A stretch of DNA of 64,000 nucleotides from Stratiformator vulcanicus (lineage in GTDB: Bacteria; Planctomycetota; Planctomycetia; Planctomycetales; Planctomycetaceae). The stretch is from NCBI RefSeq assembly GCF_007744515.1, contig NZ_CP036268.1:1250529-1314528 (forward strand), in the 5' to 3' direction. Position 1 is the stretch's first letter, and each line of letters starts with the position of its first letter. The notes beneath the pieces were generated by a model that was not told the DNA's origin, ran no database searches, and saw nothing but the letters and a program-made list of their open reading frames with translations. Positions 1-64,000 of the stretch are shown one piece after another. Made by a program: the position numbers and the translations under genes.

Positions 1-593
1 CTTACATGATGAAGCGATGTACCGAACTTCTCGCGGGCTCGAACGTCATGCCGAGCACCACGATCGGCTTTCCTCACGGCGGTCACACCACTGACATCAA
101 ACGTGCCGAAGCCGAGCGGGCCGTTGAAGACGGCTGCCAGGAGCTCGACATGGTCGTCAACATCAGCCAGGTCCTCAGCGGGAAATGGGACTACGTTGAG
201 CGGGACATCAAGGCGGTGATCGACATCGCTCACGCCGCCGAACGCAAGGTGAAGGTCATCTTCGAAAACTGCTATTTGAACGACGAGCAGAAGGTGAAGC
301 TCTGCCAGATCTGCACCGGTCTCAATGCCGACTGGGTCAAGACCAGCACCGGCTACGGCACCGGCGGCGCTACGATGGAAGACCTCAAGCTGATGGTCGA
401 AAACTCCGGCGATGGCGTGCAGGTCAAAGCCGCCGGCGGAGTCAGAGATATCGACAAGCTCCTCGAGGTCCGCGCACTCGGCGTCACCCGCTGCGGAGCG
501 AGCCGAACTCAGAGCATGATGGACGACGCCCGCCAGCGCCTCGGGCTGGAGCCGATTCAATTCGACGCCGCACCGGCCGCGTCAGGATATTAA
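1..593 (+). CDS. deoC: Deoxyribose-phosphate aldolase, 5'-truncated by window edge
   Basis: This is the C-terminal part of a class I aldolase that cleaves 2-deoxyribose-5-phosphate to acetaldehyde and glyceraldehyde-3-phosphate in cytoplasmic nucleoside catabolism. The reading frame is open from base 3, and about 40-50 N-terminal residues usual for the family lie upstream of the window. Counting from the ATG at base 6, the visible motifs are GFPHG (residues 21-25), DMVVN (48-52), VKTSTGYG with the Schiff-base Lys at 112, and VKAAGGVR with the second active-site Lys at 141. The family assignment is very safe. The true start cannot be seen. Confidence 0.96.
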   Translation, partial: YMMKRCTELLAGSNVMPSTTIGFPHGGHTTDIKRAEAERAVEDGCQELDMVVNISQVLSGKWDYVERDIKAVIDIAHAAERKVKVIFENCYLNDEQKVKLCQICTGLNADWVKTSTGYGTGGATMEDLKLMVENSGDGVQVKAAGGVRDIDKLLEVRALGVTRCGASRTQSMMDDARQRLGLEPIQFDAAPAASGY

Positions 594-729
594 TGTGAGC
601 GAGGTGCGAGACGCAGTCGCCTGAGCAGGCGGGCAGGTGATTGACGATCGAAACGCAAAACAGCCCGATGCTCAGTGAATGACAGACGCGAGCCTTAACA
701 CCATGAACGGTGTCCCTATCTTAGAGTTT

Positions 730-814
<85 letters not shown>

Positions 815-888
815 ATTTTACTCGCGCGTAAAATTGCACCTCGTCGCATCGCGTGTCTTTAAGTCGCGACGAGAAGCTCCTTGCGGCA

Positions 889-1215
889 TCAACGGCGACT
901 GCGCACGATGATCAATCGCCATTCGGCATCGGGGCACTGATCCATCACCGCAGCGATCTCTTCGCGGGTGACAAACTGCTGCCTTGCCCGGTTGGGGCGC
1001 ACGCTCGACGGCAAGTCTTCGAACGGGTTCACTGCGACAAGTTTTTGCCGCAAAGCTGTGCGGAAGATTTGCTTCGCAATCTAGAGATGCTTGCGGATCG
1101 TGTTATTGGCCAGACCGCGTCCGGCGAGTTTTCTCAAAAGGCGTCGGCGTTACCGGGAGAGACATCGGTTAACAGCTTCAACGGGCCGAAGAATTCACCG
1201 AGTTCGCGTTGCGTT
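889..1215 (-). pseudogene. Tyrosine recombinase (phage-type integrase) relic
   Basis: Translating the minus strand gives recognisable pieces of the SAM-like core-binding domain of tyrosine recombinases: a segment starting RELGEFFGPLKLL, then after a frameshift LAGRGLANNTIRKH, AKQIFRTALRQKLV, NPFEDL, QQFVTREEIAAVM and CPDAEWRLII. The frame is broken by a stop inside the piece after RKHL, a frameshift near 1135, upstream stops, and a terminal TGA at 889-891. The catalytic domain (R..HxxR..Y) is missing. The relic points toward the tRNA-Leu gene about 75 bp away. It is inferred to be the remnant of an element once integrated at that tRNA. Limits are approximate. Confidence 0.72.
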
Positions 1216-1652
1216 GTCCGCAGCTAAGCGATCGTAGGCGGTTTCAGCGTTTTTTTGTCCCCGCATTTACTTCGCAATGAAGTCGACGACGCACGCAACG
1301 GATGCTTCATGGCGTTCGAGGCGGCCAACGCCAGCAAGCGTCTTCCCTCAATGCTGCTTTCTTCACCATGTTCGCCCCTATTACTTGCAAGCGCGCGCCT
1401 GCTCTTGCAACTACCGAGGGCACCGTCAATGACACTAACAACAGGTGGGTGATAACTGCGTTGCACTGCGGGCCGCTCTCACTGCGGGCTTGGCTGTCGC
1501 CTCGGTCCTGCGGACTGGTCTGACCCTCGCGGGATGAGACCACCGTCCGATTCACCTAACGCGAGAAGAATCTCTCGGAACCTCCGCTCAGGCTCGACAG
1601 GAGGGGCTACGGACTTAAGTCAGCAAATCCATTCGGCTGGTGCGTAGGCTTT
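1216..1652. other. Non-coding or decayed stretch
   Basis: Several short overlapping open frames occur on both strands here, but none has a convincing ribosome-binding site, a recognisable motif or a consistent coding pattern. The stretch continues the decayed element next to tRNA-Leu and is probably degraded mobile DNA. No duplicated tRNA 3' end was found in it. Confidence 0.5.
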
Positions 1653-2252
1653 TCAAACGTACTCACGAATTCGTTTCAGAATTCTCGCTTTCGTCAAGTA
1701 CACGACGTTTACGGACACACCTAAGTCTTCCGCAATGTGAGCCGCGCTTTGCTCCTCAGCCACGTAGCGAAACAGGATTGCCCAGTCGCGGTCCGTAAAC
1801 TCGGTTTTCACAATCTGCCGAAGCTGCTGAAAACGGGCCTCGGCGTCACTCGAATGCTGCGATTGAAGCGTTTCGTCATCCTTCAACTGGCGGTCCGCTT
1901 CGCCGATCGTTTTTGGGAAACTTGCCGTCTTTCTAAGAAAGTCAACGAGCCGCGATCGCGTCAGGAGACGAAGAAATCGCCGAAAGCTTCCCGGTCGTTG
2001 ACGCTCAAATCGTTCCAGTCTGCGGAACAGATCGAGAAAAATGTCCTGCGTGACGCAATCCGCGTCGGCAGTGGAGAGACCGGCCCGACGACATCTCTTG
2101 AAGACGAGCGGCGAGTAGCGGGCATACAACCGCGACCAGGCATCCGATTCACCAGTCTTGGCCTTGTCGAGCAGGCTTGCCGAAGTCGCCTCGGTTATCG
2201 AAGGCGCGTCGCTGTCCGGCTCAGCCGGTTGGGCGGGGGGCTTCTCGGACAT
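1653..2252 (-). CDS. ECF-type RNA polymerase sigma-70 factor
   Basis: This 199-residue protein directs RNA polymerase to alternative promoters. Region sigma-2 spans about residues 25-108 (ADCVTQDIFLDLFRRLERF, then FRRFLRLLTRSRLVDFLRK). Region sigma-4, a helix-turn-helix, spans about 140-197 (FTDRDWAILFRYVAEEQS, HIAEDLGVS). The frame is open 69 codons further upstream, but ATG at 2252 is preferred because AGGA lies five bases before it and the extension has low-complexity, shadow-like composition. The gene is divergent from the Ser/Thr kinase starting at 2494, with 241 bp between them that must hold both promoters. ECF factors linked to Ser/Thr kinases are a known planctomycete arrangement, so the kinase may control this factor. 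No anti-sigma gene is visible. Confidence 0.88.
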   Translation of the reverse strand: MSEKPPAQPAEPDSDAPSITEATSASLLDKAKTGESDAWSRLYARYSPLVFKRCRRAGLSTADADCVTQDIFLDLFRRLERFERQRPGSFRRFLRLLTRSRLVDFLRKTASFPKTIGEADRQLKDDETLQSQHSSDAEARFQQLRQIVKTEFTDRDWAILFRYVAEEQSAAHIAEDLGVSVNVVYLTKARILKRIREYV

Positions 2253-2493
2253 CAAAATCCTGACAGGCGGTTTCGTTCTACCAGAGGTACCTTTGCGCGT
2301 CTGTCGCGTCGCCTGTTCCGACCCTCTGCGGGCCGGAGTACGGGCGGCGCGGCAGGCTTTGCCATGTCTTGGTATCCGTAGTTCCCCTCGCTCGTCAAAT
2401 CTTACTGGCAAAACTGGCTGGAAATTCGGTGTCAAACTCACTCCAATTGGTCTGAACACACGATCGGCTGGAGGTCTTTCAAGGACTCAACGC

Positions 2494-4659
2494 GTGCCTG
2501 TCGACAGCACTGTCTCTGCCGCCGAGGAATCGTTGCCGCACGGGGACCCCGTCGTCGAGGTCGACCTGCGTTGCGGGGAATTCCTGCAACTATGGTCCGA
2601 GGGTCGACGGCCTCGGATCGAGGACTTCTTGGTCGATACCGGCGACCTCGACCAGTCGACGCTGCTCAGCCGTCTGATCATGCTCGAAGTTCGTGAACGC
2701 GTCCGCGTCGGCGAACAGCCACAGCTTGACGATTACATATCCCGGTTCCCCACCAGCAAGGAGGTCATTAGCCGTCTCACGCCGTTGTTCCGTGATTCGG
2801 GCAGTGACCTGGCGCAACCGGACGAGGCGACGGCCTTCCTCGACGCCTGCACTATCAACCGGCTGGGCCGGTTCGAGATCGACAAGCGGCTCGGCTCCGG
2901 CTCCTTCGGCTCGGTCTGGCGGGCCTGGGACCGCAAGCTGAAGCGGTCTGTCGCCGTGAAGATCATCGACCGGGCCCGGCTCGAAAAGCACGAGATCGAC
3001 CTGGCCCTGCACGAAGCCGGGGCGGCTGCGCAGCTCAATCACGCGAGCATCGTGCAGGTCCACGATGTCGGCCAGACCGACGGCGCGTTCTATATCGTCA
3101 CCGAATACGTCAACGGGGCCGATCTGAAGACGCACCTTCGGCAGGGCGAGCTGAGTCATCGCGACGCCGTGGGGATGTGCGCCCAGATTGCCCGAGCTCT
3201 GCAGCATGCCCACGACAACGACGTCATCCATCGCGACGTTAAACCGTCGAACGTGTTGGTCAATTTCCGCGGCGAGGCCAAGCTGGCCGACTTCGGAATG
3301 GCCCGCTGGGACAAGGCCGACCTGACGCTGACGGCGAAGGATCGGATCGTCGGCGCCCCCGGTTATATGGCCCCCGAGCAAGCCCGTGGCCGTGGTGTCG
3401 GACCACGTAGCGACGTTTATTCGCTAGGCATCATGCTCTATGAAATGCTGACCGGGAAGCGGCCTTTCGAAGGCGAAATCCAGCAAGTCCTTTTCAGTCT
3501 CCAATTCCGTGAAGCGCCCCGGCCGCGGAAGATCAATAAGACAATTTCGCGCGACCTCGAAACGATCGTGCTCAAGGCGATCCAAAAACGGCCCGAGGAT
3601 CGTTACGCCACAGCGGACGAGTTTGCTGCCGATCTGCAGCGGTGGTTAGATGGCGAGCCGGTGAAAGCGCGTCGGGTCTCGCCGATGGGCAAGGTTTGGC
3701 GGCTGGCACTGCGGCAGCCGCGAACGTCGGCGACACTCGCATTCGGAACATTCTTGATCGCTACTGCCATCTCGATTCTCGGCAGCTCGCTAATTACGGC
3801 CGTGCCGGTCGACCCGTTTGCCGACGGCGAGTGGGACGTTCAAGTCGAGACGAAACCGGAGGGCGCAGAAATTACTGTCGTCCAGTTGGATGAACACCAT
3901 CAGCCGATCGCCGAAGCCTTAACGAAGTCGACCGATCGGACTCCACTGACGATGTCACTGGCGCCGGGGCGATACTTGGTGATCGCAACACTCGGGACCC
4001 GTTTCCACGAAGTCCATCGCACGGTGCCAGGAGTTAAGGAAACCATCGCGATCGGCGTTACAAAGCCGAAGCACTGGACACTGCTTGAGGAAGGAGTCAT
4101 TGCTTGGCCGAGAATTGATATCCCCGGCGATAATATTACTGCCGCGATGCAATTGGTGCCGGCTAACGAGAAATTCGCGTACCGAGCACTGGAATCGAAG
4201 GGTAACACGGTCGGGGTGCCGGCTTTCTTCATTGCCCGCAACGAGTACAAAGTTCGCGATCATTTCGAAATCCGAGATCGAATACCGCCGACCGTGTTTG
4301 CGCCACAGGCCTTAAACCAGTCGATGAACGAGCGTCACGATTTTGCCGCTCATTGGGCGGAAGAGAGTGGTTGTCGCCTGCCGACTGACGCGGAACTGGC
4401 GTGGGCAGAAGAGTTTGCCGCTGCCAACCCGGTATTCGGGTTGGCCGAACTTGGGGCCGGATTAGACGAATGGACTTCCGTTCGAGCCGGCTCCGATGCA
4501 AGCCGACGTGACATGTTCCTCTTGTACGGGGGCCTGCGGCGCTCACGTCAGCTCAATCAGCCGGCCGCCCTGCCCAGAATGTACCTCACTAACAGCCGGA
4601 CAATCGGTTTCCGGCTGTGTCGAAGCGCCAGTCCGCGGTACGGTGCTGACGATAGCTGA
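2494..4659 (+). CDS. Membrane Ser/Thr protein kinase with C-terminal FGE/SUMF1-like domain
   Basis: The start chosen is GTG at 2494, with AAGGA eight bases upstream. The longer open frame from 2158 would run antisense through the sigma-factor gene. The 721-residue protein has an N-terminal segment (1-120), a Hanks-type kinase domain from about 125 (GSGSFGSVW loop near 133, VAVKI Lys near 155, HRDVKPSN near 246, DFG near 267, APE near 291), a membrane span at about 410-437, a PEGA-like beta domain (450-520), and a formylglycine-generating-enzyme-like domain (about 550-712: CRLPTDAELAWAEEF, DEWTS, GFRLCRS). All main catalytic kinase motifs are present. The kinase would be cytoplasmic and the FGE-like part outside. 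It is followed 63 bp later by a clostripain-like peptidase, which suggests a shared pathway. Confidence 0.92.
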   Translation: MPVDSTVSAAEESLPHGDPVVEVDLRCGEFLQLWSEGRRPRIEDFLVDTGDLDQSTLLSRLIMLEVRERVRVGEQPQLDDYISRFPTSKEVISRLTPLFRDSGSDLAQPDEATAFLDACTINRLGRFEIDKRLGSGSFGSVWRAWDRKLKRSVAVKIIDRARLEKHEIDLALHEAGAAAQLNHASIVQVHDVGQTDGAFYIVTEYVNGADLKTHLRQGELSHRDAVGMCAQIARALQHAHDNDVIHRDVKPSNVLVNFRGEAKLADFGMARWDKADLTLTAKDRIVGAPGYMAPEQARGRGVGPRSDVYSLGIMLYEMLTGKRPFEGEIQQVLFSLQFREAPRPRKINKTISRDLETIVLKAIQKRPEDRYATADEFAADLQRWLDGEPVKARRVSPMGKVWRLALRQPRTSATLAFGTFLIATAISILGSSLITAVPVDPFADGEWDVQVETKPEGAEITVVQLDEHHQPIAEALTKSTDRTPLTMSLAPGRYLVIATLGTRFHEVHRTVPGVKETIAIGVTKPKHWTLLEEGVIAWPRIDIPGDNITAAMQLVPANEKFAYRALESKGNTVGVPAFFIARNEYKVRDHFEIRDRIPPTVFAPQALNQSMNERHDFAAHWAEESGCRLPTDAELAWAEEFAAANPVFGLAELGAGLDEWTSVRAGSDASRRDMFLLYGGLRRSRQLNQPAALPRMYLTNSRTIGFRLCRSASPRYGADDS

Positions 4660-4722
4660 AGAATCCGATCAACGTGTTGGGGCCGGCGCTCTCCATTCCG
4701 TCGAATCGTAAGAGGCCCCACG

Positions 4723-6285
4723 ATGCCAAAACCGCGAAAGCAGTGGTCAATCCTGTATTGCTGCATCGATCGCGCTTATAAGACGAGTTCCAGCCCGGAC
4801 CCTTCGGAGAATGCAGCTGCTGCAGTCTTGCGTGGACTGGACCGACTCGCACCGGAACTCGATCACGTGTCGGTCACGGCTCTTCACGATGTTCGGCGTG
4901 GTGGGCGGTTGACGGATCGAACGGTTCACCAGACCGGTAACCGCTCGAAGACTTTCGAGGATTTCTGCGGCCTTTCGTCCGGAGAAGCAACTTCGTTGCC
5001 CGAGACGGTCCTGGCTTACCTGAAGGCCGCCATCAAGAATGCACCGGCGGACCATACGATCGTGTTCTTCACCGGGCACGGTTTCGGAGAATTTGGTTTT
5101 GGTGATAAGCCAGACCTGCTGGCACTCACGCTTCTGGCATCGCACTTCAAGACCGACCTTGATGGCTATTTGGAGAGCAGCGAGGACTATCGTGAAAAAT
5201 CGGTGGAGTTAATCACAGACTGGTTGCCGAATTTAACAGCCGATATGTCACTTCGGGCAGATGATGAAGCCGCCGTAACGACAAAGAAGGCGACGGAGTT
5301 TGTCGATCGGCTCTTTGAGGTGGGGCCTTCCCTTGTGGAAGCCTACCATCACGCGGCGCCAGGACACATCGCATACACAACTTCCCTTGATTTCGACAAA
5401 GGCGTCGTTCGCGCCAAAAAACCGGACGTTCAAGATTCATTGACGATCCTCCGGCTCCGGGAGGTCATTCGGGACTTCATTACTTACGCAAGAAGTCATC
5501 GCTACTCTGCGAGTACGGGTCGGATCGACATGCTCGGCTTCGAGGCATGCGACATGTCAACGGTCGAGGTCGCATACGATTTGGGAGACCTTTGCAAACA
5601 CATCGTCGCCAGTCCTATTCGTTTTTTCAGCGGCTTCCCCCATACATCTTGGATTGCGGGGCTCGATCAGTATCCGGGCACATTCGGGCTGCCGTCGTTT
5701 GCCATCGCAACCGCCATTGAGTGCGACGATCACTTGCGATCACTGGCAATCGCCTCAATGTTTGTCGCAATGGAACCACGACTCCGCAAAAACCTCGTCG
5801 CACGCATCAATAATTTCGTCCGTGTTGCAAAGCCACTTCTTAAAAACGACACGTTTCGGGATCACGTCACTAACGCGGTGGAAGCTTCTCGCTGGGACCT
5901 GAGCGAAAGAGATTCGACAACGGAGCTTGGAGAACGCGAGGTCTCACAAGTCGGGCTGATGTGGAGCGTGTTCTTACCACGATTTTTCGGCGACCTTGAA
6001 AGTCGCCTGTCCGACCCCGCATTTCAGGACGCAAAAACGGCTGCACACGCGATCGCGCGAATGACGGTCTTCCCGCCCGAAGATGGAGATAGAAACTGCA
6101 TCATCGCCGATCGGTCGCTCACGACCAATAATCGGTTGAGCATGGGATTCGCCGCAGAAGATGGGATGCTCACACTCTATTTCCCCGATCGAGCCGACAT
6201 TCTTGATCGATATGAAACATCCAGCGCGTTCGCCAGTATTTCTGATTGGCCGTCGTTCTTAAGGCATTATTTTCAGAAAAAATAA
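4723..6285 (+). CDS. Clostripain-family (C11) caspase-fold cysteine peptidase
   Basis: This is a 520-residue protein with ATG preceded by AGAGG at seven bases. The caspase-like catalytic pair is visible: HTIVFFTGHGFGEF with His119, and IDMLGFEACDMSTVEVAY with Cys276, which matches the C11 pattern of DACxMxxVEVAY. Between them is an insert of about 150 residues where C11 enzymes carry their autoprocessing linker. The region after residue 340 is helical and unassigned. No signal peptide is seen (MPKPRKQW), so it is probably cytoplasmic. It lies directly downstream of the kinase-FGE gene and may be cotranscribed with it. Caspase-fold peptidases next to signalling modules often act in regulated proteolysis or conflict systems, but the substrate here is unknown. 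Confidence 0.85.
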   Translation: MPKPRKQWSILYCCIDRAYKTSSSPDPSENAAAAVLRGLDRLAPELDHVSVTALHDVRRGGRLTDRTVHQTGNRSKTFEDFCGLSSGEATSLPETVLAYLKAAIKNAPADHTIVFFTGHGFGEFGFGDKPDLLALTLLASHFKTDLDGYLESSEDYREKSVELITDWLPNLTADMSLRADDEAAVTTKKATEFVDRLFEVGPSLVEAYHHAAPGHIAYTTSLDFDKGVVRAKKPDVQDSLTILRLREVIRDFITYARSHRYSASTGRIDMLGFEACDMSTVEVAYDLGDLCKHIVASPIRFFSGFPHTSWIAGLDQYPGTFGLPSFAIATAIECDDHLRSLAIASMFVAMEPRLRKNLVARINNFVRVAKPLLKNDTFRDHVTNAVEASRWDLSERDSTTELGEREVSQVGLMWSVFLPRFFGDLESRLSDPAFQDAKTAAHAIARMTVFPPEDGDRNCIIADRSLTTNNRLSMGFAAEDGMLTLYFPDRADILDRYETSSAFASISDWPSFLRHYFQKK

Positions 6286-6323
6286 AAGTGCTGCCGTCGG
6301 GTGCAATCCGAGCAGCAGCACTT
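6286..6323 (-). terminator. Rho-independent terminator between convergent genes
   Basis: A nine-base-pair stem AAGTGCTGC/GCAGCACTT has an inner TCGG/CCGA stem and a GTGCAAT loop. On the minus strand the stem is followed by a T-rich run (complement of AAAAAATAAAA), so it should end the DUF1559 and secreted-protein transcript. It may work in both directions. Confidence 0.7.
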
Positions 6324-6410
6324 AAGCGGTTCTAATGAACTTGTTCGCAAATCTGCGGGACGCTGGCCGCGTCGCTCGTCCCTCCATGGCAAGAATGCCA
6401 ACAATTCCTT

Positions 6411-7256
6411 TCAGTTCGTCTTAATAATCACTCTGATTCCGGTCAGCTCGACGAGGTACCCGTTGTCCGTGAAGCCCCCAGTGCTTCGTGCGATGCGGTT
6501 CACCATGCTGCGTTTGATCGTGACTTCGTTAGTGGTGTTACCGGCGCCGCCCGGAGGGTCATAGTCAGCACACGCGTTCGGGTCACGCGAAAGGAAGCCA
6601 AGCCCCCCTTGGATTCGCGGCTGCTGTTTGTGACGGACGTAAAAGAACTTCGCCCACCTTTGACGGCCGCTGCTGTTTTCCCAAGTCAAGTACGTCGGCT
6701 CCGAGTCGACGATCACGAAGTTGGCATCGAGGCCGGGATAGACATCGCCGAGTCGGGTCGTACAGGGACGAAAAACGGCACTGGTAATCGTTGTGGTAAC
6801 CGTTGTCCTTACCGAATCTGGGTCTGTCTCCTCCGAGGCCCCTTCCTCCTCCGATTGACTTTTCGGCTTAGTTGATTCCTTCGACTCCTTTTCTTGATCG
6901 CCCGATTCATCGCCCTGTCCGCAGCACGCGGGGCCTTCCTGACCTCCTAATCCTCCAAGTGTCACACAGTTGCACGTCGCTGGCATTGTGCTCGTATCAC
7001 ACGAGCCTCCGGCCTGGCTGTCACAGATCACTTCGATCCCGGTTGCCACCCGCGTACCGCAGTCTTCGCCCATCGCAGGGTCAAATTCGTGCTTGTAGCC
7101 CCAATACGCTCCCGAGGAAGGTCCCATCGGACAAGCGGCGTTATCCGGTTCATCCCAAAGACGATAGAGTCCGCAGAAGCAGATATCAGCGCTTGCTTGC
7201 GTAGTAAAAACAGCCAGTAAGATTGCCGTTACGACAGTGGTCTCAAGAGTCTTCAT
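6411..7256 (-). CDS. Secreted Cys-rich protein of unknown function
   Basis: A 281-residue protein with signal peptide MKTLETTVVTAILLAVFTTQASA. ATG at 7256 is preferred over the in-frame ATG at 7268 because GGGAG lies about five bases before it. The mature N-terminal half has many cysteines (ICFCGLY, ACPM, CGTR, CDSQ, CDTS, CNC, ACCGQ). A charged linker rich in E, K and S follows (about residues 115-150), and the C-terminal half is predicted beta-rich. I do not recognise a family. It lies 31 bp downstream of a DUF1559 pseudopilin-like gene on the same strand and is probably cotranscribed. A role at the cell surface or with the DUF1559 product is only an inference. Confidence 0.72.
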   Translation of the reverse strand: MKTLETTVVTAILLAVFTTQASADICFCGLYRLWDEPDNAACPMGPSSGAYWGYKHEFDPAMGEDCGTRVATGIEVICDSQAGGSCDTSTMPATCNCVTLGGLGGQEGPACCGQGDESGDQEKESKESTKPKSQSEEEGASEETDPDSVRTTVTTTITSAVFRPCTTRLGDVYPGLDANFVIVDSEPTYLTWENSSGRQRWAKFFYVRHKQQPRIQGGLGFLSRDPNACADYDPPGGAGNTTNEVTIKRSMVNRIARSTGGFTDNGYLVELTGIRVIIKTN

Positions 7257-7287
7257 CCAAGCTCCCATTCTCTTATCGTGATTAAGT

Positions 7288-8322
7288 TCAGAACTCCGCT
7301 ACAACCTCACCGTCATTGCGCTGGGCCAATAGTTTGAGCACGCGCAAGTCCATACTTTCTCCAAGGAAGCGCACGCTTCCATCCGCTAACGTCACCTGTG
7401 CTCCGCCCACGTGTGTCGACAGCAGCGGGTTATTCGGCCCGCCTTTGGGATCAATCCCATCGAGCGAAGCATCACGTGTCCCGATGGGATATCGGATCGT
7501 CGTGAGGTTGAATGCCGGGAACGCGGGCGGGGTGAAGATATTCAGCGGCGGTCCACTGAAATTCCCATAGGTCGGCGGAGTCCCGTCACTAAACGTCCCG
7601 GCCGCCCAGCTTTCCGGGTGGCTCGGCGTCACGACAACTCGCGTCCCAGTCGAATCTTCCGCGAAGTCGGAAATCTCACCAATACAAATCGTGTTCGACG
7701 TTCCATCGGTGATATCGCGCAGCCGCACAATCCCGTTCGGGATCAACACTCCGTCGGCGCCCAGAATGCCTGCGTCAGCATCAGGGATCAGTGTCGTGCA
7801 GCAAACCACTGAGTCGACGGAGTTGTAGCCGCCATCAGCGAACCCAACGCTCGAAGATTCGGCGGCACCGGCAATGCCGGCATAGTGGGGTGCAGCCGCA
7901 ATCCCCGTTGCCACCGTCACGGTCTTGGGAAGCGGGCTGGACGGGCAAAACATGAACGGCATCTTTCCCGCGCTGGCGATCACGGGGTTCAGAAGGCCGC
8001 TATTGTCTAAGTCAGCCTGAAACTGTTGGTAGACGTTCTGCTGTTCGAGTTGAGGCAGCAGTCCCACCCACCAACTCGGCCCCAAACCCGATTGTGATCT
8101 CGCCCCAATTGGGAAACTTTCCTTCCACGTACTCGCATAGTTATGCAATGCCAGCCCGATTTGCTTCAGATTGTTCTTGCAACTCGACCGCCGAGCGGCC
8201 TCACGCGCCTGCTGGATCGCGGGGAGTAATAAAGCAATGAGAATCGCGATAATCGCAATGACGACCAGTAGTTCGATCAACGTAAAGCCATGGGATGCTT
8301 TTGTTCTCAGTCGGCCACGCAT
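7288..8322 (-). CDS. DUF1559 pseudopilin-like protein
   Basis: A 344-residue protein with a type IV prepilin N-terminus: short basic leader, then [23 protein letters not shown] with the processing site at the Gly-Phe bond, and then the [21 protein letters not shown] segment typical of DUF1559. The family hallmark near the end is also seen (GGAQVTLADGSVRFLGE and a terminal RNDGEVVAEF). DUF1559 proteins are hugely expanded in Planctomycetota and are thought to be surface or periplasmic pseudopilins; their exact role is unknown. It is the first gene of a two-gene unit with the secreted Cys-rich protein. Confidence 0.95.
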   Translation of the reverse strand: MRGRLRTKASHGFTLIELLVVIAIIAILIALLLPAIQQAREAARRSSCKNNLKQIGLALHNYASTWKESFPIGARSQSGLGPSWWVGLLPQLEQQNVYQQFQADLDNSGLLNPVIASAGKMPFMFCPSSPLPKTVTVATGIAAAPHYAGIAGAAESSSVGFADGGYNSVDSVVCCTTLIPDADAGILGADGVLIPNGIVRLRDITDGTSNTICIGEISDFAEDSTGTRVVVTPSHPESWAAGTFSDGTPPTYGNFSGPPLNIFTPPAFPAFNLTTIRYPIGTRDASLDGIDPKGGPNNPLLSTHVGGAQVTLADGSVRFLGESMDLRVLKLLAQRNDGEVVAEF

Positions 8323-8587
8323 GGGGAAATCTGCCTCTCCGGCTAGGGGGGATTGTGGGGAGCGCTTCCCGATGAGGTAACGTACCCATCTGTCACACCT
8401 CTCTTCAACAATGAATTTAACGTAAAGCCCGTGACCGCATTGACATCGGTAGTTCCCCCGCCCTTCGTGTCACCACCCCGGGGCTTGCACGTAGGTTGTT
8501 GCACTTATTCTGTGACAGGTCCGCTCGTTTCCGCAGAGGACCCATTGCCCGAGAATTTGTCTGAATCGATCGACCGAGGGTGGAGAG

Positions 8588-8824
8588 TTGGAATACGTCA
8601 CCGACAACGACAACGAGGCCGCGAAGCAGGCCGAGGAAGAATTAGCCGTGATGGTCTGTCATCTCGCGATCTACCGGAACGTGCTGTCCTCATATTTGCG
8701 CGGACGAGACGTCCCGGTTTCGCCGGGAAGCCTGCCCTCGGCGCGAGAAATCGCTCAACGCCTCACGGAACTGAGCGATACGATCGATCGGGTCGTCGAG
8801 AACTCCAACGCCGCTTCGATTTAA
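8588..8824 (+). CDS. Small acidic hypothetical protein
   Basis: A 78-residue open frame starting at TTG 8588 with a GAGGGTGGAGAG purine stretch just upstream. The product is helical and acidic at the N-terminus (NDNEAAKQAEEELAVM) and has a C-terminal helix (REIAQRLTELSDTIDRVVEN). The amino-acid pattern looks protein-like, unlike the overlapping minus-strand frame 8690-9124. No family is recognised. The 265 bp between it and the DUF1559 gene hold no other gene. Moderate doubt remains that it is expressed. Confidence 0.45.
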   Translation: MEYVTDNDNEAAKQAEEELAVMVCHLAIYRNVLSSYLRGRDVPVSPGSLPSAREIAQRLTELSDTIDRVVENSNAASI

Positions 8825-9258
8825 TCGGTCAGGCCTATCGTCCGGCGGCCACCGCGGCGAGCCGAGTCCGACTGGCATTTGTCGTCGCAGGCTGATCCTC
8901 GTCCTCGTCGATCGTGGGCTTGTGATTCGCTGGTCGAATTGGGTCTCGGAGGTATCCCGGAGAGCCGGCAGGATTGTTTGTTCGTCTCGCCCGGGTCGGC
9001 GGATACGCTGAAGAACTGCCATTGTCCCGTCCGCAGGATACGCGGGTTGATGTCGCCACTTGGCGAGCCGCCGTTTGAATTGCGAGCGAGTTTGCAGTCG
9101 CCCCGTTTGACGGCTCTGTTCCACGCGTTCTCAGAACGGCGGGCGCTATATGCTTGGGAACTGGCGTCGATTGGAATCTGCGATTACGTTCTTAATTGGT
9201 AGGACATTTTGCCCGCTGTCGATTCCCCGCCGCTGCTGATCGCTTTCGGAGCATGCCT
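8825..9258. other. Intergenic stretch without supported genes
   Basis: Open frames here on both strands are short, lack ribosome-binding sites and show no known motif. The stretch presumably carries the sulfatase promoter, but I cannot identify a clear -35/-10 pair. Confidence 0.45.
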
Positions 9259-10734
9259 GTGAAGGTCGCCCTGACATTAATTGCCATCGCCGCGGGATGG
9301 ACGTTCCCGCTTTCGGTGTTTGCGGCAGCCGAGTCCCGACCCAATTTTCTGTTGATCGTAGCCGACGACTTATGCTGGCGCGATCTCGGGGTCACCGGGA
9401 ACCCCGACGTGAAGACGCCTCACATCGATCGGCTGGCGACTGATGGAATGAGCCTGAGCGGTATGTTCACGCCGGCCCCCACTTGCTCTCCGTGTCGGCA
9501 CGCGCTCTATACCGGATTGTACCCGGTTCGTTCGGGGGCCTATCCGAATCACGCCAAAGTTGACCCGGCAACGAGAAGCCTCTTCGTTTACCTGCGTGAT
9601 TCGGGGTACCGTGTCGGCCTCCACAACAAGTCGCACGTCGCGCCCTTCGAGTCATTCCCCTTCGAACAGGTCGGTGAGCGGGAAGACGACTTCGCAGCGA
9701 TTCGAGAATTCATCCAGCGAGATGCCACGCAGCCTTGGCTCCTGGTCTTTGCGTCGAGTAGTCCGCATTCGCCTTGGTCGAAGGGCCCGCAGGGTCGCTA
9801 CGATCCTGAGAAACTAACAGTCCCATCCTATCTCCATGACAATCCGACGACGCGCGAGGCGCTCGCCCGCTATTACGCGGAGATCAACGCCCTCGATGAC
9901 CAAGTCGGACGGCTCGAATCACTGTTAAAGGACACGAAGACTCGCGACGAAACAGTGACCCTCTTCCTGTCTGAGCAGGGGAGCGCATTTCCTTTCGGCG
10001 GGAAATGGACGCTATCGGACAACGGCATCCGAGTCGCCGCGTTCCTTCGCTGGCCCGGTCGAGTCCAGCCGAAATCTCGTACGGACGCGCTTGTGCAATA
10101 TGTCGATGTCGCGCCGACGTTCCTGGAAATGGCGGGCATCGTTCCAGCGACGATCGACACCGGGTGCCCGGACGCGCTGGGAAATGTCGGATTCGACGGA
10201 CGCAGCTTCCTGGGTCTGGTGACTGGGGCGACCGACCGGCATCGCGAGTACGTTTTCGCCGAGCATACGGCGGTCGGAGTGGCCGGTTATAAAGAGCCAT
10301 ACCCTCAGCGCTGTGTCCGCGACGGGCGATTTAAATTGGTCCGCAACTTGATGCCCGAGAACGAGTTCTTTATTCGCGGTATTCATCAATCATCCGTCTA
10401 TCGATCATGGCTGCACGATGCCGAATCCGACGAAAAGTTAATTGCGAGAATAGACCGACTCAGCGTCCACCCGGCAGTTGAGTTGTTCGATCTGCAGAAC
10501 GATCCCTTCGAAACAAATAACATTGCGGAAGACCCTCGTTACGAGGAACACCGTCGCCGTCTCAGCGGGCGACTTGATGCCTGGATGAAACAGCAGGGCG
10601 ATGAAGGAATCGCCACAGAGTTGAATGCCAAGTCCCGGCAGGCGGGCCGCAAACAGTGGGCAAGGGATCGGCGGATGCATCGCGAAGCGAATCGTCACGC
10701 ATCTATAGGATTTAAGTACGAGGAAATCGAATGA
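9259..10734 (+). CDS. Secreted sulfatase, N-sulfoglucosamine sulfohydrolase-like
   Basis: A family S1 sulfatase that would hydrolyse sulfate esters or sulfamates of polysaccharides outside the cytoplasm. GTG at 9259 is preferred (GGAG seven bases upstream, then MKVALTLIAIAAGWTFPLSVFA as signal peptide); ATG at 9253 sits only one base after GGAG. Metal-binding VADDL begins near residue 31 after the PNFLLI strand. The formylglycine site is CSPCR with Cys76, followed by HALYTGLYP. The segment GLHNKSHVAPFESFPFE and the later LFLSEQGSAFPFGGKW resemble heparan N-sulfatase (SGSH) type enzymes, probably the S1_8 group. An FGE is needed for maturation, and the nearest FGE-like domain is the one fused to the kinase. 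The true substrate is unknown. Confidence 0.9.
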   Translation: MKVALTLIAIAAGWTFPLSVFAAAESRPNFLLIVADDLCWRDLGVTGNPDVKTPHIDRLATDGMSLSGMFTPAPTCSPCRHALYTGLYPVRSGAYPNHAKVDPATRSLFVYLRDSGYRVGLHNKSHVAPFESFPFEQVGEREDDFAAIREFIQRDATQPWLLVFASSSPHSPWSKGPQGRYDPEKLTVPSYLHDNPTTREALARYYAEINALDDQVGRLESLLKDTKTRDETVTLFLSEQGSAFPFGGKWTLSDNGIRVAAFLRWPGRVQPKSRTDALVQYVDVAPTFLEMAGIVPATIDTGCPDALGNVGFDGRSFLGLVTGATDRHREYVFAEHTAVGVAGYKEPYPQRCVRDGRFKLVRNLMPENEFFIRGIHQSSVYRSWLHDAESDEKLIARIDRLSVHPAVELFDLQNDPFETNNIAEDPRYEEHRRRLSGRLDAWMKQQGDEGIATELNAKSRQAGRKQWARDRRMHREANRHASIGFKYEEIE

Positions 10735-11104
10735 TACTGCGGGCTGTGCCAGTTCCCGATGATTGACTGGCGAATCCATCGGTCCCCCGTGGATCGCCGA
10801 TCATTTCTTAAGCATTCGGATGCTTCGACGTATGACTTCGATCTCTCGCGCGGCTCTTTCTTAATTGATGCCAGTATATCCGCCGTAACGGCAGTCGAGT
10901 CAGGTTTTAGGACGTGTTCAATGTCGAGCGATCACTCGCGGCCAAGAAGTGTCTCCCGAGTTATCCGGCTCCCGTGATCGATACCGAAGAAAGTTATAAT
11001 GTCATTGAAATCAAATTCCGGTCCGACTGAACGTTCCCGCAACCGGGCAATGCAATTGTGAGAATAAATACCGCATTCCGAACTTCTTTCAACGAAAGCA
11101 CGTG
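10735..11104. promoter_or_regulatory. Intergenic region with possible -10 element
   Basis: This 370 bp gap holds no convincing gene. A perfect TATAAT occurs at 10995-11000, about 105 bp before the oxidoreductase start, but the hexamer 17 bp upstream (ccgtga region) is a poor -35. Housekeeping promoter use is therefore only a guess. A short open frame 10759-10977 begins with residues resembling a Tat-type leader but lacks a ribosome-binding site. Confidence 0.25.
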
Positions 11105-12466
11105 ATGCACCGCCGAAATTTTCTAACATCGGTTATGGCCGGCGGCCTGTCGCTCGGAGCGTTCGGGAGCGTCAAAGCGCAGCCGATCGGCGCGAACGAC
11201 CGCGTGCGTGTCGGTTGGATCGGCTGCGGCGGACGCGGTCGGTTCGTCGCGGAGCGATTTCGCTCGACTCCCGGCGTCGAAATCGCCGCGGTTTGCGATG
11301 TCTACGAGCCGAACGCGGGCAAAGCACGAGACTGGCTCGATGGTCGGCCCGATGCCGTGAATGATTTTCGGCGGATTCTTGATCGGAGTGATATCGACGC
11401 CGTGCTCGTCGCAACGCCGGACCATTGGCACGCCATCCCCACGGTGCTGGCATGTCAGGCCGGCAAAGATGTTTATGTGGAGAAACCACTCGGTCATAAC
11501 GTCCAAGAGGGGCGGGCGATGGTCGATGCGGCGCGGCAGTATGAACGCGTCGTCCAGACGGGTACGCAGCAACGTTCGGCCGCTCACTTCGAACGCTGCC
11601 GGGAGATCGTACAGAGTGGAAGTCTCGGCGACGTGCGATTCGTCCGCATCTGGAACTACCGCAACAGCACGCCGGACGGCATCGGGAAGCCGCCGAACGG
11701 ATCCGCGCCGAAAGGTCTTGACTGGGACTTCTATCTCGGGCCAGCCCCCGAAACAGCCTTTAATCGAGCTCGGTTTCTCGGCAACTATCGTTATTTCTGG
11801 GACTACGCTGGCGGGATCCCGACCGACTGGGGAACACACCGATTTGACGTGATGCATCTCATCATGGGCGCGTCAGCGCCGCGATCGGTCGTGGCGTCGG
11901 GCGGACGATATCCCGACATTGTCGACGACTCAGCCGAGGTCCCCGACCTGTTGCAAGCGACGTTCGAGTACCCAAATTTCATCCTTAACTACGAGTCGAC
12001 CCGACTCAACGCGTTCGGCACGGGAGGACGGACGGCCGGTATGAAGTACTACCGTGCTAACGGTCCCGACGATCGGCCCAACGGCCTCGCATTTTATGGC
12101 ACCAAAGGGACGTTGCTGGTCGACCGACTCGGCTTTGAACTCATGCCTGAATTGAAAGCCGGTATGAAGGCGACGGCGGAGGAGCGCGGGTCGCTCGAGA
12201 AGTTTCGGATGAAACCAGAGGATGCGTTCACGCCCGATTCGACAGGGCTCCATGTGGAGAATTTCGTCGATTGCGTCCGCTCACGCAATCGGCCGATCGC
12301 CGATGTCGAATTCGGTCACCACGCCTCGAACACGGCTCATCTCGCCAATATCGCTTACCGTACCGGGCAAAAGTTAAATTGGGACGCCGACCGAGAAACA
12401 TTCGGTAATGCCGAGGCCGATCGATTCCTCTCGCGCGAAGCTCGAAAGCCGTGGGACCTGATTTAA
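11105..12466 (+). CDS. Secreted Gfo/Idh/MocA family oxidoreductase
   Basis: A 453-residue NAD(P)-dependent oxidoreductase. The N-terminus MHRRNFLTSVMAGGLSLGAFG resembles a twin-arginine leader (RR present), so export of the folded, cofactor-loaded protein is likely. A Rossmann fold starts at VRVGWIGCGGRG, with AAVCD, VATPDHWH and VYVEKPLGHNV (the EKP Lys is the usual active-site residue). The C-terminal GFO_IDH_MocA beta domain follows, including ETAF and DWGTHRFD. Such proteins act on sugars or inositols. It lies downstream of a sulfatase, consistent with a polysaccharide-use role, but the exact substrate is unknown. ATG at 11105 is preferred to the GTG just before it. Confidence 0.92.
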   Translation: MHRRNFLTSVMAGGLSLGAFGSVKAQPIGANDRVRVGWIGCGGRGRFVAERFRSTPGVEIAAVCDVYEPNAGKARDWLDGRPDAVNDFRRILDRSDIDAVLVATPDHWHAIPTVLACQAGKDVYVEKPLGHNVQEGRAMVDAARQYERVVQTGTQQRSAAHFERCREIVQSGSLGDVRFVRIWNYRNSTPDGIGKPPNGSAPKGLDWDFYLGPAPETAFNRARFLGNYRYFWDYAGGIPTDWGTHRFDVMHLIMGASAPRSVVASGGRYPDIVDDSAEVPDLLQATFEYPNFILNYESTRLNAFGTGGRTAGMKYYRANGPDDRPNGLAFYGTKGTLLVDRLGFELMPELKAGMKATAEERGSLEKFRMKPEDAFTPDSTGLHVENFVDCVRSRNRPIADVEFGHHASNTAHLANIAYRTGQKLNWDADRETFGNAEADRFLSREARKPWDLI

Positions 12467-12515
12467 AACCGATTTCTCAGATTACTTTCTTCGTCAGGAC
12501 CACCTGATCCGAAGC

Positions 12516-12544
12516 TCCGGACTATCACCGGAAAGGCGTTTTTT
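12516..12544 (+). terminator. Probable terminator after oxidoreductase
   Basis: A five-base-pair stem TCCGG/CCGGA with loop ACTATCA (12516-12532) is followed after aaggcg by six T residues ending at 12544. The stem is short, so this is a moderate call. It sits between convergent genes. Confidence 0.45.
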
Positions 12545-12590
12545 AGGAGGTATCTGTTTAAAGAGTGACAGCGATCTGAGGCAGCCATGC

Positions 12591-14099
12591 TTACGAGAGG
12601 ATCGTTCGCAATATCTGCCCGTGGACGTTTGTGAGACGACGGTCCAATCCGTTGTTGTACCACGTCAGCTTGGTGTGCTCGAAGCCGAGTAGGTGAAGCG
12701 CCGTTGCATAAAAATCCCAGACGGTGGCGGGGTCTTGCTCGGCTCGTCGGCCGAACGCATCGGTGGCACCATGACTGGTTCCACCCCTCACTCCCGCACC
12801 CATCATCCAACAGGTGAAGCCGTCCGGGTTATGGTCGCGGCCCTTGGTGCCTTCCTGACGTGTCGGCATCCGACCGAACTCCGTCGTCCAGAGGACCAGC
12901 GTGTCTTCCAAAAGACCAGAGCGTTTCAGGTCCGTCAGCAGCGCTGCTGTCGGCTGATCGAAGATCGGGCAGTGACGGTCATAGTCGGGCTTGAGCGTCG
13001 CATGCGCGTCCCAGTTGAGCAGTCCATCGACGCCGGAGGCCCGCGACGCGCAGTAGAGATTTACGTATCGAACGTCGCGTTCCAGTAGCCGCCGGGCAAG
13101 CAGGCAATTCTTCGCATAGGCTGCCTTGAGCTGATTGGGATCGTCGATCCCATAGAGGCGCTGAGTCTCCGCCGACTCACTTGCGAAGTCAGCGACCTCG
13201 GGAGCCGAAAGCTGCATTCGCGCCGCCAACTGATACGCAGAGATGCGCGCGTCGAGTTCGGTTTCACCGGGCCGAAGGTCGGCGTGCCGTCTGTTGAGCC
13301 GGTTTAAAAAATTGCGGGTCGCCAGGTCTTCCTTCTCCGAGATCGATTTCGGCCGCGCGAGGTTTCGGATCGGTTGCTTCGCACTGAGCATGATCGCCTG
13401 ATGCTGGGCGGGTAGAAAGCCGTTGCTCCAATTCGCCTTTCCGTTCGGCGGTTCTCCGCGGATGTCGGGGATCGCCACGTAGGCGGGCAGGTTCTCGTTC
13501 TCGCTTCCGAGCGCGTAGCTGACCCACGAACCGGCGCTGGGGTAACCTTCCATGGCATAGCCCGTATTCATAAACACGCAGCCGGGACCATGCGTGTTCG
13601 ATTCTGATGTCATTGAATGAACGAAGGCGATGTCGTCAACGTGCTTCGCCATATGCGGCAGGTTTGACGAAATCATTTTTCCACTCTCTCCGGCAGGCTG
13701 AAACGGCCACGGACTCTTCATCAGCGGACCGTTCTTTCCCTGAAAGGAAACCAGCGGCTCTCCGGGAAGCGGTTCACCGTCGCGTTTCTCGAGCTCGGGC
13801 TTGTGCTCCCACAAGTCCATGTGCGACGCGCCGCCCGGGCAGAATATCTGCAGCACCCGTTTGGCCTTCGCCGGGAAGTGCGTCATTCCCTTGCCCGGCT
13901 GCCAATTTTCGATTCCGACAGGTTCGCGTGACGTGTTGTCACTGCCGTGGGTATCACCTGCGAGCAGATGCGCCAATCCGATACCGGCCAGCCCGGTAAA
14001 AGCGTTACCGAGCAGGCCCCGGCGTGACAGCACATTGTCAAGCGGCACATTGTCAAGCGGCACATTGTCAAGCGGCACATTGTCGAGCGGCATATTCAT
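12591..14099 (-). CDS. DUF1501 protein (sulfatase-fold, secreted)
   Basis: A 502-residue member of the DUF1501 family, which has an alkaline-phosphatase/sulfatase-like fold and is nearly always paired with PSD1-type cytochromes in planctomycetes. Typical blocks are visible: LSRRGLLGNAFTGLAG (Tat-like leader), ICPGGASHMDLWEHKPEL written here as FCPGGASHMDLW, GKNGPLM, LPHMAKHVDDIAFVHSM, HGPGCVFMNTG, GSWVSYALGSEN, LWTTEFGRMP and GRDHNPDGFTCWMMGAGV. The leader is preceded by four copies of PLDNV encoded by a 15-bp tandem repeat, an odd feature that may be a start-site expansion. It begins 37 bp after the stop of the PSD1 gene, so the two form an operon. The function is not established. Confidence 0.93.
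   Translation of the reverse strand: MNMPLDNVPLDNVPLDNVPLDNVLSRRGLLGNAFTGLAGIGLAHLLAGDTHGSDNTSREPVGIENWQPGKGMTHFPAKAKRVLQIFCPGGASHMDLWEHKPELEKRDGEPLPGEPLVSFQGKNGPLMKSPWPFQPAGESGKMISSNLPHMAKHVDDIAFVHSMTSESNTHGPGCVFMNTGYAMEGYPSAGSWVSYALGSENENLPAYVAIPDIRGEPPNGKANWSNGFLPAQHQAIMLSAKQPIRNLARPKSISEKEDLATRNFLNRLNRRHADLRPGETELDARISAYQLAARMQLSAPEVADFASESAETQRLYGIDDPNQLKAAYAKNCLLARRLLERDVRYVNLYCASRASGVDGLLNWDAHATLKPDYDRHCPIFDQPTAALLTDLKRSGLLEDTLVLWTTEFGRMPTRQEGTKGRDHNPDGFTCWMMGAGVRGGTSHGATDAFGRRAEQDPATVWDFYATALHLLGFEHTKLTWYNNGLDRRLTNVHGQILRTILS
14031..14090 (-). repeat. Four 15-bp tandem repeats at DUF1501 N-terminus
   Basis: Four contiguous copies of CACATTGTCAAGCGG (plus-strand sense; the last copy has one A-to-G change) occupy 14031-14090. 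Each encodes PLDNV on the minus strand immediately after the start codon. The unit length is a multiple of three, so copy-number change would keep frame. Confidence 0.97.
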
Positions 14100-14136
14100 T
14101 TGAAAGGACTCTTAATTTTAAGACACGCACCGACAA

Positions 14137-16992
14137 TTAATCGATGTGGATCATCTCTGTGGAGTTCAGTAAGGCGCGGCAGAAGGCCGATAGGCCATGC
14201 TTTTCAATCAGCGTCACCGCTGCGGTCGCTTCCTGTTCCACCGGCTTGCGGCCGTAACAGAGGTGGAAAGCTCGCCGCACGTGAGCTTCTGCGTCGCCTC
14301 CCGCGATTTCGGACCGCAGCCGGGCCGCCATGAATTTGCTCATGTCGAGCGTGAAGCCATGGTTCAGCATTGTCAGAGCCTGCAGTGGAGTGGTCGTCGC
14401 GGCTCGTCGGGGCGCGGCGAACGCATTTTCCGGGCAGTCGAATTCACTCAGCAGATCGACCGTCGCCGCGCGGGCGTTCTTATGGTAGACGGCTCGGCGA
14501 TAAGTCTCCGGCCCGTGCTCATCCAACGGGTAGTATGTAGCGACGTTGTCGTGCGTGTAGCGGTAGAGCCGAAAGCCGGGGCCGCCCATGGTCGTATCGA
14601 GTTTGCCGGCGACCTGTAGCATCGTGTCACGAAGTTCCTCGGCCGACAGCCGGCGCGGCGGGAACCGCCAGAGCAGCCGACTACTGGAATCGACGTTCGC
14701 CGCGTCTTCCCGCCATGTCGATGCCTGACGGTACGTTTGGCTGAGCATGATTTGCCGGTGCAGCGGCTTTAAACGCCAGCCGTGCCGATGCACTTCGGCG
14801 GCGAGCCAATCGAGCAGTTCGGGGTGTGAAGGCCGATCGCCCATGTATCCGAAGTCGCTCGGCGTGGCGACGATGCCCGTTCCGAAGTGATAGTGCCACA
14901 GCCGGTTCGCCAGCACCCGCGGCGTCAGCGGGTTTTTCGCATCGACAATCCATTCGGCAAGCGCGAGCCGACGTTCTCCCTCACCCGCATCCCCGTTGAG
15001 GGAGAAGCCATCTGTCACTTCTGACAGAACTGAAAGGCTTGCCGGTCGGACAGGCGGCCCCTTTCGCTCGGGGTTTCCGCCGAGGAACACGTGAAACTGC
15101 GGATTCTCAGGTAACTTGAATTTCCCCGCGTACCACAGCGGTGGTTCTTCAACGTCATCGAGGGCCCGCCGCGTATCGACAAGCCGCTTACGAATCTTCT
15201 CGAGCTTGGAGCGTTCTTCGGGTGTGATTTCGGCTTCGAACAGCCGCTTCGCACGGAACTCGTTATTGAATGGCGTGCGACCTGACGTGTCGGCAACCGT
15301 CTGCCAGCGTCGGCCGTCGACTGAGACTTCGAGCTGATACTCCGCGGGGAAGGAAGCTTTTCTGTAATCCTTTTGGAGAAGTCCGAGCCGGTCGCTTGAA
15401 AAGAAGACACGCTCAATCGCCGTGACTTCGGCCAGTTCGAGCAGGACTTGCGTTCCGATGATTTTCGCGCGCGTATTAATGTCGCCATCAAACGCACGAT
15501 GAATGCCATATCCTTCGTCGAAGTCTTCAGCCTTCGGAGTTGACGCGGAGGCCGTCGCTCCATTGGCGGACAACGCGACATTCAAACCCCCATCACGGAC
15601 GGGATAGACTTCGAACTCGTCCAAAAAGAAACTCTTTCCCGACCGGCGACTGGTCAGACCACTAACCGTCAGCCGAACGAATTTCGCATCGATCGCGTCG
15701 AACCGTTCTTCGGTGCCGGCCGGGTCGACGGTCGGACGTGTCCAAGCCTGCGAGTGAAGTTCCGCGTTCGCCTCCGCTCGTTGTTCGACTACCGTTCGAA
15801 GTTCCCTCTCGCTGGCTTCCAAAGCCTTTCGACGTTCCGCGAGCGGCTCACTGATTCGGCGGTACGCTTCCCACTGTTCGCTGGTCGCGATGGGGCGTTC
15901 TCCGTGATGCACGCCGCCGAAGGCGCTCACCATGCGGTAGTAGTCTTTCTGTTCGATCGGATCGAACTTGTGGTCGTGACAGCGGGCGCAGCCGACCGTC
16001 AGGCCGAGAAAGGCCTCGCTGGTCGCCCGCACGATGTCATCGATCTCGTTGGCCCGGATGACCGCCTGCGCCTTCACATCCTGATTTCCGACGTCATCAT
16101 GCGGCCCGCACACGAGAAAGGCCGTCCCGATTTCAACCTCCGGGTCGTTCTTCCCGACCATATCCCCCGCCAACTGTTCGATCACGAAACGGTCGAACGG
16201 CTTGTCCTCGTTGAACGAGCGGATCACGTAATCGCGGTACGGCCACAGCGTGTCGATGATCCGATTCCGCTCATAGCCGCCGCTCTCACCGAAGCGGGCG
16301 ACGTCGAGCCAGTGCCGTCCCCAGCGTTCTCCATAACGCGGCGAATCGAGCAGGCGGTCGACCAACGCGCGATAGGCTCCCGCCGAATCGACATTGACGA
16401 ATGCTTCGACCTCCTCGGGCGTCGGCGGCAAGCCGGTCAGGTCATACGTCGCCCGGCGGATCAACGTGCGGCGGTCAGCCGGCGGATTCGGCTCCAGTCC
16501 CTGCTTCGCAAGTTTCGCGAAGACGAATCGGTCGATCACGTTCTCAGTCCACGCAGCCGATATGCCATCGGTAACGGGCGGTTCTCGCTTCGAGACCGGC
16601 TTTAGCGACCAGAAGTTCTTGTCAGCCGCCGATTTTTCTTGGACGACCGCGTTCTTCGGCCAGACGGCTCCCGCCGCGATCCATCGCGTGAGCGTCGCCA
16701 CCTGTTCTTTGCTCAGGCGCTCGCCCTCTTTGGGCATCCGCGGCGGATCGGCTGCGGTCGGACGGACCATGTCGAGCAGGTAGCTGTGTTGAGGCTCGTC
16801 GGCGATGACATAGCCGAACTGCTCGATATCGTCTGCCGACGACAGCGAAAGCTCCCCCTGCTGATTGGTTTCGTTGTGGCACCGTACGCAATGTGCTTCG
16901 AAAATCGGAGCGACTTCCCGCTCGAAGTCGACGCCAGATTCAGCGACACGAATCGCGCCTAACAGAGTCAGGAACCCGACAAAAATTCGCAT
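14137..16992 (-). CDS. PSD1-type planctomycete cytochrome c protein (DUF1549/DUF1553) with discoidin-like insert
   Basis: A 951-residue exported protein; ATG at 16992 gives the signal peptide MRIFVGFLTLLGAIRVAESG, while the open frame upstream looks non-coding. Domains in order: PSCyt1 with heme motif CVRCH at residues 35-39; DUF1549 (PSCyt2, about 150-330, VIDRFVFAKL, GLPPTPEEVEAF, YGERWGRHWLDVARF, CARCHDHKFDPI); a charged helix; an F5/8-type (discoidin-like) beta sandwich at about 455-600 (FVRLTVSGL, SANGATASAS, RAFDGD, YQLEVSVDG); and DUF1553 (PSD1, about 700-930, LANRLWHYHFG, SDFGYMGDRPSHPELLDWLA, ALTMLNHGF). It is the first gene of an operon with DUF1501. The family is typically extracytoplasmic; electron transfer linked to polymer breakdown is a hypothesis. 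Confidence 0.94.
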   Translation of the reverse strand: MRIFVGFLTLLGAIRVAESGVDFEREVAPIFEAHCVRCHNETNQQGELSLSSADDIEQFGYVIADEPQHSYLLDMVRPTAADPPRMPKEGERLSKEQVATLTRWIAAGAVWPKNAVVQEKSAADKNFWSLKPVSKREPPVTDGISAAWTENVIDRFVFAKLAKQGLEPNPPADRRTLIRRATYDLTGLPPTPEEVEAFVNVDSAGAYRALVDRLLDSPRYGERWGRHWLDVARFGESGGYERNRIIDTLWPYRDYVIRSFNEDKPFDRFVIEQLAGDMVGKNDPEVEIGTAFLVCGPHDDVGNQDVKAQAVIRANEIDDIVRATSEAFLGLTVGCARCHDHKFDPIEQKDYYRMVSAFGGVHHGERPIATSEQWEAYRRISEPLAERRKALEASERELRTVVEQRAEANAELHSQAWTRPTVDPAGTEERFDAIDAKFVRLTVSGLTSRRSGKSFFLDEFEVYPVRDGGLNVALSANGATASASTPKAEDFDEGYGIHRAFDGDINTRAKIIGTQVLLELAEVTAIERVFFSSDRLGLLQKDYRKASFPAEYQLEVSVDGRRWQTVADTSGRTPFNNEFRAKRLFEAEITPEERSKLEKIRKRLVDTRRALDDVEEPPLWYAGKFKLPENPQFHVFLGGNPERKGPPVRPASLSVLSEVTDGFSLNGDAGEGERRLALAEWIVDAKNPLTPRVLANRLWHYHFGTGIVATPSDFGYMGDRPSHPELLDWLAAEVHRHGWRLKPLHRQIMLSQTYRQASTWREDAANVDSSSRLLWRFPPRRLSAEELRDTMLQVAGKLDTTMGGPGFRLYRYTHDNVATYYPLDEHGPETYRRAVYHKNARAATVDLLSEFDCPENAFAAPRRAATTTPLQALTMLNHGFTLDMSKFMAARLRSEIAGGDAEAHVRRAFHLCYGRKPVEQEATAAVTLIEKHGLSAFCRALLNSTEMIHID

Positions 16993-17456
16993 GGCGGCAG
17001 TCCACTTTTCGATTTGACGATTTGAGGGACAGTCACGCTTCCAGTGCGACCGACATGACCATTCGCGTACCTTCAATAAGATGATTCGATGCGAGCAGTC
17101 GATTATAGAAAGCCAAACAGCGGTTGTCAGTTTGCTACGGTCATTGTCGTAGTCAGTTGGCCTTCAATCATCAGCGATTTACATGGCTCCGAAGTGCCGA
17201 CAAGCGATTCGAAGATAATACTTGATGACCTAATCGGAAAGGCATTGATGAAAGTTGGGGGGTCTTCAAGCGAAGTCGCTGCCGGTGCCGAGGACTTTTG
17301 GGTAGGGGGCCGGCCGTTTTTTCTTCGTTGCGAATGACGTCGCAACAGGTGGTGGTAAGTGGTGACTCAACACACAAGCCCGAGACGCGAGCCGTCGGGA
17401 AAATCGCTGGTTGATCGACCATCGGCTTGCGCCTCTGGCTCGTATTGAAATCGCTT
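16993..17456. other. Intergenic region
   Basis: No gene is supported between the PSD1 start and the response-regulator stop, both on the minus strand. A weak hairpin CCCGA/TCGGG at 17379-17399 could belong to a terminator for the two-component operon, but no T-run follows it. Open frames around 17089-17515 have no motif or ribosome-binding site. Confidence 0.45.
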
Positions 17457-18095
17457 CTAGTCGAGATGAACAATTCCCCTCTGGATCGCCGCGAGTGCTG
17501 CCTGGGTGCGATCATCGACTTTCAGTTTTTGCAGGATCTGAGTGACGTGCAGCTTGACCGTGACCTCGGCAATACCAAGTTTGCCGGCGATCTGGCCGTT
17601 ACTGGCGCCTTTTGCGATCAGATGAAGTACTTCGCTCTGCCGGCGACTCAGCGACGGACGTTGACGCCGTTCTTCGAGCATCTTGCCGACGGAATCGGTC
17701 AGGTACTCTCCCCCGGTCGAAACAGTTCGTATGGCCTTGAGCAGTTCAGATCGATCCGCTGTTTTAATCAAGAAACCCTTCGCGCCGGCTTCGACGGCGC
17801 GGAAGATATCTTCTTCACCATCAAAAACCGTAAAGACGAGAATTTTCGCGGAGCGGTCAAATTTGACGATCTCTTCAATGACGTCGATGCCGGTCCCGTC
17901 CGGCAACTGATAATCAAGGACAACGACCTGCGGCTTGCAGTCCTTATAAAGAAAGATCGCGTCGGCGGCTGTGCCCGCCTCCGCCGCGATATGAATGTCT
18001 TCTTCCATCTCGAGCGAGCTTGCCAGCCCCATCCGCACCACAAAGTGATCGTCGACCAGCATGAGACGAATTTTGTCATCGACGTTCGTTACCAT
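17457..18095 (-). CDS. NarL/FixJ-family response regulator
   Basis: A 212-residue DNA-binding response regulator starting at ATG 18095, with AAGAG seven bases before it; the 14 extra codons upstream are rejected. The receiver domain (about 7-125) has the acidic pair in LMLVDDH and the phospho-acceptor Asp61 in VVVLDYQLPDG, plus Lys in GFLIKTADR. The LuxR-type helix-turn-helix (about 145-205) reads LSRRQSEVLHLIAKGASNGQIAGKLGIAEVTVKLH with interruptions none; this is the GerE pattern. It lies 59 bp downstream of a HisKA_3 histidine kinase on the same strand, its evident partner. The target genes are unknown, although tandem DUF1559 genes lie next to the pair. Confidence 0.95.
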   Translation of the reverse strand: MVTNVDDKIRLMLVDDHFVVRMGLASSLEMEEDIHIAAEAGTAADAIFLYKDCKPQVVVLDYQLPDGTGIDVIEEIVKFDRSAKILVFTVFDGEEDIFRAVEAGAKGFLIKTADRSELLKAIRTVSTGGEYLTDSVGKMLEERRQRPSLSRRQSEVLHLIAKGASNGQIAGKLGIAEVTVKLHVTQILQKLKVDDRTQAALAAIQRGIVHLD

Positions 18096-18154
18096 TACTA
18101 CACTCTTAAGAGTCTGAGCCTGACTGTCGGGCCGCATTTCGATCCTGGCCTCAG

Positions 18155-20338
18155 TTAAACATGTCCGTTCGTAAATCGATCCTTCGGAACGATCACTTCG
18201 ATTGTCGTCCCGTTGCCTTGTTCGCTGACGATATCGAGAGTTCCGCCGAGTCTTACCGCACGTTCCCGCATTCCAACTAATCCAAAATTTGGAATCCTCG
18301 ACCGCGATGCCTGATTGGAATCAAAACCGGAGCCATCGTCTTCAATCTTAAGCCTGATCGCGTTGTCAACGTAGTCCAAGATTATCTTTACATGCCTGGC
18401 ACGGCCATGCTTGAGTGCATTTGTCGTCGCTTCTTGAGCAATTCTCAGTAAGTTCGCCTTGACCGGACCCGGAAGTGGGTAAGGTTCGCCATCTGTCTTC
18501 ACACTAATTTCATGCGACGATTCTTGAACTCCCCAAGTCAACAGTCGTTCAATCGCATTGGCGAGATCACCGTCTTCGAGTGCGACGGTGCGAAGATCCC
18601 AGACCGCACGTTTCGTCTCGCTGCGACTGTGCCGAACCATGGCCCGTGCGAGGTCGAGCGACTTGACGACCGACTCTTCCGTCGGGCCGATTCTTGACTT
18701 TAAGCCGTCGAGTTGAATGGCGACACCCGAGAGGTCCTGCTCAAGCGAATCGTGTAGCTCTCGCGCAATCCGCGCTCGCTCTTCCATGATGACACTTCGG
18801 GTTAAATTTATCTTGATGGTGTCTGCCTGAGCCGCGACCTGTCGTCTCAGCGCAACGATCCAGACGACACAAACGACTGATGCTGTCGCGGCGGTTACTA
18901 TAGCCCATCGCATTCGTTCGGGCGTCCACCAGGGCGCGGCCTCAAGAACCTCGACGTCCTCATCGGTTCGTGCAAGAACCTGAACCGTTCGAATCGAGAC
19001 TGGAGTTTCATCAGATTCGACCTGATGCGATGGACGCGCGACACAAATTCCGGTGACTCTGAGCCAGCTATTCGGCTTAAACCGTGTTTCGGCGAGCGGC
19101 TCTTCTTCATGCGGAATGTGGACGTGAAGCACGGCATCGCCCGACTGAAGATAAAGTATGTTCTCGCTTGCTCGGTTGGACGATCGCATGAGCAACCCAT
19201 CGATCGTGATGAGTTCGCCCGTGTGCTCGCCTTGAAGAACATTTTCTGCGGTGACGGAACGAGGCATTGTATTAATATCGTTTTCGAATTTTCGAACGAC
19301 CGCATTGGCGAGTGTGGCACCTCCATCCCCGAAGCTCGGGTACCCGACAACTTCGACCGCGTCACCCGTTGAAACTTCCTGGCAGATCGGATTGACAATC
19401 CTTGCCCCGGCTGTCCCATCTTGAACGTATAAGAGCGATCCGGGTCGAAAGTAGGTGACCCGACCGCGGAGGCGAACGCGGTCAGGGAAACGCTGATCGA
19501 ACCGGGTCACTGAAGCCGCGGTGCGAAGTGGGGCATCGAACAGTGTTTTAAAGGCGGCGACATCGATCTTAACTTGATCAAAGTCGTTCACGAACAACCG
19601 CATTCCGGTCAATTCCCGCTGCTCACTAAAGAGACTTCCGAAGACACCCCGGACTTTGACCACCGCTCCCACCAAGCCGTCTCCGGTTGTCCGATCTTGT
19701 TCGTACTCCGGTACGATGGCGTCGAACCGTCGGTCTTCGACTTGCAGGCTGAGAACCGTTTCGCCCGGTGTGTCTCTCTTTTCGGATGAGCGAAAATTAA
19801 CATCGGCTAAGACGGCCTCAACTTCAACGAATTGACTGTCATTGGCCGGGTTTGCCAATTGCCGCGCAGTCAGCTTGATCGGTGTCGGCAGTTCGGCTTG
19901 GCCGAGGACCCGCACGCTTGGCGGACCCGTACCGGACCCACCAATGCAGGGTGAGAAACTACCCGGCTGCGTGACGCCGATGACCTCGACAAGCTGTCCC
20001 GGTTTGAGATCGAGCGTGTCAGGAGTGAAACCGAGACCGGGTGCAACATAGACCCCGCCTGTCTCATCTTGCACGAAGGCTCGGACGGCGTAGACACTAG
20101 GATTGACTTCGAAATAGGTCACCACACCGACGACCCGAACAGTCAGATGTCGCATCGCATCTTCAGTCGAGAGCGCACGAACGGCTGCGGCGGTCGCGAT
20201 GACCTGTGTGTCGTCCGCACATGCCTGTCGACTCGACAGGCATTGAACGTTCACAGCAAGCTGGATGATCGCTGCGATCACAGAGCCTGCCGTCTTGTTG
20301 GACCGTCGCATCAGTCGCCCGTCCCGTTTCGGATTCAT
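18155..20338 (-). CDS. NarX/DegS-type sensor histidine kinase with OB-fold-like sensor region
   Basis: A 727-residue membrane kinase. The N-terminus has a signal-like hydrophobic stretch (VIAAIIQLAVNVQC). The large extracytoplasmic region (about 45-465) contains repeated beta modules of the form VRVVGVVTYF..AFVQDETGGVYV and VRLRGRVTYFRPGSLLYVQDGTAGARI, resembling OB-fold nucleic-acid or ligand-binding domains seen in planctomycete and verrucomicrobial sensors. A membrane span (IVTAATASVVCVVWIVAL) leads to HisKA_3 with EERARIARELHDSLEQD, phospho-His 529, and HATPase_c (EATTNALKHG, DDGSGFD, GLVGMRERAVRLGG). It pairs with the downstream response regulator. Start choice: ATG 20338 has AAGAG directly adjacent, so the in-frame ATG at 20311 is an alternative. 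Confidence 0.93.
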   Translation of the reverse strand: MNPKRDGRLMRRSNKTAGSVIAAIIQLAVNVQCLSSRQACADDTQVIATAAAVRALSTEDAMRHLTVRVVGVVTYFEVNPSVYAVRAFVQDETGGVYVAPGLGFTPDTLDLKPGQLVEVIGVTQPGSFSPCIGGSGTGPPSVRVLGQAELPTPIKLTARQLANPANDSQFVEVEAVLADVNFRSSEKRDTPGETVLSLQVEDRRFDAIVPEYEQDRTTGDGLVGAVVKVRGVFGSLFSEQRELTGMRLFVNDFDQVKIDVAAFKTLFDAPLRTAASVTRFDQRFPDRVRLRGRVTYFRPGSLLYVQDGTAGARIVNPICQEVSTGDAVEVVGYPSFGDGGATLANAVVRKFENDINTMPRSVTAENVLQGEHTGELITIDGLLMRSSNRASENILYLQSGDAVLHVHIPHEEEPLAETRFKPNSWLRVTGICVARPSHQVESDETPVSIRTVQVLARTDEDVEVLEAAPWWTPERMRWAIVTAATASVVCVVWIVALRRQVAAQADTIKINLTRSVIMEERARIARELHDSLEQDLSGVAIQLDGLKSRIGPTEESVVKSLDLARAMVRHSRSETKRAVWDLRTVALEDGDLANAIERLLTWGVQESSHEISVKTDGEPYPLPGPVKANLLRIAQEATTNALKHGRARHVKIILDYVDNAIRLKIEDDGSGFDSNQASRSRIPNFGLVGMRERAVRLGGTLDIVSEQGNGTTIEVIVPKDRFTNGHV
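20221..20243. other. 23-bp perfect palindrome inside the kinase gene
   Basis: ATGCCTGTCGA at 20221-20231 and TCGACAGGCAT at 20233-20243 are exact inverted copies around one central base. It lies in the 5' part of the histidine kinase gene, about 95 bp inside its start. It could be an operator for autoregulation, or chance in coding sequence. Confidence 0.6.
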
Positions 20339-20633
20339 CTCTTAAGGACGAGTCTAACAGGCAGAATTCATCATCGCATTGGACCAGCAAATGGTAGCGC
20401 GAGTCGAACACCTCGAAGTAGTGGGCAGGCGATCACATCCTCTCGTATAGGTTCTTCGGGTCGGGATTGGATGATCGAGCAAAACCTAGGCCTTTGCATA
20501 TGTAAGCACGAGACTTCAGTAACAATTCTCAAATCAAGTGTTGCCAATCTGAAGTTTCGTTGCTGTGGTACGTGAACTCTTCTCTACACCTCGCGTTCCC
20601 GGGGTACAGCTCTCATCGCTCAAGGGATCGAAC

Positions 20634-21839
20634 ATGTTAACTTGCAAACGCTCATCTCGACCACGTACCGGCTTCACGCTGATCGAACTTCTCGTTGTGA
20701 TTGCGATCATTGCGATCCTCATTGCGCTGCTGCTGCCCGCCGTGCAGCAGGCTCGCGCCGCCGCACGGCGAACACAATGTAAGAACAATCTAAAGCAGTT
20801 CGGCCTCGCTCTGCACAATTACCATGACGCCTACAACTGCTTTCCGATCGGTTATAACGATGGCAACATCAAGAACCAGAATCAGGATACCTCGTTGGGT
20901 GTAGGCTGGGCGTGGGGGGCAGCGATATTGCCGTACATCGAGCAGGATGCGATGTACAACTCGCTCAACTTTAACGAACCCCCCATGTGGGGCACGTTTT
21001 CGAACCCGTCAAATCCGAAGATCGGCGAAGTCACCGGAGGAAATTTATTTCCTATATATAACGTCGTGACTTCGGCCCTTTGCCCCGCCGATTCGTTTCG
21101 CCCGAAAACGCAGAAGGACCTCAAGTTCGGGGCGGCTTCAAATTACTGCGCAAACTTCGGAATTCTGGGCGGCGGCCAATGGAGTCGGCCGAGTGCGGAA
21201 GTCCCGTCGCATTACGGTCCTGAAGATGCGAGGAATAACGGCTTGTTTATGGTCGACAAGGTGATTGGCCTCCGTCACGTGACGGACGGAAGTTCAAACA
21301 CGATTCTGCTCGGCGAAATCAGCTATCGACTTACTGCCAGTGGGAGCGGAAACGATGCCGGCATGGGTTTGTTAGTCGGCTCCTCGTGCGTCGGTGGAAG
21401 CTGCCCCTCGTTCGTGACCGACACGACCACCCCCGTACGGTCCAGTATTGGGAAGAACTGGTCTCGATTCGGTCGAATGAACGGAATGGGACTCAATACG
21501 GGTGACAGCAATTCCTTTAGCGGCAACCACTCGGGCGGCGTTCAATTCGTCATGGCCGATGGCTCTGTCCACTTCCTCAGTGATAATATTGAGGACAACT
21601 TGCGAATGGCTCAAAAGTCCTTTGGCGAAGGCATCTCCCCGGACTATCGCAACAATCACACTCTGGCCAAAGTCGGCGCCAATAATAATAGCCTGAAGAA
21701 CAAACTTTACTCCGGCGCGACGAATTCGCCGCCGAACTCGTCGGCTACTTGGGCCAGTGGATCAGATTTTGAAGATTGGATGGGGGTGTACCAGCGGCTT
21801 CTGGCGCGTAATGATGGTCTCACCATCGGCAAGTTCTAG
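20634..21839 (+). CDS. DUF1559 pseudopilin-like protein
   Basis: A 401-residue protein. ATG at 20634 is chosen because AAGGGA lies seven bases upstream; 23 codons of open frame before it lack the leader pattern. The prepilin motif is [24 protein letters not shown], followed by AVQQARAAARRTQCKNNLKQF. Later blocks are [32 protein letters not shown] and a terminal RNDGLTIGKF. A long insert of low-complexity Asn/Ser near residue 350 is unusual. It is the first of two tandem DUF1559 genes divergent from the two-component pair, which may regulate it. It is likely exported and membrane-anchored through the N-terminal helix. Confidence 0.95.
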   Translation: MLTCKRSSRPRTGFTLIELLVVIAIIAILIALLLPAVQQARAAARRTQCKNNLKQFGLALHNYHDAYNCFPIGYNDGNIKNQNQDTSLGVGWAWGAAILPYIEQDAMYNSLNFNEPPMWGTFSNPSNPKIGEVTGGNLFPIYNVVTSALCPADSFRPKTQKDLKFGAASNYCANFGILGGGQWSRPSAEVPSHYGPEDARNNGLFMVDKVIGLRHVTDGSSNTILLGEISYRLTASGSGNDAGMGLLVGSSCVGGSCPSFVTDTTTPVRSSIGKNWSRFGRMNGMGLNTGDSNSFSGNHSGGVQFVMADGSVHFLSDNIEDNLRMAQKSFGEGISPDYRNNHTLAKVGANNNSLKNKLYSGATNSPPNSSATWASGSDFEDWMGVYQRLLARNDGLTIGKF

Positions 21840-21895
21840 CAGTGCCATCTCGCCATTCGGGCCTTTTCTGAACCACCTCCCTCCAAGGACTGAAC

Positions 21896-23005
21896 ATGCA
21901 AGTCACTATCTTTCGCCGACATGGTTTTACGCTGATTGAGTTGCTGGTCGTCATCGCGATTATTGCGATCCTGATCGCGCTGCTTCTTCCGGCGGTACAG
22001 CAGGCACGCGAAGCGGCCCGAAGAAGCCAGTGCCAGAACAACTTAAAGCAGTATGCATTGGCGGTACACAACTTCCATGACGTGGAGGGAGTCCTGCCGC
22101 AGGGAATCTATGCCAGTGAAGGGGGCTATTCGTGGCAAACGCGGATTCTCCCTTACATCGACCAAGCCGCACTTTTTGAGCAGTTCGATTTGTCGTCCGG
22201 CATCGGCAGTGGCTCGAACGCCGCCCTGACGACAAACGCATTCGCATTGCTTCGATGTCCGTCCGACATTGCGCCGAAGCAAGAAGTGCCGGTCGCTAAT
22301 CCCGACTACTCCAATATTTCGCCGACGAGTCAGCCGCAAGCGGTCACGAGTTATGTCGCCAACATCGGGTCAATCCCTTCGCACTGGGAATTGCACGGCA
22401 GCAATATGATCCATTCGCAGTTCGCTCATACATCTAAAGCACACGCCCCGTTCGGGGACGACAATCCCGGCCGCTTCGGTGCGAATTATCCCACCGAATT
22501 AACACTGGAAGACATCATCGACGGGACTTCCAACACGATCCTCTTGGGAGAAGTCACTTGGAATCGATCTGACACCCAGCGTGCGTACGGCGACACAGAC
22601 GGACAGGTCAGAGAGCAGCATCGCTGTGTGCGGATGACTTATTTTCCGCCAAATCCCGACGAAACCCTGGTCACACCTTGGTGCCAGAGTTTTAGCGCAG
22701 GCACGTGGCCTTATGGCTGCGATGCGGCGCCAAACGCTTTAGGTCCCGCCGACTATTCTTTTCATTCCCAACACTCTGGTGGGGCTCAATTCGCACTGGC
22801 GGACGGCTCTGTCAAATATATCGCCGACACGATCGACTCGAAGCTCATCCTCCATTCCGACGTGCCGTGGAACGGAAGTGGTGATGAGTTTAATAATAAT
22901 CACGTCGGACCGTATAACGACGCCGCCCGCAAGGGAGAATTGGATTGGGGCGTCTTCCAATATCTAGGCTGTCGCAACGATGGCGGAGTTGTCGGTGAGT
23001 TCTGA
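21896..23005 (+). CDS. DUF1559 pseudopilin-like protein
   Basis: A 369-residue protein with ATG preceded by AAGGA. The prepilin leader [10 protein letters not shown] is followed by [22 protein letters not shown] and [21 protein letters not shown]. The DUF1559 blocks [31 protein letters not shown] and [10 protein letters not shown] are present. It follows the previous DUF1559 gene by 56 bp, and the two differ greatly outside the conserved blocks, so they are old paralogues and not a recent duplication. The 222 bp after it hold no gene. Confidence 0.95.
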
Positions 23006-23227
23006 GTATCAAAGCGAATTGAAATCGGCTGGTGAGGTGGAAAGTCGTCGGTCGACTCTGCGTCGATGAATGAAGTAATAAGACTTTCGTCTGTGTTTCT
23101 CGTCAGCCAAAAACGAATTCATCAGACGTAAACGTTTTCTACGCGACCGCTCTGAGCAGAATGTGTATTTTTACAGGGGCAGACACGACTCTCGATTATT
23201 AGTCGATCGTAACAGGTGGTTCATTCG

Positions 23228-25909
23228 ATGGCCGTCGCCTTATTTAGATGTCACTTACTGACTCTTGCTTTGGCAGTAGCGGTCAGTTGCGGCACGTTCA
23301 TCGCCGGTTGCGGCAAAGATGAGCGGTTGGTCGAATCGGGAGCGGACGATCTATTCGCCACAGCGATCGCTTCAAATTTGTCGGCAGATGCCGATCGCGT
23401 CGATCAGACGAATATAAGCGGGCCACCCAACGTGGTGGCAGTAACCGAACCGGCCGCTCGCCCCAATGAATTCACTCCGCCAGATGAAGTCGGAACAGGC
23501 GAGATCATCGGTTCGCCGATTGACGCGAAGGCAAAGAAGAGCGACCGTCCGCTAGAAGTGACACCATCACCAAAGTCGCAATTGCCTGCGAATTTCGTCG
23601 AGGTTAAACAGGTCGGTTTCAGGGTGCAGCCGTTTGTCACTGCCTATTGCGTGTCCTGCCACAAAGATGGCAAAGACAGTGGTGGACTTCGCCTCGACAC
23701 GATCGGCGATCTCACAGCGGGAGAGGATATTGAGCATTGGGAGGCCGTGCTCGATCGCCTGAATCTGGGCGACATGCCGCCGGACGACACTCCCAAAACG
23801 CTGTCCGACGAAGAGCGCAACTCTGCCGTCGAATGGCTGAATACCGAACTGCACCGCGCAATCGAATCCTCGAAAGGCGATGCCGAGGTCGTCTTACGGC
23901 GTTTGAACCGGAACGAATACGACAACACAATCCGTGATCTGCTGGGTATCGTCGGATACGCCGGTTCAGAGATGTTGCCCGAGGACGACTCGGCTCATGG
24001 CTTCGATAATAACGCCGCAGCGCTCGTCATGTCGCCACTGCTGCTCGAGCAATACATGGCGGCTGCTGACGTTGCTCTGGAGATGGGCCTTGCGGGGTAC
24101 TTGGGGAAAGTCCCCGAAGCGAGGAAACAGGTTTTCGATCCGCTCGATCAAATGATTGTGACATGGGGTGCGCTTAAGGGCGAACTCGATTACAACGTTC
24201 GTGAGCATGAGGGCCAATTGGCGCTCGTTTATGAACGGCCGTTGCGAACCCCCTCAGTAAAAGTCGGCGGCACTTACATCTATCGCATCCGCGCGCGGGC
24301 CCTTCGTTCGGGAGTCGAGTCTGCGATTTTGACGATTGATGCGGGTCAGCCGACGAACGGCAATCCGCCGCGAATCCGATTCGGAGGGTTCAGCATTGCC
24401 GAAGGCGAGGCAACCACGATTGAACTTCAATGCTACCTGAGGCCTCGCGAGTTCGTAGAAGCCAGCTATAACAATTCGGGCAACGGTCGTCCGACTGTCG
24501 GGGGCGGTCGATACCCCCTTAAACTCAATCCCGATTTCGACTTTGAGAAGTCTAAGGCGGTCATCGTTGAATCGGTCGAACTTGAAGGCCCGTTTTATAG
24601 TATCCCAGCGCGCGATTGGCCCTCCGCGCTGCCGCGCGACGTGGAGAGCCAGCCCCTTCGCCAGACATTAACCGAGTTCGCTGAAAGAGCCTTTCGACGG
24701 CCGGTGATGGCCGGCGAACTCGACGCAATTTTCTCGCTGGCCGAATCCATTAAGTCAAAGAGCGGTTTGAAGGAGGCCATTCGCGTCGGGTTTAAGGCGA
24801 TACTCTGCTCACCGGGGTTCCTCTATATGAACGAAGAGCCGGGACCGCTCGACGATTATGCAATCGCCTCACGAATGTCCTATTTCCTGTGGTCGAGTAT
24901 GCCTGATGGGTCCTTAATGGAACTCGCAAAGGCTGGCCGACTCAGCGACCCATCCGTGCGGGCCAAAGAAGTACGACGGATGCTCGCCGACGACAAAGCC
25001 GAAGCGTTCGTTCGCAATTTCGCCGGACAGTGGCTTCAAGTTCGCAAGGTCGGTGAGAATCGGCCTGACGCTGTCATATATCCTGAATACGACCATCAGC
25101 TGGAGATTTGGGTTCAGGAGGAGGCGTTCGCCCTGTTTCGGGAGGTTCTTAGAGATCAGGATCGGAGCCTGACAGAATTTCTTGACTCTGACTTCGTGAT
25201 GATCAATGAGGGGCTGGCTAAGCTCTACGGAATTGAAGGCGTCTCAGGTTCCGAGTTGCGTCGTGTCGCGCTCAGCGCGGCGGACCGGCGCGGGGGTGTA
25301 CTGGGTTTGGCGAGCTTGCAGACGGTGACTTCGAATGGGACGGTTACCTCTCCCATCGTGCGGGGGGCGTGGATCATGGAGAACCTCCTCGGAACGCCGC
25401 CGCCCCCTCCCCCGCCTGACGTTCCCGCGATTGAAGCCGACATTAGCGGGAACTTGACGATTAAAGAGCAGCTTGCCCAGCACCGTGAAATTAAAGCGTG
25501 TGCGTCCTGCCACGCGAAGATGGATCCGCTGGGTTTCGCGATGGAAAACTACGACGTCATGGGTGGATGGCGGACGAATTATCGGATTCGCAAGTCCGAC
25601 GAACCACCCCGCGGTCGCGGTCCCCATTGGAAAAGCGGCGCGGAAGTCGATCCGACCGGCGTGCTTGCCACCGGCGAGAATCTTGGCGGGCTCAATGACC
25701 TGAAAGCGTACCTTAAGAGTCGGCGGGCCGATTTCGCGCGGTGTCTCACTGAGAAGCTAATAGCTTACGGGACGGGACGCGAACCTCGCACGACCGATCG
25801 GCCGGCGATCAATGCCATCGTCGATCGCATCGCGGCACAGGACTTCCAATACCCGCTCGCCGAACTCGTTACTGATGTCGTCAACAGTAAACCCTTCCTC
25901 ACCAAGTAG
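23228..25909 (+). CDS. DUF1587/DUF1592/DUF1588-family cytochrome-like lipoprotein
   Basis: An 893-residue protein; ATG at 23228 has AGGTGG eight bases upstream. The N-terminus is a lipoprotein signal with lipobox FIAGC (Cys28). A c-type heme motif CVSCH starts at residue 141. DUF1587 follows (VVLRRLNRNEYDNTIRDLLGI), then a carbohydrate-binding-like beta region, DUF1595 (FAERAFRRPVMAGELDAIF), DUF1592 (ASRMSYFLWSSMPD, FAGQWLQVR) and DUF1588/1585 with a second heme motif CASCH in KMDPLGFAMENYD. A run of seven prolines lies before DUF1588. These multi-DUF proteins are typical of planctomycetes and always neighbour DUF1552 genes, as here. They are exported and presumed redox-active, but the reaction is unknown. 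Confidence 0.95.
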   Translation: MAVALFRCHLLTLALAVAVSCGTFIAGCGKDERLVESGADDLFATAIASNLSADADRVDQTNISGPPNVVAVTEPAARPNEFTPPDEVGTGEIIGSPIDAKAKKSDRPLEVTPSPKSQLPANFVEVKQVGFRVQPFVTAYCVSCHKDGKDSGGLRLDTIGDLTAGEDIEHWEAVLDRLNLGDMPPDDTPKTLSDEERNSAVEWLNTELHRAIESSKGDAEVVLRRLNRNEYDNTIRDLLGIVGYAGSEMLPEDDSAHGFDNNAAALVMSPLLLEQYMAAADVALEMGLAGYLGKVPEARKQVFDPLDQMIVTWGALKGELDYNVREHEGQLALVYERPLRTPSVKVGGTYIYRIRARALRSGVESAILTIDAGQPTNGNPPRIRFGGFSIAEGEATTIELQCYLRPREFVEASYNNSGNGRPTVGGGRYPLKLNPDFDFEKSKAVIVESVELEGPFYSIPARDWPSALPRDVESQPLRQTLTEFAERAFRRPVMAGELDAIFSLAESIKSKSGLKEAIRVGFKAILCSPGFLYMNEEPGPLDDYAIASRMSYFLWSSMPDGSLMELAKAGRLSDPSVRAKEVRRMLADDKAEAFVRNFAGQWLQVRKVGENRPDAVIYPEYDHQLEIWVQEEAFALFREVLRDQDRSLTEFLDSDFVMINEGLAKLYGIEGVSGSELRRVALSAADRRGGVLGLASLQTVTSNGTVTSPIVRGAWIMENLLGTPPPPPPPDVPAIEADISGNLTIKEQLAQHREIKACASCHAKMDPLGFAMENYDVMGGWRTNYRIRKSDEPPRGRGPHWKSGAEVDPTGVLATGENLGGLNDLKAYLKSRRADFARCLTEKLIAYGTGREPRTTDRPAINAIVDRIAAQDFQYPLAELVTDVVNSKPFLTK

Positions 25910-25945
25910 CAGCCCGCCTCAGTACTCAATAGATTGATTCATAAT

Positions 25946-27196
25946 ATGCCCGCACTTTCACGACGAACATTTCTCCACGGTACGGGAGTGGCGATCGCGT
26001 TGCCATTGTTGGAATCGCACGCCTCAGCCGCGCAGGCCGACGCGGGGCCACTGCGCATCTTTACAATTCACGCCCATCTCGGCTTCTACCCCGACACCTT
26101 CTGGCCTTCGGCATCCGGTCGGGACTACCAGCTATCTGAGGCTCTTAAACCGCTCGAACCGCTTAAGGACGATTTCACGGTCATTCAAGGAATGACTCAT
26201 CCCGGTGTGAAAGGCGGGCATGGTGCGGCCAATCGGGCGCTGACCGCGACGCCGACAGATATTACAAAGAACGGAATTTCGTTCGACCAACTCGCTGCGG
26301 AGCATGTGGGGGAGCACACGCGGTTCTCGTCAATCGAGATGGGCGGGAGCGTTTCAATTAATCGGTCCGGCGTGAAAATCCCCGGCTGGGGCTCGCAAAC
26401 CGACGTTTACAAGCGGCTCTTCCTCGCTCCAGATGAGAAGCAGCTCGAACAGACCATCGCGGGGTTCCGTGAAGGTCGTAGCGTTCTTGACGCCGTCCGC
26501 GAACAGTCCAAAGTGATCGCGAAGAAAGTCAGCGTTCGTGATCGCGCGAAGCTGGACGAGTATTATAGTTCGATCCGGCATGTAGAGCGTCGCTTGGAAA
26601 AGGCGGAAGCGTGGGCACATAAGCCAATGGCTGACGTACCGTTAAAAGAAACTCAGGTCAAAGATGTCCGCGGATCCGAAAACTTAAAAGCTTATACGTC
26701 CACGTGGGGCGAGCTGGCGCGACTGGCGCTACTGACCGACTCAAGCCGCGTTCTGACTTGGGACGTCGGCATCAATCGCAATCTGACAAAGGTCGGGTTC
26801 GCAAAGACGTGGCACGGCCTGACGCACACCGAAACCGACCTGTGGGGGAAGTTCGACGTCAAGCTGTTCGACGAGTTCTCCAAGGTGCTACAAAGCCTCA
26901 AGAATACCGATGAACTCGGCGCGAGCCTGCTCGACCGGACAATGGTCTTATTTACCAGCCCGCTTGGTAACGCTCGTAATCACCGCAATAACAATATGCC
27001 TGCCTTACTTGCCGGCGGTCCTTTTCGTCATGGGCAGCACCTGAAATTTGACGAGAAGTCGGCCCCGCCCTACCCGAACTTGTTTACCTCGATGCTGCAG
27101 GCACAGGGGATTCCCTGCGAGAAATTCGCGACTGCGACCGGGACGCTGACAGGGTTGGAACTTAAGCCCGTCTTAAATAAGCGCAGCCGCAATTAG
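25946..27196 (+). CDS. DUF1552 protein, Tat-type leader
   Basis: A 416-residue protein starting at ATG 25946 (MPALSRRTFLHGTGVAIALPLLE, twin-arginine style leader). The DUF1552 blocks are recognisable: HLGFYPDTFWPSASGRDYQL, LKDDFTVIQGMTHPGVKGGH, SIEMGGS, VREQSKVIAKKVSVRDRAKLDEYY, VERRLEKAE and FTSPLGNARNHRNNNMPALLAGG. It starts 36 bp after the DUF1592-family gene, its usual partner, so they are an operon. DUF1552 is distantly similar to DUF1501 and thus to sulfatase/phosphatase-fold proteins; the function is not established. Confidence 0.93.
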   Translation: MPALSRRTFLHGTGVAIALPLLESHASAAQADAGPLRIFTIHAHLGFYPDTFWPSASGRDYQLSEALKPLEPLKDDFTVIQGMTHPGVKGGHGAANRALTATPTDITKNGISFDQLAAEHVGEHTRFSSIEMGGSVSINRSGVKIPGWGSQTDVYKRLFLAPDEKQLEQTIAGFREGRSVLDAVREQSKVIAKKVSVRDRAKLDEYYSSIRHVERRLEKAEAWAHKPMADVPLKETQVKDVRGSENLKAYTSTWGELARLALLTDSSRVLTWDVGINRNLTKVGFAKTWHGLTHTETDLWGKFDVKLFDEFSKVLQSLKNTDELGASLLDRTMVLFTSPLGNARNHRNNNMPALLAGGPFRHGQHLKFDEKSAPPYPNLFTSMLQAQGIPCEKFATATGTLTGLELKPVLNKRSRN

Positions 27197-27207
27197 GATT
27201 TGCTACA

Positions 27208-28227
27208 ATGCGTGGTATGAAACGTTTCCTTGCCCATTCGTGTGCAGTGTTAGTGGCCCTTGCGATTGCCATTGTGGCGGACCCGTGCTCGGCGGAAGGG
27301 CCTCTGTTTGTGGCAGTCGGTGGCGGCGGGCATCGAATGTCGAGCGCGGACGGCCGCACCTTCAGCCATCATCAGGAATGGGGGCCGCCACGTCATGACA
27401 AAAATGATCTGTGGGAAGTCGTCTATGGCAACGGTGTATTCGTTGGTGCCGGCGGATGGAGTTCCCCTCGCGTGGTCGTCACGAAAGACGGGATCGACTG
27501 GCAGGAGGTGCCTGCGAAAGAGTTAGACGACATTAGAGGACCGACGCACAATCTACTTTTTAACGGAAGTCAATTTGCCTACATGACGATGCGGGGCTGC
27601 CTCGCCGGGTCATCCAACGGACGTGGCTGGCGACTTCTAGGGACTGCCGAATTGAAGAGTGCCGGAGATAAACGGTACGCCGTCCGATCGCTCGCCTACG
27701 GCAATGAAATTTACGTGGGTGTCGGTGACTATGGTGTTATTGCAACGACGGCTGACGACGGCAAATCGTGGACGTTGCAAACAGCACCGGGACACGACGA
27801 GACACGCCAATGGCTCTCGGTGGCGTACGGAAACGGTCGCTTCGTCATTGTTGGGCAAGACGGCTACACCGCCACATCGACTGACGGCGTGACCTGGGAG
27901 AATGAGTCTACCGATACACGTTTTAAGTCAATTGGCTCACTCATGTGGGTCAATGATCATTTCCGAGCGATCGGGCGGCAGCACAAGGGACCGCTGCTGC
28001 TGCGAACTTCGAATGACGGAATTGAATGGCGAGAACGGCCGTTCCGCTGGAAACAGGAACCCTCCGAAGTTTGGCACCACGGAGATGCCTTTTACGGGAT
28101 TTTCGGAAATGCGTTGGGAGGCAATACGACGATATTTCGGTCCAAAGACGGAGAGTCGTGGGAAGTTCTGCCCAATCCGAAGCAGTATTCGGTCCGGTCG
28201 ATCGGTTATCGGCCGGCGGTTCGTTAA
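27208..28227 (+). CDS. Secreted BNR/sialidase-like beta-propeller protein
   Basis: A 339-residue exported protein with a signal peptide (MKRFLAHSCAVLVALAIAIVADPCSA). It has repeated propeller strands with Asp-box-like motifs: SSADGRTF, VTKDGIDWQEV, GSSNGRGW, TADDGKSWTLQ, TSTDGVTWENE, TSNDGIEWRER and SKDGESWEVL, together with VxYGNGxFVxVG strands. This pattern is a six- to seven-bladed propeller of the photosystem II stability/BNR group. No sialidase active-site set (Arg triad) can be seen, so carbohydrate binding or scaffolding is as likely as catalysis. It lies 12 bp after DUF1552 and is probably in the same operon. ATG at 27208 with TTAGGA upstream is used. Confidence 0.85.
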   Translation: MRGMKRFLAHSCAVLVALAIAIVADPCSAEGPLFVAVGGGGHRMSSADGRTFSHHQEWGPPRHDKNDLWEVVYGNGVFVGAGGWSSPRVVVTKDGIDWQEVPAKELDDIRGPTHNLLFNGSQFAYMTMRGCLAGSSNGRGWRLLGTAELKSAGDKRYAVRSLAYGNEIYVGVGDYGVIATTADDGKSWTLQTAPGHDETRQWLSVAYGNGRFVIVGQDGYTATSTDGVTWENESTDTRFKSIGSLMWVNDHFRAIGRQHKGPLLLRTSNDGIEWRERPFRWKQEPSEVWHHGDAFYGIFGNALGGNTTIFRSKDGESWEVLPNPKQYSVRSIGYRPAVR

Positions 28228-28325
28228 TCGGTCCTCTGCATCGCCTCTTACATACTTTTTCACTTTCGTCGGTGGCCCGACGCACTTCGCGTGATCAATT
28301 CAACAGTTCTTTCTGAGACGCACTC

Positions 28326-30824
28326 ATGTACCGACTGACTTCCGCTTCGGTCCACTGCATCTTGCCAATCCTTCTCGCCGGGGTCGCTGAGCATTCAGTC
28401 TTTGCAGATCAGGCGTTTGACGGGCGCGTCGAGACGTTAGTATCGCCGGAGGCAAGCCATCCTGACGACGGGCCCGAGGTCGTGCACGTCGGCTGTGCAG
28501 CCGCAGATATCATCGGCATCGAAATTGTGGCCGGCCGAGTGCCGCTGGCATCACCTGTGCCCTATGACGAGCAGCCAAACGACATTGTTAAGCCGATCGG
28601 CTCGCAGCACTTGCTGTGGCGAAATGGAAAGCCTGAGATAGGGTCTGTCGGCTTCGAAGTCTTTCGAAAAGCAGGAAATAAGAAGTTCAATGTGGGACGA
28701 CTTAATCGAGAAGCAGGCACCGTCTGGAAACAGGAAATGACAGGTCAGGAGCTTGACCTGAGAGCTGTCGACGAACTGCATTCGTATTTGATCAGTATCG
28801 ATGGCGGTAAACCGTTTCATCCATTAGCTGTTTATCGCAAGAGCAAACCGGGACCGGTCGCGATCGGCTCGAGTGGGGCAACGGGGCATCATTTCATCTA
28901 CCTGCAATTGCCGCGCGCTCTTGTCGAGGGGCAAGTATATGAAATTCAGTTGAAAGGTCTTAATACTCGCGACGACTCACTCAAATTTACTCATCACTCC
29001 GGCGAGAACCGCAGTGAAGCAGTGCATGTCAGCGCACTCGGCTTCCGGCCTGACGATCCGTTCAAACGCGCTTTTCTTTCGCTTTGGGCAGGGACTGGGG
29101 GAGGGCGATCGTTCGATGTCGATCGGTTCGAACTCTTAGATGAATCGGGCCGGGTAGTTTTTGTCGGAGATGTTCAGCTTGGAATCGCCAGCGAGACCAC
29201 AGAGCCATTCTCTGCGCGGCGAAATCATACCGGAGCGGATGTCTTTCATCTCGATTTCAGTGACTATATGCAGCCGGGGACTTATCGCGTCCATGTACCG
29301 GGAGTTGGTGTCAGTTACTCGTTTCGAATTGGATCGGATTCTTGGGAGAAAGCGTTCAAAGTGTCGATGCACGGCTTCCTGTCGCATCGAAGCGGAATCT
29401 CGCTCGGCCCACCATTTACCGATTACGTGCGTCCGCGTCCGATGCACCCGGACGATGGGTTTGTCGTCTTTAAGACCGATACGACGATCTGGGATGGTGA
29501 AGCCGATGTGATCGAGCGAAGCCTTAAAAAACTACTCGGCCCGGAACTTGATACTTCTCGACTTCAACGGCATCCCCACGCGTGGGGTGGATACATGGAT
29601 GCCGGTGATTGGGACCGTCGGAGTCAGCACTTAATTCCGAGTTTCCGTCATCTCGAACTCTATGAAATATTCCCCGACGAAATGGCCGAGCTGAAACTCG
29701 CACTTCCTCCAGCGGAGTCCAACAACGACACTCCTGATATTCTTGATGAGGCATTGTGGAACATCGATTTCTTTCGACGGCTTCAAGACCCGGATGGCGG
29801 GGTCCGGGGTGGTGTGGAATCAACCGCTCATCCCAGTCCGGGCGAGGCGAGTTGGCAGGAAACGTTGCTGGTGGGAGCCTACCGTTCCGACCCGGAATCG
29901 ACATATCTCTATGCGGCCTGCGCAGCGAAAGCGGCACGGCTTCTAACGGATTTAACACGTTCCGCAGAATTGCATGATTCGGCGATTCGCGCATGGGAAT
30001 GGGGGGAGAAAAACGCGCAGGCGGAAATTCGTGCGGCAAAAGAGCGAAAGGCGCGTCGAGCGGGGGCAGCTTCCAAAGCTGTTATGAACATGAAAGCGCT
30101 GGCCGCCATCGAACTGTTTCGCTTAACCGGCAACGAGCAATATCACAAAGCGGTCCTGGGCATGAACCAGTCGGTCCTTGGCGACGCTGACGTGGCAATG
30201 TCTTATGCATTGATCCCGGAGCAATCGAGCGATCCTGCTTTAAGAGCACTTGCGATTAAAAAAATTATTTCGGCGGCGGATGCGGCGATCGCCTTCAGCG
30301 AGAAAAACGGATTTAACATCGCGTTGTCGAATCGCTATCTGCCGATGATGGGCTTTACCTGTATCTGGTCAGCTCCGGGAGGGACACTGCCGCCAGTGTT
30401 ACCGCGGGCCCACTATCTGACCGGGGGTAAGAAATATCTGGCGGCCACTGTGGCATCCTGTCAATATTCCGGCGGCGCAAACCCGATGAACATGGCCTAT
30501 ACGACCGGAATCGGCCCGAGACATCCACAGGCACCGCTTCACATTGACAGTCGAATCAGCGGGCAGAAACCACCGGATGGAATCACCGTTTACGGGCAGA
30601 GTGATCGGCGGGCAGGCTACGAGTTTAATCAGTGGGCCCACAAATGGTATTTTAATCGTTTCGGGAGCGTGCCGTCACGCGACTGGCCGACGGCGGAGGC
30701 GTACGTTGATCTTGGCACGTTGCCATCGATGAATGAATACACCATTCATCAATGTTTTTCGCCGACAAGTTTTACGTGGGGCTACTTGGCGGCACGTCCG
30801 GCGCTCGACACCCCGAACGAGTGA
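28326..30824 (+). CDS. Secreted glycoside hydrolase family 9 (endoglucanase-like)
   Basis: An 832-residue exported protein (signal ending VFA near residue 27). The N-terminal third is beta-rich. An Ig-like CelD_N domain is at about 205-335 (ending YRVHVPGVGVSYSFRIG). The alpha/alpha-barrel catalytic domain starts with the GH9 signature GGYMDAGDWDRR near residues 420-430, whose Asp residues activate water. Later blocks include GGANPMNMAYTTG, GPRHPQAPLHIDSR and PSMNEYTIHQ with the presumed proton-donor Glu804. GH9 enzymes cleave beta-1,4-glucans or related polymers. It sits between a propeller protein and a Gfo/Idh/MocA oxidoreductase, all co-directional, suggesting a polysaccharide-use cluster. 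The family is confident, the substrate is not. Confidence 0.92.
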   Translation: MYRLTSASVHCILPILLAGVAEHSVFADQAFDGRVETLVSPEASHPDDGPEVVHVGCAAADIIGIEIVAGRVPLASPVPYDEQPNDIVKPIGSQHLLWRNGKPEIGSVGFEVFRKAGNKKFNVGRLNREAGTVWKQEMTGQELDLRAVDELHSYLISIDGGKPFHPLAVYRKSKPGPVAIGSSGATGHHFIYLQLPRALVEGQVYEIQLKGLNTRDDSLKFTHHSGENRSEAVHVSALGFRPDDPFKRAFLSLWAGTGGGRSFDVDRFELLDESGRVVFVGDVQLGIASETTEPFSARRNHTGADVFHLDFSDYMQPGTYRVHVPGVGVSYSFRIGSDSWEKAFKVSMHGFLSHRSGISLGPPFTDYVRPRPMHPDDGFVVFKTDTTIWDGEADVIERSLKKLLGPELDTSRLQRHPHAWGGYMDAGDWDRRSQHLIPSFRHLELYEIFPDEMAELKLALPPAESNNDTPDILDEALWNIDFFRRLQDPDGGVRGGVESTAHPSPGEASWQETLLVGAYRSDPESTYLYAACAAKAARLLTDLTRSAELHDSAIRAWEWGEKNAQAEIRAAKERKARRAGAASKAVMNMKALAAIELFRLTGNEQYHKAVLGMNQSVLGDADVAMSYALIPEQSSDPALRALAIKKIISAADAAIAFSEKNGFNIALSNRYLPMMGFTCIWSAPGGTLPPVLPRAHYLTGGKKYLAATVASCQYSGGANPMNMAYTTGIGPRHPQAPLHIDSRISGQKPPDGITVYGQSDRRAGYEFNQWAHKWYFNRFGSVPSRDWPTAEAYVDLGTLPSMNEYTIHQCFSPTSFTWGYLAARPALDTPNE

Positions 30825-30906
30825 GACTGGGAGTTAGCATTAATAGACGCGGCCTCTCACCGCCGATCATTCACCAATGATCTTTCATACGCGAAAGCCA
30901 ACTGCT

Positions 30907-32310
30907 ATGAATAAATCGCGCCGTAAACTGTGCCAGTTAATGGCGACAGGAGCTGCCTCTTTGCTTACCCCGTGGCCGCTTCGTCGGGCGGTCTCTGATG
31001 ACTTCCGCAGCCCGAATGAGCGGCCGGTCGTCGGGTGCATCGGCACTGGCAGCCGGTGGGGCTTTCGCGAGGACGGCATGTTCAAAGGCGTCGGCTCGTT
31101 CGCGATGGAGTTCGGCGACGTGGCCGCAGTCTCTGACGTCGATGCCAACCGCATGAATGCCGCGGCTTTGAAAGTGAGGGACCTGCAAGCCGAAGCGGGG
31201 CGGCCGAGCGATGTCGCGAAGGAAGCCGATTACCGCAAGGTACTCGATCGCGACGATATTGACCTCGTCACGATCGTCACGCCCGACCACTGGCACACCA
31301 AGATCGCGATCGAAGCGCTGCGGGCGGGCAAGGATGTATACTGCGAAAAACCGCTCACGCTTACGATTGAAGAGTCAAAGCAAATCCGCAAAGCGGTCGA
31401 AGAGACCGGGCGGGTCTTTCAGGTCGGCACTCAGCAGCGGACCGAGAGCAGCCAAGGGTTCCTTAAGGCCATCGCGATGGTCCGCGACGGCCGGTTGGGA
31501 AAGATCCATTCCATTAAGATCGGTATTAATGGCGCCCCCGTCAGCGACTCGATTCCGAAGGTCGACGTTCCGGACGGGCTTCATTGGGAACGCTGGCTTG
31601 GGCAGGCGCCGCTCGTCGACTATCGCTGGTCGCCCAAAACACGCGATGCAAAGCAGTATTGGAACTACACCAACTGCCACTACGATTTCCGTTGGTGGTA
31701 CGCTTACAGTGGCGGAAAGATGACCGACTGGGGGGCTCACCATGTCGACATCGCCCAGTGGCTGATCAACCAAAACGGAGACGGGCAGGGGCCGACACGG
31801 ATTGAGCCGGTCGTTGCCAACCATCCGGTTCCGCTTAATGAGAGAGGCGAACCGACCGACCCGACGCGGTACAACACCGCTGACCGTTTTGTCGTGCATG
31901 TCGACTTCCCGAACGACACGCAGTTCCGGATCGGCAGTGAGTTTCGCAACGGCCTGCTGGTTGAGGGGACGAAGGGCCGCATCTTCGTCAATCGTGGGGC
32001 GCTCGAGGGTTCACCGGTCGAAGATATGAAATCGAACCCGCTGCCCGATGGTGCCGTGGAAGCTGTCTACGGAGGCGAGCCGACGACTCATATGGCCAAC
32101 TTCATGCAGTGCGTGAAGTCGCGTAAGACGCCGATCTCCGATGTCGCCTCACACGTGCGGGCGATCAACACCTGCCATTTGGGCAACATCGCCCTCCGGC
32201 TGAACCGGACCGTCAAATGGGATGCCGCGCGGGAAGAGATCATCGGCGACGAACTCGCCCGCAACATGCAGGGCCGCGAGCAGCGGAAGGGGTACGAAAC
32301 GGACGCGTGA
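30907..32310 (+). CDS. Secreted Gfo/Idh/MocA family oxidoreductase
   Basis: A 467-residue protein. ATG at 30907 gives MNKSRRKLCQLMATGAAS, a twin-arginine-like leader; the in-frame ATG at 30877 adds ten residues and is less likely. The Rossmann motif is PVVGCIGTGSRWG, followed by AAVSDVD, VTIVTPDHWH and VYCEKPLTLT with the conserved EKP Lys. The C-terminal domain has DFRWWYAYSGGKMTDWGAHH and VEGTKGRIFVNRG. It is a different subfamily from the 11105 protein. It lies 82 bp downstream of the GH9 gene and closes the co-directional carbohydrate cluster. Expected chemistry is NAD(P)-linked sugar oxidation or reduction. Confidence 0.93.
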   Translation: MNKSRRKLCQLMATGAASLLTPWPLRRAVSDDFRSPNERPVVGCIGTGSRWGFREDGMFKGVGSFAMEFGDVAAVSDVDANRMNAAALKVRDLQAEAGRPSDVAKEADYRKVLDRDDIDLVTIVTPDHWHTKIAIEALRAGKDVYCEKPLTLTIEESKQIRKAVEETGRVFQVGTQQRTESSQGFLKAIAMVRDGRLGKIHSIKIGINGAPVSDSIPKVDVPDGLHWERWLGQAPLVDYRWSPKTRDAKQYWNYTNCHYDFRWWYAYSGGKMTDWGAHHVDIAQWLINQNGDGQGPTRIEPVVANHPVPLNERGEPTDPTRYNTADRFVVHVDFPNDTQFRIGSEFRNGLLVEGTKGRIFVNRGALEGSPVEDMKSNPLPDGAVEAVYGGEPTTHMANFMQCVKSRKTPISDVASHVRAINTCHLGNIALRLNRTVKWDAAREEIIGDELARNMQGREQRKGYETDA

Positions 32311-32513
32311 AGGACAGTCCAACGGCCCTTCGAACTCTGTTGTGACCGACGCGAGGACTTAGCCTGCACGTCCATCCGGAAAGATGCGAGATTTTTCCAA
32401 CCAGATGTGTCAGAGTTGGCGTAGGAGGATTACCGGCCATGATCGGATGTGAATTCCGCTTCACAATCATCGTCAGGATTGAAATTGGTCGGCCTCTGAA
32501 GAACACTGCGTTT

Positions 32514-32975
32514 ATGCTGATTCGTCGCACAACGTCGGTCGTCGTGATCCTCAGCCAGTTGGTTCTGGCAGGGGCCGGTCATGCGCTGCACGGTCTGACC
32601 TGTTCGGAGCACGGTCACGCCGTCGAAACGACTTGCGACCATGACCATGCCGACGGCGGGCACGATCACGGTCATCACGGCCACACTTGTGGCCAATCGA
32701 ACGAGAATTCAAAAGCGGTTGCGGCAAAGTCGGACAATATTGATCAGCCGGACGGATTCCGCCTGACCGCTGCTGGTCACTCTCATTCGCTGCACGATTC
32801 CGCGAACTGTGTGCTCTGCCAAACGCTGAGTATGAGCCTCACATTGGCGTCGGCGACTGACGTCGTTGTCGCCGTTCAGCCGGTGACTGGCGAGGTTCTT
32901 TACACCGGTCCGGCAGCTTCGCAACTTGCTCATCGTCCTCACTTCGCCCGAGGGCCGCCCGTTTCCGCCGTGTGA
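32514..32975 (+). CDS. Exported His-rich protein, DUF2946-like
   Basis: A 153-residue protein, ATG 32514, with a hydrophobic leader (VVVILSQLVLAGAGHALHG). A metal-binding stretch at about residues 25-55 alternates His with Asp and Gly (CSEHGHAV, CDHDHADGGHDHGHHGHTCG). A second motif HDSANCVLCQTLSMS resembles the H..CxxC block of DUF2946 proteins, which often neighbour copper or zinc transport genes. An upstream in-frame ATG at 32439 is possible but gives an atypical leader. The nearby transglutaminase-like protein also has a His-rich insert and a metal ATPase follows 11 kb on, so periplasmic metal binding is a reasonable inference. Confidence 0.72.
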   Translation: MLIRRTTSVVVILSQLVLAGAGHALHGLTCSEHGHAVETTCDHDHADGGHDHGHHGHTCGQSNENSKAVAAKSDNIDQPDGFRLTAAGHSHSLHDSANCVLCQTLSMSLTLASATDVVVAVQPVTGEVLYTGPAASQLAHRPHFARGPPVSAV

Positions 32976-33196
32976 GGAACGGGTTCAACCGATATCTCGC
33001 AACAGCGATCGGCCTCTGTAACTGCGCAAATTCAGCCGTAGTGGTGGTTGGATGCTGTATGTGGCCGCTAAACGGCACGTCGAGATTTGTTCGGTGATGC
33101 TTTCCGGCGTCGTGTCTCGTTCCTCACTGACGATTCGTCTGACGGCGGTCGGTCCGTCGTCGCCAATCGAAGTCGTCTTGCGCGAGGAACGTCGCC

Positions 33197-34432
33197 GTGC
33201 GCACCGAAAAGGATGACGCTCGAACGTCCGGCTCCAAACATCTGGAGCGGGCGGCCGGAGCGCTCCATCATGATTTCTGCCCTTGGGCAAACCGTTGGAC
33301 TTATTGGCTCAAGCATCCGCTCGTCGGGCTGACCGCGGCGGCTGTCGCCAGCGCGTTTGTCGGACTATTCGTCAATCCGTTCTTGCTGCTTGTCGCGGCG
33401 GTGATTGCGGCGATGTCGGTCATCGGCTCGATCTGGCCGTGGCTGACGATCCGCGGGATCGACTGCGAAGTTCGCTTTGAGCGGAAACGCGTTCGAGAAG
33501 GCCGGCCGGTCGCGGCGGCGCTTCGCATCGAGAACCGCTGGCCCTGGCCGCTTTGGGGCATCGCCCTCAAAAAGGGCTTTGCGAGCGACGAATTTTCTCC
33601 GCCAGCCGCAGCACTCGGACGTGTGACGGCGTGGTCGAAGTCGGAGTTTGAATGGGAATTCGTACCACAGCATCGGGGCGTTTATCCGCTGGAGCCGCCG
33701 ACGATCGAGTCGGCTTTTCCCTTCGGCTTCTGGACCTGCCGGAAGACGATCGAGTGCGATCGACTGATTGTGTGGCCGACATCAAGCCCGCTATCCAACC
33801 TGCCCGACTCCGCGGCAGTCGATTCGCATGATGAGACGCTTTCGGATCGGCGGGCCGGGGACTTCGGCGACCTGCTCGGAACGCGACGATTTCGCGATGG
33901 CGACTCCCTCCGCCGAGTCCACTGGGCGCAAACGGCTCGGCACGGACATCTCATTTTTTGCGAGAGGCAGGCCGGAGCCGTGGCCGCGATCCGCGTCATC
34001 GCCGACCTGTCTCGCGATGCGTTCGCCGGGCGCGAAGGCGATCTCGAGGCGGCGATTCGAGTCGTCGCCAGTCTCTGCGAGTATTTGCCGCAACAACATG
34101 CCCTCGTGGAGTGTCGCCTCAATGGTGAGCTCATTCGGATCGGAAGCAACGCGTCGGGCTTGCGGGATATTCTCGACCGCCTCGCCGCCGTACCGCGTGA
34201 GGGATTTGACACGGTCGTCGCGGCGAAGAGTGAGAGCAACACCGAAGGTCTGCTGACGCTCCTGGTGACCGGAAATTCAGACAATTCGGCGAGTGGAACG
34301 TGCCGGGGCGCCCGCGTCATCGCTGTCGGCGACGAGCCGCCAGTGATCACTTCTCGTCGACCTTGGTTGCGGGTGTCTCCTGCCGACTTGAGCCGCCTGG
34401 GTGACATCTGGCGAAGGGCCTGTCATGCATAA
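33197..34432 (+). CDS. DUF58 domain protein
   Basis: A 411-residue membrane-anchored protein starting at GTG 33197 with GAGGA eight bases upstream. Two membrane spans lie near residues 42-82 (LTAAAVASAFVGLFVNPFLL and AAVIAAMSVIGSIWPWL). A beta-rich region follows, then the DUF58 signature around residues 220-260 (DFGDLLGTRRFRDGDSLRRV, HWAQTARHG), which begins a vWA-like fold. Its stop overlaps the start of the transglutaminase-like gene. DUF58, transglutaminase-like and MoxR genes form a well-known co-occurring trio thought to act as chaperone or assembly machinery for envelope or redox enzymes. Confidence 0.92.
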   Translation: MRTEKDDARTSGSKHLERAAGALHHDFCPWANRWTYWLKHPLVGLTAAAVASAFVGLFVNPFLLLVAAVIAAMSVIGSIWPWLTIRGIDCEVRFERKRVREGRPVAAALRIENRWPWPLWGIALKKGFASDEFSPPAAALGRVTAWSKSEFEWEFVPQHRGVYPLEPPTIESAFPFGFWTCRKTIECDRLIVWPTSSPLSNLPDSAAVDSHDETLSDRRAGDFGDLLGTRRFRDGDSLRRVHWAQTARHGHLIFCERQAGAVAAIRVIADLSRDAFAGREGDLEAAIRVVASLCEYLPQQHALVECRLNGELIRIGSNASGLRDILDRLAAVPREGFDTVVAAKSESNTEGLLTLLVTGNSDNSASGTCRGARVIAVGDEPPVITSRRPWLRVSPADLSRLGDIWRRACHA

Positions 34433-36911
34433 AAATACGGAAAAGCAGCGCGAGCGGTCCCTGATCGAGTCGACGTCGGTCCCCACGACGATCGGCCTTT
34501 CATTGTTGGCCTGCGGGATCCTGACGGTGGCTTCAGGCGAAGATCACCATCAATGGTGGACCTACGGTGAACTCGCTTTGCAGACGGCGATCACGATTGC
34601 CGCCGCGATTTGGGTCGGACGTAAGGCGTCCAAGTGGGAACGACCACCGGCGGTGGCTCCGATCCTGCTTCTGCTTGCGATCCTGACGATCGCCTGTGAG
34701 CCGATTCACCGGCTGTGCGGCGCAGGCCGCCCGGGTGAGATCGTGGTGATGGACGCCCTCAAGCACGTCGTGCTCGGCTTGGCCGCGGTGAGTCACTGGC
34801 TGGTGTTTCGTCGGATGGCGGCGTTTCTGAGTCTATTCTTAATGATGTTCGCGGTCTCCCTGACGGTCGACCCCCGCATTCAAATCATGGCGGGCATTTT
34901 CAGCGCGATCGCGATCTTCTGGGCGGCCGTGACCTATTGGGAAGGTCTGCAGGAACAGATCGTGGCGAAAACAGAGAGCCGGATGCCTCGCTGGTGGCTG
35001 GGCGGATTGGGAGCCTTCGTCGTGTTGCTGCTGGCGACGGTCTCCGTCGGCGGCGACCGTGCCTTGAACAGCCTGAAGGGCTTCTTTCCGAGCTCCGGCG
35101 GCGACGGATGGTACGACCCGGCCGCGCGAGACGGCGTTCGGGATGGTGACGCGGTCGTTGCGGGGACGAAGGACATTAAGAGTTTCGCGCCGATCGAAGA
35201 CGCGCCGTTCATGATCGACGATCGGCCGACGCTTTATGACGTGTTCGATGATTCTTACCAAGAGCCCTATCCGAATAAGAAACAGGATCGGGCCATCGGT
35301 CTGACCCAAGATTTCGAGATGAATCGGTGTCAGGAACGTCTGGCGGCATTAAAGAAGGCGGGCAAAGAGTTTTCGACATTCCGTAAGCCGCAAAGTCAGA
35401 AGGAGAACGATCGACTCTCTGATCGTGACGGCGGAGCCCTGTTCTACGTCGTCGGGCGAACGCCGCTGCATTTGCGGATGTGTGCTCACGACCTGTTCGA
35501 CGGCGAAGTGTGGGTGCATGAAGAAGGCAATGCCGGTCATTTTTCCATTGAAGTCGTTGATGGCAAACCGTGGGCCGTTCCCCCGTTGCCGCCGCCCAAT
35601 TTGGCGGTCTTCGGTGGAGTCGAAGGGCACACGCTTAAGATCATCGATCTCGATTCCGCAGTGATTCCGGCGCCCGGAAACCTGCGCGGCGTCCACATTG
35701 ATCAGGTCAATCGGGGCGATTTCTTTGAAATCGTTCACGCCGACATTCCCGCGATGGATCGAGAGGTGCTGCCACCGCTAACGACGATTAACATCGTGAG
35801 CGAACTGATCGACAGTTCTAAAGTCGTCGGGCAGTGGAATCGGTCCACCAGTGCGGGTCCTTCCTATCAACAATGGCCCGATCATCCGGACTGGGATCGG
35901 ATTAAGAAGCTCGCCGGCGAATGTGCCGGAGACGCCGCGTTCGGTGTCGAACAGGTCAAAGCGGTGACGGACTTCTTCAAAGCCAACTATCGCTTTGAGC
36001 GGGGCGTCGGGACCGATAAGAATTTCGCCGACCCGGTGCATGACCACAACGACCATTCGCATGCCGGTCACGAACATGCCCATCACGACCATGATCATCA
36101 GGGACATCAACACACGGACGAACCGCTGCCGGTGAGTTGCTTCCTGTTCGAAACAAAAGTTGGCGACGACTACCACTTCGCCACGGCGACGGCCTTAATG
36201 CTGCGGTCGCTCGGGTATTCCACGCGGCTGGTGCAGGGCTTTTATGCCGATCCGGCCGACTATGATCCGAAAGCGCGGAATACGCCAATCCGCACGGATG
36301 ACGTCCACACGTGGGTCGAGGTCTATCTCGGCACCGGCATCTGGATGACCGTTGAGCCGACCCCCGGCTACGAAATACTCGGTCCGCCGCCGACGCTGTT
36401 TGATCATGCTAAAGAGGCGGCGGTGACGGCTGCGATTTTTGTCGGATCGCACCCGTGGCCGTTCGCGTCCGGTTTGATCGTGCTGATATTGCTCTGGGTT
36501 TACCGTTTGGACCTGGTCGACGCCGCCGATAGTGCCGCGTTTCGGCTTCGATTCCGACACAACGACCGGCAACGACTGCTTGCCGCTGCAAATCTTTTGG
36601 AGCGTCGAGCGGTTCGTGCCGGCCTGACAAGGCCGCCGGGCATGACACTCCGCATGTGGTTAAGAAGCATTTTTGAAGCCGAGACCCGCGAACAGGCCGA
36701 TCGGCTCACGGCATTTTTAATCGCAAGAGATCGAGCAGCTTTCGGGTCGATTAATGACGCTCGCCTTCCGTTGGGCGAGTTGAATTCACTGCTCGGGGAG
36801 ATGTCTCTGAGCCAACTCAGACGAACGCGTCGGCATCGGTCCCGGAACGCAACCGAAAAGATGGACGTCAATAACCTAATGGAATTAAGCGGCGGTTTGC
36901 GGCCTGCGTGA
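34425..36911 (+). CDS. TgpA-like transglutaminase-domain membrane protein, catalytic Cys absent, His-rich insert
   Basis: An 828-residue protein starting at ATG 34425, overlapping the DUF58 stop by eight bases. About five N-terminal membrane spans (residues 20-215) are followed by a large extracytoplasmic region, and a C-terminal span (about 685-700) precedes a cytoplasmic DUF4129-like tail. The transglutaminase core is recognisable (FLFETKVGDDYHFATATALM, YSTRLVQGFYADP, DVHTWVEVY, MTVEPTPGYE). The position of the nucleophile Cys in GxCxxFA is Asp here, and the usual DPTP Asp is Glu, while His is kept. The protein is therefore probably not a classical transglutaminase. At about 539-566 there is a stretch with 12 His in 27 residues, suggesting metal binding. 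Partner genes are DUF58 and MoxR. Confidence 0.9.
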   Translation: MHKNTEKQRERSLIESTSVPTTIGLSLLACGILTVASGEDHHQWWTYGELALQTAITIAAAIWVGRKASKWERPPAVAPILLLLAILTIACEPIHRLCGAGRPGEIVVMDALKHVVLGLAAVSHWLVFRRMAAFLSLFLMMFAVSLTVDPRIQIMAGIFSAIAIFWAAVTYWEGLQEQIVAKTESRMPRWWLGGLGAFVVLLLATVSVGGDRALNSLKGFFPSSGGDGWYDPAARDGVRDGDAVVAGTKDIKSFAPIEDAPFMIDDRPTLYDVFDDSYQEPYPNKKQDRAIGLTQDFEMNRCQERLAALKKAGKEFSTFRKPQSQKENDRLSDRDGGALFYVVGRTPLHLRMCAHDLFDGEVWVHEEGNAGHFSIEVVDGKPWAVPPLPPPNLAVFGGVEGHTLKIIDLDSAVIPAPGNLRGVHIDQVNRGDFFEIVHADIPAMDREVLPPLTTINIVSELIDSSKVVGQWNRSTSAGPSYQQWPDHPDWDRIKKLAGECAGDAAFGVEQVKAVTDFFKANYRFERGVGTDKNFADPVHDHNDHSHAGHEHAHHDHDHQGHQHTDEPLPVSCFLFETKVGDDYHFATATALMLRSLGYSTRLVQGFYADPADYDPKARNTPIRTDDVHTWVEVYLGTGIWMTVEPTPGYEILGPPPTLFDHAKEAAVTAAIFVGSHPWPFASGLIVLILLWVYRLDLVDAADSAAFRLRFRHNDRQRLLAAANLLERRAVRAGLTRPPGMTLRMWLRSIFEAETREQADRLTAFLIARDRAAFGSINDARLPLGELNSLLGEMSLSQLRRTRRHRSRNATEKMDVNNLMELSGGLRPA

Positions 36912-36965
36912 AAATTAATCGCCGATCGAAACATAAGAAATAATACACTTGGAGGACTTACCACT

Positions 36966-37937
36966 ATGACTTCAACCGCAGTCGCGGAGCCCGTTCAACA
37001 CGCGACACATGAATCCGATTTCGCCAAGCTCGACGAGCTGCGACGGCGGCTCAACGAGACCCTTCGCGGTAAAGCGGAGGTCGTCGAAAACGTCCTCGTC
37101 TGCCTGCTCGCTCGCGGGCACCTGTTACTCGAGGACAAGCCCGGTCTTGGCAAGACGACGCTCGCGAAGGCACTCGCCGACGGGGTCGGGGGCCAATTCG
37201 CCCGCGTGCAATGTACTCCCGATCTGCTCCCCAGTGACGTGACCGGTTTTAATATCTTCAATCAAAAATCACATGAGTTTGAATTCCGTGAAGGGCCGGT
37301 CTTCGCCGACGTGCTGCTGGCCGATGAAATTAATCGGGCAACGCCACGAACGCAGTCGGCTCTACTCGAAGCGATGGCCGAACGACAGGTCACCTATGAC
37401 GGCATCCGCTATTCGCTGTCGCCGCAGTTCTTCGTGATTGCGACACAAAACCCGATCGACCAGCACGGCACGTATCCTCTGCCGGAGGCGCAGCTCGACC
37501 GCTTCGCGATGAAGCTCTCGATCGGCTACCCCGACCGCAGCCATGAACTTCACATGCTCGGCGCGGCGATCGGTGATGTTAGCAAGGCGGATGAGCAGGG
37601 GCTCGCCCCTGTCTTCAGCGAACAGGAATTGGCCCAGATGCAGCGCGAGGTGGCCGCAGTAACGGTCGCCGAATCGGTCCGCGACTATATCGTCCGCCTG
37701 GGCGAAGCGACGCGTTCCCACCGGCTGATCGAATTGGGGCTCAGTCCCCGGGGCCTACTCACTTTGCAGCGGGCGGCACAAGCGAAGGCGTTTCTCGACC
37801 ATCGCGAATTCGTGACGCCTGACGATATCCAAGAAGTGGCCCGGCCGGTCTTGTCGGTCCGATTGGGAGTAGAGGGGGACGAGCCGACATCGATTATTAA
37901 AGAAATTCTCGAGAAGGTCTCCGTCCCCACCGAGTAG
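36966..37937 (+). CDS. MoxR-family AAA+ ATPase
   Basis: A 323-residue cytoplasmic ATPase with ATG preceded by GGAGG. Walker A is EDKPGLGKTT (the usual GxPGxGKT has Lys at the third position here: D-K-P-G), Walker B is LLADEINRATPRTQSALLEAM, and sensor 1 is FFVIATQNPIDQHGTYPLPEAQLDRF, given here only in part as IATQNPI. The C-terminal lid domain follows (SPRGLLTLQRAAQAKAFL, VTPDDIQEVARPVL). MoxR ATPases work with vWA/DUF58 proteins as assembly factors. It is third in the DUF58, transglutaminase-like and MoxR unit, 54 bp after the second gene. Confidence 0.95.
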   Translation: MTSTAVAEPVQHATHESDFAKLDELRRRLNETLRGKAEVVENVLVCLLARGHLLLEDKPGLGKTTLAKALADGVGGQFARVQCTPDLLPSDVTGFNIFNQKSHEFEFREGPVFADVLLADEINRATPRTQSALLEAMAERQVTYDGIRYSLSPQFFVIATQNPIDQHGTYPLPEAQLDRFAMKLSIGYPDRSHELHMLGAAIGDVSKADEQGLAPVFSEQELAQMQREVAAVTVAESVRDYIVRLGEATRSHRLIELGLSPRGLLTLQRAAQAKAFLDHREFVTPDDIQEVARPVLSVRLGVEGDEPTSIIKEILEKVSVPTE

Positions 37938-37959
37938 ATCGGGAGAAGCGGTAGACTCA

Positions 37960-38463
37960 TTAAATCTCTGCCGAGTTGACCGCCGACTGATGAAACTGCC
38001 TTCGCGAAACTGATTGCCAGCCGACTTGAGTCAAACCGACCGCCATCATAACGAGGCCTGCTAAGAAGAACTGCACAATCGGGAAGTCGACCAGGGTCCA
38101 CAATTCGTGCCGCGCGAATGCCCAGGCATACTGCGGACTATCGAGTTCCCGTGCGAGCCAGAGTGACCGACGCTGCAGGAGGAAAGCGATGGTCAGGGCG
38201 GCGCTGGCGACCGAAATAGCAAAACCGGCACTTGCCAATCGCCGAGGGGGTAACATTAAACTAAGGACAGCAACCGGCCCCGCGAAGAAAACCAGCCAGA
38301 AGGCGTGAAAGGAAAGTAGTGCTTCGACCGGCGGTCCGCAGCCCCAAGGTCCGCAATAGTTTCGGTCGGTCAGGCCGACAAACAGGGACTGCTGCAACAC
38401 GAAGATCATGCTAGCCCCCCAGGCAGCGAGTCCCGTCATCCAGATTGCGATGCGATAAATCAT
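37960..38463 (-). CDS. Small four-span membrane protein, unknown
   Basis: A 167-residue protein with four hydrophobic segments: IAIWMTGLAAWGASMIFVL, FHAFWLVFFAGPVAVLSLML, AGFAISVASAALTIAFLL and IVQFFLAGLVMMAVGLTQV. The first loop carries two cysteines (YCGPWGCGPP). I do not recognise a family. It is convergent with moxR, 22 bp from its stop, and divergent from the permease operon. The long, hydrophobically coherent frame supports a real gene although no good ribosome-binding site precedes the ATG. Confidence 0.7.
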   Translation of the reverse strand: MIYRIAIWMTGLAAWGASMIFVLQQSLFVGLTDRNYCGPWGCGPPVEALLSFHAFWLVFFAGPVAVLSLMLPPRRLASAGFAISVASAALTIAFLLQRRSLWLARELDSPQYAWAFARHELWTLVDFPIVQFFLAGLVMMAVGLTQVGWQSVSRRQFHQSAVNSAEI

Positions 38464-38689
38464 GCCGACTGTGATTAGTGAAGAACTGTGAGTAGCGCAA
38501 AATTGCCATTCGCAGAATCGTTCGATTCCGAGTGATCTCTCACCGATCAGTCTATCAACTTTCTAAAGACAAAATCGTCAAGAATGAAATGTTAATTCCG
38601 AATTTCATCCAAGTTAAACGCATCGTCACGTCTTCTCGTCGATCGTTGGCTGAAACGGTTCACTTGTCTGATCGTGTAGGGGTTGGCTG

Positions 38690-40237
38690 TTGACTCTTGA
38701 TTTGCCCACTATCGAAATGTTCGTCGTGACCCTGGTCGTCGGGGCTGCGCGAACGATTGTGGAAGGCTCGGCGACGATCCTCGCGGGGATCGTGACCGCG
38801 GCCTATCTGCGCACGCTCGCAACTCCAGAGAAGGTAGCCGTCATCTTCCGCGGTGAGGGGCCGCAGGGACTGCTGCGGGCGACGCTCGTGGGTATGGCGC
38901 TGCCGGTCTGTGCCATCGGGGTCCTGCCGGTGCTGCGCGAGTTGCGTCGGCTGGGGCTACCGACTTCGAAGCTGCTCACATTCGGACTCGCCGCGCCGCT
39001 ACTGAATCCGATCACGCTGGTCTATGGGCTCAGTGTCCTCTCCTTCTCGAACTTCCTGCTGGTGGTGGCAGCGACCGTGGTCGTTTCAATCACGGTTTGC
39101 GACGTCTCCTCCCGATTCGCCGTTGATCCCCAGCCGACTTCGGAGCCACTGCCCCGGGGACTGACGGGAGGAACACGATTATGGAACCTGTTCATCGCGT
39201 CCGGTCGAATCGCGACCGGGTGGACCGCGACCGACTTCGCCATTGTCGTTCTGGTCTCGGCGGTGACGGCCTCATTCCTGCCGCCGGGGTTGTTTGAAGA
39301 GTTGTGCTCTCGTTCCAATCGGCTCGGACCGATCGAGGCGACGGCACTGGCGTTGCCTCAATACGTCAGTCCGGCGACCGGGGTGATGCAGCTCTCTTCG
39401 CTGTCGAAAGTCAATCTTTCGATCCCCACGGGACTCGCCGTCTATGTCTTCGGCGTCGGCTTCAGCGCGGGAACCATCGTCTGGCTCGTGAAATGGTTCG
39501 GACCGCGTCGGGTTACGGCGCTCGGGTTGGCGACGATCTTAGTCGCGGTCGCGGCTTCCTACGGTTCGCAGAGCCTCCTCCCGGTCCCCGTGGCACAGGA
39601 GGAAGAGACGCACGGGCTCGACGCGCTGACCCGCCCCCATCATGCCAGTTTCGGCAGCCTCGGCCACGCCGTTTCCTATGGTCTCTCTTACACCGATCCG
39701 ATGATGCGGGGCGGTGCGGTGTTGCTCGCATTGCTACTCACGTCCGGAGTCGTCTTTCGATTGCTGAAGGTCCGCTTCCGCGACGATGACCCGGAGAAGG
39801 TCGCCACCGACACAGATAGCCGAATGAGCCGCGCAGTCCCCGCGTCTCAAATCGGGGCCGTCGCCGTCTGTGGGATGGCCCTCTTCGTGTGTCTGGTCAG
39901 TTACATCTATTTCCCCGGCCCGAAGGAATCGATGGAAGAGATGAGGACGCTGCAGGCCGACGCGATCGTCGCAATAAGGACGGGGAAGACGGGCTGGGCG
40001 CTGGAGCAACTTGCGGCTTGGGATCAGACGGCGGCGAAGCTCCCGGTCGGAGCGGCTATCCGTTTTTCCTTTCCGACGGCGGAACAGAGATCCGCGACCC
40101 GGGCCCTGCGAACCCAGCTCTTATGGATGCAAGATCGCGTCCGCGACGGCGACATGATCGCCGCGACTCAACAATCGGGTGACTTGATGAATCTCCAACT
40201 TGCTGCCCAGCGCGCCTACCTGCGAGAGCGACCGTGA
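38690..40237 (+). CDS. Permease resembling ArsP_1/DUF318 family
   Basis: A 515-residue polytopic protein starting at TTG 38690, with AGGGG seven bases upstream and no better start nearby. About nine membrane spans are visible. The block LPVCAIGVLPVLRELRRLGL followed by FGLAAPLLNPITLVYG matches the position of the PxCSCGxxP...APxLNP signature of ArsP_1/DUF318 permeases, several of which export metals or organoarsenicals. Here the second Cys of CSC is lost (VCAIG). The C-terminal 110 residues are a soluble tail after a span (VAVCGMALFVCLVSYIYF), with a helical region that is not recognised. It overlaps the next gene by four bases (GTGA), so they are translationally coupled. Substrate unknown; metal is an inference from the ATPase in the operon. 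Confidence 0.8.
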   Translation: MTLDLPTIEMFVVTLVVGAARTIVEGSATILAGIVTAAYLRTLATPEKVAVIFRGEGPQGLLRATLVGMALPVCAIGVLPVLRELRRLGLPTSKLLTFGLAAPLLNPITLVYGLSVLSFSNFLLVVAATVVVSITVCDVSSRFAVDPQPTSEPLPRGLTGGTRLWNLFIASGRIATGWTATDFAIVVLVSAVTASFLPPGLFEELCSRSNRLGPIEATALALPQYVSPATGVMQLSSLSKVNLSIPTGLAVYVFGVGFSAGTIVWLVKWFGPRRVTALGLATILVAVAASYGSQSLLPVPVAQEEETHGLDALTRPHHASFGSLGHAVSYGLSYTDPMMRGGAVLLALLLTSGVVFRLLKVRFRDDDPEKVATDTDSRMSRAVPASQIGAVAVCGMALFVCLVSYIYFPGPKESMEEMRTLQADAIVAIRTGKTGWALEQLAAWDQTAAKLPVGAAIRFSFPTAEQRSATRALRTQLLWMQDRVRDGDMIAATQQSGDLMNLQLAAQRAYLRERP

Positions 40238-42039
40238 GCGATACCCCGGACCGATCGCCCGACACGAAATCCAGCTCAGGGTCGGCCGAGCCGATGCTGC
40301 GAAGCGCGTTGTGGTGCGTCGGGATCGCCGCCGTCACTGCGTTCGCCTATGCCTTTCAGATCGAGTCGGGATTGTTCCGCGCCGCAGGCTTGGAGTTATG
40401 TCTTTGCGCCACGGCGATTTGGGCGGCGCTCGATGCCGCAAAGTCCCGCCGTCGGCTCGATGCGGACGACTCAGCCAACGCGCTGGCCAAGAAGCGGGAA
40501 ACGAGTGCGGTTCATCATTTGTTCGTCGCCGCACCGACTGTGGCAGTGCTGGTGTTCTCAGTCCTTTCTCTCCTGTCGCAACTGGTCGAGATCCCGCGCG
40601 CCCAGTCCCAACAGCAGGTGATCGGCGGCGCGATCGCCGCGGTACTGGCAGCCAGTCTCTGGACGGTCTTTGCCCGGTCCCTGCGGCAGGCGGAGCGAAA
40701 TGTATTTCCTGAACTTTTTGCCGTCCGCGATGCCTTGTCGGAGGCCCGGCTGGCGGCCCTCGTATCGGGCGGCGCGTTGCTCATTGCCACCGTTTATCGC
40801 CCCGCCGAGAGCTGGGCGGCATGGGCGATCAGCATTTGGACGCTTGCGGTGGGAACCGAGCAATTGCTTCGAGTTCTCGCCGGCTGGTTCCGCCCGATCA
40901 CCCGCGACGAGCCGCTCGTCGCACCGGTCCACTCGCTGCTTCGGGAGGTGTTCCTCTCAACGACGAATCCCGTCGGAGCGTTGTTCGACATCGCCGAATC
41001 GCGGTTCGGTTTAAGCCTGCGGTCGTCTTGGACGATCCGCTTCTTCCGCCGGTCGATCCTGCCGATCTCAATCGGTTGTGTGCTGATCGTCTGGCTGGCG
41101 ACCTGTTTCGTGGTCATCGAGCCGCACCAGGCCGGGCTGCGGGAACGCTTCGGTGTCGCCGAACGGACCAAGCTCGAACCGGGACTGCACACAAAGCTGC
41201 CGTGGCCGTTCGGGACGATCCGCCGCTATCCGGCGGGTGTGGTCCAGACGATGCAGGTCGGCTTCGAGGAAGCGATCGACGAAAGCCTCGTCTCGCTCGA
41301 CCAGGAACGCTTACTCCTATGGACGAAACCGCACGCGCAGGAATTTTCATTAGTCCTCGGCTCGGAGACCGAACTGGTCGCCATCAACGCGATCATTTAT
41401 TTCCAAATTGCCGAGGATGTTGAGGGATTCCTCAAGCACGCATTTGCGACTTCGAATCCGCAGTCGGCACTGGAGGCGTTCGCCTATCGCGTCTTAATGG
41501 AGGAGACACGTTCGGCGACGCTCGACGAAATTTTATCGCGTGGGCGGGACGACTTTGCCGAAACGATTCGCCGGCGTTTGAGTGAGTATTCCGCCGCGAA
41601 TGACCTCGGGCTTGAGATCGTGGATGTCGCGCTCATTAACCTGCACCCTCCTGTGCAGGTGGCGACGAATTATCTCGACGTCGTCAATGCCGAACTCGAC
41701 AGCTCACGCGTTGTGACGACCGCCAAAGGAGAAGCTTCGAAGCAGGTACTCGACGCCGAGACAGAAAGCGGTTTGCGCGTGGCGACGGCGAAGGTCGACG
41801 CAGCCAAACGTGTCTCTGAGGCAGGGCGGGAGTCGGCCGAGTTTCTCGCAGTCGGCGAAGCCTACGCCGCCGCTCCGGAAACGTATCGGCTGAGGCTCTG
41901 GTTCGAAGCGTTCGAACGTGTGCTCTTCGGTCGTCGGCTGTTCGTGATCGATGCAGCATTACCCAACGTGATCTTTGACGAACGGGCCGACGGGGCGAAC
42001 ACTTCACTTCCGAATGCGGCGATCTCGACGACACCTTAA
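40234..42039 (+). CDS. SPFH (HflK-like) membrane protein with polytopic N-terminus
   Basis: A 601-residue protein starting with GTG inside the permease stop. The N-terminal 300 residues hold about six hydrophobic spans, which ordinary HflK lacks (it has one). After the last span (LPISIGCVLIVWLATCFVV) comes an SPFH/band-7 domain at about 300-480 (IEPHQAGLRERFGV, LEPGLHTKLPWPFGTI, RYPAGVVQTMQVGF, LVAINAIIYFQIAEDVEGF, EETRSATLDEILSRGR). A coiled-coil region follows (DAETESGLRVATAKVDAAKR, interrupted). SPFH proteins form large ring or cage assemblies that organise membrane protein partners such as the FtsH protease. No ftsH is nearby; the partner here is more likely the transport proteins of the operon. 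Confidence 0.88.
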   Translation: MSDTPDRSPDTKSSSGSAEPMLRSALWCVGIAAVTAFAYAFQIESGLFRAAGLELCLCATAIWAALDAAKSRRRLDADDSANALAKKRETSAVHHLFVAAPTVAVLVFSVLSLLSQLVEIPRAQSQQQVIGGAIAAVLAASLWTVFARSLRQAERNVFPELFAVRDALSEARLAALVSGGALLIATVYRPAESWAAWAISIWTLAVGTEQLLRVLAGWFRPITRDEPLVAPVHSLLREVFLSTTNPVGALFDIAESRFGLSLRSSWTIRFFRRSILPISIGCVLIVWLATCFVVIEPHQAGLRERFGVAERTKLEPGLHTKLPWPFGTIRRYPAGVVQTMQVGFEEAIDESLVSLDQERLLLWTKPHAQEFSLVLGSETELVAINAIIYFQIAEDVEGFLKHAFATSNPQSALEAFAYRVLMEETRSATLDEILSRGRDDFAETIRRRLSEYSAANDLGLEIVDVALINLHPPVQVATNYLDVVNAELDSSRVVTTAKGEASKQVLDAETESGLRVATAKVDAAKRVSEAGRESAEFLAVGEAYAAAPETYRLRLWFEAFERVLFGRRLFVIDAALPNVIFDERADGANTSLPNAAISTTP

Positions 42040-42074
42040 ATTTATTCTTTATCACAAACGACTCGGTCGAATTA

Positions 42075-43076
42075 ATGGCAAAGCAATCTGACAAAAAGCG
42101 GGCGACGCTGGCGGGTACGCTTTCGCGTTGGCTGATTGCGACGACGCTGGTCGCGCTCCTGGTGGGCTACGCCTGTTACCTTCAGGTACCCGAAGGCCGG
42201 GCCGCCGTCGTGACACGCTTTGGTCAGCCGGTGCGCGAACTCGTTGAACCGGGGCCTTATTTCAAACTGCCTTGGCCGGTGGAAGATGCCCGGCTGATCG
42301 ACATGCGAAAGCGTGTGTTTAATACCCCGTATACCGCAACCTTAACGCGCGACCGCCGCAATGTTGTGCTGCTGACCTATGTCGTTTGGCGTGTTGCCGA
42401 ACCCGAGCTATTTCTGCAATCGGTGGGTGATGAGAAGGCCGCAGCGGCCAAACTCGACGGCATGGTCACCGCCGCAAAAAACACCTTAATGGGTCGCTAT
42501 GATCTCTCAGCCCTTGTATCGACCGATCCGAGCAACATTAAGACGTCGGAAATTGAGGCGGGGATCGAGTCAGACGTCCAATCGGTCGCGGCTGAGAAAT
42601 TCGGCATCGCCGTCGAACAGGTCGGTTTTAAGCGAATCGCCTATGAAGACGCCAACGTCACGGCGGTGCTGGCGCAAATGCGGGCCGAGCGAGAGGCCGA
42701 GGCCAAACAGCTTCGCGCGTTCGGTGATAAAGAAGCTCGGCGGATCCGTGATGACGCGGCGGTGACGAGTGAGGAAATCCTTCGCGATGGTCGTCTCACT
42801 GCGGGCAAGATTCGCGGCGAAGCCGAGCGCAAAGCGGCCGAAATTTATGCCAAAGCACATCAAACCGATCCCGACTTCTATCGCTATTGGCGCTCGCTCG
42901 AAGCACTGAAGCGGACGCTCAGCCGCGACGCAACCGTGGTCCTGCGAACCGATCAAGGCTTCTTCGATCTGCTGACCGATCCGCCCGAGGCACCGCGTCC
43001 GGTACCGACACCTTCCGGCGGACGCACGCTTGCGAACGAGCGCGACGGCCGCCTTAACGGAGGCGGCGATGAGTGA
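42075..43076 (+). CDS. SPFH (HflC-like) membrane protein
   Basis: A 333-residue protein with one N-terminal membrane span (LIATTLVALLVGYACYLQV) followed by an HflC-like SPFH domain (VPEGRAAVVTRFGQPV, LVEPGPYFKLPWPVEDARLI, LTYVVWRVAEPELFLQSVGD) and a charged coiled coil (AQMRAEREAEAKQLRAFGD, EARRIRDDAA). The closing FYRYWRSLEALKRTLSRDAT and VVLRTDQGFF blocks are as in HflC. It lies 35 bp after the previous SPFH gene and its stop overlaps the next start by eight bases. HflC normally pairs with one HflK; here it sits between two HflK-like proteins. Confidence 0.93.
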   Translation: MAKQSDKKRATLAGTLSRWLIATTLVALLVGYACYLQVPEGRAAVVTRFGQPVRELVEPGPYFKLPWPVEDARLIDMRKRVFNTPYTATLTRDRRNVVLLTYVVWRVAEPELFLQSVGDEKAAAAKLDGMVTAAKNTLMGRYDLSALVSTDPSNIKTSEIEAGIESDVQSVAAEKFGIAVEQVGFKRIAYEDANVTAVLAQMRAEREAEAKQLRAFGDKEARRIRDDAAVTSEEILRDGRLTAGKIRGEAERKAAEIYAKAHQTDPDFYRYWRSLEALKRTLSRDATVVLRTDQGFFDLLTDPPEAPRPVPTPSGGRTLANERDGRLNGGGDE

Positions 43077-44193
43077 CACATTCCACCCGGAAGAGCAACC
43101 GCCGAGCGATGGCGAATTCGTTCCGCCCCCCGTGCCGCCCAAGCAGCGGACGACCGAACGCTTCTCCATGATCGAGGGCGCGGCGTCCGGCCTGCGGATG
43201 GTCAGTTGGCTCGCCGTCGGTCTGTTCGTCCTGTTTTGGTGCTCGGGCATAACGACGATTCAGCCGGGTGAAGTCGGGCTGCTGTTGCGCTGCGGGAAGC
43301 TCGTCGGAGCGACGCCGTCCGAGCAGATTCGCCAACCGGGCCTCCTGCTCGCGTTGCCTTACCCGATCGACGAAGTCATTCGTGTCCCCGTCAAACAGGA
43401 GCGGGAGATTTCGGTCGCCGCGTTACGGTCGCGACGGATCGATCTCGATGGCGTTAAAACCGGCGTGGGGCTTAACGGCTATGCCCTCTCTGGCGACCAG
43501 AACATTCTGCAGGCCGACCTGACTTTGAAGTATCGCATCCGCGACCCGATCGCCTATCGGCTTGGCAACGACGACCCGGAGCGCATCCTACGCGACATTG
43601 CGACGGGGGCGGCGGCCGAGACGATCGCTGCATGGAACGTCGACGACGCTCTCCGGCTTCAACGGGAATCGGACGTCGGTCCGCAGAAGCTCGCCTTCGT
43701 CGTACGTGACTCCGCTCAGCAACTGGCCGATACCACCCGGCTGGGGGTCGAGATCACCGCTGTGGAGTTTCGTGAGATTCAGCCACCCGAGGCCGTCGCG
43801 GATGCCTTCCAGTCGGTGCAAAGCGAACGGATCGCCATCGAAACGAAGAAACGGGAATCCGAGGGCTTCGCCGCCCGCACCGTTCCCGCCGCGGAGGCGG
43901 AGAGCAACTCGATGATTCAGGAAGCCAACCGGCTCGCGACCGACCTGCGAACGCGAGCCGAGGAAGAGGTCGAGTTGTTCGACCGCCTGCACGACGAATA
44001 CCGGCGGAATCCCGAATTGGTTTGGAACCGCCTGCATCTCGAAACGATTGAAGGCCTGATGCGTGACGGCAGCCAATTCCGGTTCGTCGACCCGGGAACG
44101 CGGCTGATCCTCACACCAAGAGGGCACCGCCACACGCAGGAGACCGCTTCACCACCCGATAAGACGACACCGGCCGCCGGAGGTGAATTATGA
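43069..44193 (+). CDS. SPFH (HflK-like) membrane protein
   Basis: A 374-residue protein starting at ATG 43069 with GGAGG five bases upstream; the coding frame from 43030 is only an extension through the previous gene. A proline-rich cytoplasmic N-terminus (FHPEEQPPSDGEFVPPPVPP) is followed by a membrane span (VSWLAVGLFVLFWCSGITT), the SPFH domain (IQPGEVGLLLRCGKLVG, GLLLALPYPIDEVIRVPV, ADLTLKYRIRDPIAYRLG) and a coiled coil (ERIAIETKKRESEGFAART). It overlaps the ATPase start by four bases (ATGA). Its gene order, directly before a P-type ATPase, suggests physical association with the pump. Confidence 0.92.
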   Translation: MSDTFHPEEQPPSDGEFVPPPVPPKQRTTERFSMIEGAASGLRMVSWLAVGLFVLFWCSGITTIQPGEVGLLLRCGKLVGATPSEQIRQPGLLLALPYPIDEVIRVPVKQEREISVAALRSRRIDLDGVKTGVGLNGYALSGDQNILQADLTLKYRIRDPIAYRLGNDDPERILRDIATGAAAETIAAWNVDDALRLQRESDVGPQKLAFVVRDSAQQLADTTRLGVEITAVEFREIQPPEAVADAFQSVQSERIAIETKKRESEGFAARTVPAAEAESNSMIQEANRLATDLRTRAEEEVELFDRLHDEYRRNPELVWNRLHLETIEGLMRDGSQFRFVDPGTRLILTPRGHRHTQETASPPDKTTPAAGGEL

Positions 44194-46115
44194 GCAGCAT
44201 GACCGCGCCGGTTGCCGATCGGATTCAACGCGACCTTGATGCCGGGATGACGGTTGGGGAGCGTCTGCGTCTGGGCCTGCGTATTGGGACGGCGTTGGCC
44301 GCGGGGGTGCTGCTGATTGCCGCCTACGCGATCGGATGGGCCTTTCCCGCAGAGCAGGGCCCCATCGCTGAGAGTTTGAAGGCACTGGCCGCGATTCTCG
44401 TTTTGCTTCCGATCCTGCGGGAAGCGGCTCGCGGCGTGTTGACCGGTGCGACCGATGCCTACAGTTCCCAACTCGTCGCGATCGCGTCGCTCGCCGCCCT
44501 CGCCGTAGGTGATTTTGCCACGGCTGCGCTGATTCCGATCATCCTTAGCGTGGCGTTTTTTCTCGAAGAACGCAGTGTGCTCGGAGCGCAGGCGGCGATT
44601 GAAGGTCTTAAGTCGCTGCAGGCCAGAAAGGCCCGACGCCTTGATTCCCGCGGCCTCGAACACGAGGTCGAGACCGATGTCCTGCTCCCCGGCGATACGG
44701 TCGTCGTCCGCCCCGGCGAGACGATTCCGGCTGACGGCACGGTGGCGAGGGGGCATTCCGCAATCGATCAATCGACGATCACGGGTGAGTCGACGCCGGA
44801 GGATGTGGCCCCCGGCTCGACAGTCTTCGCCGGAACAATTAATCATAACGGGCTGCTGCACATCACGGTGGCGACCGCGGGTGGCTCGTCGACGTTGGGA
44901 AAGGTACTGGAACTCTTAAAAGATGCCGAGCAGTCCAAGACGGCGATGCTGCGATTAATTGAGCAATATGCGAAGTACTTTGTGCTCGGTGTGCTGTTGA
45001 TCGCCGGAATTACGCTTTTCCTCAGCCGCGACCTGTCTCGGGCGATCGCCGTGCTCGTGGTCGGTTGCCCGGGACCGTTTATTCTTGCCGGCCCCGCCGC
45101 GATGGTCGCAGCACTCGCTTCGGCTTCACGAAAAGGAATATTAATTAAGAATGCGAAGTTCCTTGAAGCGTTGACGGAAGTTGACTCGGTGATCTTCGAC
45201 AAAACCGGAACCGTCACACTCGGCCAATTGGAAGTCGCGTCACTGATGCCTCATGAGGGCACGGATGAGGAACTGCTGCGGGCGGCGACCGTTTGTGCCG
45301 AGGCATCGCAGCACCCGGTCTCGCGAGCGATCATTAATTATGCGAATCAGTTGGAACGATCGGACCACCTCGAATCGACATCGGCAGAAGAACTCGCGGG
45401 TCGGGGCGTTATCGCGAAAACGGATCAGGGACGTTTCGTATTGGGCCGTCGCGTTTGGGTTGAACAATCGGGCTTTGATCTGCCCGTCGAACCCGACCAC
45501 GCCGGGCCGATCGTGTGGGTCGCAGTGGAGACCGCAAAAGAGAAACGTTGCCTCGGCTGCGTACTCTTGGCTGATCATGCGCGGACCGATGCGAAAGAGG
45601 TCATCGAGGATCTGCACCGAATCGGCATCGAACGGGCAACCTTATTAACCGGGGACCGTCGACAGGTTGCTGACCAAATCGCATCGGAACTTGGCGTCGA
45701 CAATGTCGTGTCGGAAGTGTTGCCGGGACATAAACTCGATGTGGTTCGAGCCGAACGTGAGGCGGGCTATCGCGTGATGGTCGTCGGCGACGGCGTCAAC
45801 GATGCCCCGGCGCTGGCGGGCGGAGACGTCGGCATCGCCATGGGAGCCGCCGGGGCGGAAATCGCGCTTCGCAGCGCCGACGTGGTCTTAATGACCGAGC
45901 GCCTCGATCGACTACCATTCGCAGTCGGGCTTGCCAGACGCACCCGAACGACCATTCATCGCAATGTGATCGTGGGAGCGGGCCTGACGATCGTGATGCT
46001 CGGCCTCGCCTCGGCGGGCTATATTTCCCCGATCGCCGGCGCCGTCCTGCAAAACGTCGGCGAGCTCTATGTGATTATTAATAGCGCTGCCCTTCTAAAA
46101 GATCGTGCCGGCTGA
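44190..46115 (+). CDS. P1B-type (metal-transport-like) P-type ATPase with CPG motif
   Basis: A 641-residue ATP-driven cation pump. Motifs in order: actuator TGES at 198-201; membrane motif GCPGPF with Cys293, where P1B pumps carry CPC, SPC or TPC; phosphorylation motif DKTGT with Asp337; SQHPVSRA (the P1B-specific HP) near 375; TGDR near 490; and hinge GDGVNDAPAL near 533. There is no N-terminal heavy-metal-associated (GMTCxxC) domain, and only about six to eight spans are visible, so the N-terminus is short. The CPG form makes metal choice uncertain (zinc, cobalt, copper or other). ATG overlaps the SPFH stop, so it ends a tightly coupled five-gene operon. Confidence 0.93.
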   Translation: MSSMTAPVADRIQRDLDAGMTVGERLRLGLRIGTALAAGVLLIAAYAIGWAFPAEQGPIAESLKALAAILVLLPILREAARGVLTGATDAYSSQLVAIASLAALAVGDFATAALIPIILSVAFFLEERSVLGAQAAIEGLKSLQARKARRLDSRGLEHEVETDVLLPGDTVVVRPGETIPADGTVARGHSAIDQSTITGESTPEDVAPGSTVFAGTINHNGLLHITVATAGGSSTLGKVLELLKDAEQSKTAMLRLIEQYAKYFVLGVLLIAGITLFLSRDLSRAIAVLVVGCPGPFILAGPAAMVAALASASRKGILIKNAKFLEALTEVDSVIFDKTGTVTLGQLEVASLMPHEGTDEELLRAATVCAEASQHPVSRAIINYANQLERSDHLESTSAEELAGRGVIAKTDQGRFVLGRRVWVEQSGFDLPVEPDHAGPIVWVAVETAKEKRCLGCVLLADHARTDAKEVIEDLHRIGIERATLLTGDRRQVADQIASELGVDNVVSEVLPGHKLDVVRAEREAGYRVMVVGDGVNDAPALAGGDVGIAMGAAGAEIALRSADVVLMTERLDRLPFAVGLARRTRTTIHRNVIVGAGLTIVMLGLASAGYISPIAGAVLQNVGELYVIINSAALLKDRAG

Positions 46116-46128
46116 TCTGAGAGCGTCG

Positions 46129-46148
46129 CGCCCGGCGTTGATCGGGCG
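46129..46148 (+). terminator. Possible terminator of the permease-SPFH-ATPase operon
   Basis: Stem CGCCCG/CGGGCG with an eight-base loop, 14 bp after the ATPase stop. The following sequence has only a weak T-rich stretch (ttgcgggctgttttgg), so efficiency is uncertain. Confidence 0.4.
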
Positions 46149-46590
46149 TTGCGGGCTGTTTTGGTTTATCGAGTTTTAACTACGCGATCGTTCCGCGGTT
46201 CGCAGGAACCTCGGCTTATTGGAATGGGTGCCGGGGTGCGTGTCGCCCCCGCATCTGGGTGTTCGTGAGCTTATTGCACCGCCGAGTTTCCCGACAGGGT
46301 TTCGAACTTCACAATGGGCGCGATGCAAGGCATGAGCCGAGTCTCGCCGACGGAATCGACACGCCCTCCGCATACGGCGCAACCCGAATCAATAGGTTAG
46401 AGGACTGGTGCACCACCTCTTATCACCCCGCCGGTGATCGCAGCACTTTGCTGCCGTTCACGCGGCGGAAGTTGCCGCGGCAAACCGTCGGGCGCGTCCG
46501 ATTTTTTCTTTCGATCTCGAATCACAGCAACTGAGGCTCTGAACTCAAAACACGAAGAATAACAAGCCATATTCAATAATCATCGGGTAG

Positions 46591-46624
46591 CCCGGCCGAT
46601 GTTCGGCCGGGTGCCGACAGGCAC
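46591..46624. repeat. Two-hairpin REP-like element
   Basis: CCCGGCCGA-TGT-TCGGCCGGG (46591-46611) is a perfect nine-base-pair stem with a three-base loop. It runs directly into GTGCC-GACA-GGCAC (46611-46624). Paired palindromes of this kind in intergenic DNA resemble REP elements. No second copy of this exact element was found in the window. Confidence 0.6.
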
Positions 46625-46817
46625 AGGATGTTGTTCGAGAAACTTACAATGGAGTGAGTTGATTCCACAGTTCGAACGCTTCTCGAACGGCATCTTGTCG
46701 CTGCGTGACCGGGCTGACGCGTCGGTCGGCACAACCGGTGCATGGCTGCATCTCCCTCACTGCCACGCTCCGTCGCAATGCCACCCACCACACACATTTC
46801 GTCGGAAATGCATGAAC

Positions 46818-48938
46818 TCATTCCACCCCATCATCGGTCAACAAATCAACTCTCTTTTCATCGTTCACCAGCTGTTCGATATCACGGGAAATGATATCAA
46901 GGCCGATTTCCTCCTCTGAGGGAAGCGAGGTGATATTGAGCTCTGACAGGAATTGTAGAAAGTCAAGGTCATCTCCGATCGCGTTTAAATCTGCGTCATT
47001 AATAAAGTATGGCAGAACTTTGACCTTTTTCTGACGTGCGAGCGAGACAGCAATTTTCGTCTCAAGATGAACATAGTCTTTATCGCTCACAATTCGATCG
47101 GGCTTCTCCATACTTTGCTTGCCTCGCCAATCATGAGAGAGCAGCATTACGACCACATTAGATGTTGCAATCGATTGTTCGATCTTCTCTCGGATATCTT
47201 CACCGGTGGATATTTCCGCAGAATCAAGAAAGGCTCCTTCGGACGGGAATTTGTCTCTAAGATGACGGTAAAGCCGTTCAGCAAACCTTTTCGCATCAGT
47301 TCTTCTGTAGGAAATAAACGCTTGATACTTTCTCGGTTGCCAAAGAGCGGCAGCAGATGCATGCACGCTCCATTTATTTAATGTGTCTTCGTCAACGTAG
47401 CACGCGGAGACTTCGAGTTCGCTATCGATATATGGGAGCTCTTCAGGGCTTATTCGACCACCGGAGAATGTTCTCTTGAAAGTATCTGATGCGAAATGCT
47501 CTAGCGGAAAGCTTCTAGAAAGGACTCTGAAATCAGCAACTGTGAAAGCCATCATCTCACCGTTGAGGCCGCGGTAAGATGAGTGAAAGGAATTCATGTA
47601 GTAGAAAAAGTCATTCTGCGAAAAAACCGTCTCATTATTGCTCACCCTCTCAAGAATCTCTTCGTATGACTCTTGATTCGGCACCCCAACTATTCGGCAG
47701 TCGGCCCAAACTCCAGGGCCTTTGTCCTTTCTTGACGGTCCTCCATCCCCGTGGTACAGCAGGACACGTGGCTCATCATCAGAGAAACCATGCTCCCACC
47801 ACGATCTACCTATCCCGCTCGCAACCGGGAAGATGAGTTCTTTCCCATTCTGCTGTGCGTGGTAGAGCCGAGATGCCGACGTTGAATGTAGCTCGAACAA
47901 CAAGCCGGAAATGTCCTCGATAGGAATAGCATCTCGCCTCACCGTAGTGTCGGGCCCCGTGTTCAATTCTAGCCAAACCCGATTGAATACCCTTGCCGTA
48001 CTCGAAGATGTGCGAATGCGATCAAACGTATCGCTCCTTGGTACATATGGCGTTAAGAATAGCTTGAGATCAAAGCCTTCGAAGATATCGTAATCGCTAT
48101 TAGTTAATTCGTGTTCGATGATGGAAGCATTCGGAAAATACTTCCGGCAAATCACCCACCGTGCCTTGAGTGGTTCGACTTTGGCAGGCGACTGCCAATC
48201 TGCGGGGCGAATTTCAAAGTCTAGAGCGGTTAAGGCATCCGTCCCAAGACAATCCAATGGAATTTCGGAAGATCGCAAGCTGAAGTCCGGCAACCCACGC
48301 ATTTTAAAGTAATGCTTTGCTATCCACCTCGTGATTGACTCCATATCGTGAGGGTCGCCACGATAAGATTCTATTAATGTTTTTCGCAAACGATAAATGA
48401 CATCTCCCCGAACATAAACGTCCGGGCGGGTACCAACGACCGAGAATCCATGGGAGACGTAAAATTCAATCTCGCTGTTCTCAGTCGAGGGAATCTCGAC
48501 AATTAATTCCCGAAATCCACGCAGAATTGCAAACGCCTCGCATTTCTCCAGAAGTTGGGTCATCCCTGCAACTTTCGCCGAGGAATACGGCAGCGTCGAT
48601 TGCGCTACACCTTTCCCCGCAGCCGACTTGTTACCTTTCTCTTGCTCAAGCTCCTTAACGATCAGATTTTTTACGACAACCGCGTCTGTCTCGGAGAGTG
48701 ATGGCTGCGTCAAGATCACGCAGCCAATAATCTCTTCGGACGTGTGATCGCCGACCCATACCGGTCGAAACAGCCCGTATGCAATCCGACCCTTGCCTTT
48801 TGCGATATCATTGAGAGCGCGGTCAAGCCATACCGAGTGGCGTGGAAAGCAACTCGCAAGGTAGCTCGCCTCAGCCTGCAGATCTCTAATGACTGGGACC
48901 TGATTAGGCCGAAGGCGCCGGACACGAAAACCACTCAC
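46818..48938 (-). CDS. GNAT acetyltransferase-TIR domain fusion protein
   Basis: A 706-residue protein starting at GTG 48938 (AAGG just upstream). Residues 1-190 look like a GNAT domain: HSVWLDRALNDIAKG, EEIIGCVILTQPSL, VVKNLIVKEL, GFRELIVEIP and EIEFYVSHGFSVVGTRPDVY, the last being the typical GNAT end strand. Residues 190-535 are an unrecognised middle region (GLLFELHSTSASRLYHAQQN, GIGRSWWEHGF). Residues 538-690 are a TIR domain: YQAFISYRRTDAKRFAERLY, GAFLDSAEISTGEDIREKIE, SNVVVMLLSHDW, and DYVHLETKIAVSLA with Glu626 at the NADase catalytic position. No signal peptide is present. It follows a 113-residue gene by 14 bp. The architecture and more AT-rich, rare-codon style suggest an acquired immunity-type effector. 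Confidence 0.85.
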   Translation of the reverse strand: MSGFRVRRLRPNQVPVIRDLQAEASYLASCFPRHSVWLDRALNDIAKGKGRIAYGLFRPVWVGDHTSEEIIGCVILTQPSLSETDAVVVKNLIVKELEQEKGNKSAAGKGVAQSTLPYSSAKVAGMTQLLEKCEAFAILRGFRELIVEIPSTENSEIEFYVSHGFSVVGTRPDVYVRGDVIYRLRKTLIESYRGDPHDMESITRWIAKHYFKMRGLPDFSLRSSEIPLDCLGTDALTALDFEIRPADWQSPAKVEPLKARWVICRKYFPNASIIEHELTNSDYDIFEGFDLKLFLTPYVPRSDTFDRIRTSSSTARVFNRVWLELNTGPDTTVRRDAIPIEDISGLLFELHSTSASRLYHAQQNGKELIFPVASGIGRSWWEHGFSDDEPRVLLYHGDGGPSRKDKGPGVWADCRIVGVPNQESYEEILERVSNNETVFSQNDFFYYMNSFHSSYRGLNGEMMAFTVADFRVLSRSFPLEHFASDTFKRTFSGGRISPEELPYIDSELEVSACYVDEDTLNKWSVHASAAALWQPRKYQAFISYRRTDAKRFAERLYRHLRDKFPSEGAFLDSAEISTGEDIREKIEQSIATSNVVVMLLSHDWRGKQSMEKPDRIVSDKDYVHLETKIAVSLARQKKVKVLPYFINDADLNAIGDDLDFLQFLSELNITSLPSEEEIGLDIISRDIEQLVNDEKRVDLLTDDGVE

Positions 48939-48952
48939 GATGCCTTAGCCTA

Positions 48953-49294
48953 TTATTGTACTTCGCCCCTAGAGTTACCCGAGTCGCTGGGGCAGGTTAG
49001 ATCAGGCAGCACCTCGCCAGTGTCGCCAAGTGACACCTTACAGCTCACGCGATTGTCGATAATTTTTACTCTTTTCTGTATTTTCGCCGCGGGATTATCG
49101 TACCCCCGGTGCGAAGAAATGAAATACAAGACGGCCTCCGGACTCTCGACGTTAGCAGGACCCCTCCGGGTCAGCAGGTCGCGTCGAAAGTCGCATATAG
49201 CTGCTTCCGCAGCCGTGGAAATGTCATCTATAGATGCGTAAAACCCTTGCTTGTTTACAAAATAAAGCGAGTATCGCGCGCGAGGTGAACTCAT
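48953..49294 (-). CDS. Small protein preceding GNAT-TIR gene, unknown
   Basis: A 113-residue protein; ATG 49294 has AAGGA eight bases upstream. Visible features are an N-terminal beta segment (RYSLYFVNKQGFYASIDD), a helix (ISTAAEAAICDFRRDLLTR) and beta strands (SPEAVLYFISSHRGY, KRVKIIDNRVSCKVSLG). No family is recognised. It is the first gene of a two-gene unit with the GNAT-TIR fusion. A sensor, inhibitor or adaptor role is plausible from context only. Confidence 0.68.
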   Translation of the reverse strand: MSSPRARYSLYFVNKQGFYASIDDISTAAEAAICDFRRDLLTRRGPANVESPEAVLYFISSHRGYDNPAAKIQKRVKIIDNRVSCKVSLGDTGEVLPDLTCPSDSGNSRGEVQ

Positions 49295-49698
49295 TCTTCG
49301 AATCCTTGCCTGTTCTCATTGACTGAAAGTTAAGCTGTTAAACTAACTGGGTAGTTACTAGAGGACCAGATTTCATTCGAGGCTCGACATTCCCGACATA
49401 GTCGACTGCCCAGCGGCTTTGTCAAGCCGACTGGTGCGAAAACGTCAGGATGAAGAGGGGAGCGTCAATGTAACACGCGCACTGACTGAACTTTGTCATT
49501 GCACAAGTGCCAGTTTACCGGAAGTCTGTTGTAGTGCAACTCTGTCAAGAAGGTGGACGCTTTCTGCGAGGGTGCTTTTCTTTCGCCACTGCAAGAATGT
49601 GCGGAGTTACATGTCGTGACCACTTCCCAGTCCCGACGTCAATTGTTAAACGGCCTTTGGTGCTGGCAGCAAACTCTCGTGCCACGTATCACGCGAGG
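49295..49698. other. Intergenic region upstream of the GNAT-TIR unit
   Basis: This 404 bp region separates the lepA stop and the small-gene start, both genes being on the minus strand. It must contain the promoter of the two-gene unit and the lepA end. Open frames on the plus strand here have no motif. I see no clear terminator or -35/-10 pair. Confidence 0.45.
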
Positions 49699-51504
49699 CT
49701 ACTCTTCCCCCGCGCTCAGTACACTCAAAAACGCCTTTTGCGGGATCTCGACGCGGCCGAATTGTTTCATCCGCTTCTTGCCCTCTTTTTGCTTTTCGAG
49801 GAGCTTTCTCTTCCGCGTGATGTCGCCGCCGTAGCATTTGGCGGTGACGTTTTTGCGGAGGGCGGAGATGGTTTCGCGGGCGATGACTTTGCCGCCGATG
49901 GCGGCTTGAATGGGGATTTGAAACTGGTGCTTGGAGATTTCCTCTTTTAATTTCTTACACAGACCGCGGCCGCGGCGGTCGGCGGTGGTGCGGTGCACGA
50001 TCGTGGCGAGGGCGTCGACTCGTTCGGCGTTGACGAGGATGTCCATTTTGACCAACTCGGCAGGTTCCATCCGCTGGACTTCGTAGTCCATCGTGCCGTA
50101 GCCCTGCGTGATGCTTTTGAGTTTGTCGTACATGTCGTAGACGATCTCGGCCAGCGGGAGGTCGTACTCCAGCCGGGCGCGGTCGCCGCCGATAAATTCG
50201 GTTGTGCGGTACTCGCCGCGCCGCTCGGCGCATAATTGCATGATCGAACCGATATGCTCCTTCGGTACGATGAAGTTCACGCGGGCAATCGGTTCGCGAA
50301 ACTCGTCGATCGAGCCCGCGTCGGGGACGTCTTGTGGATTGTCAATTTTTACCACGTCGCCGTTACGCATCTTAATTTCATAGGAGACGTTAGGCGCTGT
50401 CTGGATCAGGTCGACATCCTGCTCTTTCTCCAATCGCTGCTGGACGATCTCCATGTGGAGCATTCCGAGGAAGCCGCAGCGGAAGCCGAAGCCGAGGGCG
50501 TCGGAGGTTTCCGGCGCAAACGAAAAGCTGCTGTCATTAAGTGACAGGCGGCCGAGCTCGTCGCGGAGCTTTTCGAAGTCTTTCGAGTCGATCGGGTACA
50601 TCCCGCAGAACACCATTTGCTTGGGCTTCTGGTAGCCCGGCAGCGGCGTGATGAGCTCGGCCTCTTTGGGATGGGTGATCGTGTCGCCGATGTCGATATG
50701 GTCGAGCTGTTTCTGGCCGGTGATGATATATCCGACCTGACCGGCTGACAGCGTTTTGCACGGCTCTCCCTTGGGCCGGAACTGACCCACTTCAATTACT
50801 TCATCGCTGAATGCTTTCCGCATGAAGCGGACGGGGTCGCCTTTCTTAAGAGTGCCCTCGACGACCCGCACGTAGACAATGACGCCGCGGAACGGGTCGT
50901 ACTTGGCATCGAAAATTAAGGCGGTCAGCGGGTTGTCAACTTTTCCCGACGGGGGTGGGACCTTCTCGACGATCGCTTGGAACACGTCTTCGATATTCGT
51001 GCCCTTCTTGGCGCTGACCTTTAGCGCCTCGTAGGGATCGAGACCGAGGATCGTCTCGACTTCCTCAAGGACGTCGTCGATCCGCGTGACCGGGAGGTCG
51101 ATCTTGTTGACCACGGTGATGATTTCGAGGTCGACCTCGATCGCGGCGTAGGCGTTGGCGACCGTTTGAGCCTGCACGCCCTGAAAGGCGTCGACCAGCA
51201 GCAGCGCCCCTTCGCATGCGGCGAGGCTGCGGTTGACCTCGTAGTGGAAGTCGACGTGGCCGGGCGTGTCGATCAGATTGAGCTCGTACATCTGACCGTC
51301 GGTGTGCTTGTAGTTGAGCGCAACCGTCCGGGCTTTGACAGTGATACCTCGTTCCCGCTCGACATCGAGGTCGTCGAGAATCTGGTTGTGGAACTCGCGC
51401 TCGGTGATCGCCCCGGTTTTCAGGAGGAGCTGATCGGCGAGCGTACTCTTCCCATGATCGATGTGCGCGATTATGGAAAAGTTGCGGATGTACTGCGGAT
51501 CCAT
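49699..51504 (-). CDS. lepA: Elongation factor 4 (LepA)
   Basis: A 601-residue ribosome-associated GTPase that acts in translation, probably at initiation or in back-translocation under stress. Motifs: AHIDHGKST (G1), switch region ERERGITVKA, DTPGHVDFHYEV (G3), VVNKIDLP (G4), then domain II, domains III/V (GFLGMLHMEIVQQRLEKE) and the LepA-specific C-terminal domain (GGDITRKRKLLEKQKEGKKR). Length is typical. ATG at 51504 (MDPQYIRNFS) matches the usual LepA start; an in-frame GTG at 51519 with adjacent GAAGA is an alternative. It stands alone, with terminator and repeat hairpins upstream. Confidence 0.98.
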   Translation of the reverse strand: MDPQYIRNFSIIAHIDHGKSTLADQLLLKTGAITEREFHNQILDDLDVERERGITVKARTVALNYKHTDGQMYELNLIDTPGHVDFHYEVNRSLAACEGALLLVDAFQGVQAQTVANAYAAIEVDLEIITVVNKIDLPVTRIDDVLEEVETILGLDPYEALKVSAKKGTNIEDVFQAIVEKVPPPSGKVDNPLTALIFDAKYDPFRGVIVYVRVVEGTLKKGDPVRFMRKAFSDEVIEVGQFRPKGEPCKTLSAGQVGYIITGQKQLDHIDIGDTITHPKEAELITPLPGYQKPKQMVFCGMYPIDSKDFEKLRDELGRLSLNDSSFSFAPETSDALGFGFRCGFLGMLHMEIVQQRLEKEQDVDLIQTAPNVSYEIKMRNGDVVKIDNPQDVPDAGSIDEFREPIARVNFIVPKEHIGSIMQLCAERRGEYRTTEFIGGDRARLEYDLPLAEIVYDMYDKLKSITQGYGTMDYEVQRMEPAELVKMDILVNAERVDALATIVHRTTADRRGRGLCKKLKEEISKHQFQIPIQAAIGGKVIARETISALRKNVTAKCYGGDITRKRKLLEKQKEGKKRMKQFGRVEIPQKAFLSVLSAGEE

Positions 51505-51616
51505 CGAGGTTCGGATCACTCTTCAGGCGGGTTGAAAACAGAGGTGACGGACTCGGTCACGCGGATGGACAGCATCTTATCGAGAGCACCGCCCGCTTTC
51601 ATTCCCCCACGGGCGG

Positions 51617-51660
51617 GCGGACATGGTCCGCTCTTGTGCCTGCGGGCGGGCATGGCCCGC
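51617..51660. repeat. Two REP-like hairpins with compensatory change upstream of lepA
   Basis: GCGGAC-ATG-GTCCGC (51617-51631) and GCGGGC-ATG-GCCCGC (51646-51660) are two six-base-pair stems with the same ATG loop, 29 bp apart, each followed by YCTTGTGCC/TTTTGTGCC. The A-T pair in the first is a G-C pair in the second, so base pairing is kept. Confidence 0.75.
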
Positions 51661-51738
51661 TTTTGTGCCTGCGGCAGCGAATGTGGTTGGCGATCAATGA
51701 ATAGAGGGGTCGGGTTGGATTTTCGGGATGGCGCGTGA

Positions 51739-51767
51739 GAAAACCGCCGTGGGGGTCGGCGGTTTTC
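51739..51767 (-). terminator. Strong bidirectional-type terminator
   Basis: A perfect ten-base-pair stem GAAAACCGCC/GGCGGTTTTC with a nine-base loop. It begins about 30 bp after the stop of the acidic-repeat protein gene and so should end that transcript. The A/T-rich ends of the stem supply the T-run on either strand. Confidence 0.8.
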
Positions 51768-51796
51768 GATCGGTCAAGTTGTGTAACGCTGTTTGA

Positions 51797-52189
51797 TCAG
51801 CGAATTCTCAACGAGAAGTAGGGGACGTTGATGTTGAGGCGGCTGCCGCCGTATCCGCCATAGCGTCCGTAGTAGCCACCCCGATAGCCGTGGTAGCCGC
51901 CGTAGTACGGGCTGGGTGCGTAATAGCGAGGTTGGCCGTAGTAGTACTGTCGCGGCACGACGCGCGGTGCGTACGGCTGGTAGAAGCTGCGTCCGCGGAA
52001 GCCGCGGATGCCATCGTCGTCATCGTAATCGAAGTTGCGCCGAAAGCCGTCATCGTCGTCGTAATCAAAATTGCGACGGAAGCCATCGTCGTCATCATAG
52101 TCGAAACGTTGCGCCGAAGCCGTGTTCGACGACGCGGTCATCGCGAACGCGGTGCAGAGCGTTGCGACGGCGATACCTGCGGACCTCAT
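51797..52189 (-). CDS. Short secreted protein with acidic DYDDDDG repeats and Tyr/Gly tail
   Basis: A 130-residue exported protein. ATG at 52189 is preferred over 52201 because GGAGA lies about six bases before it. The signal peptide is MRSAGIAVATLCTAFAMTASS and on to ASA. The mature part has three near-identical 11-residue repeats RNFDYDDDDGF, then a Tyr/Gly/Arg/Pro-rich stretch (YYYGQPRYYAPSPYYGGYHG) and a C-terminal NINVPYFSLRIR. The acidic repeats could bind divalent cations such as calcium; the Tyr/Gly tail resembles cell-surface adhesive or structural proteins. No family assignment is possible. It is terminated by the hairpin at 51739-51767. Confidence 0.78.
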   Translation of the reverse strand: MRSAGIAVATLCTAFAMTASSNTASAQRFDYDDDDGFRRNFDYDDDDGFRRNFDYDDDDGIRGFRGRSFYQPYAPRVVPRQYYYGQPRYYAPSPYYGGYHGYRGGYYGRYGGYGGSRLNINVPYFSLRIR

Positions 52190-52536
52190 ATCGTTCTCCA
52201 TTCATCCTGGATGAAATCTTGTCCCCCGGTTCATTGTTGCGACCGGCGGGCCGATTGTCACACCGAAGCGGGGCTGACGCCGACGAATTGATCGTAAGTG
52301 TCTACTGGTAAGCGGCTTGCAAAAATCTTCGATTTTCGGGGAGGGTTTAGCTTCATTTTGGACTGTCCGGTATCGGTTCGCACTGATTGATCAACGTGCA
52401 GGAGCATGAAGTTAGCCCCTCATAGATACCGGACTTGGTTGCGTGGTGTGGCGTTTTGGGTTGGACTATCAACAATGCATCGTCAACAACGCCGATCTCC
52501 ATTTCTGCCCATCTTCCGCAAGTTTCGAGACCACAG
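52190..52536. promoter_or_regulatory. Divergent intergenic region with 10-bp inverted repeat
   Basis: The region separates two divergent secreted-protein genes. It contains GTCCGGTATC at 52365-52374 and its exact reverse complement GATACCGGAC at 52425-52434, 50 bp apart. This may be a looping operator or a long-range RNA stem. No gene is supported here. Confidence 0.4.
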
Positions 52537-54108
52537 ATGAGACACACACTTCATTATGCCGCCTGTCTTTTCGTACTCACGAGTTGCGTAATCGCGAATT
52601 CGGCTGCCGCGCAGGGATTCGATGACCTTCTTGAGCGGGTACCAAGGGCCGCCAACGCGATTCTGGCACTCGACGTCGAACGATTGCTCGAGACGCCGAT
52701 GGCCAAGAACGATGGCTGGTCGTCAAAGCTGGAAGCCAAATACTCCGACCGGGCGACCTATCTGCCGCCGGAAGCGCGAAAGATCGTTGTTGCGTCAAGA
52801 CTGGCGCCGACGAAAGACTTTCAGGAGGAATGGGAACTCGCCGTCATGTCTCTCAGCGAGACGATCCCGGCGCGGTTCATGGCAAAGCTGGAGGGCGGAT
52901 ACGTCGATGAGATCGCCGGTGCCGAAGCCGTTTGGACGCCCTCCGGAGCGTACCTGGTGCCCTTGTCGGGCAATCGCCTCGCAGTCGCTTCGCCGGACAA
53001 TCGACAGTCCGTGGGACGTTGGATCGAGGGGGCCTTTGCTGGCAACGGATCGGTCACGTCGTTTCTTGAAGCGGCTGTCGATGGTGCTGATCCCGATGCC
53101 CAAATCGTTTTGGCGATGGACCTGAAGCACCTGCCGCAGCCGGGCAAAGTTCGCGAGCGGGTCGAAAAGTCGGCGGTCTTCGCCGGGAAAGACATCGCGG
53201 CTGATACTGCCGTCGAGATTCTCACCTCGATCGAAGGCATCGTGCTGCAAATTTCGATCGACGACAAAGCCGAAGGCGTGATGCGGATTCAATTCGGCAA
53301 GAACGTCGAACCACTTCGGCCGATCGCGCGTGATCTTCTGCTCGACACCTTCAACGAACTCGGTATTTCCTGGCCGGGGCTGACGCGGTGGGACGTCACG
53401 ACCGAGTCGTTCGCGATCGTCGCCTCTGGTCCGCTCGATAAAGATGAGCTGCGTCGAATTATGAGTTTGCTGGAAGTTCCGACGACAAAATTCAGCGAAC
53501 TGGAAGGGCAAGAGCCGGGAAGCGATGACAAAGATGTGGTCGCAAAAACCACACTCAATTACTTCCGCTCCCTCGAAACCCTCGTGGAAGATACCGAGCG
53601 GAACGTCGAAGCCTCGCGGCGAAAGCGGTCCAACAATGAAGCCGTCTGGTACGAACGGTACGCTCGGAAGATCGACCGCTTGCCGATCCTGAACGTCGAC
53701 GAACAGATGCTCGCGTTCGGCCAGAGCGTCGCCGAGACCTTTCGCAATGTGGCCCTCGGTCAACGGTCGACGCGGATTCAAGGGGGCGTGGCCAAGACGA
53801 ACATCAATGTCAGCGGCGACTCGATGAGCAATCGCGTCGGCTATGGCACAGTCGGTCGCAACTACGGAAATAATGGCTGGGGCTACGGCAATTACGGCAG
53901 CAACTATTACAGCGGCACGTACGACTATCGGTCTGGACCCGACCGGGCCAAAGATGACATCGCCGCCTACGGCCGCGAGGCACGGAAGATCGATACAGCC
54001 AATCAGGCCAAGGTGACGATTTCGGTCTTCAGCACCGCCGCCGAAATGAGCGGGGCGATGACCAAAATTCGTACGATTATGACCAAGCGCTACGGCGTCG
54101 AATTCTAA
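52537..54108 (+). CDS. Secreted protein of unknown function
   Basis: A 523-residue exported protein; ATG 52537 gives the signal peptide MRHTLHYAACLFVLTSCVIA ending NSAAA. The mature protein has alternating alpha/beta segments without a known motif: ANAILALDVERLLETPMAK near 40, AVWTPSGAYLVPLSGNRLAV, DAQIVLAMDLKHLP and ESFAIVASGPLDKDELRRIM, interrupted by a charged helix. A Gly/Tyr/Asn-rich loop (about 445-475, NNGWGYGNYGSNYYSG) lies near the C-terminus. The repeated A-hx-hD pattern resembles a periplasmic substrate-binding or DUF3352-like style, but I cannot assign it. A 518-residue minus-strand frame through it is rejected as shadow. The 266 bp after it hold no gene. Confidence 0.75.
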   Translation: MRHTLHYAACLFVLTSCVIANSAAAQGFDDLLERVPRAANAILALDVERLLETPMAKNDGWSSKLEAKYSDRATYLPPEARKIVVASRLAPTKDFQEEWELAVMSLSETIPARFMAKLEGGYVDEIAGAEAVWTPSGAYLVPLSGNRLAVASPDNRQSVGRWIEGAFAGNGSVTSFLEAAVDGADPDAQIVLAMDLKHLPQPGKVRERVEKSAVFAGKDIAADTAVEILTSIEGIVLQISIDDKAEGVMRIQFGKNVEPLRPIARDLLLDTFNELGISWPGLTRWDVTTESFAIVASGPLDKDELRRIMSLLEVPTTKFSELEGQEPGSDDKDVVAKTTLNYFRSLETLVEDTERNVEASRRKRSNNEAVWYERYARKIDRLPILNVDEQMLAFGQSVAETFRNVALGQRSTRIQGGVAKTNINVSGDSMSNRVGYGTVGRNYGNNGWGYGNYGSNYYSGTYDYRSGPDRAKDDIAAYGREARKIDTANQAKVTISVFSTAAEMSGAMTKIRTIMTKRYGVEF

Positions 54109-54374
54109 CGCGACTGATTGACGCAATGCTGATCGCTCGGTGCCTTCCGCGTGAAAGCGGATGACCGCGAGACGCAGCAGTCGTTCAAGAGTAAAAGCCT
54201 CCGGCCGCTCAACGATCGAGATCACGGCGTTCGCCTGAATTTCGCTGCGAGTCAGCTTTGCGCTTTCGCCGAGCGCGAAAATGGCGCACGCTGGTTGGGT
54301 CACAATCCCCTGTGACGGGGCGTGCCGCGGGCCATCGCGACAGTCACGCAAACGATATCAAACGAGGAACGATC

Positions 54375-55337
54375 ATGAAGTCCCTGCCGTCGCTCGCGGC
54401 GCTGCTGTTGTTCGGCGCCGCATTGCCGCACGCCACCGCCGACGATCCGACCGACCGGGTGCGGTCGAACGTCGCCGCTTATGTCGAAGCCTTCAACGCT
54501 CATGATGCATCCAAAGCCGCCGGCTTCTGGTCGGAAGTCGGGTGCTATCGAGGTCCCGATGGCACGCTCATTGAAGGTCGCGAGGCGATTCGCACCGGGT
54601 ATGCGGGACTGTTCGAATCGTCTCCCGACATCAAGATTGAAGTCGATGTGCTTGCCATTCGGCAGACCTCGCCGAGTGTCATTCTTGAACAGGGAACGGC
54701 AACGCTGCTGGCGGGTGAGGACGTCAAACGTGATCTGGTCTACAAAGCAACGCACATCCGCACGTCGGACGGATGGAAGCTCGATAGCGTGAATGAACTG
54801 GATGCCGCCGCCGGCGGCGAACATCAGACGGCCTTGGAACCGCTCTCGTTTCTGATCGGTAATTGGGTTGATGACGGCGGCGACTTCAAAATTAAGATGA
54901 CCTGCATCTGGTCGAAGAACAGACACTCATTGCTCCGCAAGTTCGAAGTGGTCTCCGCAGGGACCCTCGAACTCGAAGGCACCCAGATCATCGCTTGGGA
55001 CCCACGCCGCGAAGAAATCCGCTCGTGGTTGTTCGATAGTGAAGGCGGCATCGGTAAGGGCACATGGGAGCGATCCGGGGATCGCTGGATCGTGACCAAC
55101 GTGCAAACCCAGGGCGACGGCTCTTTGGCGGCAGCGGTCAATACGATTACGCCGCTCGACGACGACCGTTATCTGTGGCAGTCGACCGAGAGGGAGGTGG
55201 GCGGACGCCTGTTGCCGGACATCGCGCCGGTCACCGTTGTCCGGAAGGGAGCGAGCGAGAACGCCGATCCGCCGGAAGAGGAACATTCGAACTCAAACTC
55301 TCACGACAGCAACGCGGCCGCCCAGGAGGAGAAATAA
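54375..55337 (+). CDS. Secreted SnoaL/DUF4440-like protein
   Basis: A 320-residue exported protein; ATG 54375 has GAGGA seven bases upstream. The signal peptide MKSLPSLAALLLFGAALPHATA is clear. Residues about 30-155 form a SnoaL-like/NTF2-type domain of the YybH kind (VAAYVEAFNAHDASKAAGFW, GREAIRTGYAGLFESSPDI). A second lipocalin-like or DUF1579-like part (about 165-295) follows (SFLIGNWVDDGGDFKI, DPRREEIRSWLFDSEGG, GDRWIV). The tail is Glu/Ser/Asn-rich (EEEHSNSNSHDSN). Its TAA stop shares an A with the ATG of the next gene, so the two are translationally coupled. SnoaL folds bind small molecules, but catalytic activity here is unknown. Confidence 0.85.
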   Translation: MKSLPSLAALLLFGAALPHATADDPTDRVRSNVAAYVEAFNAHDASKAAGFWSEVGCYRGPDGTLIEGREAIRTGYAGLFESSPDIKIEVDVLAIRQTSPSVILEQGTATLLAGEDVKRDLVYKATHIRTSDGWKLDSVNELDAAAGGEHQTALEPLSFLIGNWVDDGGDFKIKMTCIWSKNRHSLLRKFEVVSAGTLELEGTQIIAWDPRREEIRSWLFDSEGGIGKGTWERSGDRWIVTNVQTQGDGSLAAAVNTITPLDDDRYLWQSTEREVGGRLLPDIAPVTVVRKGASENADPPEEEHSNSNSHDSNAAAQEEK

Positions 55338-57169
55338 TGAACTCGCTTACAAAACGATTCTCGATCGCGTTGGCCGTCGCACTGTCATGCTCTCTGGTCG
55401 CCCATGACGCGTTCGCTCGCGGTGGATTGCGCGGCGGCGGCGGAGGTGGAGGCGGTCGCATTGGTGGTGGAGGACGATCAGGCGGTGGCGGAGGTGGCGG
55501 TCGATTAGGCGGCGGAGGAGGTGGCGGTCGGCCCAACATCGGCGGCGGGGGCTCTTTCAACCGCAGCCCATCATTAAGTCGACCAAACGCTGGCGGCGGA
55601 AGTCGTCCTAATTTCGGCGGCGGAAACCGTCCGAACACTGGCGGCGGAAATCGACCCAATATCGGAGGTGGAAATCGGCCCAATATCGGAGGAAACCGAC
55701 CATCCACGCCGCCCGGCAATATCGGCGGCAATCGGCCGAGCATTGGCAACCGTCCCGGCGGCGGGGACCGGCCTAATTTCGGGGGCGGTGATCGGCCCGG
55801 TATTGGTAATCGTCCCGGCAGCGGGGACCGGCCCAACATTGGCAATCGTCCCGGCGGCGGGGACCGTCCGAATATCGGTGGTGGAGATCGACCCGGCATC
55901 GGCAACAGGCCCGGCGGCGGAGATCGACCGAATATCGGCGGCGGAGATCGCCCAGGCATCGGCAACAGGCCCGGCGGTGGAGACCGTCCGAGTATCGGCG
56001 GTGGAGACCGCCCAGGCATCGGCAACAGGCCCGGCGGCGGAGATCGACCGAATATCGGCGGCGGAGATCGACCCGGCATCGGCAATCGTCCGGGCGGCGG
56101 GGACCGACCGAACATCGGCGGTGGAGATCGACCCGGCATCGGCAATCGTCCGGGCGGCGGGGACCGACCGAACATCGGCGGTGGAGATCGTCCCGGCATC
56201 GGCAACAGGCCCGGTGGTGGCGATCGTCCAAACATCGGTAATCGGCCCGGTATTGGAGACCGACCGAATATTGGCGGCGGCAACCGTCCAAACCTTGGCA
56301 ATCGGCCCGGTGGTGATCGGCCCGACTTTAGCAACTCGATACGCAATCGGGTTAATAACTCCAATTCGGGAAACCGCATTAATATCGACAATCGAGGCGA
56401 TCGGAAGAACACAGCCGTCAATATTCGAAATGATTTTCGCAGCCGCCCGACAACCCTGCCCGGCCGACCCGGCTATGGAAACCGTCCCGGCTATCGACCG
56501 AATCGCCCGACCTTTGACCGAAACTGGTGGAATGGTCGCGTCAACGTCAACAATCGCCGGTATTGGGGCTACCATGCCGGTTGGGTGAATCGCCCGCGCG
56601 GATATTGGTGGGGGGCGACAACCTTCGCCGGCTTAACCGGCTGGATGGTCGGCACGGCATGGTCCGAGCCCGTTTATTACACCTACGGCACCGGGGGGAA
56701 CGTCTACTACGAGGGCGACACCGTCTACGTGGAAGGCTCCCCCGTCAGTTCGCAGACCTATTATGACCAAGCCGTCACGCTGGCGAAGGCGGCGCCGGAG
56801 GTGACCGAGGAACAGGCCGAACAGATCGAATGGAAGCCGCTCGGCGTGTTCGCGATTGCGGCCGAAGACGCCGAAAAATCATATCGATATCTGCAGCTCG
56901 CCGTCAGTAAGGACGGCGTGATCGCAGGGACCTTCTATAATGAACTAACCGATACGACACGGCCGATCGAGGGAACGGTCGATAAAGAAACGCAACGGGC
57001 CGCGTTCACCTTCGCCGACGGCGAAAACACCGAAATTGTGATGGAAACGACGCTCGGCAATCTCTCTCAAGAGGACTCGACCGCCCTGGTCCACTTCGGT
57101 GACGTGATGACGCAGACGTGGTTACTTGTAAGGCTTCCCGATCCCGAGTCGGAAGAGTCGAACAGTTGA
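55337..57169 (+). CDS. Secreted Gly/Asp/Arg/Pro/Asn repeat protein
   Basis: A 610-residue exported protein; ATG 55337 overlaps the preceding stop and follows AGGAGG. The signal is MNSLTKRFSIALAVALSCSL and on to AFA. Residues 30-60 are Gly-rich, 60-135 have varied GGGNRPN units, and about 135-335 are 20-residue repeats of GGGDRPNIGGGDRPGIGNRP, with six near-identical copies at 55861-56220. The rest of the N/R/P-rich linker leads to a globular C-terminal part (about 390-610: WWNGRVNVNNRRYWGYHAGW, WVEGSP-type loops, EVTEEQAEQIEWKPLGVFAI, DGVIAGTFYNELTDTTRP). Similar planctomycete proteins have been labelled mu-protocadherin or surface proteins by resemblance only. Surface scaffold function is an inference. 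Confidence 0.88.
   Translation: MNSLTKRFSIALAVALSCSLVAHDAFARGGLRGGGGGGGGRIGGGGRSGGGGGGGRLGGGGGGGRPNIGGGGSFNRSPSLSRPNAGGGSRPNFGGGNRPNTGGGNRPNIGGGNRPNIGGNRPSTPPGNIGGNRPSIGNRPGGGDRPNFGGGDRPGIGNRPGSGDRPNIGNRPGGGDRPNIGGGDRPGIGNRPGGGDRPNIGGGDRPGIGNRPGGGDRPSIGGGDRPGIGNRPGGGDRPNIGGGDRPGIGNRPGGGDRPNIGGGDRPGIGNRPGGGDRPNIGGGDRPGIGNRPGGGDRPNIGNRPGIGDRPNIGGGNRPNLGNRPGGDRPDFSNSIRNRVNNSNSGNRINIDNRGDRKNTAVNIRNDFRSRPTTLPGRPGYGNRPGYRPNRPTFDRNWWNGRVNVNNRRYWGYHAGWVNRPRGYWWGATTFAGLTGWMVGTAWSEPVYYTYGTGGNVYYEGDTVYVEGSPVSSQTYYDQAVTLAKAAPEVTEEQAEQIEWKPLGVFAIAAEDAEKSYRYLQLAVSKDGVIAGTFYNELTDTTRPIEGTVDKETQRAAFTFADGENTEIVMETTLGNLSQEDSTALVHFGDVMTQTWLLVRLPDPESEESNS
55861..56220 (+). repeat. Six 60-bp tandem repeats in the surface-protein gene
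   Basis: Six consecutive 60-bp units with scattered synonymous changes encode the 20-residue unit GGGDRPNIGGGDRPGIGNRP (one copy has S for N). Degenerate half-units extend on both sides from about 55740 to 56330. Because of the repeat, all other frames are also open here, producing long spurious frames on both strands. Confidence 0.95.
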
Positions 57170-57399
57170 TTGCGTATTTCGAATCCAGTCCAGATGCCCT
57201 ATTGATCCGGCAATAGTCAAGTCAGTTTGGACAAGCGAAATACTCGAGTGGGATGAATGTGGACGGCGTCTCTACGACGCCCACAGCGATCTTGTGTCGG
57301 CTGAGATTACGCGAAGAGCCGAGGGTTTGCGTTCCGGGGGCGGCGAAAGCGCCGTCCCCGGCCACCTGAGAGAGAGCATACTTTTTCGGAACTGATTCT

Positions 57400-58926
57400 C
57401 TACTGATCCGCCGGACGCTTTTCCCTTCGCACTGGTTTGAGCATCTTGCCGCTCAACTGATCGACATTTTCCGCGATGTCATACCAAAGCTCCTTTAATT
57501 CCGCGGCAAGGCCGGCGTTTTTGTCGATCAGGTTGTGCATCTCCGTTCGGTCTTTCGCGACGTCGTAGAGCTCCCACGGGGCCGCCCGCGGCGTGACCAG
57601 TTTCAAATCGCCGCGTCGTATCGCCCGGTTTGTCGAGAATTGAAAATAAAGCCACTCATGCGGCTCCCGCTCCTTACCCGCGAAAATCGGTCTTAAGGTC
57701 TCGCCTTGCAGCGGTTCGACGGCTCGGTCGTTATAAGAGGTTGGATATTCGGCACCCGCCACATCGACGAGTGTCGCCATCAGGTCAATTAAGTGCGCGG
57801 GTTGATCGGAGATCGAACCCGGATCGGTCTTCAAGCCATTCGGCCAATGCACGATGCAGGGCGAAGAGATTCCCCCTTCATGCTGATTCTGTTTATAGAG
57901 GCGAAACGGCGTATTGCCGACGTGGGCCCAGCCCTTGTCATAGGTCCAATAGGATCGGGAATCCCAGGGTTGATATTGCTTGCCTCTGGTTCGCTCGAAC
58001 GGGCAGGCACCATTGTCTGAGCAGAATACAATCAGCGTATTGTCGATTTCGCCATTCGATTTTAGGTCGGCGATCAGACGCCCGATGTTGCGATCCATGC
58101 GGTCGACCATCGCGGCGTAAGTCGCCATGCGAAAGTCTTCCCAGTCTTGCTGCTCGTCGGTCAAGTCCTCCCACGCCTTCACGTCCTTCGGTCGCGGACT
58201 CAACCCCCATTGTTTCTCGGCGATGCCCAATTTCACCTGCCGCTGATGCCGGTCCGCTCGGATGCGATCCCATCCCACAGAATATCGGCCGCGGTATTTC
58301 TTCACGTCTTCTTCAGGGGCCTGCAGCGGATAGTGCGGTGCGTTGTAGGCGACGTAGAGCAGGTACGGTTTCTCTTCCTGCCTCGCTTGATCTAAGAATG
58401 TGAGTGCGTAATCGGTGATGGCATCGGTCGTGTAATAGTCAGGGCCGAAGTCATCCCACTTTTTACCGTTTAACCGGAAGGTGTCATCACCGGTGAAGAA
58501 ATTGGTCGCTCCGCTGAGGTGCCCATAGTAGCGATCAAACCCGCGATCGGTCGGCTGCTTTCTAAGGTGCCACTTCCCGGACATCTGAGTCGAGTACCCG
58601 GCTTGCCGTGCGACCTCGGCGATTGTCACGCCGCGATTCATGGCTTCATCGCCCGCCTGGCCGCAATACAGTCCCGTTAATAAGCAAACACGGGATGAGT
58701 GACACTTCGCCGTGTTATAGAACTGGCGCAGCCGCAGTCCTTCGGCCGCCAGTTGATCCAGCACGGGCGTCTCAATTTCCGATCCGTAACACCCGAGGTC
58801 CGCATAGCCGAGGTCATCGGCCATAATGTAGATGACATTCGGACGGTCATCCGCCGCGGCCGCATTCGTTAGCATACCGGGCAGGAACATTACGGCTGCT
58901 GAAAGATACTGGAGCGAGCGATTCAT
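57400..58926 (-). CDS. Secreted arylsulfatase with CxSxR-type maturation site
   Basis: A 508-residue exported S1-family sulfatase with signal peptide MNRSLQYLSAAVMFLPGML and on to AAA. Metal-binding YIMADDLGYADLG is near residue 33. The formylglycine site is CHSSR with Cys75, followed by VCLLTGLY; the usual Pro at the third position is Ser, a variant that occurs in some planctomycete sulfatases. Other conserved blocks are MSGKWHL, NAPHYPLQAP, VFCSDNGACPF and LYDVAKDRTEMHNL. It probably belongs to the large S1_4-type arylsulfatases. It follows the sugar porter gene by 12 bp on the same strand, so desulfation and uptake of a sugar may be linked. Confidence 0.93.
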   Translation of the reverse strand: MNRSLQYLSAAVMFLPGMLTNAAAADDRPNVIYIMADDLGYADLGCYGSEIETPVLDQLAAEGLRLRQFYNTAKCHSSRVCLLTGLYCGQAGDEAMNRGVTIAEVARQAGYSTQMSGKWHLRKQPTDRGFDRYYGHLSGATNFFTGDDTFRLNGKKWDDFGPDYYTTDAITDYALTFLDQARQEEKPYLLYVAYNAPHYPLQAPEEDVKKYRGRYSVGWDRIRADRHQRQVKLGIAEKQWGLSPRPKDVKAWEDLTDEQQDWEDFRMATYAAMVDRMDRNIGRLIADLKSNGEIDNTLIVFCSDNGACPFERTRGKQYQPWDSRSYWTYDKGWAHVGNTPFRLYKQNQHEGGISSPCIVHWPNGLKTDPGSISDQPAHLIDLMATLVDVAGAEYPTSYNDRAVEPLQGETLRPIFAGKEREPHEWLYFQFSTNRAIRRGDLKLVTPRAAPWELYDVAKDRTEMHNLIDKNAGLAAELKELWYDIAENVDQLSGKMLKPVRREKRPADQ

Positions 58927-58938
58927 TAATTCTATCTC

Positions 58939-60288
58939 TTAAAGTTGCTTGTCCGGCGAGTGTTGCCTCGGTGCCATCCGACGTTCGATTTCTTCAAGGG
59001 GTACGCCCTTGGTCTCAGGGACGAACAGGATGATCCACGCCAGTTGCAGCATCATCATGCTGCAGAAGAAGAGGAAGACGGTGCCGGGCACGAAGAGGGA
59101 AACCATCTTTGGAAACAGCGTTGTCAGCAGTGCCGCGAAGATCCAGTGGGTAAAGCTACCCAGCGATTGCCCGGCGGCACGATGGCGATTCGGGAATATT
59201 TCGGCGATGAACACCCAGATCACAGTGCCCTGGCCAATCGCGTGGGACGCAATAAAAACAAAGATGCAAGCCGGGATAATCGAGAAATGCTCATTATAGA
59301 ACGCCCACGAACAAGTTCCCAAAGAGGCGATATAGCCGAAGCCGCCGATCAGCAGCAGGGTCCGGCGTCCGAGGCGATCAATTAACCATAAACCGACAAA
59401 GGTAAAAATAAGATTCGTGACTCCGATGCCGACCGATTGCAGCAGCGCGGCCGACTGACCGAGTCCCGCGAGTTCGAAAATCCTCGGGGCAAAATAGAAG
59501 ATCGCATTGATGCCCGACATTTGATTAAAAAATGCGATCAGAAATGCCAGTAGAATTGGTCGCGTCAGTTTCGTTGAGAAAAATGCATCGTTTCGATCGC
59601 CCTCTGACGTTGCGTTTTCGATCTCTTCGACCAGTCGATTAACTTCTTCATCAGTCCGGTGAGGATCAATTTGAAGCAAGACGTTTCTACCGCCGAGCCG
59701 ATCACCTCGGGCTCCGATCAGCCAGCGAGGGCTTTCTGGCAGACACAGACACAATGCCGTGTAAATTAAAGCCGGGGCTGCTTCGACGCCGAGCATCCAT
59801 CGCCAGGCCGATGGTCCGATTTCTGATAGCAGATAATTTGACAGCAGTGCCACAACGATGCCGAATACGATATTGAACTGAAATAGTCCGGCGAGACTGC
59901 CTCGAATTTTCGGCGGCGCGATCTCAGAAATATAAAGCGGAGCGGCCACAGTGGTGATACCGACGCCAAGGCCGCCGATCAGCCGAGCGATCATGAATGA
60001 ATAGACGTCGGGTGCGAGGGCCGACCAGATCGCCGAGACAAAATAGAGGAAACCGATCGCAATCAATGTGGGGCGACGTCCGAAGCGATCGGTCGGCCAT
60101 CCGCCGCAAAGGGAACCGATGACGGTACCCCACAGTGCGGCCCCCATCGCGGCGCCGTGCAACAGGTCGCTCAAACCCCAGATCGACTGGATTTGCTTTT
60201 CCGCACCGGAAATGACGACGGTATCGAAGCCGAACAAAAAGCCGGCGAGCGCGGAGGTGACGGAAAAAAAGAACAGGCGAGCGGTCAT
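58939..60288 (-). CDS. MFS sugar porter family transporter
   Basis: A 449-residue inner-membrane transporter with twelve spans, of the sugar porter type. Hallmarks: GFLFGFDTVVISGA in helix 1, loop GGWPTDRFGRRPT, RLIGGLGVGITTVAAPLYISE in helix 4-5, LPESPRWLIGARGD (PESPR motif), LIDRLGRRTLLLIGG in the second half, and FVPETKG at the end (PETKG motif). These define the sugar or sugar-alcohol/proton symport family. It is the first gene of a pair with the arylsulfatase. The substrate is probably a mono- or disaccharide released by that enzyme, which is an inference from position. Confidence 0.94.
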   Translation of the reverse strand: MTARLFFFSVTSALAGFLFGFDTVVISGAEKQIQSIWGLSDLLHGAAMGAALWGTVIGSLCGGWPTDRFGRRPTLIAIGFLYFVSAIWSALAPDVYSFMIARLIGGLGVGITTVAAPLYISEIAPPKIRGSLAGLFQFNIVFGIVVALLSNYLLSEIGPSAWRWMLGVEAAPALIYTALCLCLPESPRWLIGARGDRLGGRNVLLQIDPHRTDEEVNRLVEEIENATSEGDRNDAFFSTKLTRPILLAFLIAFFNQMSGINAIFYFAPRIFELAGLGQSAALLQSVGIGVTNLIFTFVGLWLIDRLGRRTLLLIGGFGYIASLGTCSWAFYNEHFSIIPACIFVFIASHAIGQGTVIWVFIAEIFPNRHRAAGQSLGSFTHWIFAALLTTLFPKMVSLFVPGTVFLFFCSMMMLQLAWIILFVPETKGVPLEEIERRMAPRQHSPDKQL

Positions 60289-60358
60289 GCCCCTGTTGTA
60301 ATTCGGTTGCGTCGAAACCGAAAGGAAGCGCGCTCAATTCGTGTCGGCGTGCCGCACG

Positions 60359-61522
60359 TCAGCGGAAGTCGGATCGCCCCGCGCGGCTTGATGAGCCGTT
60401 CGAAGTGCGTTCCGGTGGCGACGGGACTGGCCGGGTATCGCTCTTAAGACCGTCGCTGCCTCGCAGGGCACCGCGAACGCCGATCAACTCGGGATGACGG
60501 GCGATTTTGTCGCTGAAGACACGCAGGTCGCGCAGAACAGGCCCGAGATTCGACAGCAATACGCTGAGCGACTCGGCCGATCGATTAAGATTCTTGTAGA
60601 GCTTCGGGTCGGATGCGAGCAAGTGCAGGCTGCCGTCGCCGTCGTTGACGAGGTGGGCAAACTTATCGAGTTCGGCGGCGAAGCCTTCCGCGCTGACCAG
60701 AATCGATTCGACACGAGCTGTCATGCGTTCGGAACGCTCGGCCAGCGGCCCCGTCACATTCTTAAGATTAATCATATTCTCGTCGATGTTTGAGATCGTG
60801 CGCTGCGCGGCGTTGACCGTTTTGCGGGTATCTTCGACGAGTGTGGGCAGAATTTGCAGAGTTTCTTTAATCGCTTTCTGGTTTGCCTCATCGGCCACCA
60901 GGGCGTTGGCGGCGTCGATGGCGTTCTGCATCCCTCGCATGGTGACGGCGAACTCGTCGAGCGAAGTCGCCGCTTTGGCGATGATGACTTCGATCTGGCC
61001 GCGGTTCTCGTTGATCAGCCCGTTGACGTTTTTGGCCAGTGACCGGTATTCAATACTCGTTTGTTCGAGCGAAGCGACCGCGTCGGAAAACTGTGTCTCA
61101 AGGCGTCCGACGATCTCCATCGGGTCGATCGGCGGAACGCCGTGAAGCTGCTGTCCGGGCTTAACAAATTCCTGCGATGTCCCCGGTTCAAAGTTAATGC
61201 TCGCGTCGCCGATGAGCGTCCGCTGGAGCAGCGGTTTGGCATCCGTCCGCAGTTTAACGTGTTGCTGGATATCGGCGACAATGATCACTCCGCCATGTTC
61301 GTCATCGAAGCGAATGTCGACGACCTTTCCGATCGAAATGCCGTTCTTGCGAACCGGCGTCCCCGGAAAGATTCCGGGCGCTTTCTCGAAGTGGACGGCA
61401 ATTTGATACGACTCGTCGAATAAAGAGTCGACCTTTCCGAAGGCGATCACCATGGCGGAAGCCGCGACGATCGCGAAGACCGTAAAGATGCCGACTCGAA
61501 ATTGAAGCTGGCGTTCACTCAT
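60359..61522 (-). CDS. mlaD: MlaD/MCE-domain lipid-transport protein
   Basis: A 387-residue protein with one N-terminal membrane span (VGIFTVFAIVAASAMVIAFG) and an MCE domain (about 38-125: YQIAVHFEKAPGIFPGTPVR, NGISIGKVVDIRF, LLQRTLIGDASINFEPG), followed by a long helical region (about 150-340). It is the periplasmic substrate-binding part of a Mla-type ABC system that moves phospholipids between inner and outer membranes. It is the third gene after mlaE and mlaF, separated by 133 bp from mlaF. The helical C-terminus is longer than in E. coli MlaD and more like the Ttg2C or chloroplast TGD2 type. mlaB and mlaC homologues are not seen nearby. Confidence 0.9.
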   Translation of the reverse strand: MSERQLQFRVGIFTVFAIVAASAMVIAFGKVDSLFDESYQIAVHFEKAPGIFPGTPVRKNGISIGKVVDIRFDDEHGGVIIVADIQQHVKLRTDAKPLLQRTLIGDASINFEPGTSQEFVKPGQQLHGVPPIDPMEIVGRLETQFSDAVASLEQTSIEYRSLAKNVNGLINENRGQIEVIIAKAATSLDEFAVTMRGMQNAIDAANALVADEANQKAIKETLQILPTLVEDTRKTVNAAQRTISNIDENMINLKNVTGPLAERSERMTARVESILVSAEGFAAELDKFAHLVNDGDGSLHLLASDPKLYKNLNRSAESLSVLLSNLGPVLRDLRVFSDKIARHPELIGVRGALRGSDGLKSDTRPVPSPPERTSNGSSSRAGRSDFR

Positions 61523-61655
61523 TGGTGCAGTACGTTGGAAAGGCTGTGGAAATGGATTCGGCCGGAAGTTTTGTCGTTAGAGTCTTGAGCGCGCCATACT
61601 CCTCGCTTCTCGCTTCTCGAATGGTCGCCGCGCTGCCGAGAAATTAATAGATGAA

Positions 61656-62495
61656 TTAAGACATGCTTAACTCAGCAAGTCGTGATTTCGATTCGCCTCG
61701 AACGAATGAACGGATACGGTCGTCATCACTGTCGAGAGCATCTTCCGGCGTGCCTTCATATATGACTTGCGGCTCATCCGGTTCGAGTCGGGCGGCCGGA
61801 TAGAGCATGACGACGCGGTCGGCGACGCGATCGACGGTGTGCATGTCGTGCGTCACGACGACACTGGTGACGCCCTGGCGTTCGGCCGTCTGAAGGATGA
61901 GTTCGTTGATGACGTCGCTCATGACGGGGTCGAGTCCCGTCGTCGGCTCGTCATAAAACATGACCTCGGGACTGAGCGCGAGGGCTCTTGCGAGGCCGAC
62001 GCGTTTTTTCATGCCGCCGGATAGTTCCGCGGGTTTGCGGTCGCAGGCGGCATCGGGCAACCCGACTTCACGCACGCGCTCGCGGACGATCTGATCGATC
62101 TCGCGCTCGGACATCCGCGTATTCTGCCGGAGTCCGAAAGCGACGTTCTCGAAGACGGTCAGGCTGTCGAACAGCGCGGCGCCCTGGAAGAGGTAGCCGA
62201 ATCTCAGTCGACGCTGCGTAATTTCGCGATCACTCAAATCGCTGACACAGTCCCCGTTCCAATAAGCCGAGCCGCTGGTCGGTTTAAGCAGCGACATCAT
62301 CAACTTCATCGTAACGCTTTTGCCGCAGCCGCTCTCACCAATGAGAACGAGGGTTTCGCCCTTCCACAATTCGATATCAATGCCGCGTAGAATCACCGTC
62401 TTACCGAAGGTGCGCCACACATCGACCAGCGAGATGCACGGCGTCGCTTCGGCAGTTTGGTGAACCGCGGCGGATTGTTCGGTCACAGATGTCAT
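61656..62495 (-). CDS. mlaF: MlaF-type ABC transporter ATPase
   Basis: A 279-residue cytoplasmic ATPase. Walker A is [12 protein letters not shown], the Q-loop region is [20 protein letters not shown] (typical MlaF), the signature is [15 protein letters not shown], Walker B is [14 protein letters not shown], and the switch His is in VVTHDM. The GGM signature and the ALFDS block are specific for the lipid-transport (Mla/Mkl) group. It lies 45 bp downstream of mlaE. A 20-bp tandem duplication covers its start codon and creates a seven-codon upstream frame (MTSANEQ) whose TGA overlaps this ATG. Confidence 0.95.
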
Positions 62496-62520
62496 TGTTC
62501 GTTCGCAGATGTCATTGATC
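62481..62520 (-). repeat. 20-bp tandem duplication at the mlaF start codon
   Basis: Two adjacent 20-bp units (62481-62500 and 62501-62520), identical except for a few bases, share CAGATGTCATTG. Each carries one ATG on the minus strand. The upstream copy's ATG (62515) is out of frame with mlaF and ends in a TGA that overlaps the real start at 62495. Confidence 0.85.
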
Positions 62521-62540
62521 AGGGGCGCAGTGAGGGACGA

Positions 62541-63374
62541 TCAACCAAAGGCCGACGGGACGGGCCACAGCAGGAAGAAGAGCCGGTTGACGACGATCCC
62601 GATCAGAAAGTCGAGAACCAAAATGCTCACGAACGAAAAGACGAAGGCTTGCGTCGCGGCGCGGCCGACACCTTCGGCTCCGCTTCCGCATTGAAAGCCC
62701 TGATGGGAGGCGATCAGGCCGATCGATGCTCCGAAGAAGACGGATTTGATCAGACCGCTCATAAAGTCATAGGCGGTGATATAGACGAGCGTGTGGTGCC
62801 AGTAGAAGAAACTGTTCACACCGAGGACTTGCGTGCCGAAGAACCAGCCGCCGAAGATACCCATCGCGTCGGCGAGGACGGTCAGCAAAGGAATCAACAA
62901 GAGGCAGGCGAGAAACCGCGGCACAACGAGGTGACGAATCGGGTTCGCACCGAGGGCCCGGAGGGCGTCGATCTGTTCGGTCACCCGCATCGTGCCGAGT
63001 TCGGCAGCGATCGCCGATCCGACACGACCGGCGAGCATCGTCGCGGCCAGGACCGGTCCGAGTTCTTTAACGATCGTGATATTAATGACCGATCCGAGTC
63101 GGTTTTCGAGCCTCATCAACCGCAGTTGGTCGAAGCTTTGAACGGCCAGGACCATGCCGATGAATCCGCCGGTCACCAAGACGACCGGCAGGCTGAGCAC
63201 GCCGATCTCGTACATGCATGTCAGCGTGACCGACCGCCGCGGACGCCCGGCGAGCGAACTCCGGATGACGTTCAGCGCAAATAACGTGAGATCGCCCAAG
63301 CCGCATACGGTGTGCAGCGTGACGCGCCCCAAGCGATGCAGTGAGGTGTCTCGTGGAACGGAAACCGTTGCCAT
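62541..63374 (-). CDS. mlaE: MlaE-type ABC transporter permease
   Basis: A 277-residue inner-membrane permease of the lipid-transport ABC system. ATG 63374 is preferred; a GTG at 63416 would add 14 residues. It shows five to six spans and the MlaE signatures [60 protein letters not shown] and [15 protein letters not shown], plus [17 protein letters not shown]. It is the first gene of mlaE-mlaF-mlaD. The intact core trio argues for a working outer-membrane lipid trafficking route, consistent with planctomycetes having a Gram-negative-type envelope. Confidence 0.95.
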
Positions 63375-63490
63375 GAAGTCGGTTCCGGGAATTGATCGGT
63401 TCGAGTTCGAAGTCACGACCGGTCTCGCGAGGAGGCCGGGGGCGAGACCGTAGCGAATCCGTCCGAACGGAGCGATAGCGAGTTGGAGCC

Positions 63491-63520
63491 GCGGCCGTCT
63501 CCGGGGAGAAGCCGCTTTTT
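63491..63520 (+). terminator. Stem-loop followed by T5, plus orientation
   Basis: GCGGC (63491-63495) pairs with GCCGC (63511-63515), an inner TCTCC/GGAGA stem strengthens it, and TTTTT follows at 63516-63520. The T-run is on the plus strand although flanking genes are on the minus strand, so its role is unclear; it may insulate mlaE from antisense transcription. Confidence 0.4.
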
Positions 63521-63527
63521 GCTCCTG

Positions 63528-63548
63528 AGCTCTCAGCTCTCAGCTCTC
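63528..63548. repeat. Three 7-bp AGCTCTC tandem repeats
   Basis: Three exact copies of AGCTCTC sit between the mlaE start and the stop of the last gene. They are a simple sequence repeat that could vary in number. They lie outside coding sequence. Confidence 0.9.
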
Positions 63549-63574
63549 AGCAGTCGGCGCATTGATGTCGCCGG

Positions 63575-64000
63575 TCATTCTGCGGCTTCGCCGCTTCCGA
63601 GCGTGGCCTGCTTGCGACGTTTGCGGTGGCGGTGCATGCCTTTCATCAGACAGTCGATGGCGGCGGCGTATTCCGCAACGGCTTTTCGGGTGTCCCCCTT
63701 GGCCATCGCTTTTGAGGCCCGTTGATAGTGCCTTTCGTGCTCGCCGGAGGTCAGGGGCCAACTTTCCTCTTCGGCGGCCCTGTGCAGGTCGGACTCGATC
63801 TGGGCGAGGTGCCTCGCAAACGGGACGTCGATTTGAGCCGTCGCGGCGCGATAGGCCTTCCATGTGCGGGTCGCGCTGCTTCCTGTTTCATGCAGGGTCG
63901 TTTCTGAGGACGACCGGAACCACAGTTGCCACAGGCGAAAGCCGATCCCCGCCAAGGCCATGACGGAGAGCCCGACGATAATCGTTCCGGGGACATAACG
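63575..64000 (-). CDS. C-terminal part of a membrane-anchored protein, 5' end outside window
   Basis: The frame is open to the window end and the visible part begins RYVPGTIIVGLSVMALAGIG, i.e. a membrane span, so an ATG at 63961 inside the span is not the true start. After the span follow FRLWQLWFRSSS and a soluble helical domain of about 100 residues (FARHLAQIESDLHRAAEEES, KAMAKGDTRKAVAEYAAAID) with a basic patch (MHRHRKRRKQ). The helical pattern with AMAKGDTRKAVAEYAAAI is TPR-like. The N-terminal domain cannot be seen, so no function is proposed. Confidence 0.7.
   Translation of the reverse strand, partial: RYVPGTIIVGLSVMALAGIGFRLWQLWFRSSSETTLHETGSSATRTWKAYRAATAQIDVPFARHLAQIESDLHRAAEEESWPLTSGEHERHYQRASKAMAKGDTRKAVAEYAAAIDCLMKGMHRHRKRRKQATLGSGEAAE

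Follow-up and report, generated by a model that had tools for sequence, protein, structure and literature searches.

The window, a 64,000-nucleotide stretch of the Stratiformator vulcanicus genome (NZ_CP036268.1), contains an ECF sigma factor gene (199 aa; 1653..2252, minus strand) divergent from a gene for a Hanks Ser/Thr kinase (2494..4659, plus strand). The kinase gene is followed on its own strand by one for a 520-aa caspase-fold peptidase of the clostripain family C11 that lacks a signal peptide (4723..6285), and for all three genes coordinates and strands agree with the original prediction made for 1653-6285. Downstream of the peptidase, and convergent with it and the kinase, lies a gene for a 285-aa secreted Cys-rich protein with a signal peptide and the motif C..C...YW...C (6411..7268, minus strand). 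Directly upstream of the latter, on the same strand, is a gene for a DUF1559 prepilin-like protein (7288..8322, minus strand; PF07596, 1.4e-50; PF07963, 2.3e-8; TIGR04294), which carries an N-methylation motif, H-X9-DG and the SBP_bac_10 domain that together with the motif marks prepilin-like proteins. Between the two convergent transcription units stands a strong stem-loop (6286..6323; RNA fold z -4.2 on the plus and -5.0 on the minus strand) with a U-rich tail on the minus strand, likely the terminator of the DUF1559-secreted-protein operon. Promoters would be expected in the divergent region delimited by the sigma and kinase ORFs (2253..2493). A sigma-70 scan of this region found no consensus promoter, an ECF-type dyad common to it and the DUF1559 promoter did not rise above shuffled sequences, and a search for a promoter motif shared by the two transcription units found none.

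The sigma factor matches PF04542 (E=4e-10) and TIGR02937 (E=1e-18; 67.5 bits against a cut-off of 42.9) and conforms to the ECF model of sigma2 and sigma4 domains only. An orthologue 42% identical to it occupies the same place in a relative of the same family, G116; across kinase loci, the method used detected a sigma gene at only about 31 of 70, the window's own included. That sigma-kinase pairs are known in Planctomycetota, as had been stated for this locus, is borne out by groups ECF59, ECF61, ECF62 and ECF217, listed as kinase-associated in the phylum (PMC8999054). These groups share with the window both phylum and sigma-kinase neighbourhood; in the literature searched we found no mention of the secreted partner family or a C11 peptidase alongside them. 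An ECF sigma gene adjoining a transmembrane Hanks kinase gene also characterizes the ECF43 pairs EcfP-PknT and EcfK-PknS. ECF43 factors are activated via phosphorylation by the neighbouring kinase (PMC13147305, PMC8999054), and in their sigma2.2 region the acidic DxxD is swapped for uncharged residues including the phospho-Thr (PMC13147305). In contrast, sigma2.2 of the window protein has the form DADCxxQD (DADCVTQD, and DSDCMAQD in G116): only the second Asp of DxxD is lost, replaced by Cys, and three Asp are retained in both proteins. Since the acidic residues of this contact region are thus mostly kept, ECF43 membership was ruled out, and direct phosphorylation of the sigma factor is offered as a hypothesis. 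The window differs from the ECF43 pairs further in the FGE-like ectodomain of its kinase and in the additional secreted-protein, DUF1559 and C11 genes.

The kinase (PF00069, E=5e-57) retains VAVK, HRDVKPSN and DFG, in line with the Hanks-type pattern VAxK/HRDxKPxN/DFG. An N-terminal planctomycete domain precedes the kinase domain (aa 127-373), a single transmembrane helix (about aa 421-439) and an extracytoplasmic tail, which comprises a PEGA-like part and then a degenerate FGE-like part; the GTG start is predicted only, and the frame is open to 2158. Structure prediction gave a confident beta-rich, PEGA-like model for the first approximately 70 ectodomain residues and did not resolve the FGE part; the PEGA match in the G116 kinase has E=0.05. 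Pfam made no FGE-sulfatase call in the window kinase, and in the kinase of a second relative, G159, the FGE match reached only E=0.009, below the curated cut-off. Profile comparison by hhalign, however, aligned the tail to a true FGE protein encoded elsewhere in this genome (83% over 40 columns). Judged from such profiles, the FGE label denotes resemblance only, real but degenerate; of the external FGE-like domain first proposed, the kinase, its transmembrane helix and the resemblance hold, whereas an FGE call above the curated cut-off does not. The same architecture is seen in the single-pass kinases with a periplasmic sulfatase-modifying (FGE) domain that are common in Planctomycetota (PMC11032199), and the available portion of that report does not describe partner genes such as those of the window. 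PADLOC matched the window kinase only to generic kinase models such as PD-T4-6. In another genome, G011, a kinase with an FGE-sulfatase domain and WD40 repeats (L095:2-3589) immediately precedes the FGE-tail kinase, giving tandem receptor kinases.

Assignment of the peptidase to C11 rests on PF03415 (37.8 bits against a curated cut-off of 25.8), the match spanning the Cys block only, and on His119 and Cys276 (codons 5077-5079 and 5548-5550, plus strand), which do not vary across the 18 sequences of an alignment with C11 homologues; the clostripain-type peptidase with an intact dyad that had been predicted is thereby confirmed. The best matches of its AlphaFold model (mean pLDDT 63) were C11 crystal structures (Z 22-25). 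As the alignment behind the model contained C11 proteins, this match indicates compatibility with a caspase fold and is not independent proof of it. The His-Cys dyad, the caspase fold and the C-terminal W and YFP blocks are shared with clostripain, PmC11 and iotapain. Unlike these, the window peptidase has no signal peptide, its His-Cys spacing of 157 aa exceeds that of ordinary C11 proteins by about 100 aa, with the long insert poorly resolved in the model, and its S1 Asp is replaced. In PmC11, activation involves self-cleavage in the His-Cys linker at Lys147, and Asp177 serves the S1 role (PMC4850288). The corresponding residue, two positions before Cys, is Glu274 in the window, Asn in G116 and His in G159; since Asp is present in 12 of the 16 homologues aligned, and is thus typical of C11 without defining it, we treat the replacement as a difference in specificity rather than as exclusion from the family, and specificity for Arg/Lys is not to be taken for granted. 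A hydrophobic N-terminus is found in most of the 16 homologues but neither in the window protein nor in three related C11-like peptidases described below. Lacking a signal peptide, the enzyme is therefore probably cytoplasmic and would likely act next to the kinase domain. As for a second C11 copy in the genome, a contig scan with the peptidase protein alone gave none, and two weak matches proved false: the one at G000:C1:3321418 is a sigma-54-type regulator, and the other, at 2286604, falls in an unrelated region.

A modelled caspase fold and a predicted cytoplasmic location would suit a cell-death executioner, in which the kinase signal activates the protease, essential proteins are degraded and the cell is killed, and bacterial caspase-like proteins do occur with ECF sigma factors in proposed conflict systems (PMC8195603). 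The peptidase, however, belongs to neither C14 nor CHAT and has no PADLOC match; among its neighbours we recognised neither a death effector nor a pore former nor a defence gene, and the constant partners are a secreted and a pilin-like protein. We consider this reading distinctly unlikely.

The secreted Cys-rich protein belongs to a family (members about 220-350 aa long, Cys conserved) for which neither Pfam nor NCBIfam holds a model, and whose genes follow most FGE-tail kinases convergently. An HMM built without the members from the window, G116 and G159 recovered all three (E=9.4e-5, 2e-8 and 9e-7, among 4848 ORFs), and we therefore regard the family as real. Across 170 genomes of the same family, a secreted gene lies within 2.5 kb downstream at 59 of the 69 kinase loci with enough flank, convergently in 57, whereas the upstream control found one at 1 of 62. 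The two genes are directly successive and less than 300 bp apart in 52 loci, and the only convincing genes found between them are the four C11-like peptidases. DUF1559 genes lie downstream at 21 of 66 kinase loci and upstream at 1 of 38; because DUF1559 is abundant in the phylum, this bias in direction counts for more than mere presence. The window genome has one copy of the secreted family, and in most genomes copies occur only at kinase loci, a result that is supportive but not independent, the search profile having been trained on kinase neighbours. One member, at G091:C1:8092386-8092853, lies where the kinase-tail search gave no match and is possibly an orphan copy. No other partner accompanies the kinase as constantly as the secreted protein. 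The core module consists of sigma factor, kinase, secreted protein and often DUF1559, with the peptidase as a rare add-on. The trio of sigma factor, kinase and peptidase first proposed as a unit is accordingly present as genes but is not the functional unit, since the most constant kinase partner lies outside 1653-6285.

Whether the peptidase-kinase pairing recurs was the test by which the original prediction could have failed, and it does recur. Relatives were taken from the 170 same-family genomes (an order-level search gave the same 170), among which a search with the peptidase alone, made without reference to the kinase, identified one, G116. There the order sigma (minus), kinase (plus), C11 (plus), secreted (minus), DUF1559 (minus) is identical to that of the window at protein identities of 26% for C11 and 37% for the kinase, and the kinase and C11 genes overlap by 4 bp. 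A Pfam C11 search, likewise independent of the kinase, brought in G159; its peptidase passes the threshold only when neighbouring matches in the frame are counted. In that genome the secreted-protein, C11 and kinase genes are adjacent, on a contig that ends inside the kinase gene, and C11 shares its strand with the secreted gene instead of with the kinase. Approached from the kinase side, the tail search matched in 63 of 170 genomes, and reading the flanks of 78 kinases brought out G011, where the kinase is followed by a C11-like gene, a convergent secreted gene and a weak ECF-like gene. The G011 protein is Pfam-negative and aligns weakly by hhalign (1%, E about 0.05), with GHG and LHMC motifs in order, making it a probable rather than an established fourth case. 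G116 and G159 represent two genera besides that of the window, and G011 probably a third. Elsewhere in the family, none of nine further loci with Pfam C11 genes, mostly encoding large or secreted proteins, has an FGE-tail kinase nearby.

Maturation or quality control of the secreted or DUF1559 protein before export would offer a different role for the peptidase, which always adjoins both the kinase and the secreted gene and in G159 shares the strand of the latter. Most loci with both proteins nevertheless have no peptidase, and cutting would need to occur in the cytoplasm, before export; we judge such processing unlikely. A peptidase gene functionally untied to the kinase, its position a matter of history, would fit its presence at only 4 of 78 kinase loci (window, G116, G159 and probably G011). 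On a quick kinase tree with several long branches, the four kinases concerned fall together in a set of 12, a tighter grouping than any obtained with shuffled labels; they may share one origin, so that the events may not be independent. A mere passenger seems rather improbable all the same, given that gene order and catalytic residues are retained down to about 20-26% identity, that the G116 genes overlap, and that peptidase-only searches find these C11 genes beside this kinase only. The peptidase is best seen as a rare and ancient accessory, retained or lost within a single kinase lineage, and not as several proven independent gains.

Other C11 arrangements were met outside this lineage. Two species from a single genus, in a different family of the same class (G387, L181:4090-7431; G263, L184:5582-8947), carry a short Hanks-type kinase of about 310-330 aa directly upstream of a large C11 gene on the same strand, a second and different kinase-C11 pairing. 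A 1597-aa protein of G111 (L022, ORF 7213-12003) joins C11, CHAT and DUF7379 domains, and ORFs with a C11 match and of similar size occur in G112 and G114.

Conservation of the C11-kinase pairing in other genera makes a link between signalling and proteolysis plausible. That part of the proteolysis or cell-death circuit originally envisaged is upheld, whereas cell death itself is unsupported. Of the readings of the pairing, regulated proteolysis coupled to the kinase is the most likely. As a whole, we put at roughly 0.5 the probability of a kinase-centred transmembrane signalling module in which C11 serves the pathway as a regulated protease. In this model, the extracytoplasmic PEGA/FGE-like domain would control the cytoplasmic kinase, its signal probably being read out by way of, or jointly with, the secreted Cys-rich protein of the convergent gene. 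The kinase would act on the ECF sigma factor, which would in turn drive the module's own genes and probably that of the DUF1559 surface protein. Into an old kinase lineage a cytoplasmic C11 protease would have been inserted between the kinase and secreted-protein genes; most likely kinase-gated, it would cut a regulatory or target protein of the response. Gene content, the conserved arrangement, the catalytic residues and the peptidase's missing signal peptide are established here; what we infer is that the secreted protein serves as ligand or co-sensor, that the sigma factor is phosphorylated, that the kinase controls the protease, and which kind of protein the protease cuts. A fuller receptor-kinase-to-caspase pathway, with a self-encoded secreted ligand and a transmembrane kinase switching on C11 and the ECF sigma factor together, is conceivable but doubtful.

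Several elements of this picture have precedents: sigma-kinase pairs, FGE-tail kinases (PMC11032199) and, as a proposal, ECF regulators with caspase-fold proteases in ECF54 (PMC8999054). The latter shares with the window the notion that an ECF regulator may be coupled to a caspase-fold protease, but its protease is CHAT rather than C11, no FGE-like kinase takes part and the example is actinobacterial. In the literature searched we found no report of a C11 peptidase joined with the FGE-tail kinase type, nor of the C11 member, its position between kinase and secreted gene, or the secreted partner family. Ser/Thr kinases and ECF sigma factors abound in planctomycetes, and for most of them little is known of what feeds into them and what they control. 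Secreted proteins whose genes lie tail-to-tail with those of a single class of kinase are candidate ligands or co-sensors that can be tested family-wide, and the C11 add-on makes it possible to test whether a Hanks kinase is coupled to a cytoplasmic protease of caspase fold.

Follow-up and report, generated by a model that had tools for sequence, protein, structure and literature searches.

Bacterial SPFH domes are known for their handling of FtsH. In the planctomycete Stratiformator vulcanicus, three SPFH genes lie between the genes for a permease and a metal-type pump, and here the genome itself names a partner, which is encoded in the same operon and, in many genomes, in the same polypeptide. 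We analysed this locus in a window of 64,000 nucleotides, the whole stretch from position 1,250,529 to 1,314,528 of contig NZ_CP036268.1. A preliminary description of the window had suggested that SPFH cages organize metal transporters within one membrane machine, and it knew of no described function for the arrangement.

Organization of the operon

The five genes and two features within them are located as follows (window coordinates).

38690..40237, + strand: ArsP_1/UPF0718-type permease, 515 aa (Pfam ArsP_1)
40234..42039, + strand: SPFH1, 601 aa, with a six-span N-terminal domain, one further span, an SPFH domain and a coiled coil
40273..40902, + strand: residues 14-223 of SPFH1, a domain with predicted CDF fold (YiiP/ZnT; VIA-align) that has lost the canonical metal site
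42075..43076, + strand: SPFH2, HflC-type, 333 aa (TIGR01932, PDB HflC 7vhp, tree)
43069..44193, + strand: SPFH3, HflK-type, 374 aa, without transporter domain (TIGR01933, PDB HflK 7vhp, tree)
44190..46115, + strand: P1B-type ATPase, 641 aa (Pfam, NCBIfam, tree)
45066..45074, + strand: CPG membrane motif at the CPC position of the ATPase (alignment, motif table)

The permease and SPFH1 genes overlap by 4 bases, SPFH2 and SPFH3 by 8 and SPFH3 and the ATPase by 4, and a gap of 35 bases separates SPFH1 from SPFH2, in agreement with the coupled five-gene operon first described. GGAGG occurs upstream of both ATG 43069 and ATG 44190, each time within the preceding gene, and a ribosome-binding site in this position makes coupling likely at the last two junctions. 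A TTG at 43030 was dropped as the start of SPFH3, because ATG 43069 has a ribosome-binding site. The original naming of the proteins as a permease, three SPFH proteins and a metal-type pump was borne out by Pfam and NCBIfam, which returned ArsP_1, three Band_7 domains (58.7, 84.2 and 72.8 bits for SPFH1, SPFH2 and SPFH3) and a heavy-metal P-type ATPase. The permease scored 52.7 bits against Pfam ArsP_1 (E 4.6e-14), above the cut-off of 32.3; its scores against NCBIfam SaoE and SO_0444 were far under their cut-offs.

Subunit types of the SPFH proteins

SPFH2 reached 140.2 bits with the HflC equivalog TIGR01932, above the cut-off of 134.4. Against the HflK equivalog TIGR01933 (cut-off 159.4), SPFH1 and SPFH3 scored 91.1 and 135.8 bits. 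In a tree built by a quick method, with SH-aLRT as its only support measure, second-position proteins grouped with HflC and first- and third-position proteins with HflK (support 100 each). Judged by sequence, the triad is classed as two HflK-type subunits (SPFH1 and SPFH3) and one HflC-type subunit (SPFH2).

A CDF-like fold in SPFH1

The six extra spans noted earlier in SPFH1 were reproduced in an AlphaFold2 model (mean pLDDT 78), with helices at residues 19-43, 46-76, 83-118, 126-152, 161-184 and 190-219, followed by a seventh span, the SPFH domain (Pfam Band_7, residues 294-501) and a long helix. No Pfam family matched the six-span domain, and Cation_efflux gave no match at E 1 in 18 SPFH1 proteins. 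With the model as query, Foldseek returned HflK/C and other SPFH proteins first, and then human ZnT3 and ZnT1. Residues 14-223 aligned with YiiP (8f6k_B) at Z 18.8 and an rmsd of 2.8 over 196 residues (VIA-align). For the model of L092, a protein of a divergent branch, the alignment with YiiP gave Z 18.2 and an rmsd of 3.1 over 205 residues; its first 32 fold matches were all CDF structures, and unrelated structures appeared from Z 7.9 down.

The site A residues of CDF proteins, DxxxD and HxxxD, were missing in all 31 aligned six-span proteins. They were retained in L111, a protein in which a CDF domain is fused to SPFH, and nearly so in a second such fusion, L118. A glutamate in TM6 (E209 in the window) was common to the six-span proteins and the recognisable CDF-SPFH fusions, and when their profiles were aligned with each other the match was colinear but weak (65.5 percent). 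On these predicted folds, the six-span domain is best read as a CDF domain without its former transport site. Given the loss of the metal site, the domain may be a mere scaffold. The idea that SPFH1 conceals a degenerate ArsP domain was dropped, as the fold matches CDF.

Conservation and census in Planctomycetota

All six of the closest relatives (G105, G036, G057, G049, G022 and G039), which span several families of the window's class, carry the five genes in the same order. Across the phylum, the ATPase gene adjoins a full-length SPFH1 relative in 14 of 16 genomes; the homologous genes are thus not mostly apart, an outcome that the preliminary description had considered as evidence against its proposal. 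The ArsP gene as a separate member is restricted to the window's branch, and outside it SPFH1-2-3 and the ATPase often have genes for an ABC-2 permease and an ABC ATPase beside them. The operon first described is real; its five genes represent one subtype, and the core is SPFH1-2-3 plus the ATPase.

For a census, an even sample comprising 294 Planctomycetota genomes was searched for SPFH2 relatives with scores of 112 bits or more, and 67 SPFH2-type neighbourhoods, the window included, were inspected. The SPFH triad was linked or fused to a transporter in 62 of these 67 loci, a proportion that holds for this type and not for all SPFH genes, since the sample was picked by likeness to the window SPFH2. 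A separate P1B-ATPase gene was present in 47 loci, on the same strand in every case, and fusions comprised 12 ArsP-SPFH, two CDF-SPFH and one P1B-SPFH protein. The five loci without a transporter included two whose contigs measure no more than about 6 kb. As 53 P1B genes above the cut-off were counted in 16 genomes with an average size near 6 Mb, the chance expectation is about 0.01 per 16 kb; the recurrence of the triad with a P1B gene is not chance. In a control, none of three canonical HflK/HflC loci had a transporter.

Three further genes upstream of the permease are conserved neighbours.

33197..34432, + strand: 411-aa protein without Pfam match, conserved neighbour
34401..36911, + strand: transglutaminase-like membrane protein, conserved neighbour (Transglut_core E 1.4e-14)
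36966..37937, + strand: MoxR-type AAA+ ATPase, conserved neighbour (AAA_3 E 4.4e-62)

The 411-aa protein is putatively DUF58-like. In four relatives (G036, G057, G049 and G039), the permease gene is preceded by genes for a relative of the 411-aa protein, a transglutaminase-like protein and a MoxR-type ATPase, and in three of these the MoxR-type gene is followed almost without a gap by the permease gene. The loci with the MoxR-type gene are L039, L040, L041 and L043. The window has all three genes of this cluster, but a reverse-strand frame intervenes before the permease. These upstream genes, and the ABC genes beside many other triads, would fit a scheme in which the SPFH proteins merely mark a microdomain for the insertion or maturation of unrelated transporters and the MoxR cluster is the main machine. 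We consider this scheme highly improbable: the MoxR cluster was detected in the window's branch only, for which reason a MoxR link for the whole class was dropped, whereas the transporter link extends over nearly all census loci.

Fusions of transporters to SPFH proteins

A search with SPFH1 retrieved P1B-SPFH fusions, roughly 1040-1170 residues long, from the family and class to which the window belongs. In these proteins a complete P1B ATPase precedes the SPFH domain (Pfam), and most of their genes are followed by two further SPFH genes, HflC-type and then HflK-type. Other first-position proteins combine an SPFH domain with ArsP_1 (E 1e-42 to 5e-49) or with Cation_efflux (E 4e-25 to 4e-33), with an HflC-type gene downstream and usually an HflK-type gene as well. 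A conjugative plasmid of the alphaproteobacterium Aquibium oceanicum carries a CDF-SPFH gene with HflC-type and HflK-type followers, near a heavy-metal ATPase and a two-component system. The window's order of SPFH1, SPFH2, SPFH3 and ATPase is found again on plasmids of Paraburkholderia, Rhizobium, Klebsiella and Burkholderia, with the Paraburkholderia copy close to zinc ABC transporter genes.

Metal transporters are repeatedly linked or fused to SPFH proteins in Planctomycetota and some proteobacteria. Many genes annotated as "protease modulator HflK" encode transporter fusions. The strongest evidence for joint action of SPFH proteins and transporters is the fusion of three unrelated transporter families (P1B, ArsP and CDF) at the same SPFH position. 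The suggestion that SPFH proteins organize metal transporters draws more support from these fusions than from the operon alone.

Absence of linkage to FtsH

The S. vulcanicus genome is one contig of 5.23 Mb with two FtsH genes, at 2.95 and 4.92 Mb. Both are more than 1.6 Mb from the operon, consistent with the earlier remark that no protease lies nearby, and neither adjoins the three other Band_7 genes or the HflK/HflC-like pair that the genome has elsewhere, at about 3.35 Mb. FtsH was found in none of 95 loci (threshold 60 bits), a result that counts little alone, as E. coli hflKC itself does not adjoin ftsH. The preliminary description had also allowed for the SPFH proteins pairing with FtsH instead of the pump; gene linkage gave no sign of this, and the genome keeps its separate HflK/HflC pair.

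The SPFH proteins might nevertheless be FtsH modulators that govern the turnover of metal transporters without enclosing them. SPFH2 lies above the HflC cut-off, and the authors of a study on the hmtA cluster of Pseudomonas aeruginosa, discussed below, take its HflK/HflC proteins as FtsH interactors (PMC11761036). However, FtsH is missing from all 95 loci, a canonical pair stands elsewhere in the same genome, the SPFH domain occurs in fusion with transporters, and SPFH1 and SPFH3 are under the HflK cut-off. On balance, a role limited to FtsH modulation appears improbable.

The P1B-type ATPase and the direction of transport

The ATPase scored 145.9 bits with Pfam E1-E2_ATPase and 507.6 bits with NCBIfam TIGR01525, above the cut-off of 346.25 for a heavy-metal ATPase; no N-terminal metal-binding domain was found in it. 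Its catalytic motifs are intact, with DKTGT, the GE of TGES, H375 and GDGxND invariant across 29 aligned ATPases. At the CPC site, the window ATPase and its nearest relatives have CPG, which is not a motif of the CPC, CPH, SPC or TPC type, and other relatives have CPC, CPI, CPV, CPS, CPT or TPC. With CPG in place of CPC, the cargo of the window ATPase is uncertain. In a tree, the separate SPFH-linked ATPases, including the proteobacterial ones, formed one clade (support 100) and the fused ATPases a second (97), and neither clade fell within the CopA or ZntA group.

The homologous cluster of P. aeruginosa bears on cargo and direction. The hmtA locus starts with PA2439, whose promoter is bound by Zur (PMC8531726). 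Loss of znuA raises the expression of PA2434, PA2435, PA2437, PA2438 and PA2439 by 5.6- to 14.4-fold, and PA2437-2439 are annotated as HflC/HflK-type (PMC4542158). Proteins of the cluster increase on zinc depletion (PMC11761036), and HmtA is given as a zinc and copper importer in PMC8456098, which cites Lewinson 2009. Going by the homologous hmtA cluster, uptake of zinc or copper is likely the job of the window operon.

The main rival to uptake is the same dome operating in the opposite direction, as an assembly for metal efflux and detoxification. Most known P1B, CDF and ArsP-type proteins are exporters. The Aquibium triad, with its heavy-metal ATPase and two-component system on a conjugative plasmid, would suit detoxification, as would the finding that the operon ATPase is the sole TIGR01525 ATPase in the S. 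vulcanicus genome. Against this, the separate SPFH-linked ATPases fall outside the CopA and ZntA clades, zinc starvation induces the only cluster studied so far, whose pump is an importer, and the Paraburkholderia plasmid copy has zinc-uptake genes close by. We therefore regard efflux as possible but rather unlikely.

Proposed model

Conserved gene order, fusions and the census give good support to the idea of SPFH cages organizing metal transporters, as functional linkage. Such neighbourhoods and fusions indicate functional linkage, not a dome; a physical complex of SPFH proteins and transporters is plausible. In humans, stomatin domes are built around AQP1 and UT-B (PMC12407830), so an SPFH dome is able to house transporters. 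From what was observed here, namely the conserved gene order, the domain content and fusions of the proteins, their predicted folds and trees and the lack of FtsH linkage, we infer that the operon encodes a transporter-bearing SPFH dome, most likely for zinc or copper uptake, with a probability of roughly 0.62; the physical complex, stoichiometry, cargo and direction would be as follows.

Given their homology to HflK/HflC, SPFH1-3 would assemble into a ring or dome at the periplasmic face of the inner membrane. The E. coli HflK/HflC ring alternates C-type and K-type subunits. A ring alternating in the same way here would contain two kinds of K-type subunit, one with the CDF-fold membrane domain as cargo (SPFH1) and one without (SPFH3). 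The plain subunit may dilute the bulky one and make room in the ring for the membrane domains, which, if true, would provide a reason for three SPFH genes rather than two. The P1B pump, joined in the window's branch by the ArsP-like permease, would lie within the patch of membrane that the dome encloses, or abut it, and metal might be handed over or retained within the closed periplasmic chamber. In other lineages, the pump itself (P1B, ArsP or intact CDF) is supplied as a fusion to the first SPFH protein.

Whether this extends to a general class of SPFH domes for metal transport seems to us evenly balanced. In such a class, an HflC-type subunit would alternate with two HflK-type subunits, one of them bearing an exchangeable cassette (P1B, ArsP, CDF or dead CDF), and metals would cross the inner membrane in a closed periplasmic chamber.

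Comparison with known systems

SPFH domes and the hmtA cluster are already known; the literature searched describes neither the class nor its exchangeable transporter fusions. The literature search returned no description of SPFH triads with transporters as a class, and the words ATPase, transporter and permease are absent from a 2009 survey of SPFH operons. The preliminary statement that no described function was known needs amending for the homologous hmtA cluster, a known zinc-starvation locus with a characterised zinc and copper importer.

The hmtA cluster (PA2434-PA2439) resembles the window operon in that three SPFH genes, with an HflK-type gene first, cluster with a P1B ATPase; HmtA is likened to the window ATPase clade by gene order in the published papers and not by sequence. 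It differs in that no ArsP-type gene or MoxR cluster is reported there. Its promoter is bound by Zur, whereas a search with a Zur motif found no Zur-like site above shuffled sequence upstream of the window operon or the proteobacterial copies. PA2437-2439 are presumably the genes also called PaFlo5-7, going by strain numbering. In an excerpt of PMC13086221, PaFlo5-6-7 are studied without mention of an ATPase or transporter, and deletion of paFlo5-6-7 in P. aeruginosa PA14 causes weak phenotypes only, with no zinc assay mentioned. If our model is true, the hmtA cluster would be one complex, not a pump with odd neighbours.

E. coli HflK/HflC-FtsH has the same subunit types, with matches to 7vhp, 7vhq and 9cz2 by sequence or fold. 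In contrast, the window has three proteins instead of two, one of them with a predicted CDF fold, and linkage to transporters replaces linkage to FtsH. The CDF zinc transporters YiiP and ZnT have the six-span fold of SPFH1, but SPFH1 lacks site A and is fused to an SPFH domain. ZntA and CopA have core domains and catalytic motifs in common with the window ATPase, which differs from them in its own clade, its CPG motif, the lack of a detected metal-binding N-terminal domain and its SPFH linkage.

The human stomatin dome provides the working principle proposed for the window operon, an SPFH dome around transport proteins. It is a single homo-oligomer with unlinked guests, whereas transporters of the window type either have their genes in the operon or share one polypeptide with the dome protein. 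If our reading is true, these loci would offer a genetically tractable bacterial counterpart of the transporter-enclosing stomatin domes.

Variant SPFH gene arrangements

Outside the window's class, many Planctomycetota carry a wider conserved block in which an ABC-2 permease, SPFH1-2-3, the P1B ATPase and an ABC ATPase occur together; an ABC exporter is part of the block.

ABC/SPFH/P1B block: loci (gene neighbourhoods in other genomes) L113-L149; example, L117, 4060-12476

P1B-SPFH fusions, single proteins with the P1B ATPase ahead of the SPFH domain, were also observed without the two adjoining partner SPFH genes (loci L049, L050, L051 and L055). Another locus, L109, encodes a 764-aa protein (7177-9471, minus strand) with a canonical-looking HflK domain; the ~450 residues preceding this domain matched no Pfam family. 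In the close relative G036, a tandem pair of ArsP-type permease genes (locus L039, 4991-6631 and 6720-8327) lies upstream of SPFH1.

Other genes of the window

Three further reading frames of the window were noted.

46818-48938, minus strand: 706-aa protein; TIR domain at the C-terminus, weak GNAT likeness in the N-terminal part
51797-52201, minus strand: small protein, predicted to be secreted, that contains RRNFDYDDDDGF in tandem copies and has a glycine/tyrosine-rich tail
37960-38463, minus strand: 167-aa membrane-protein frame

The 706-aa protein gave weak matches to TIR-domain PADLOC models, and a Pfam search of the 167-aa frame returned no match. This frame separates the MoxR gene from the permease, whereas the two genes nearly abut in the close relatives G057, G049 and G039.
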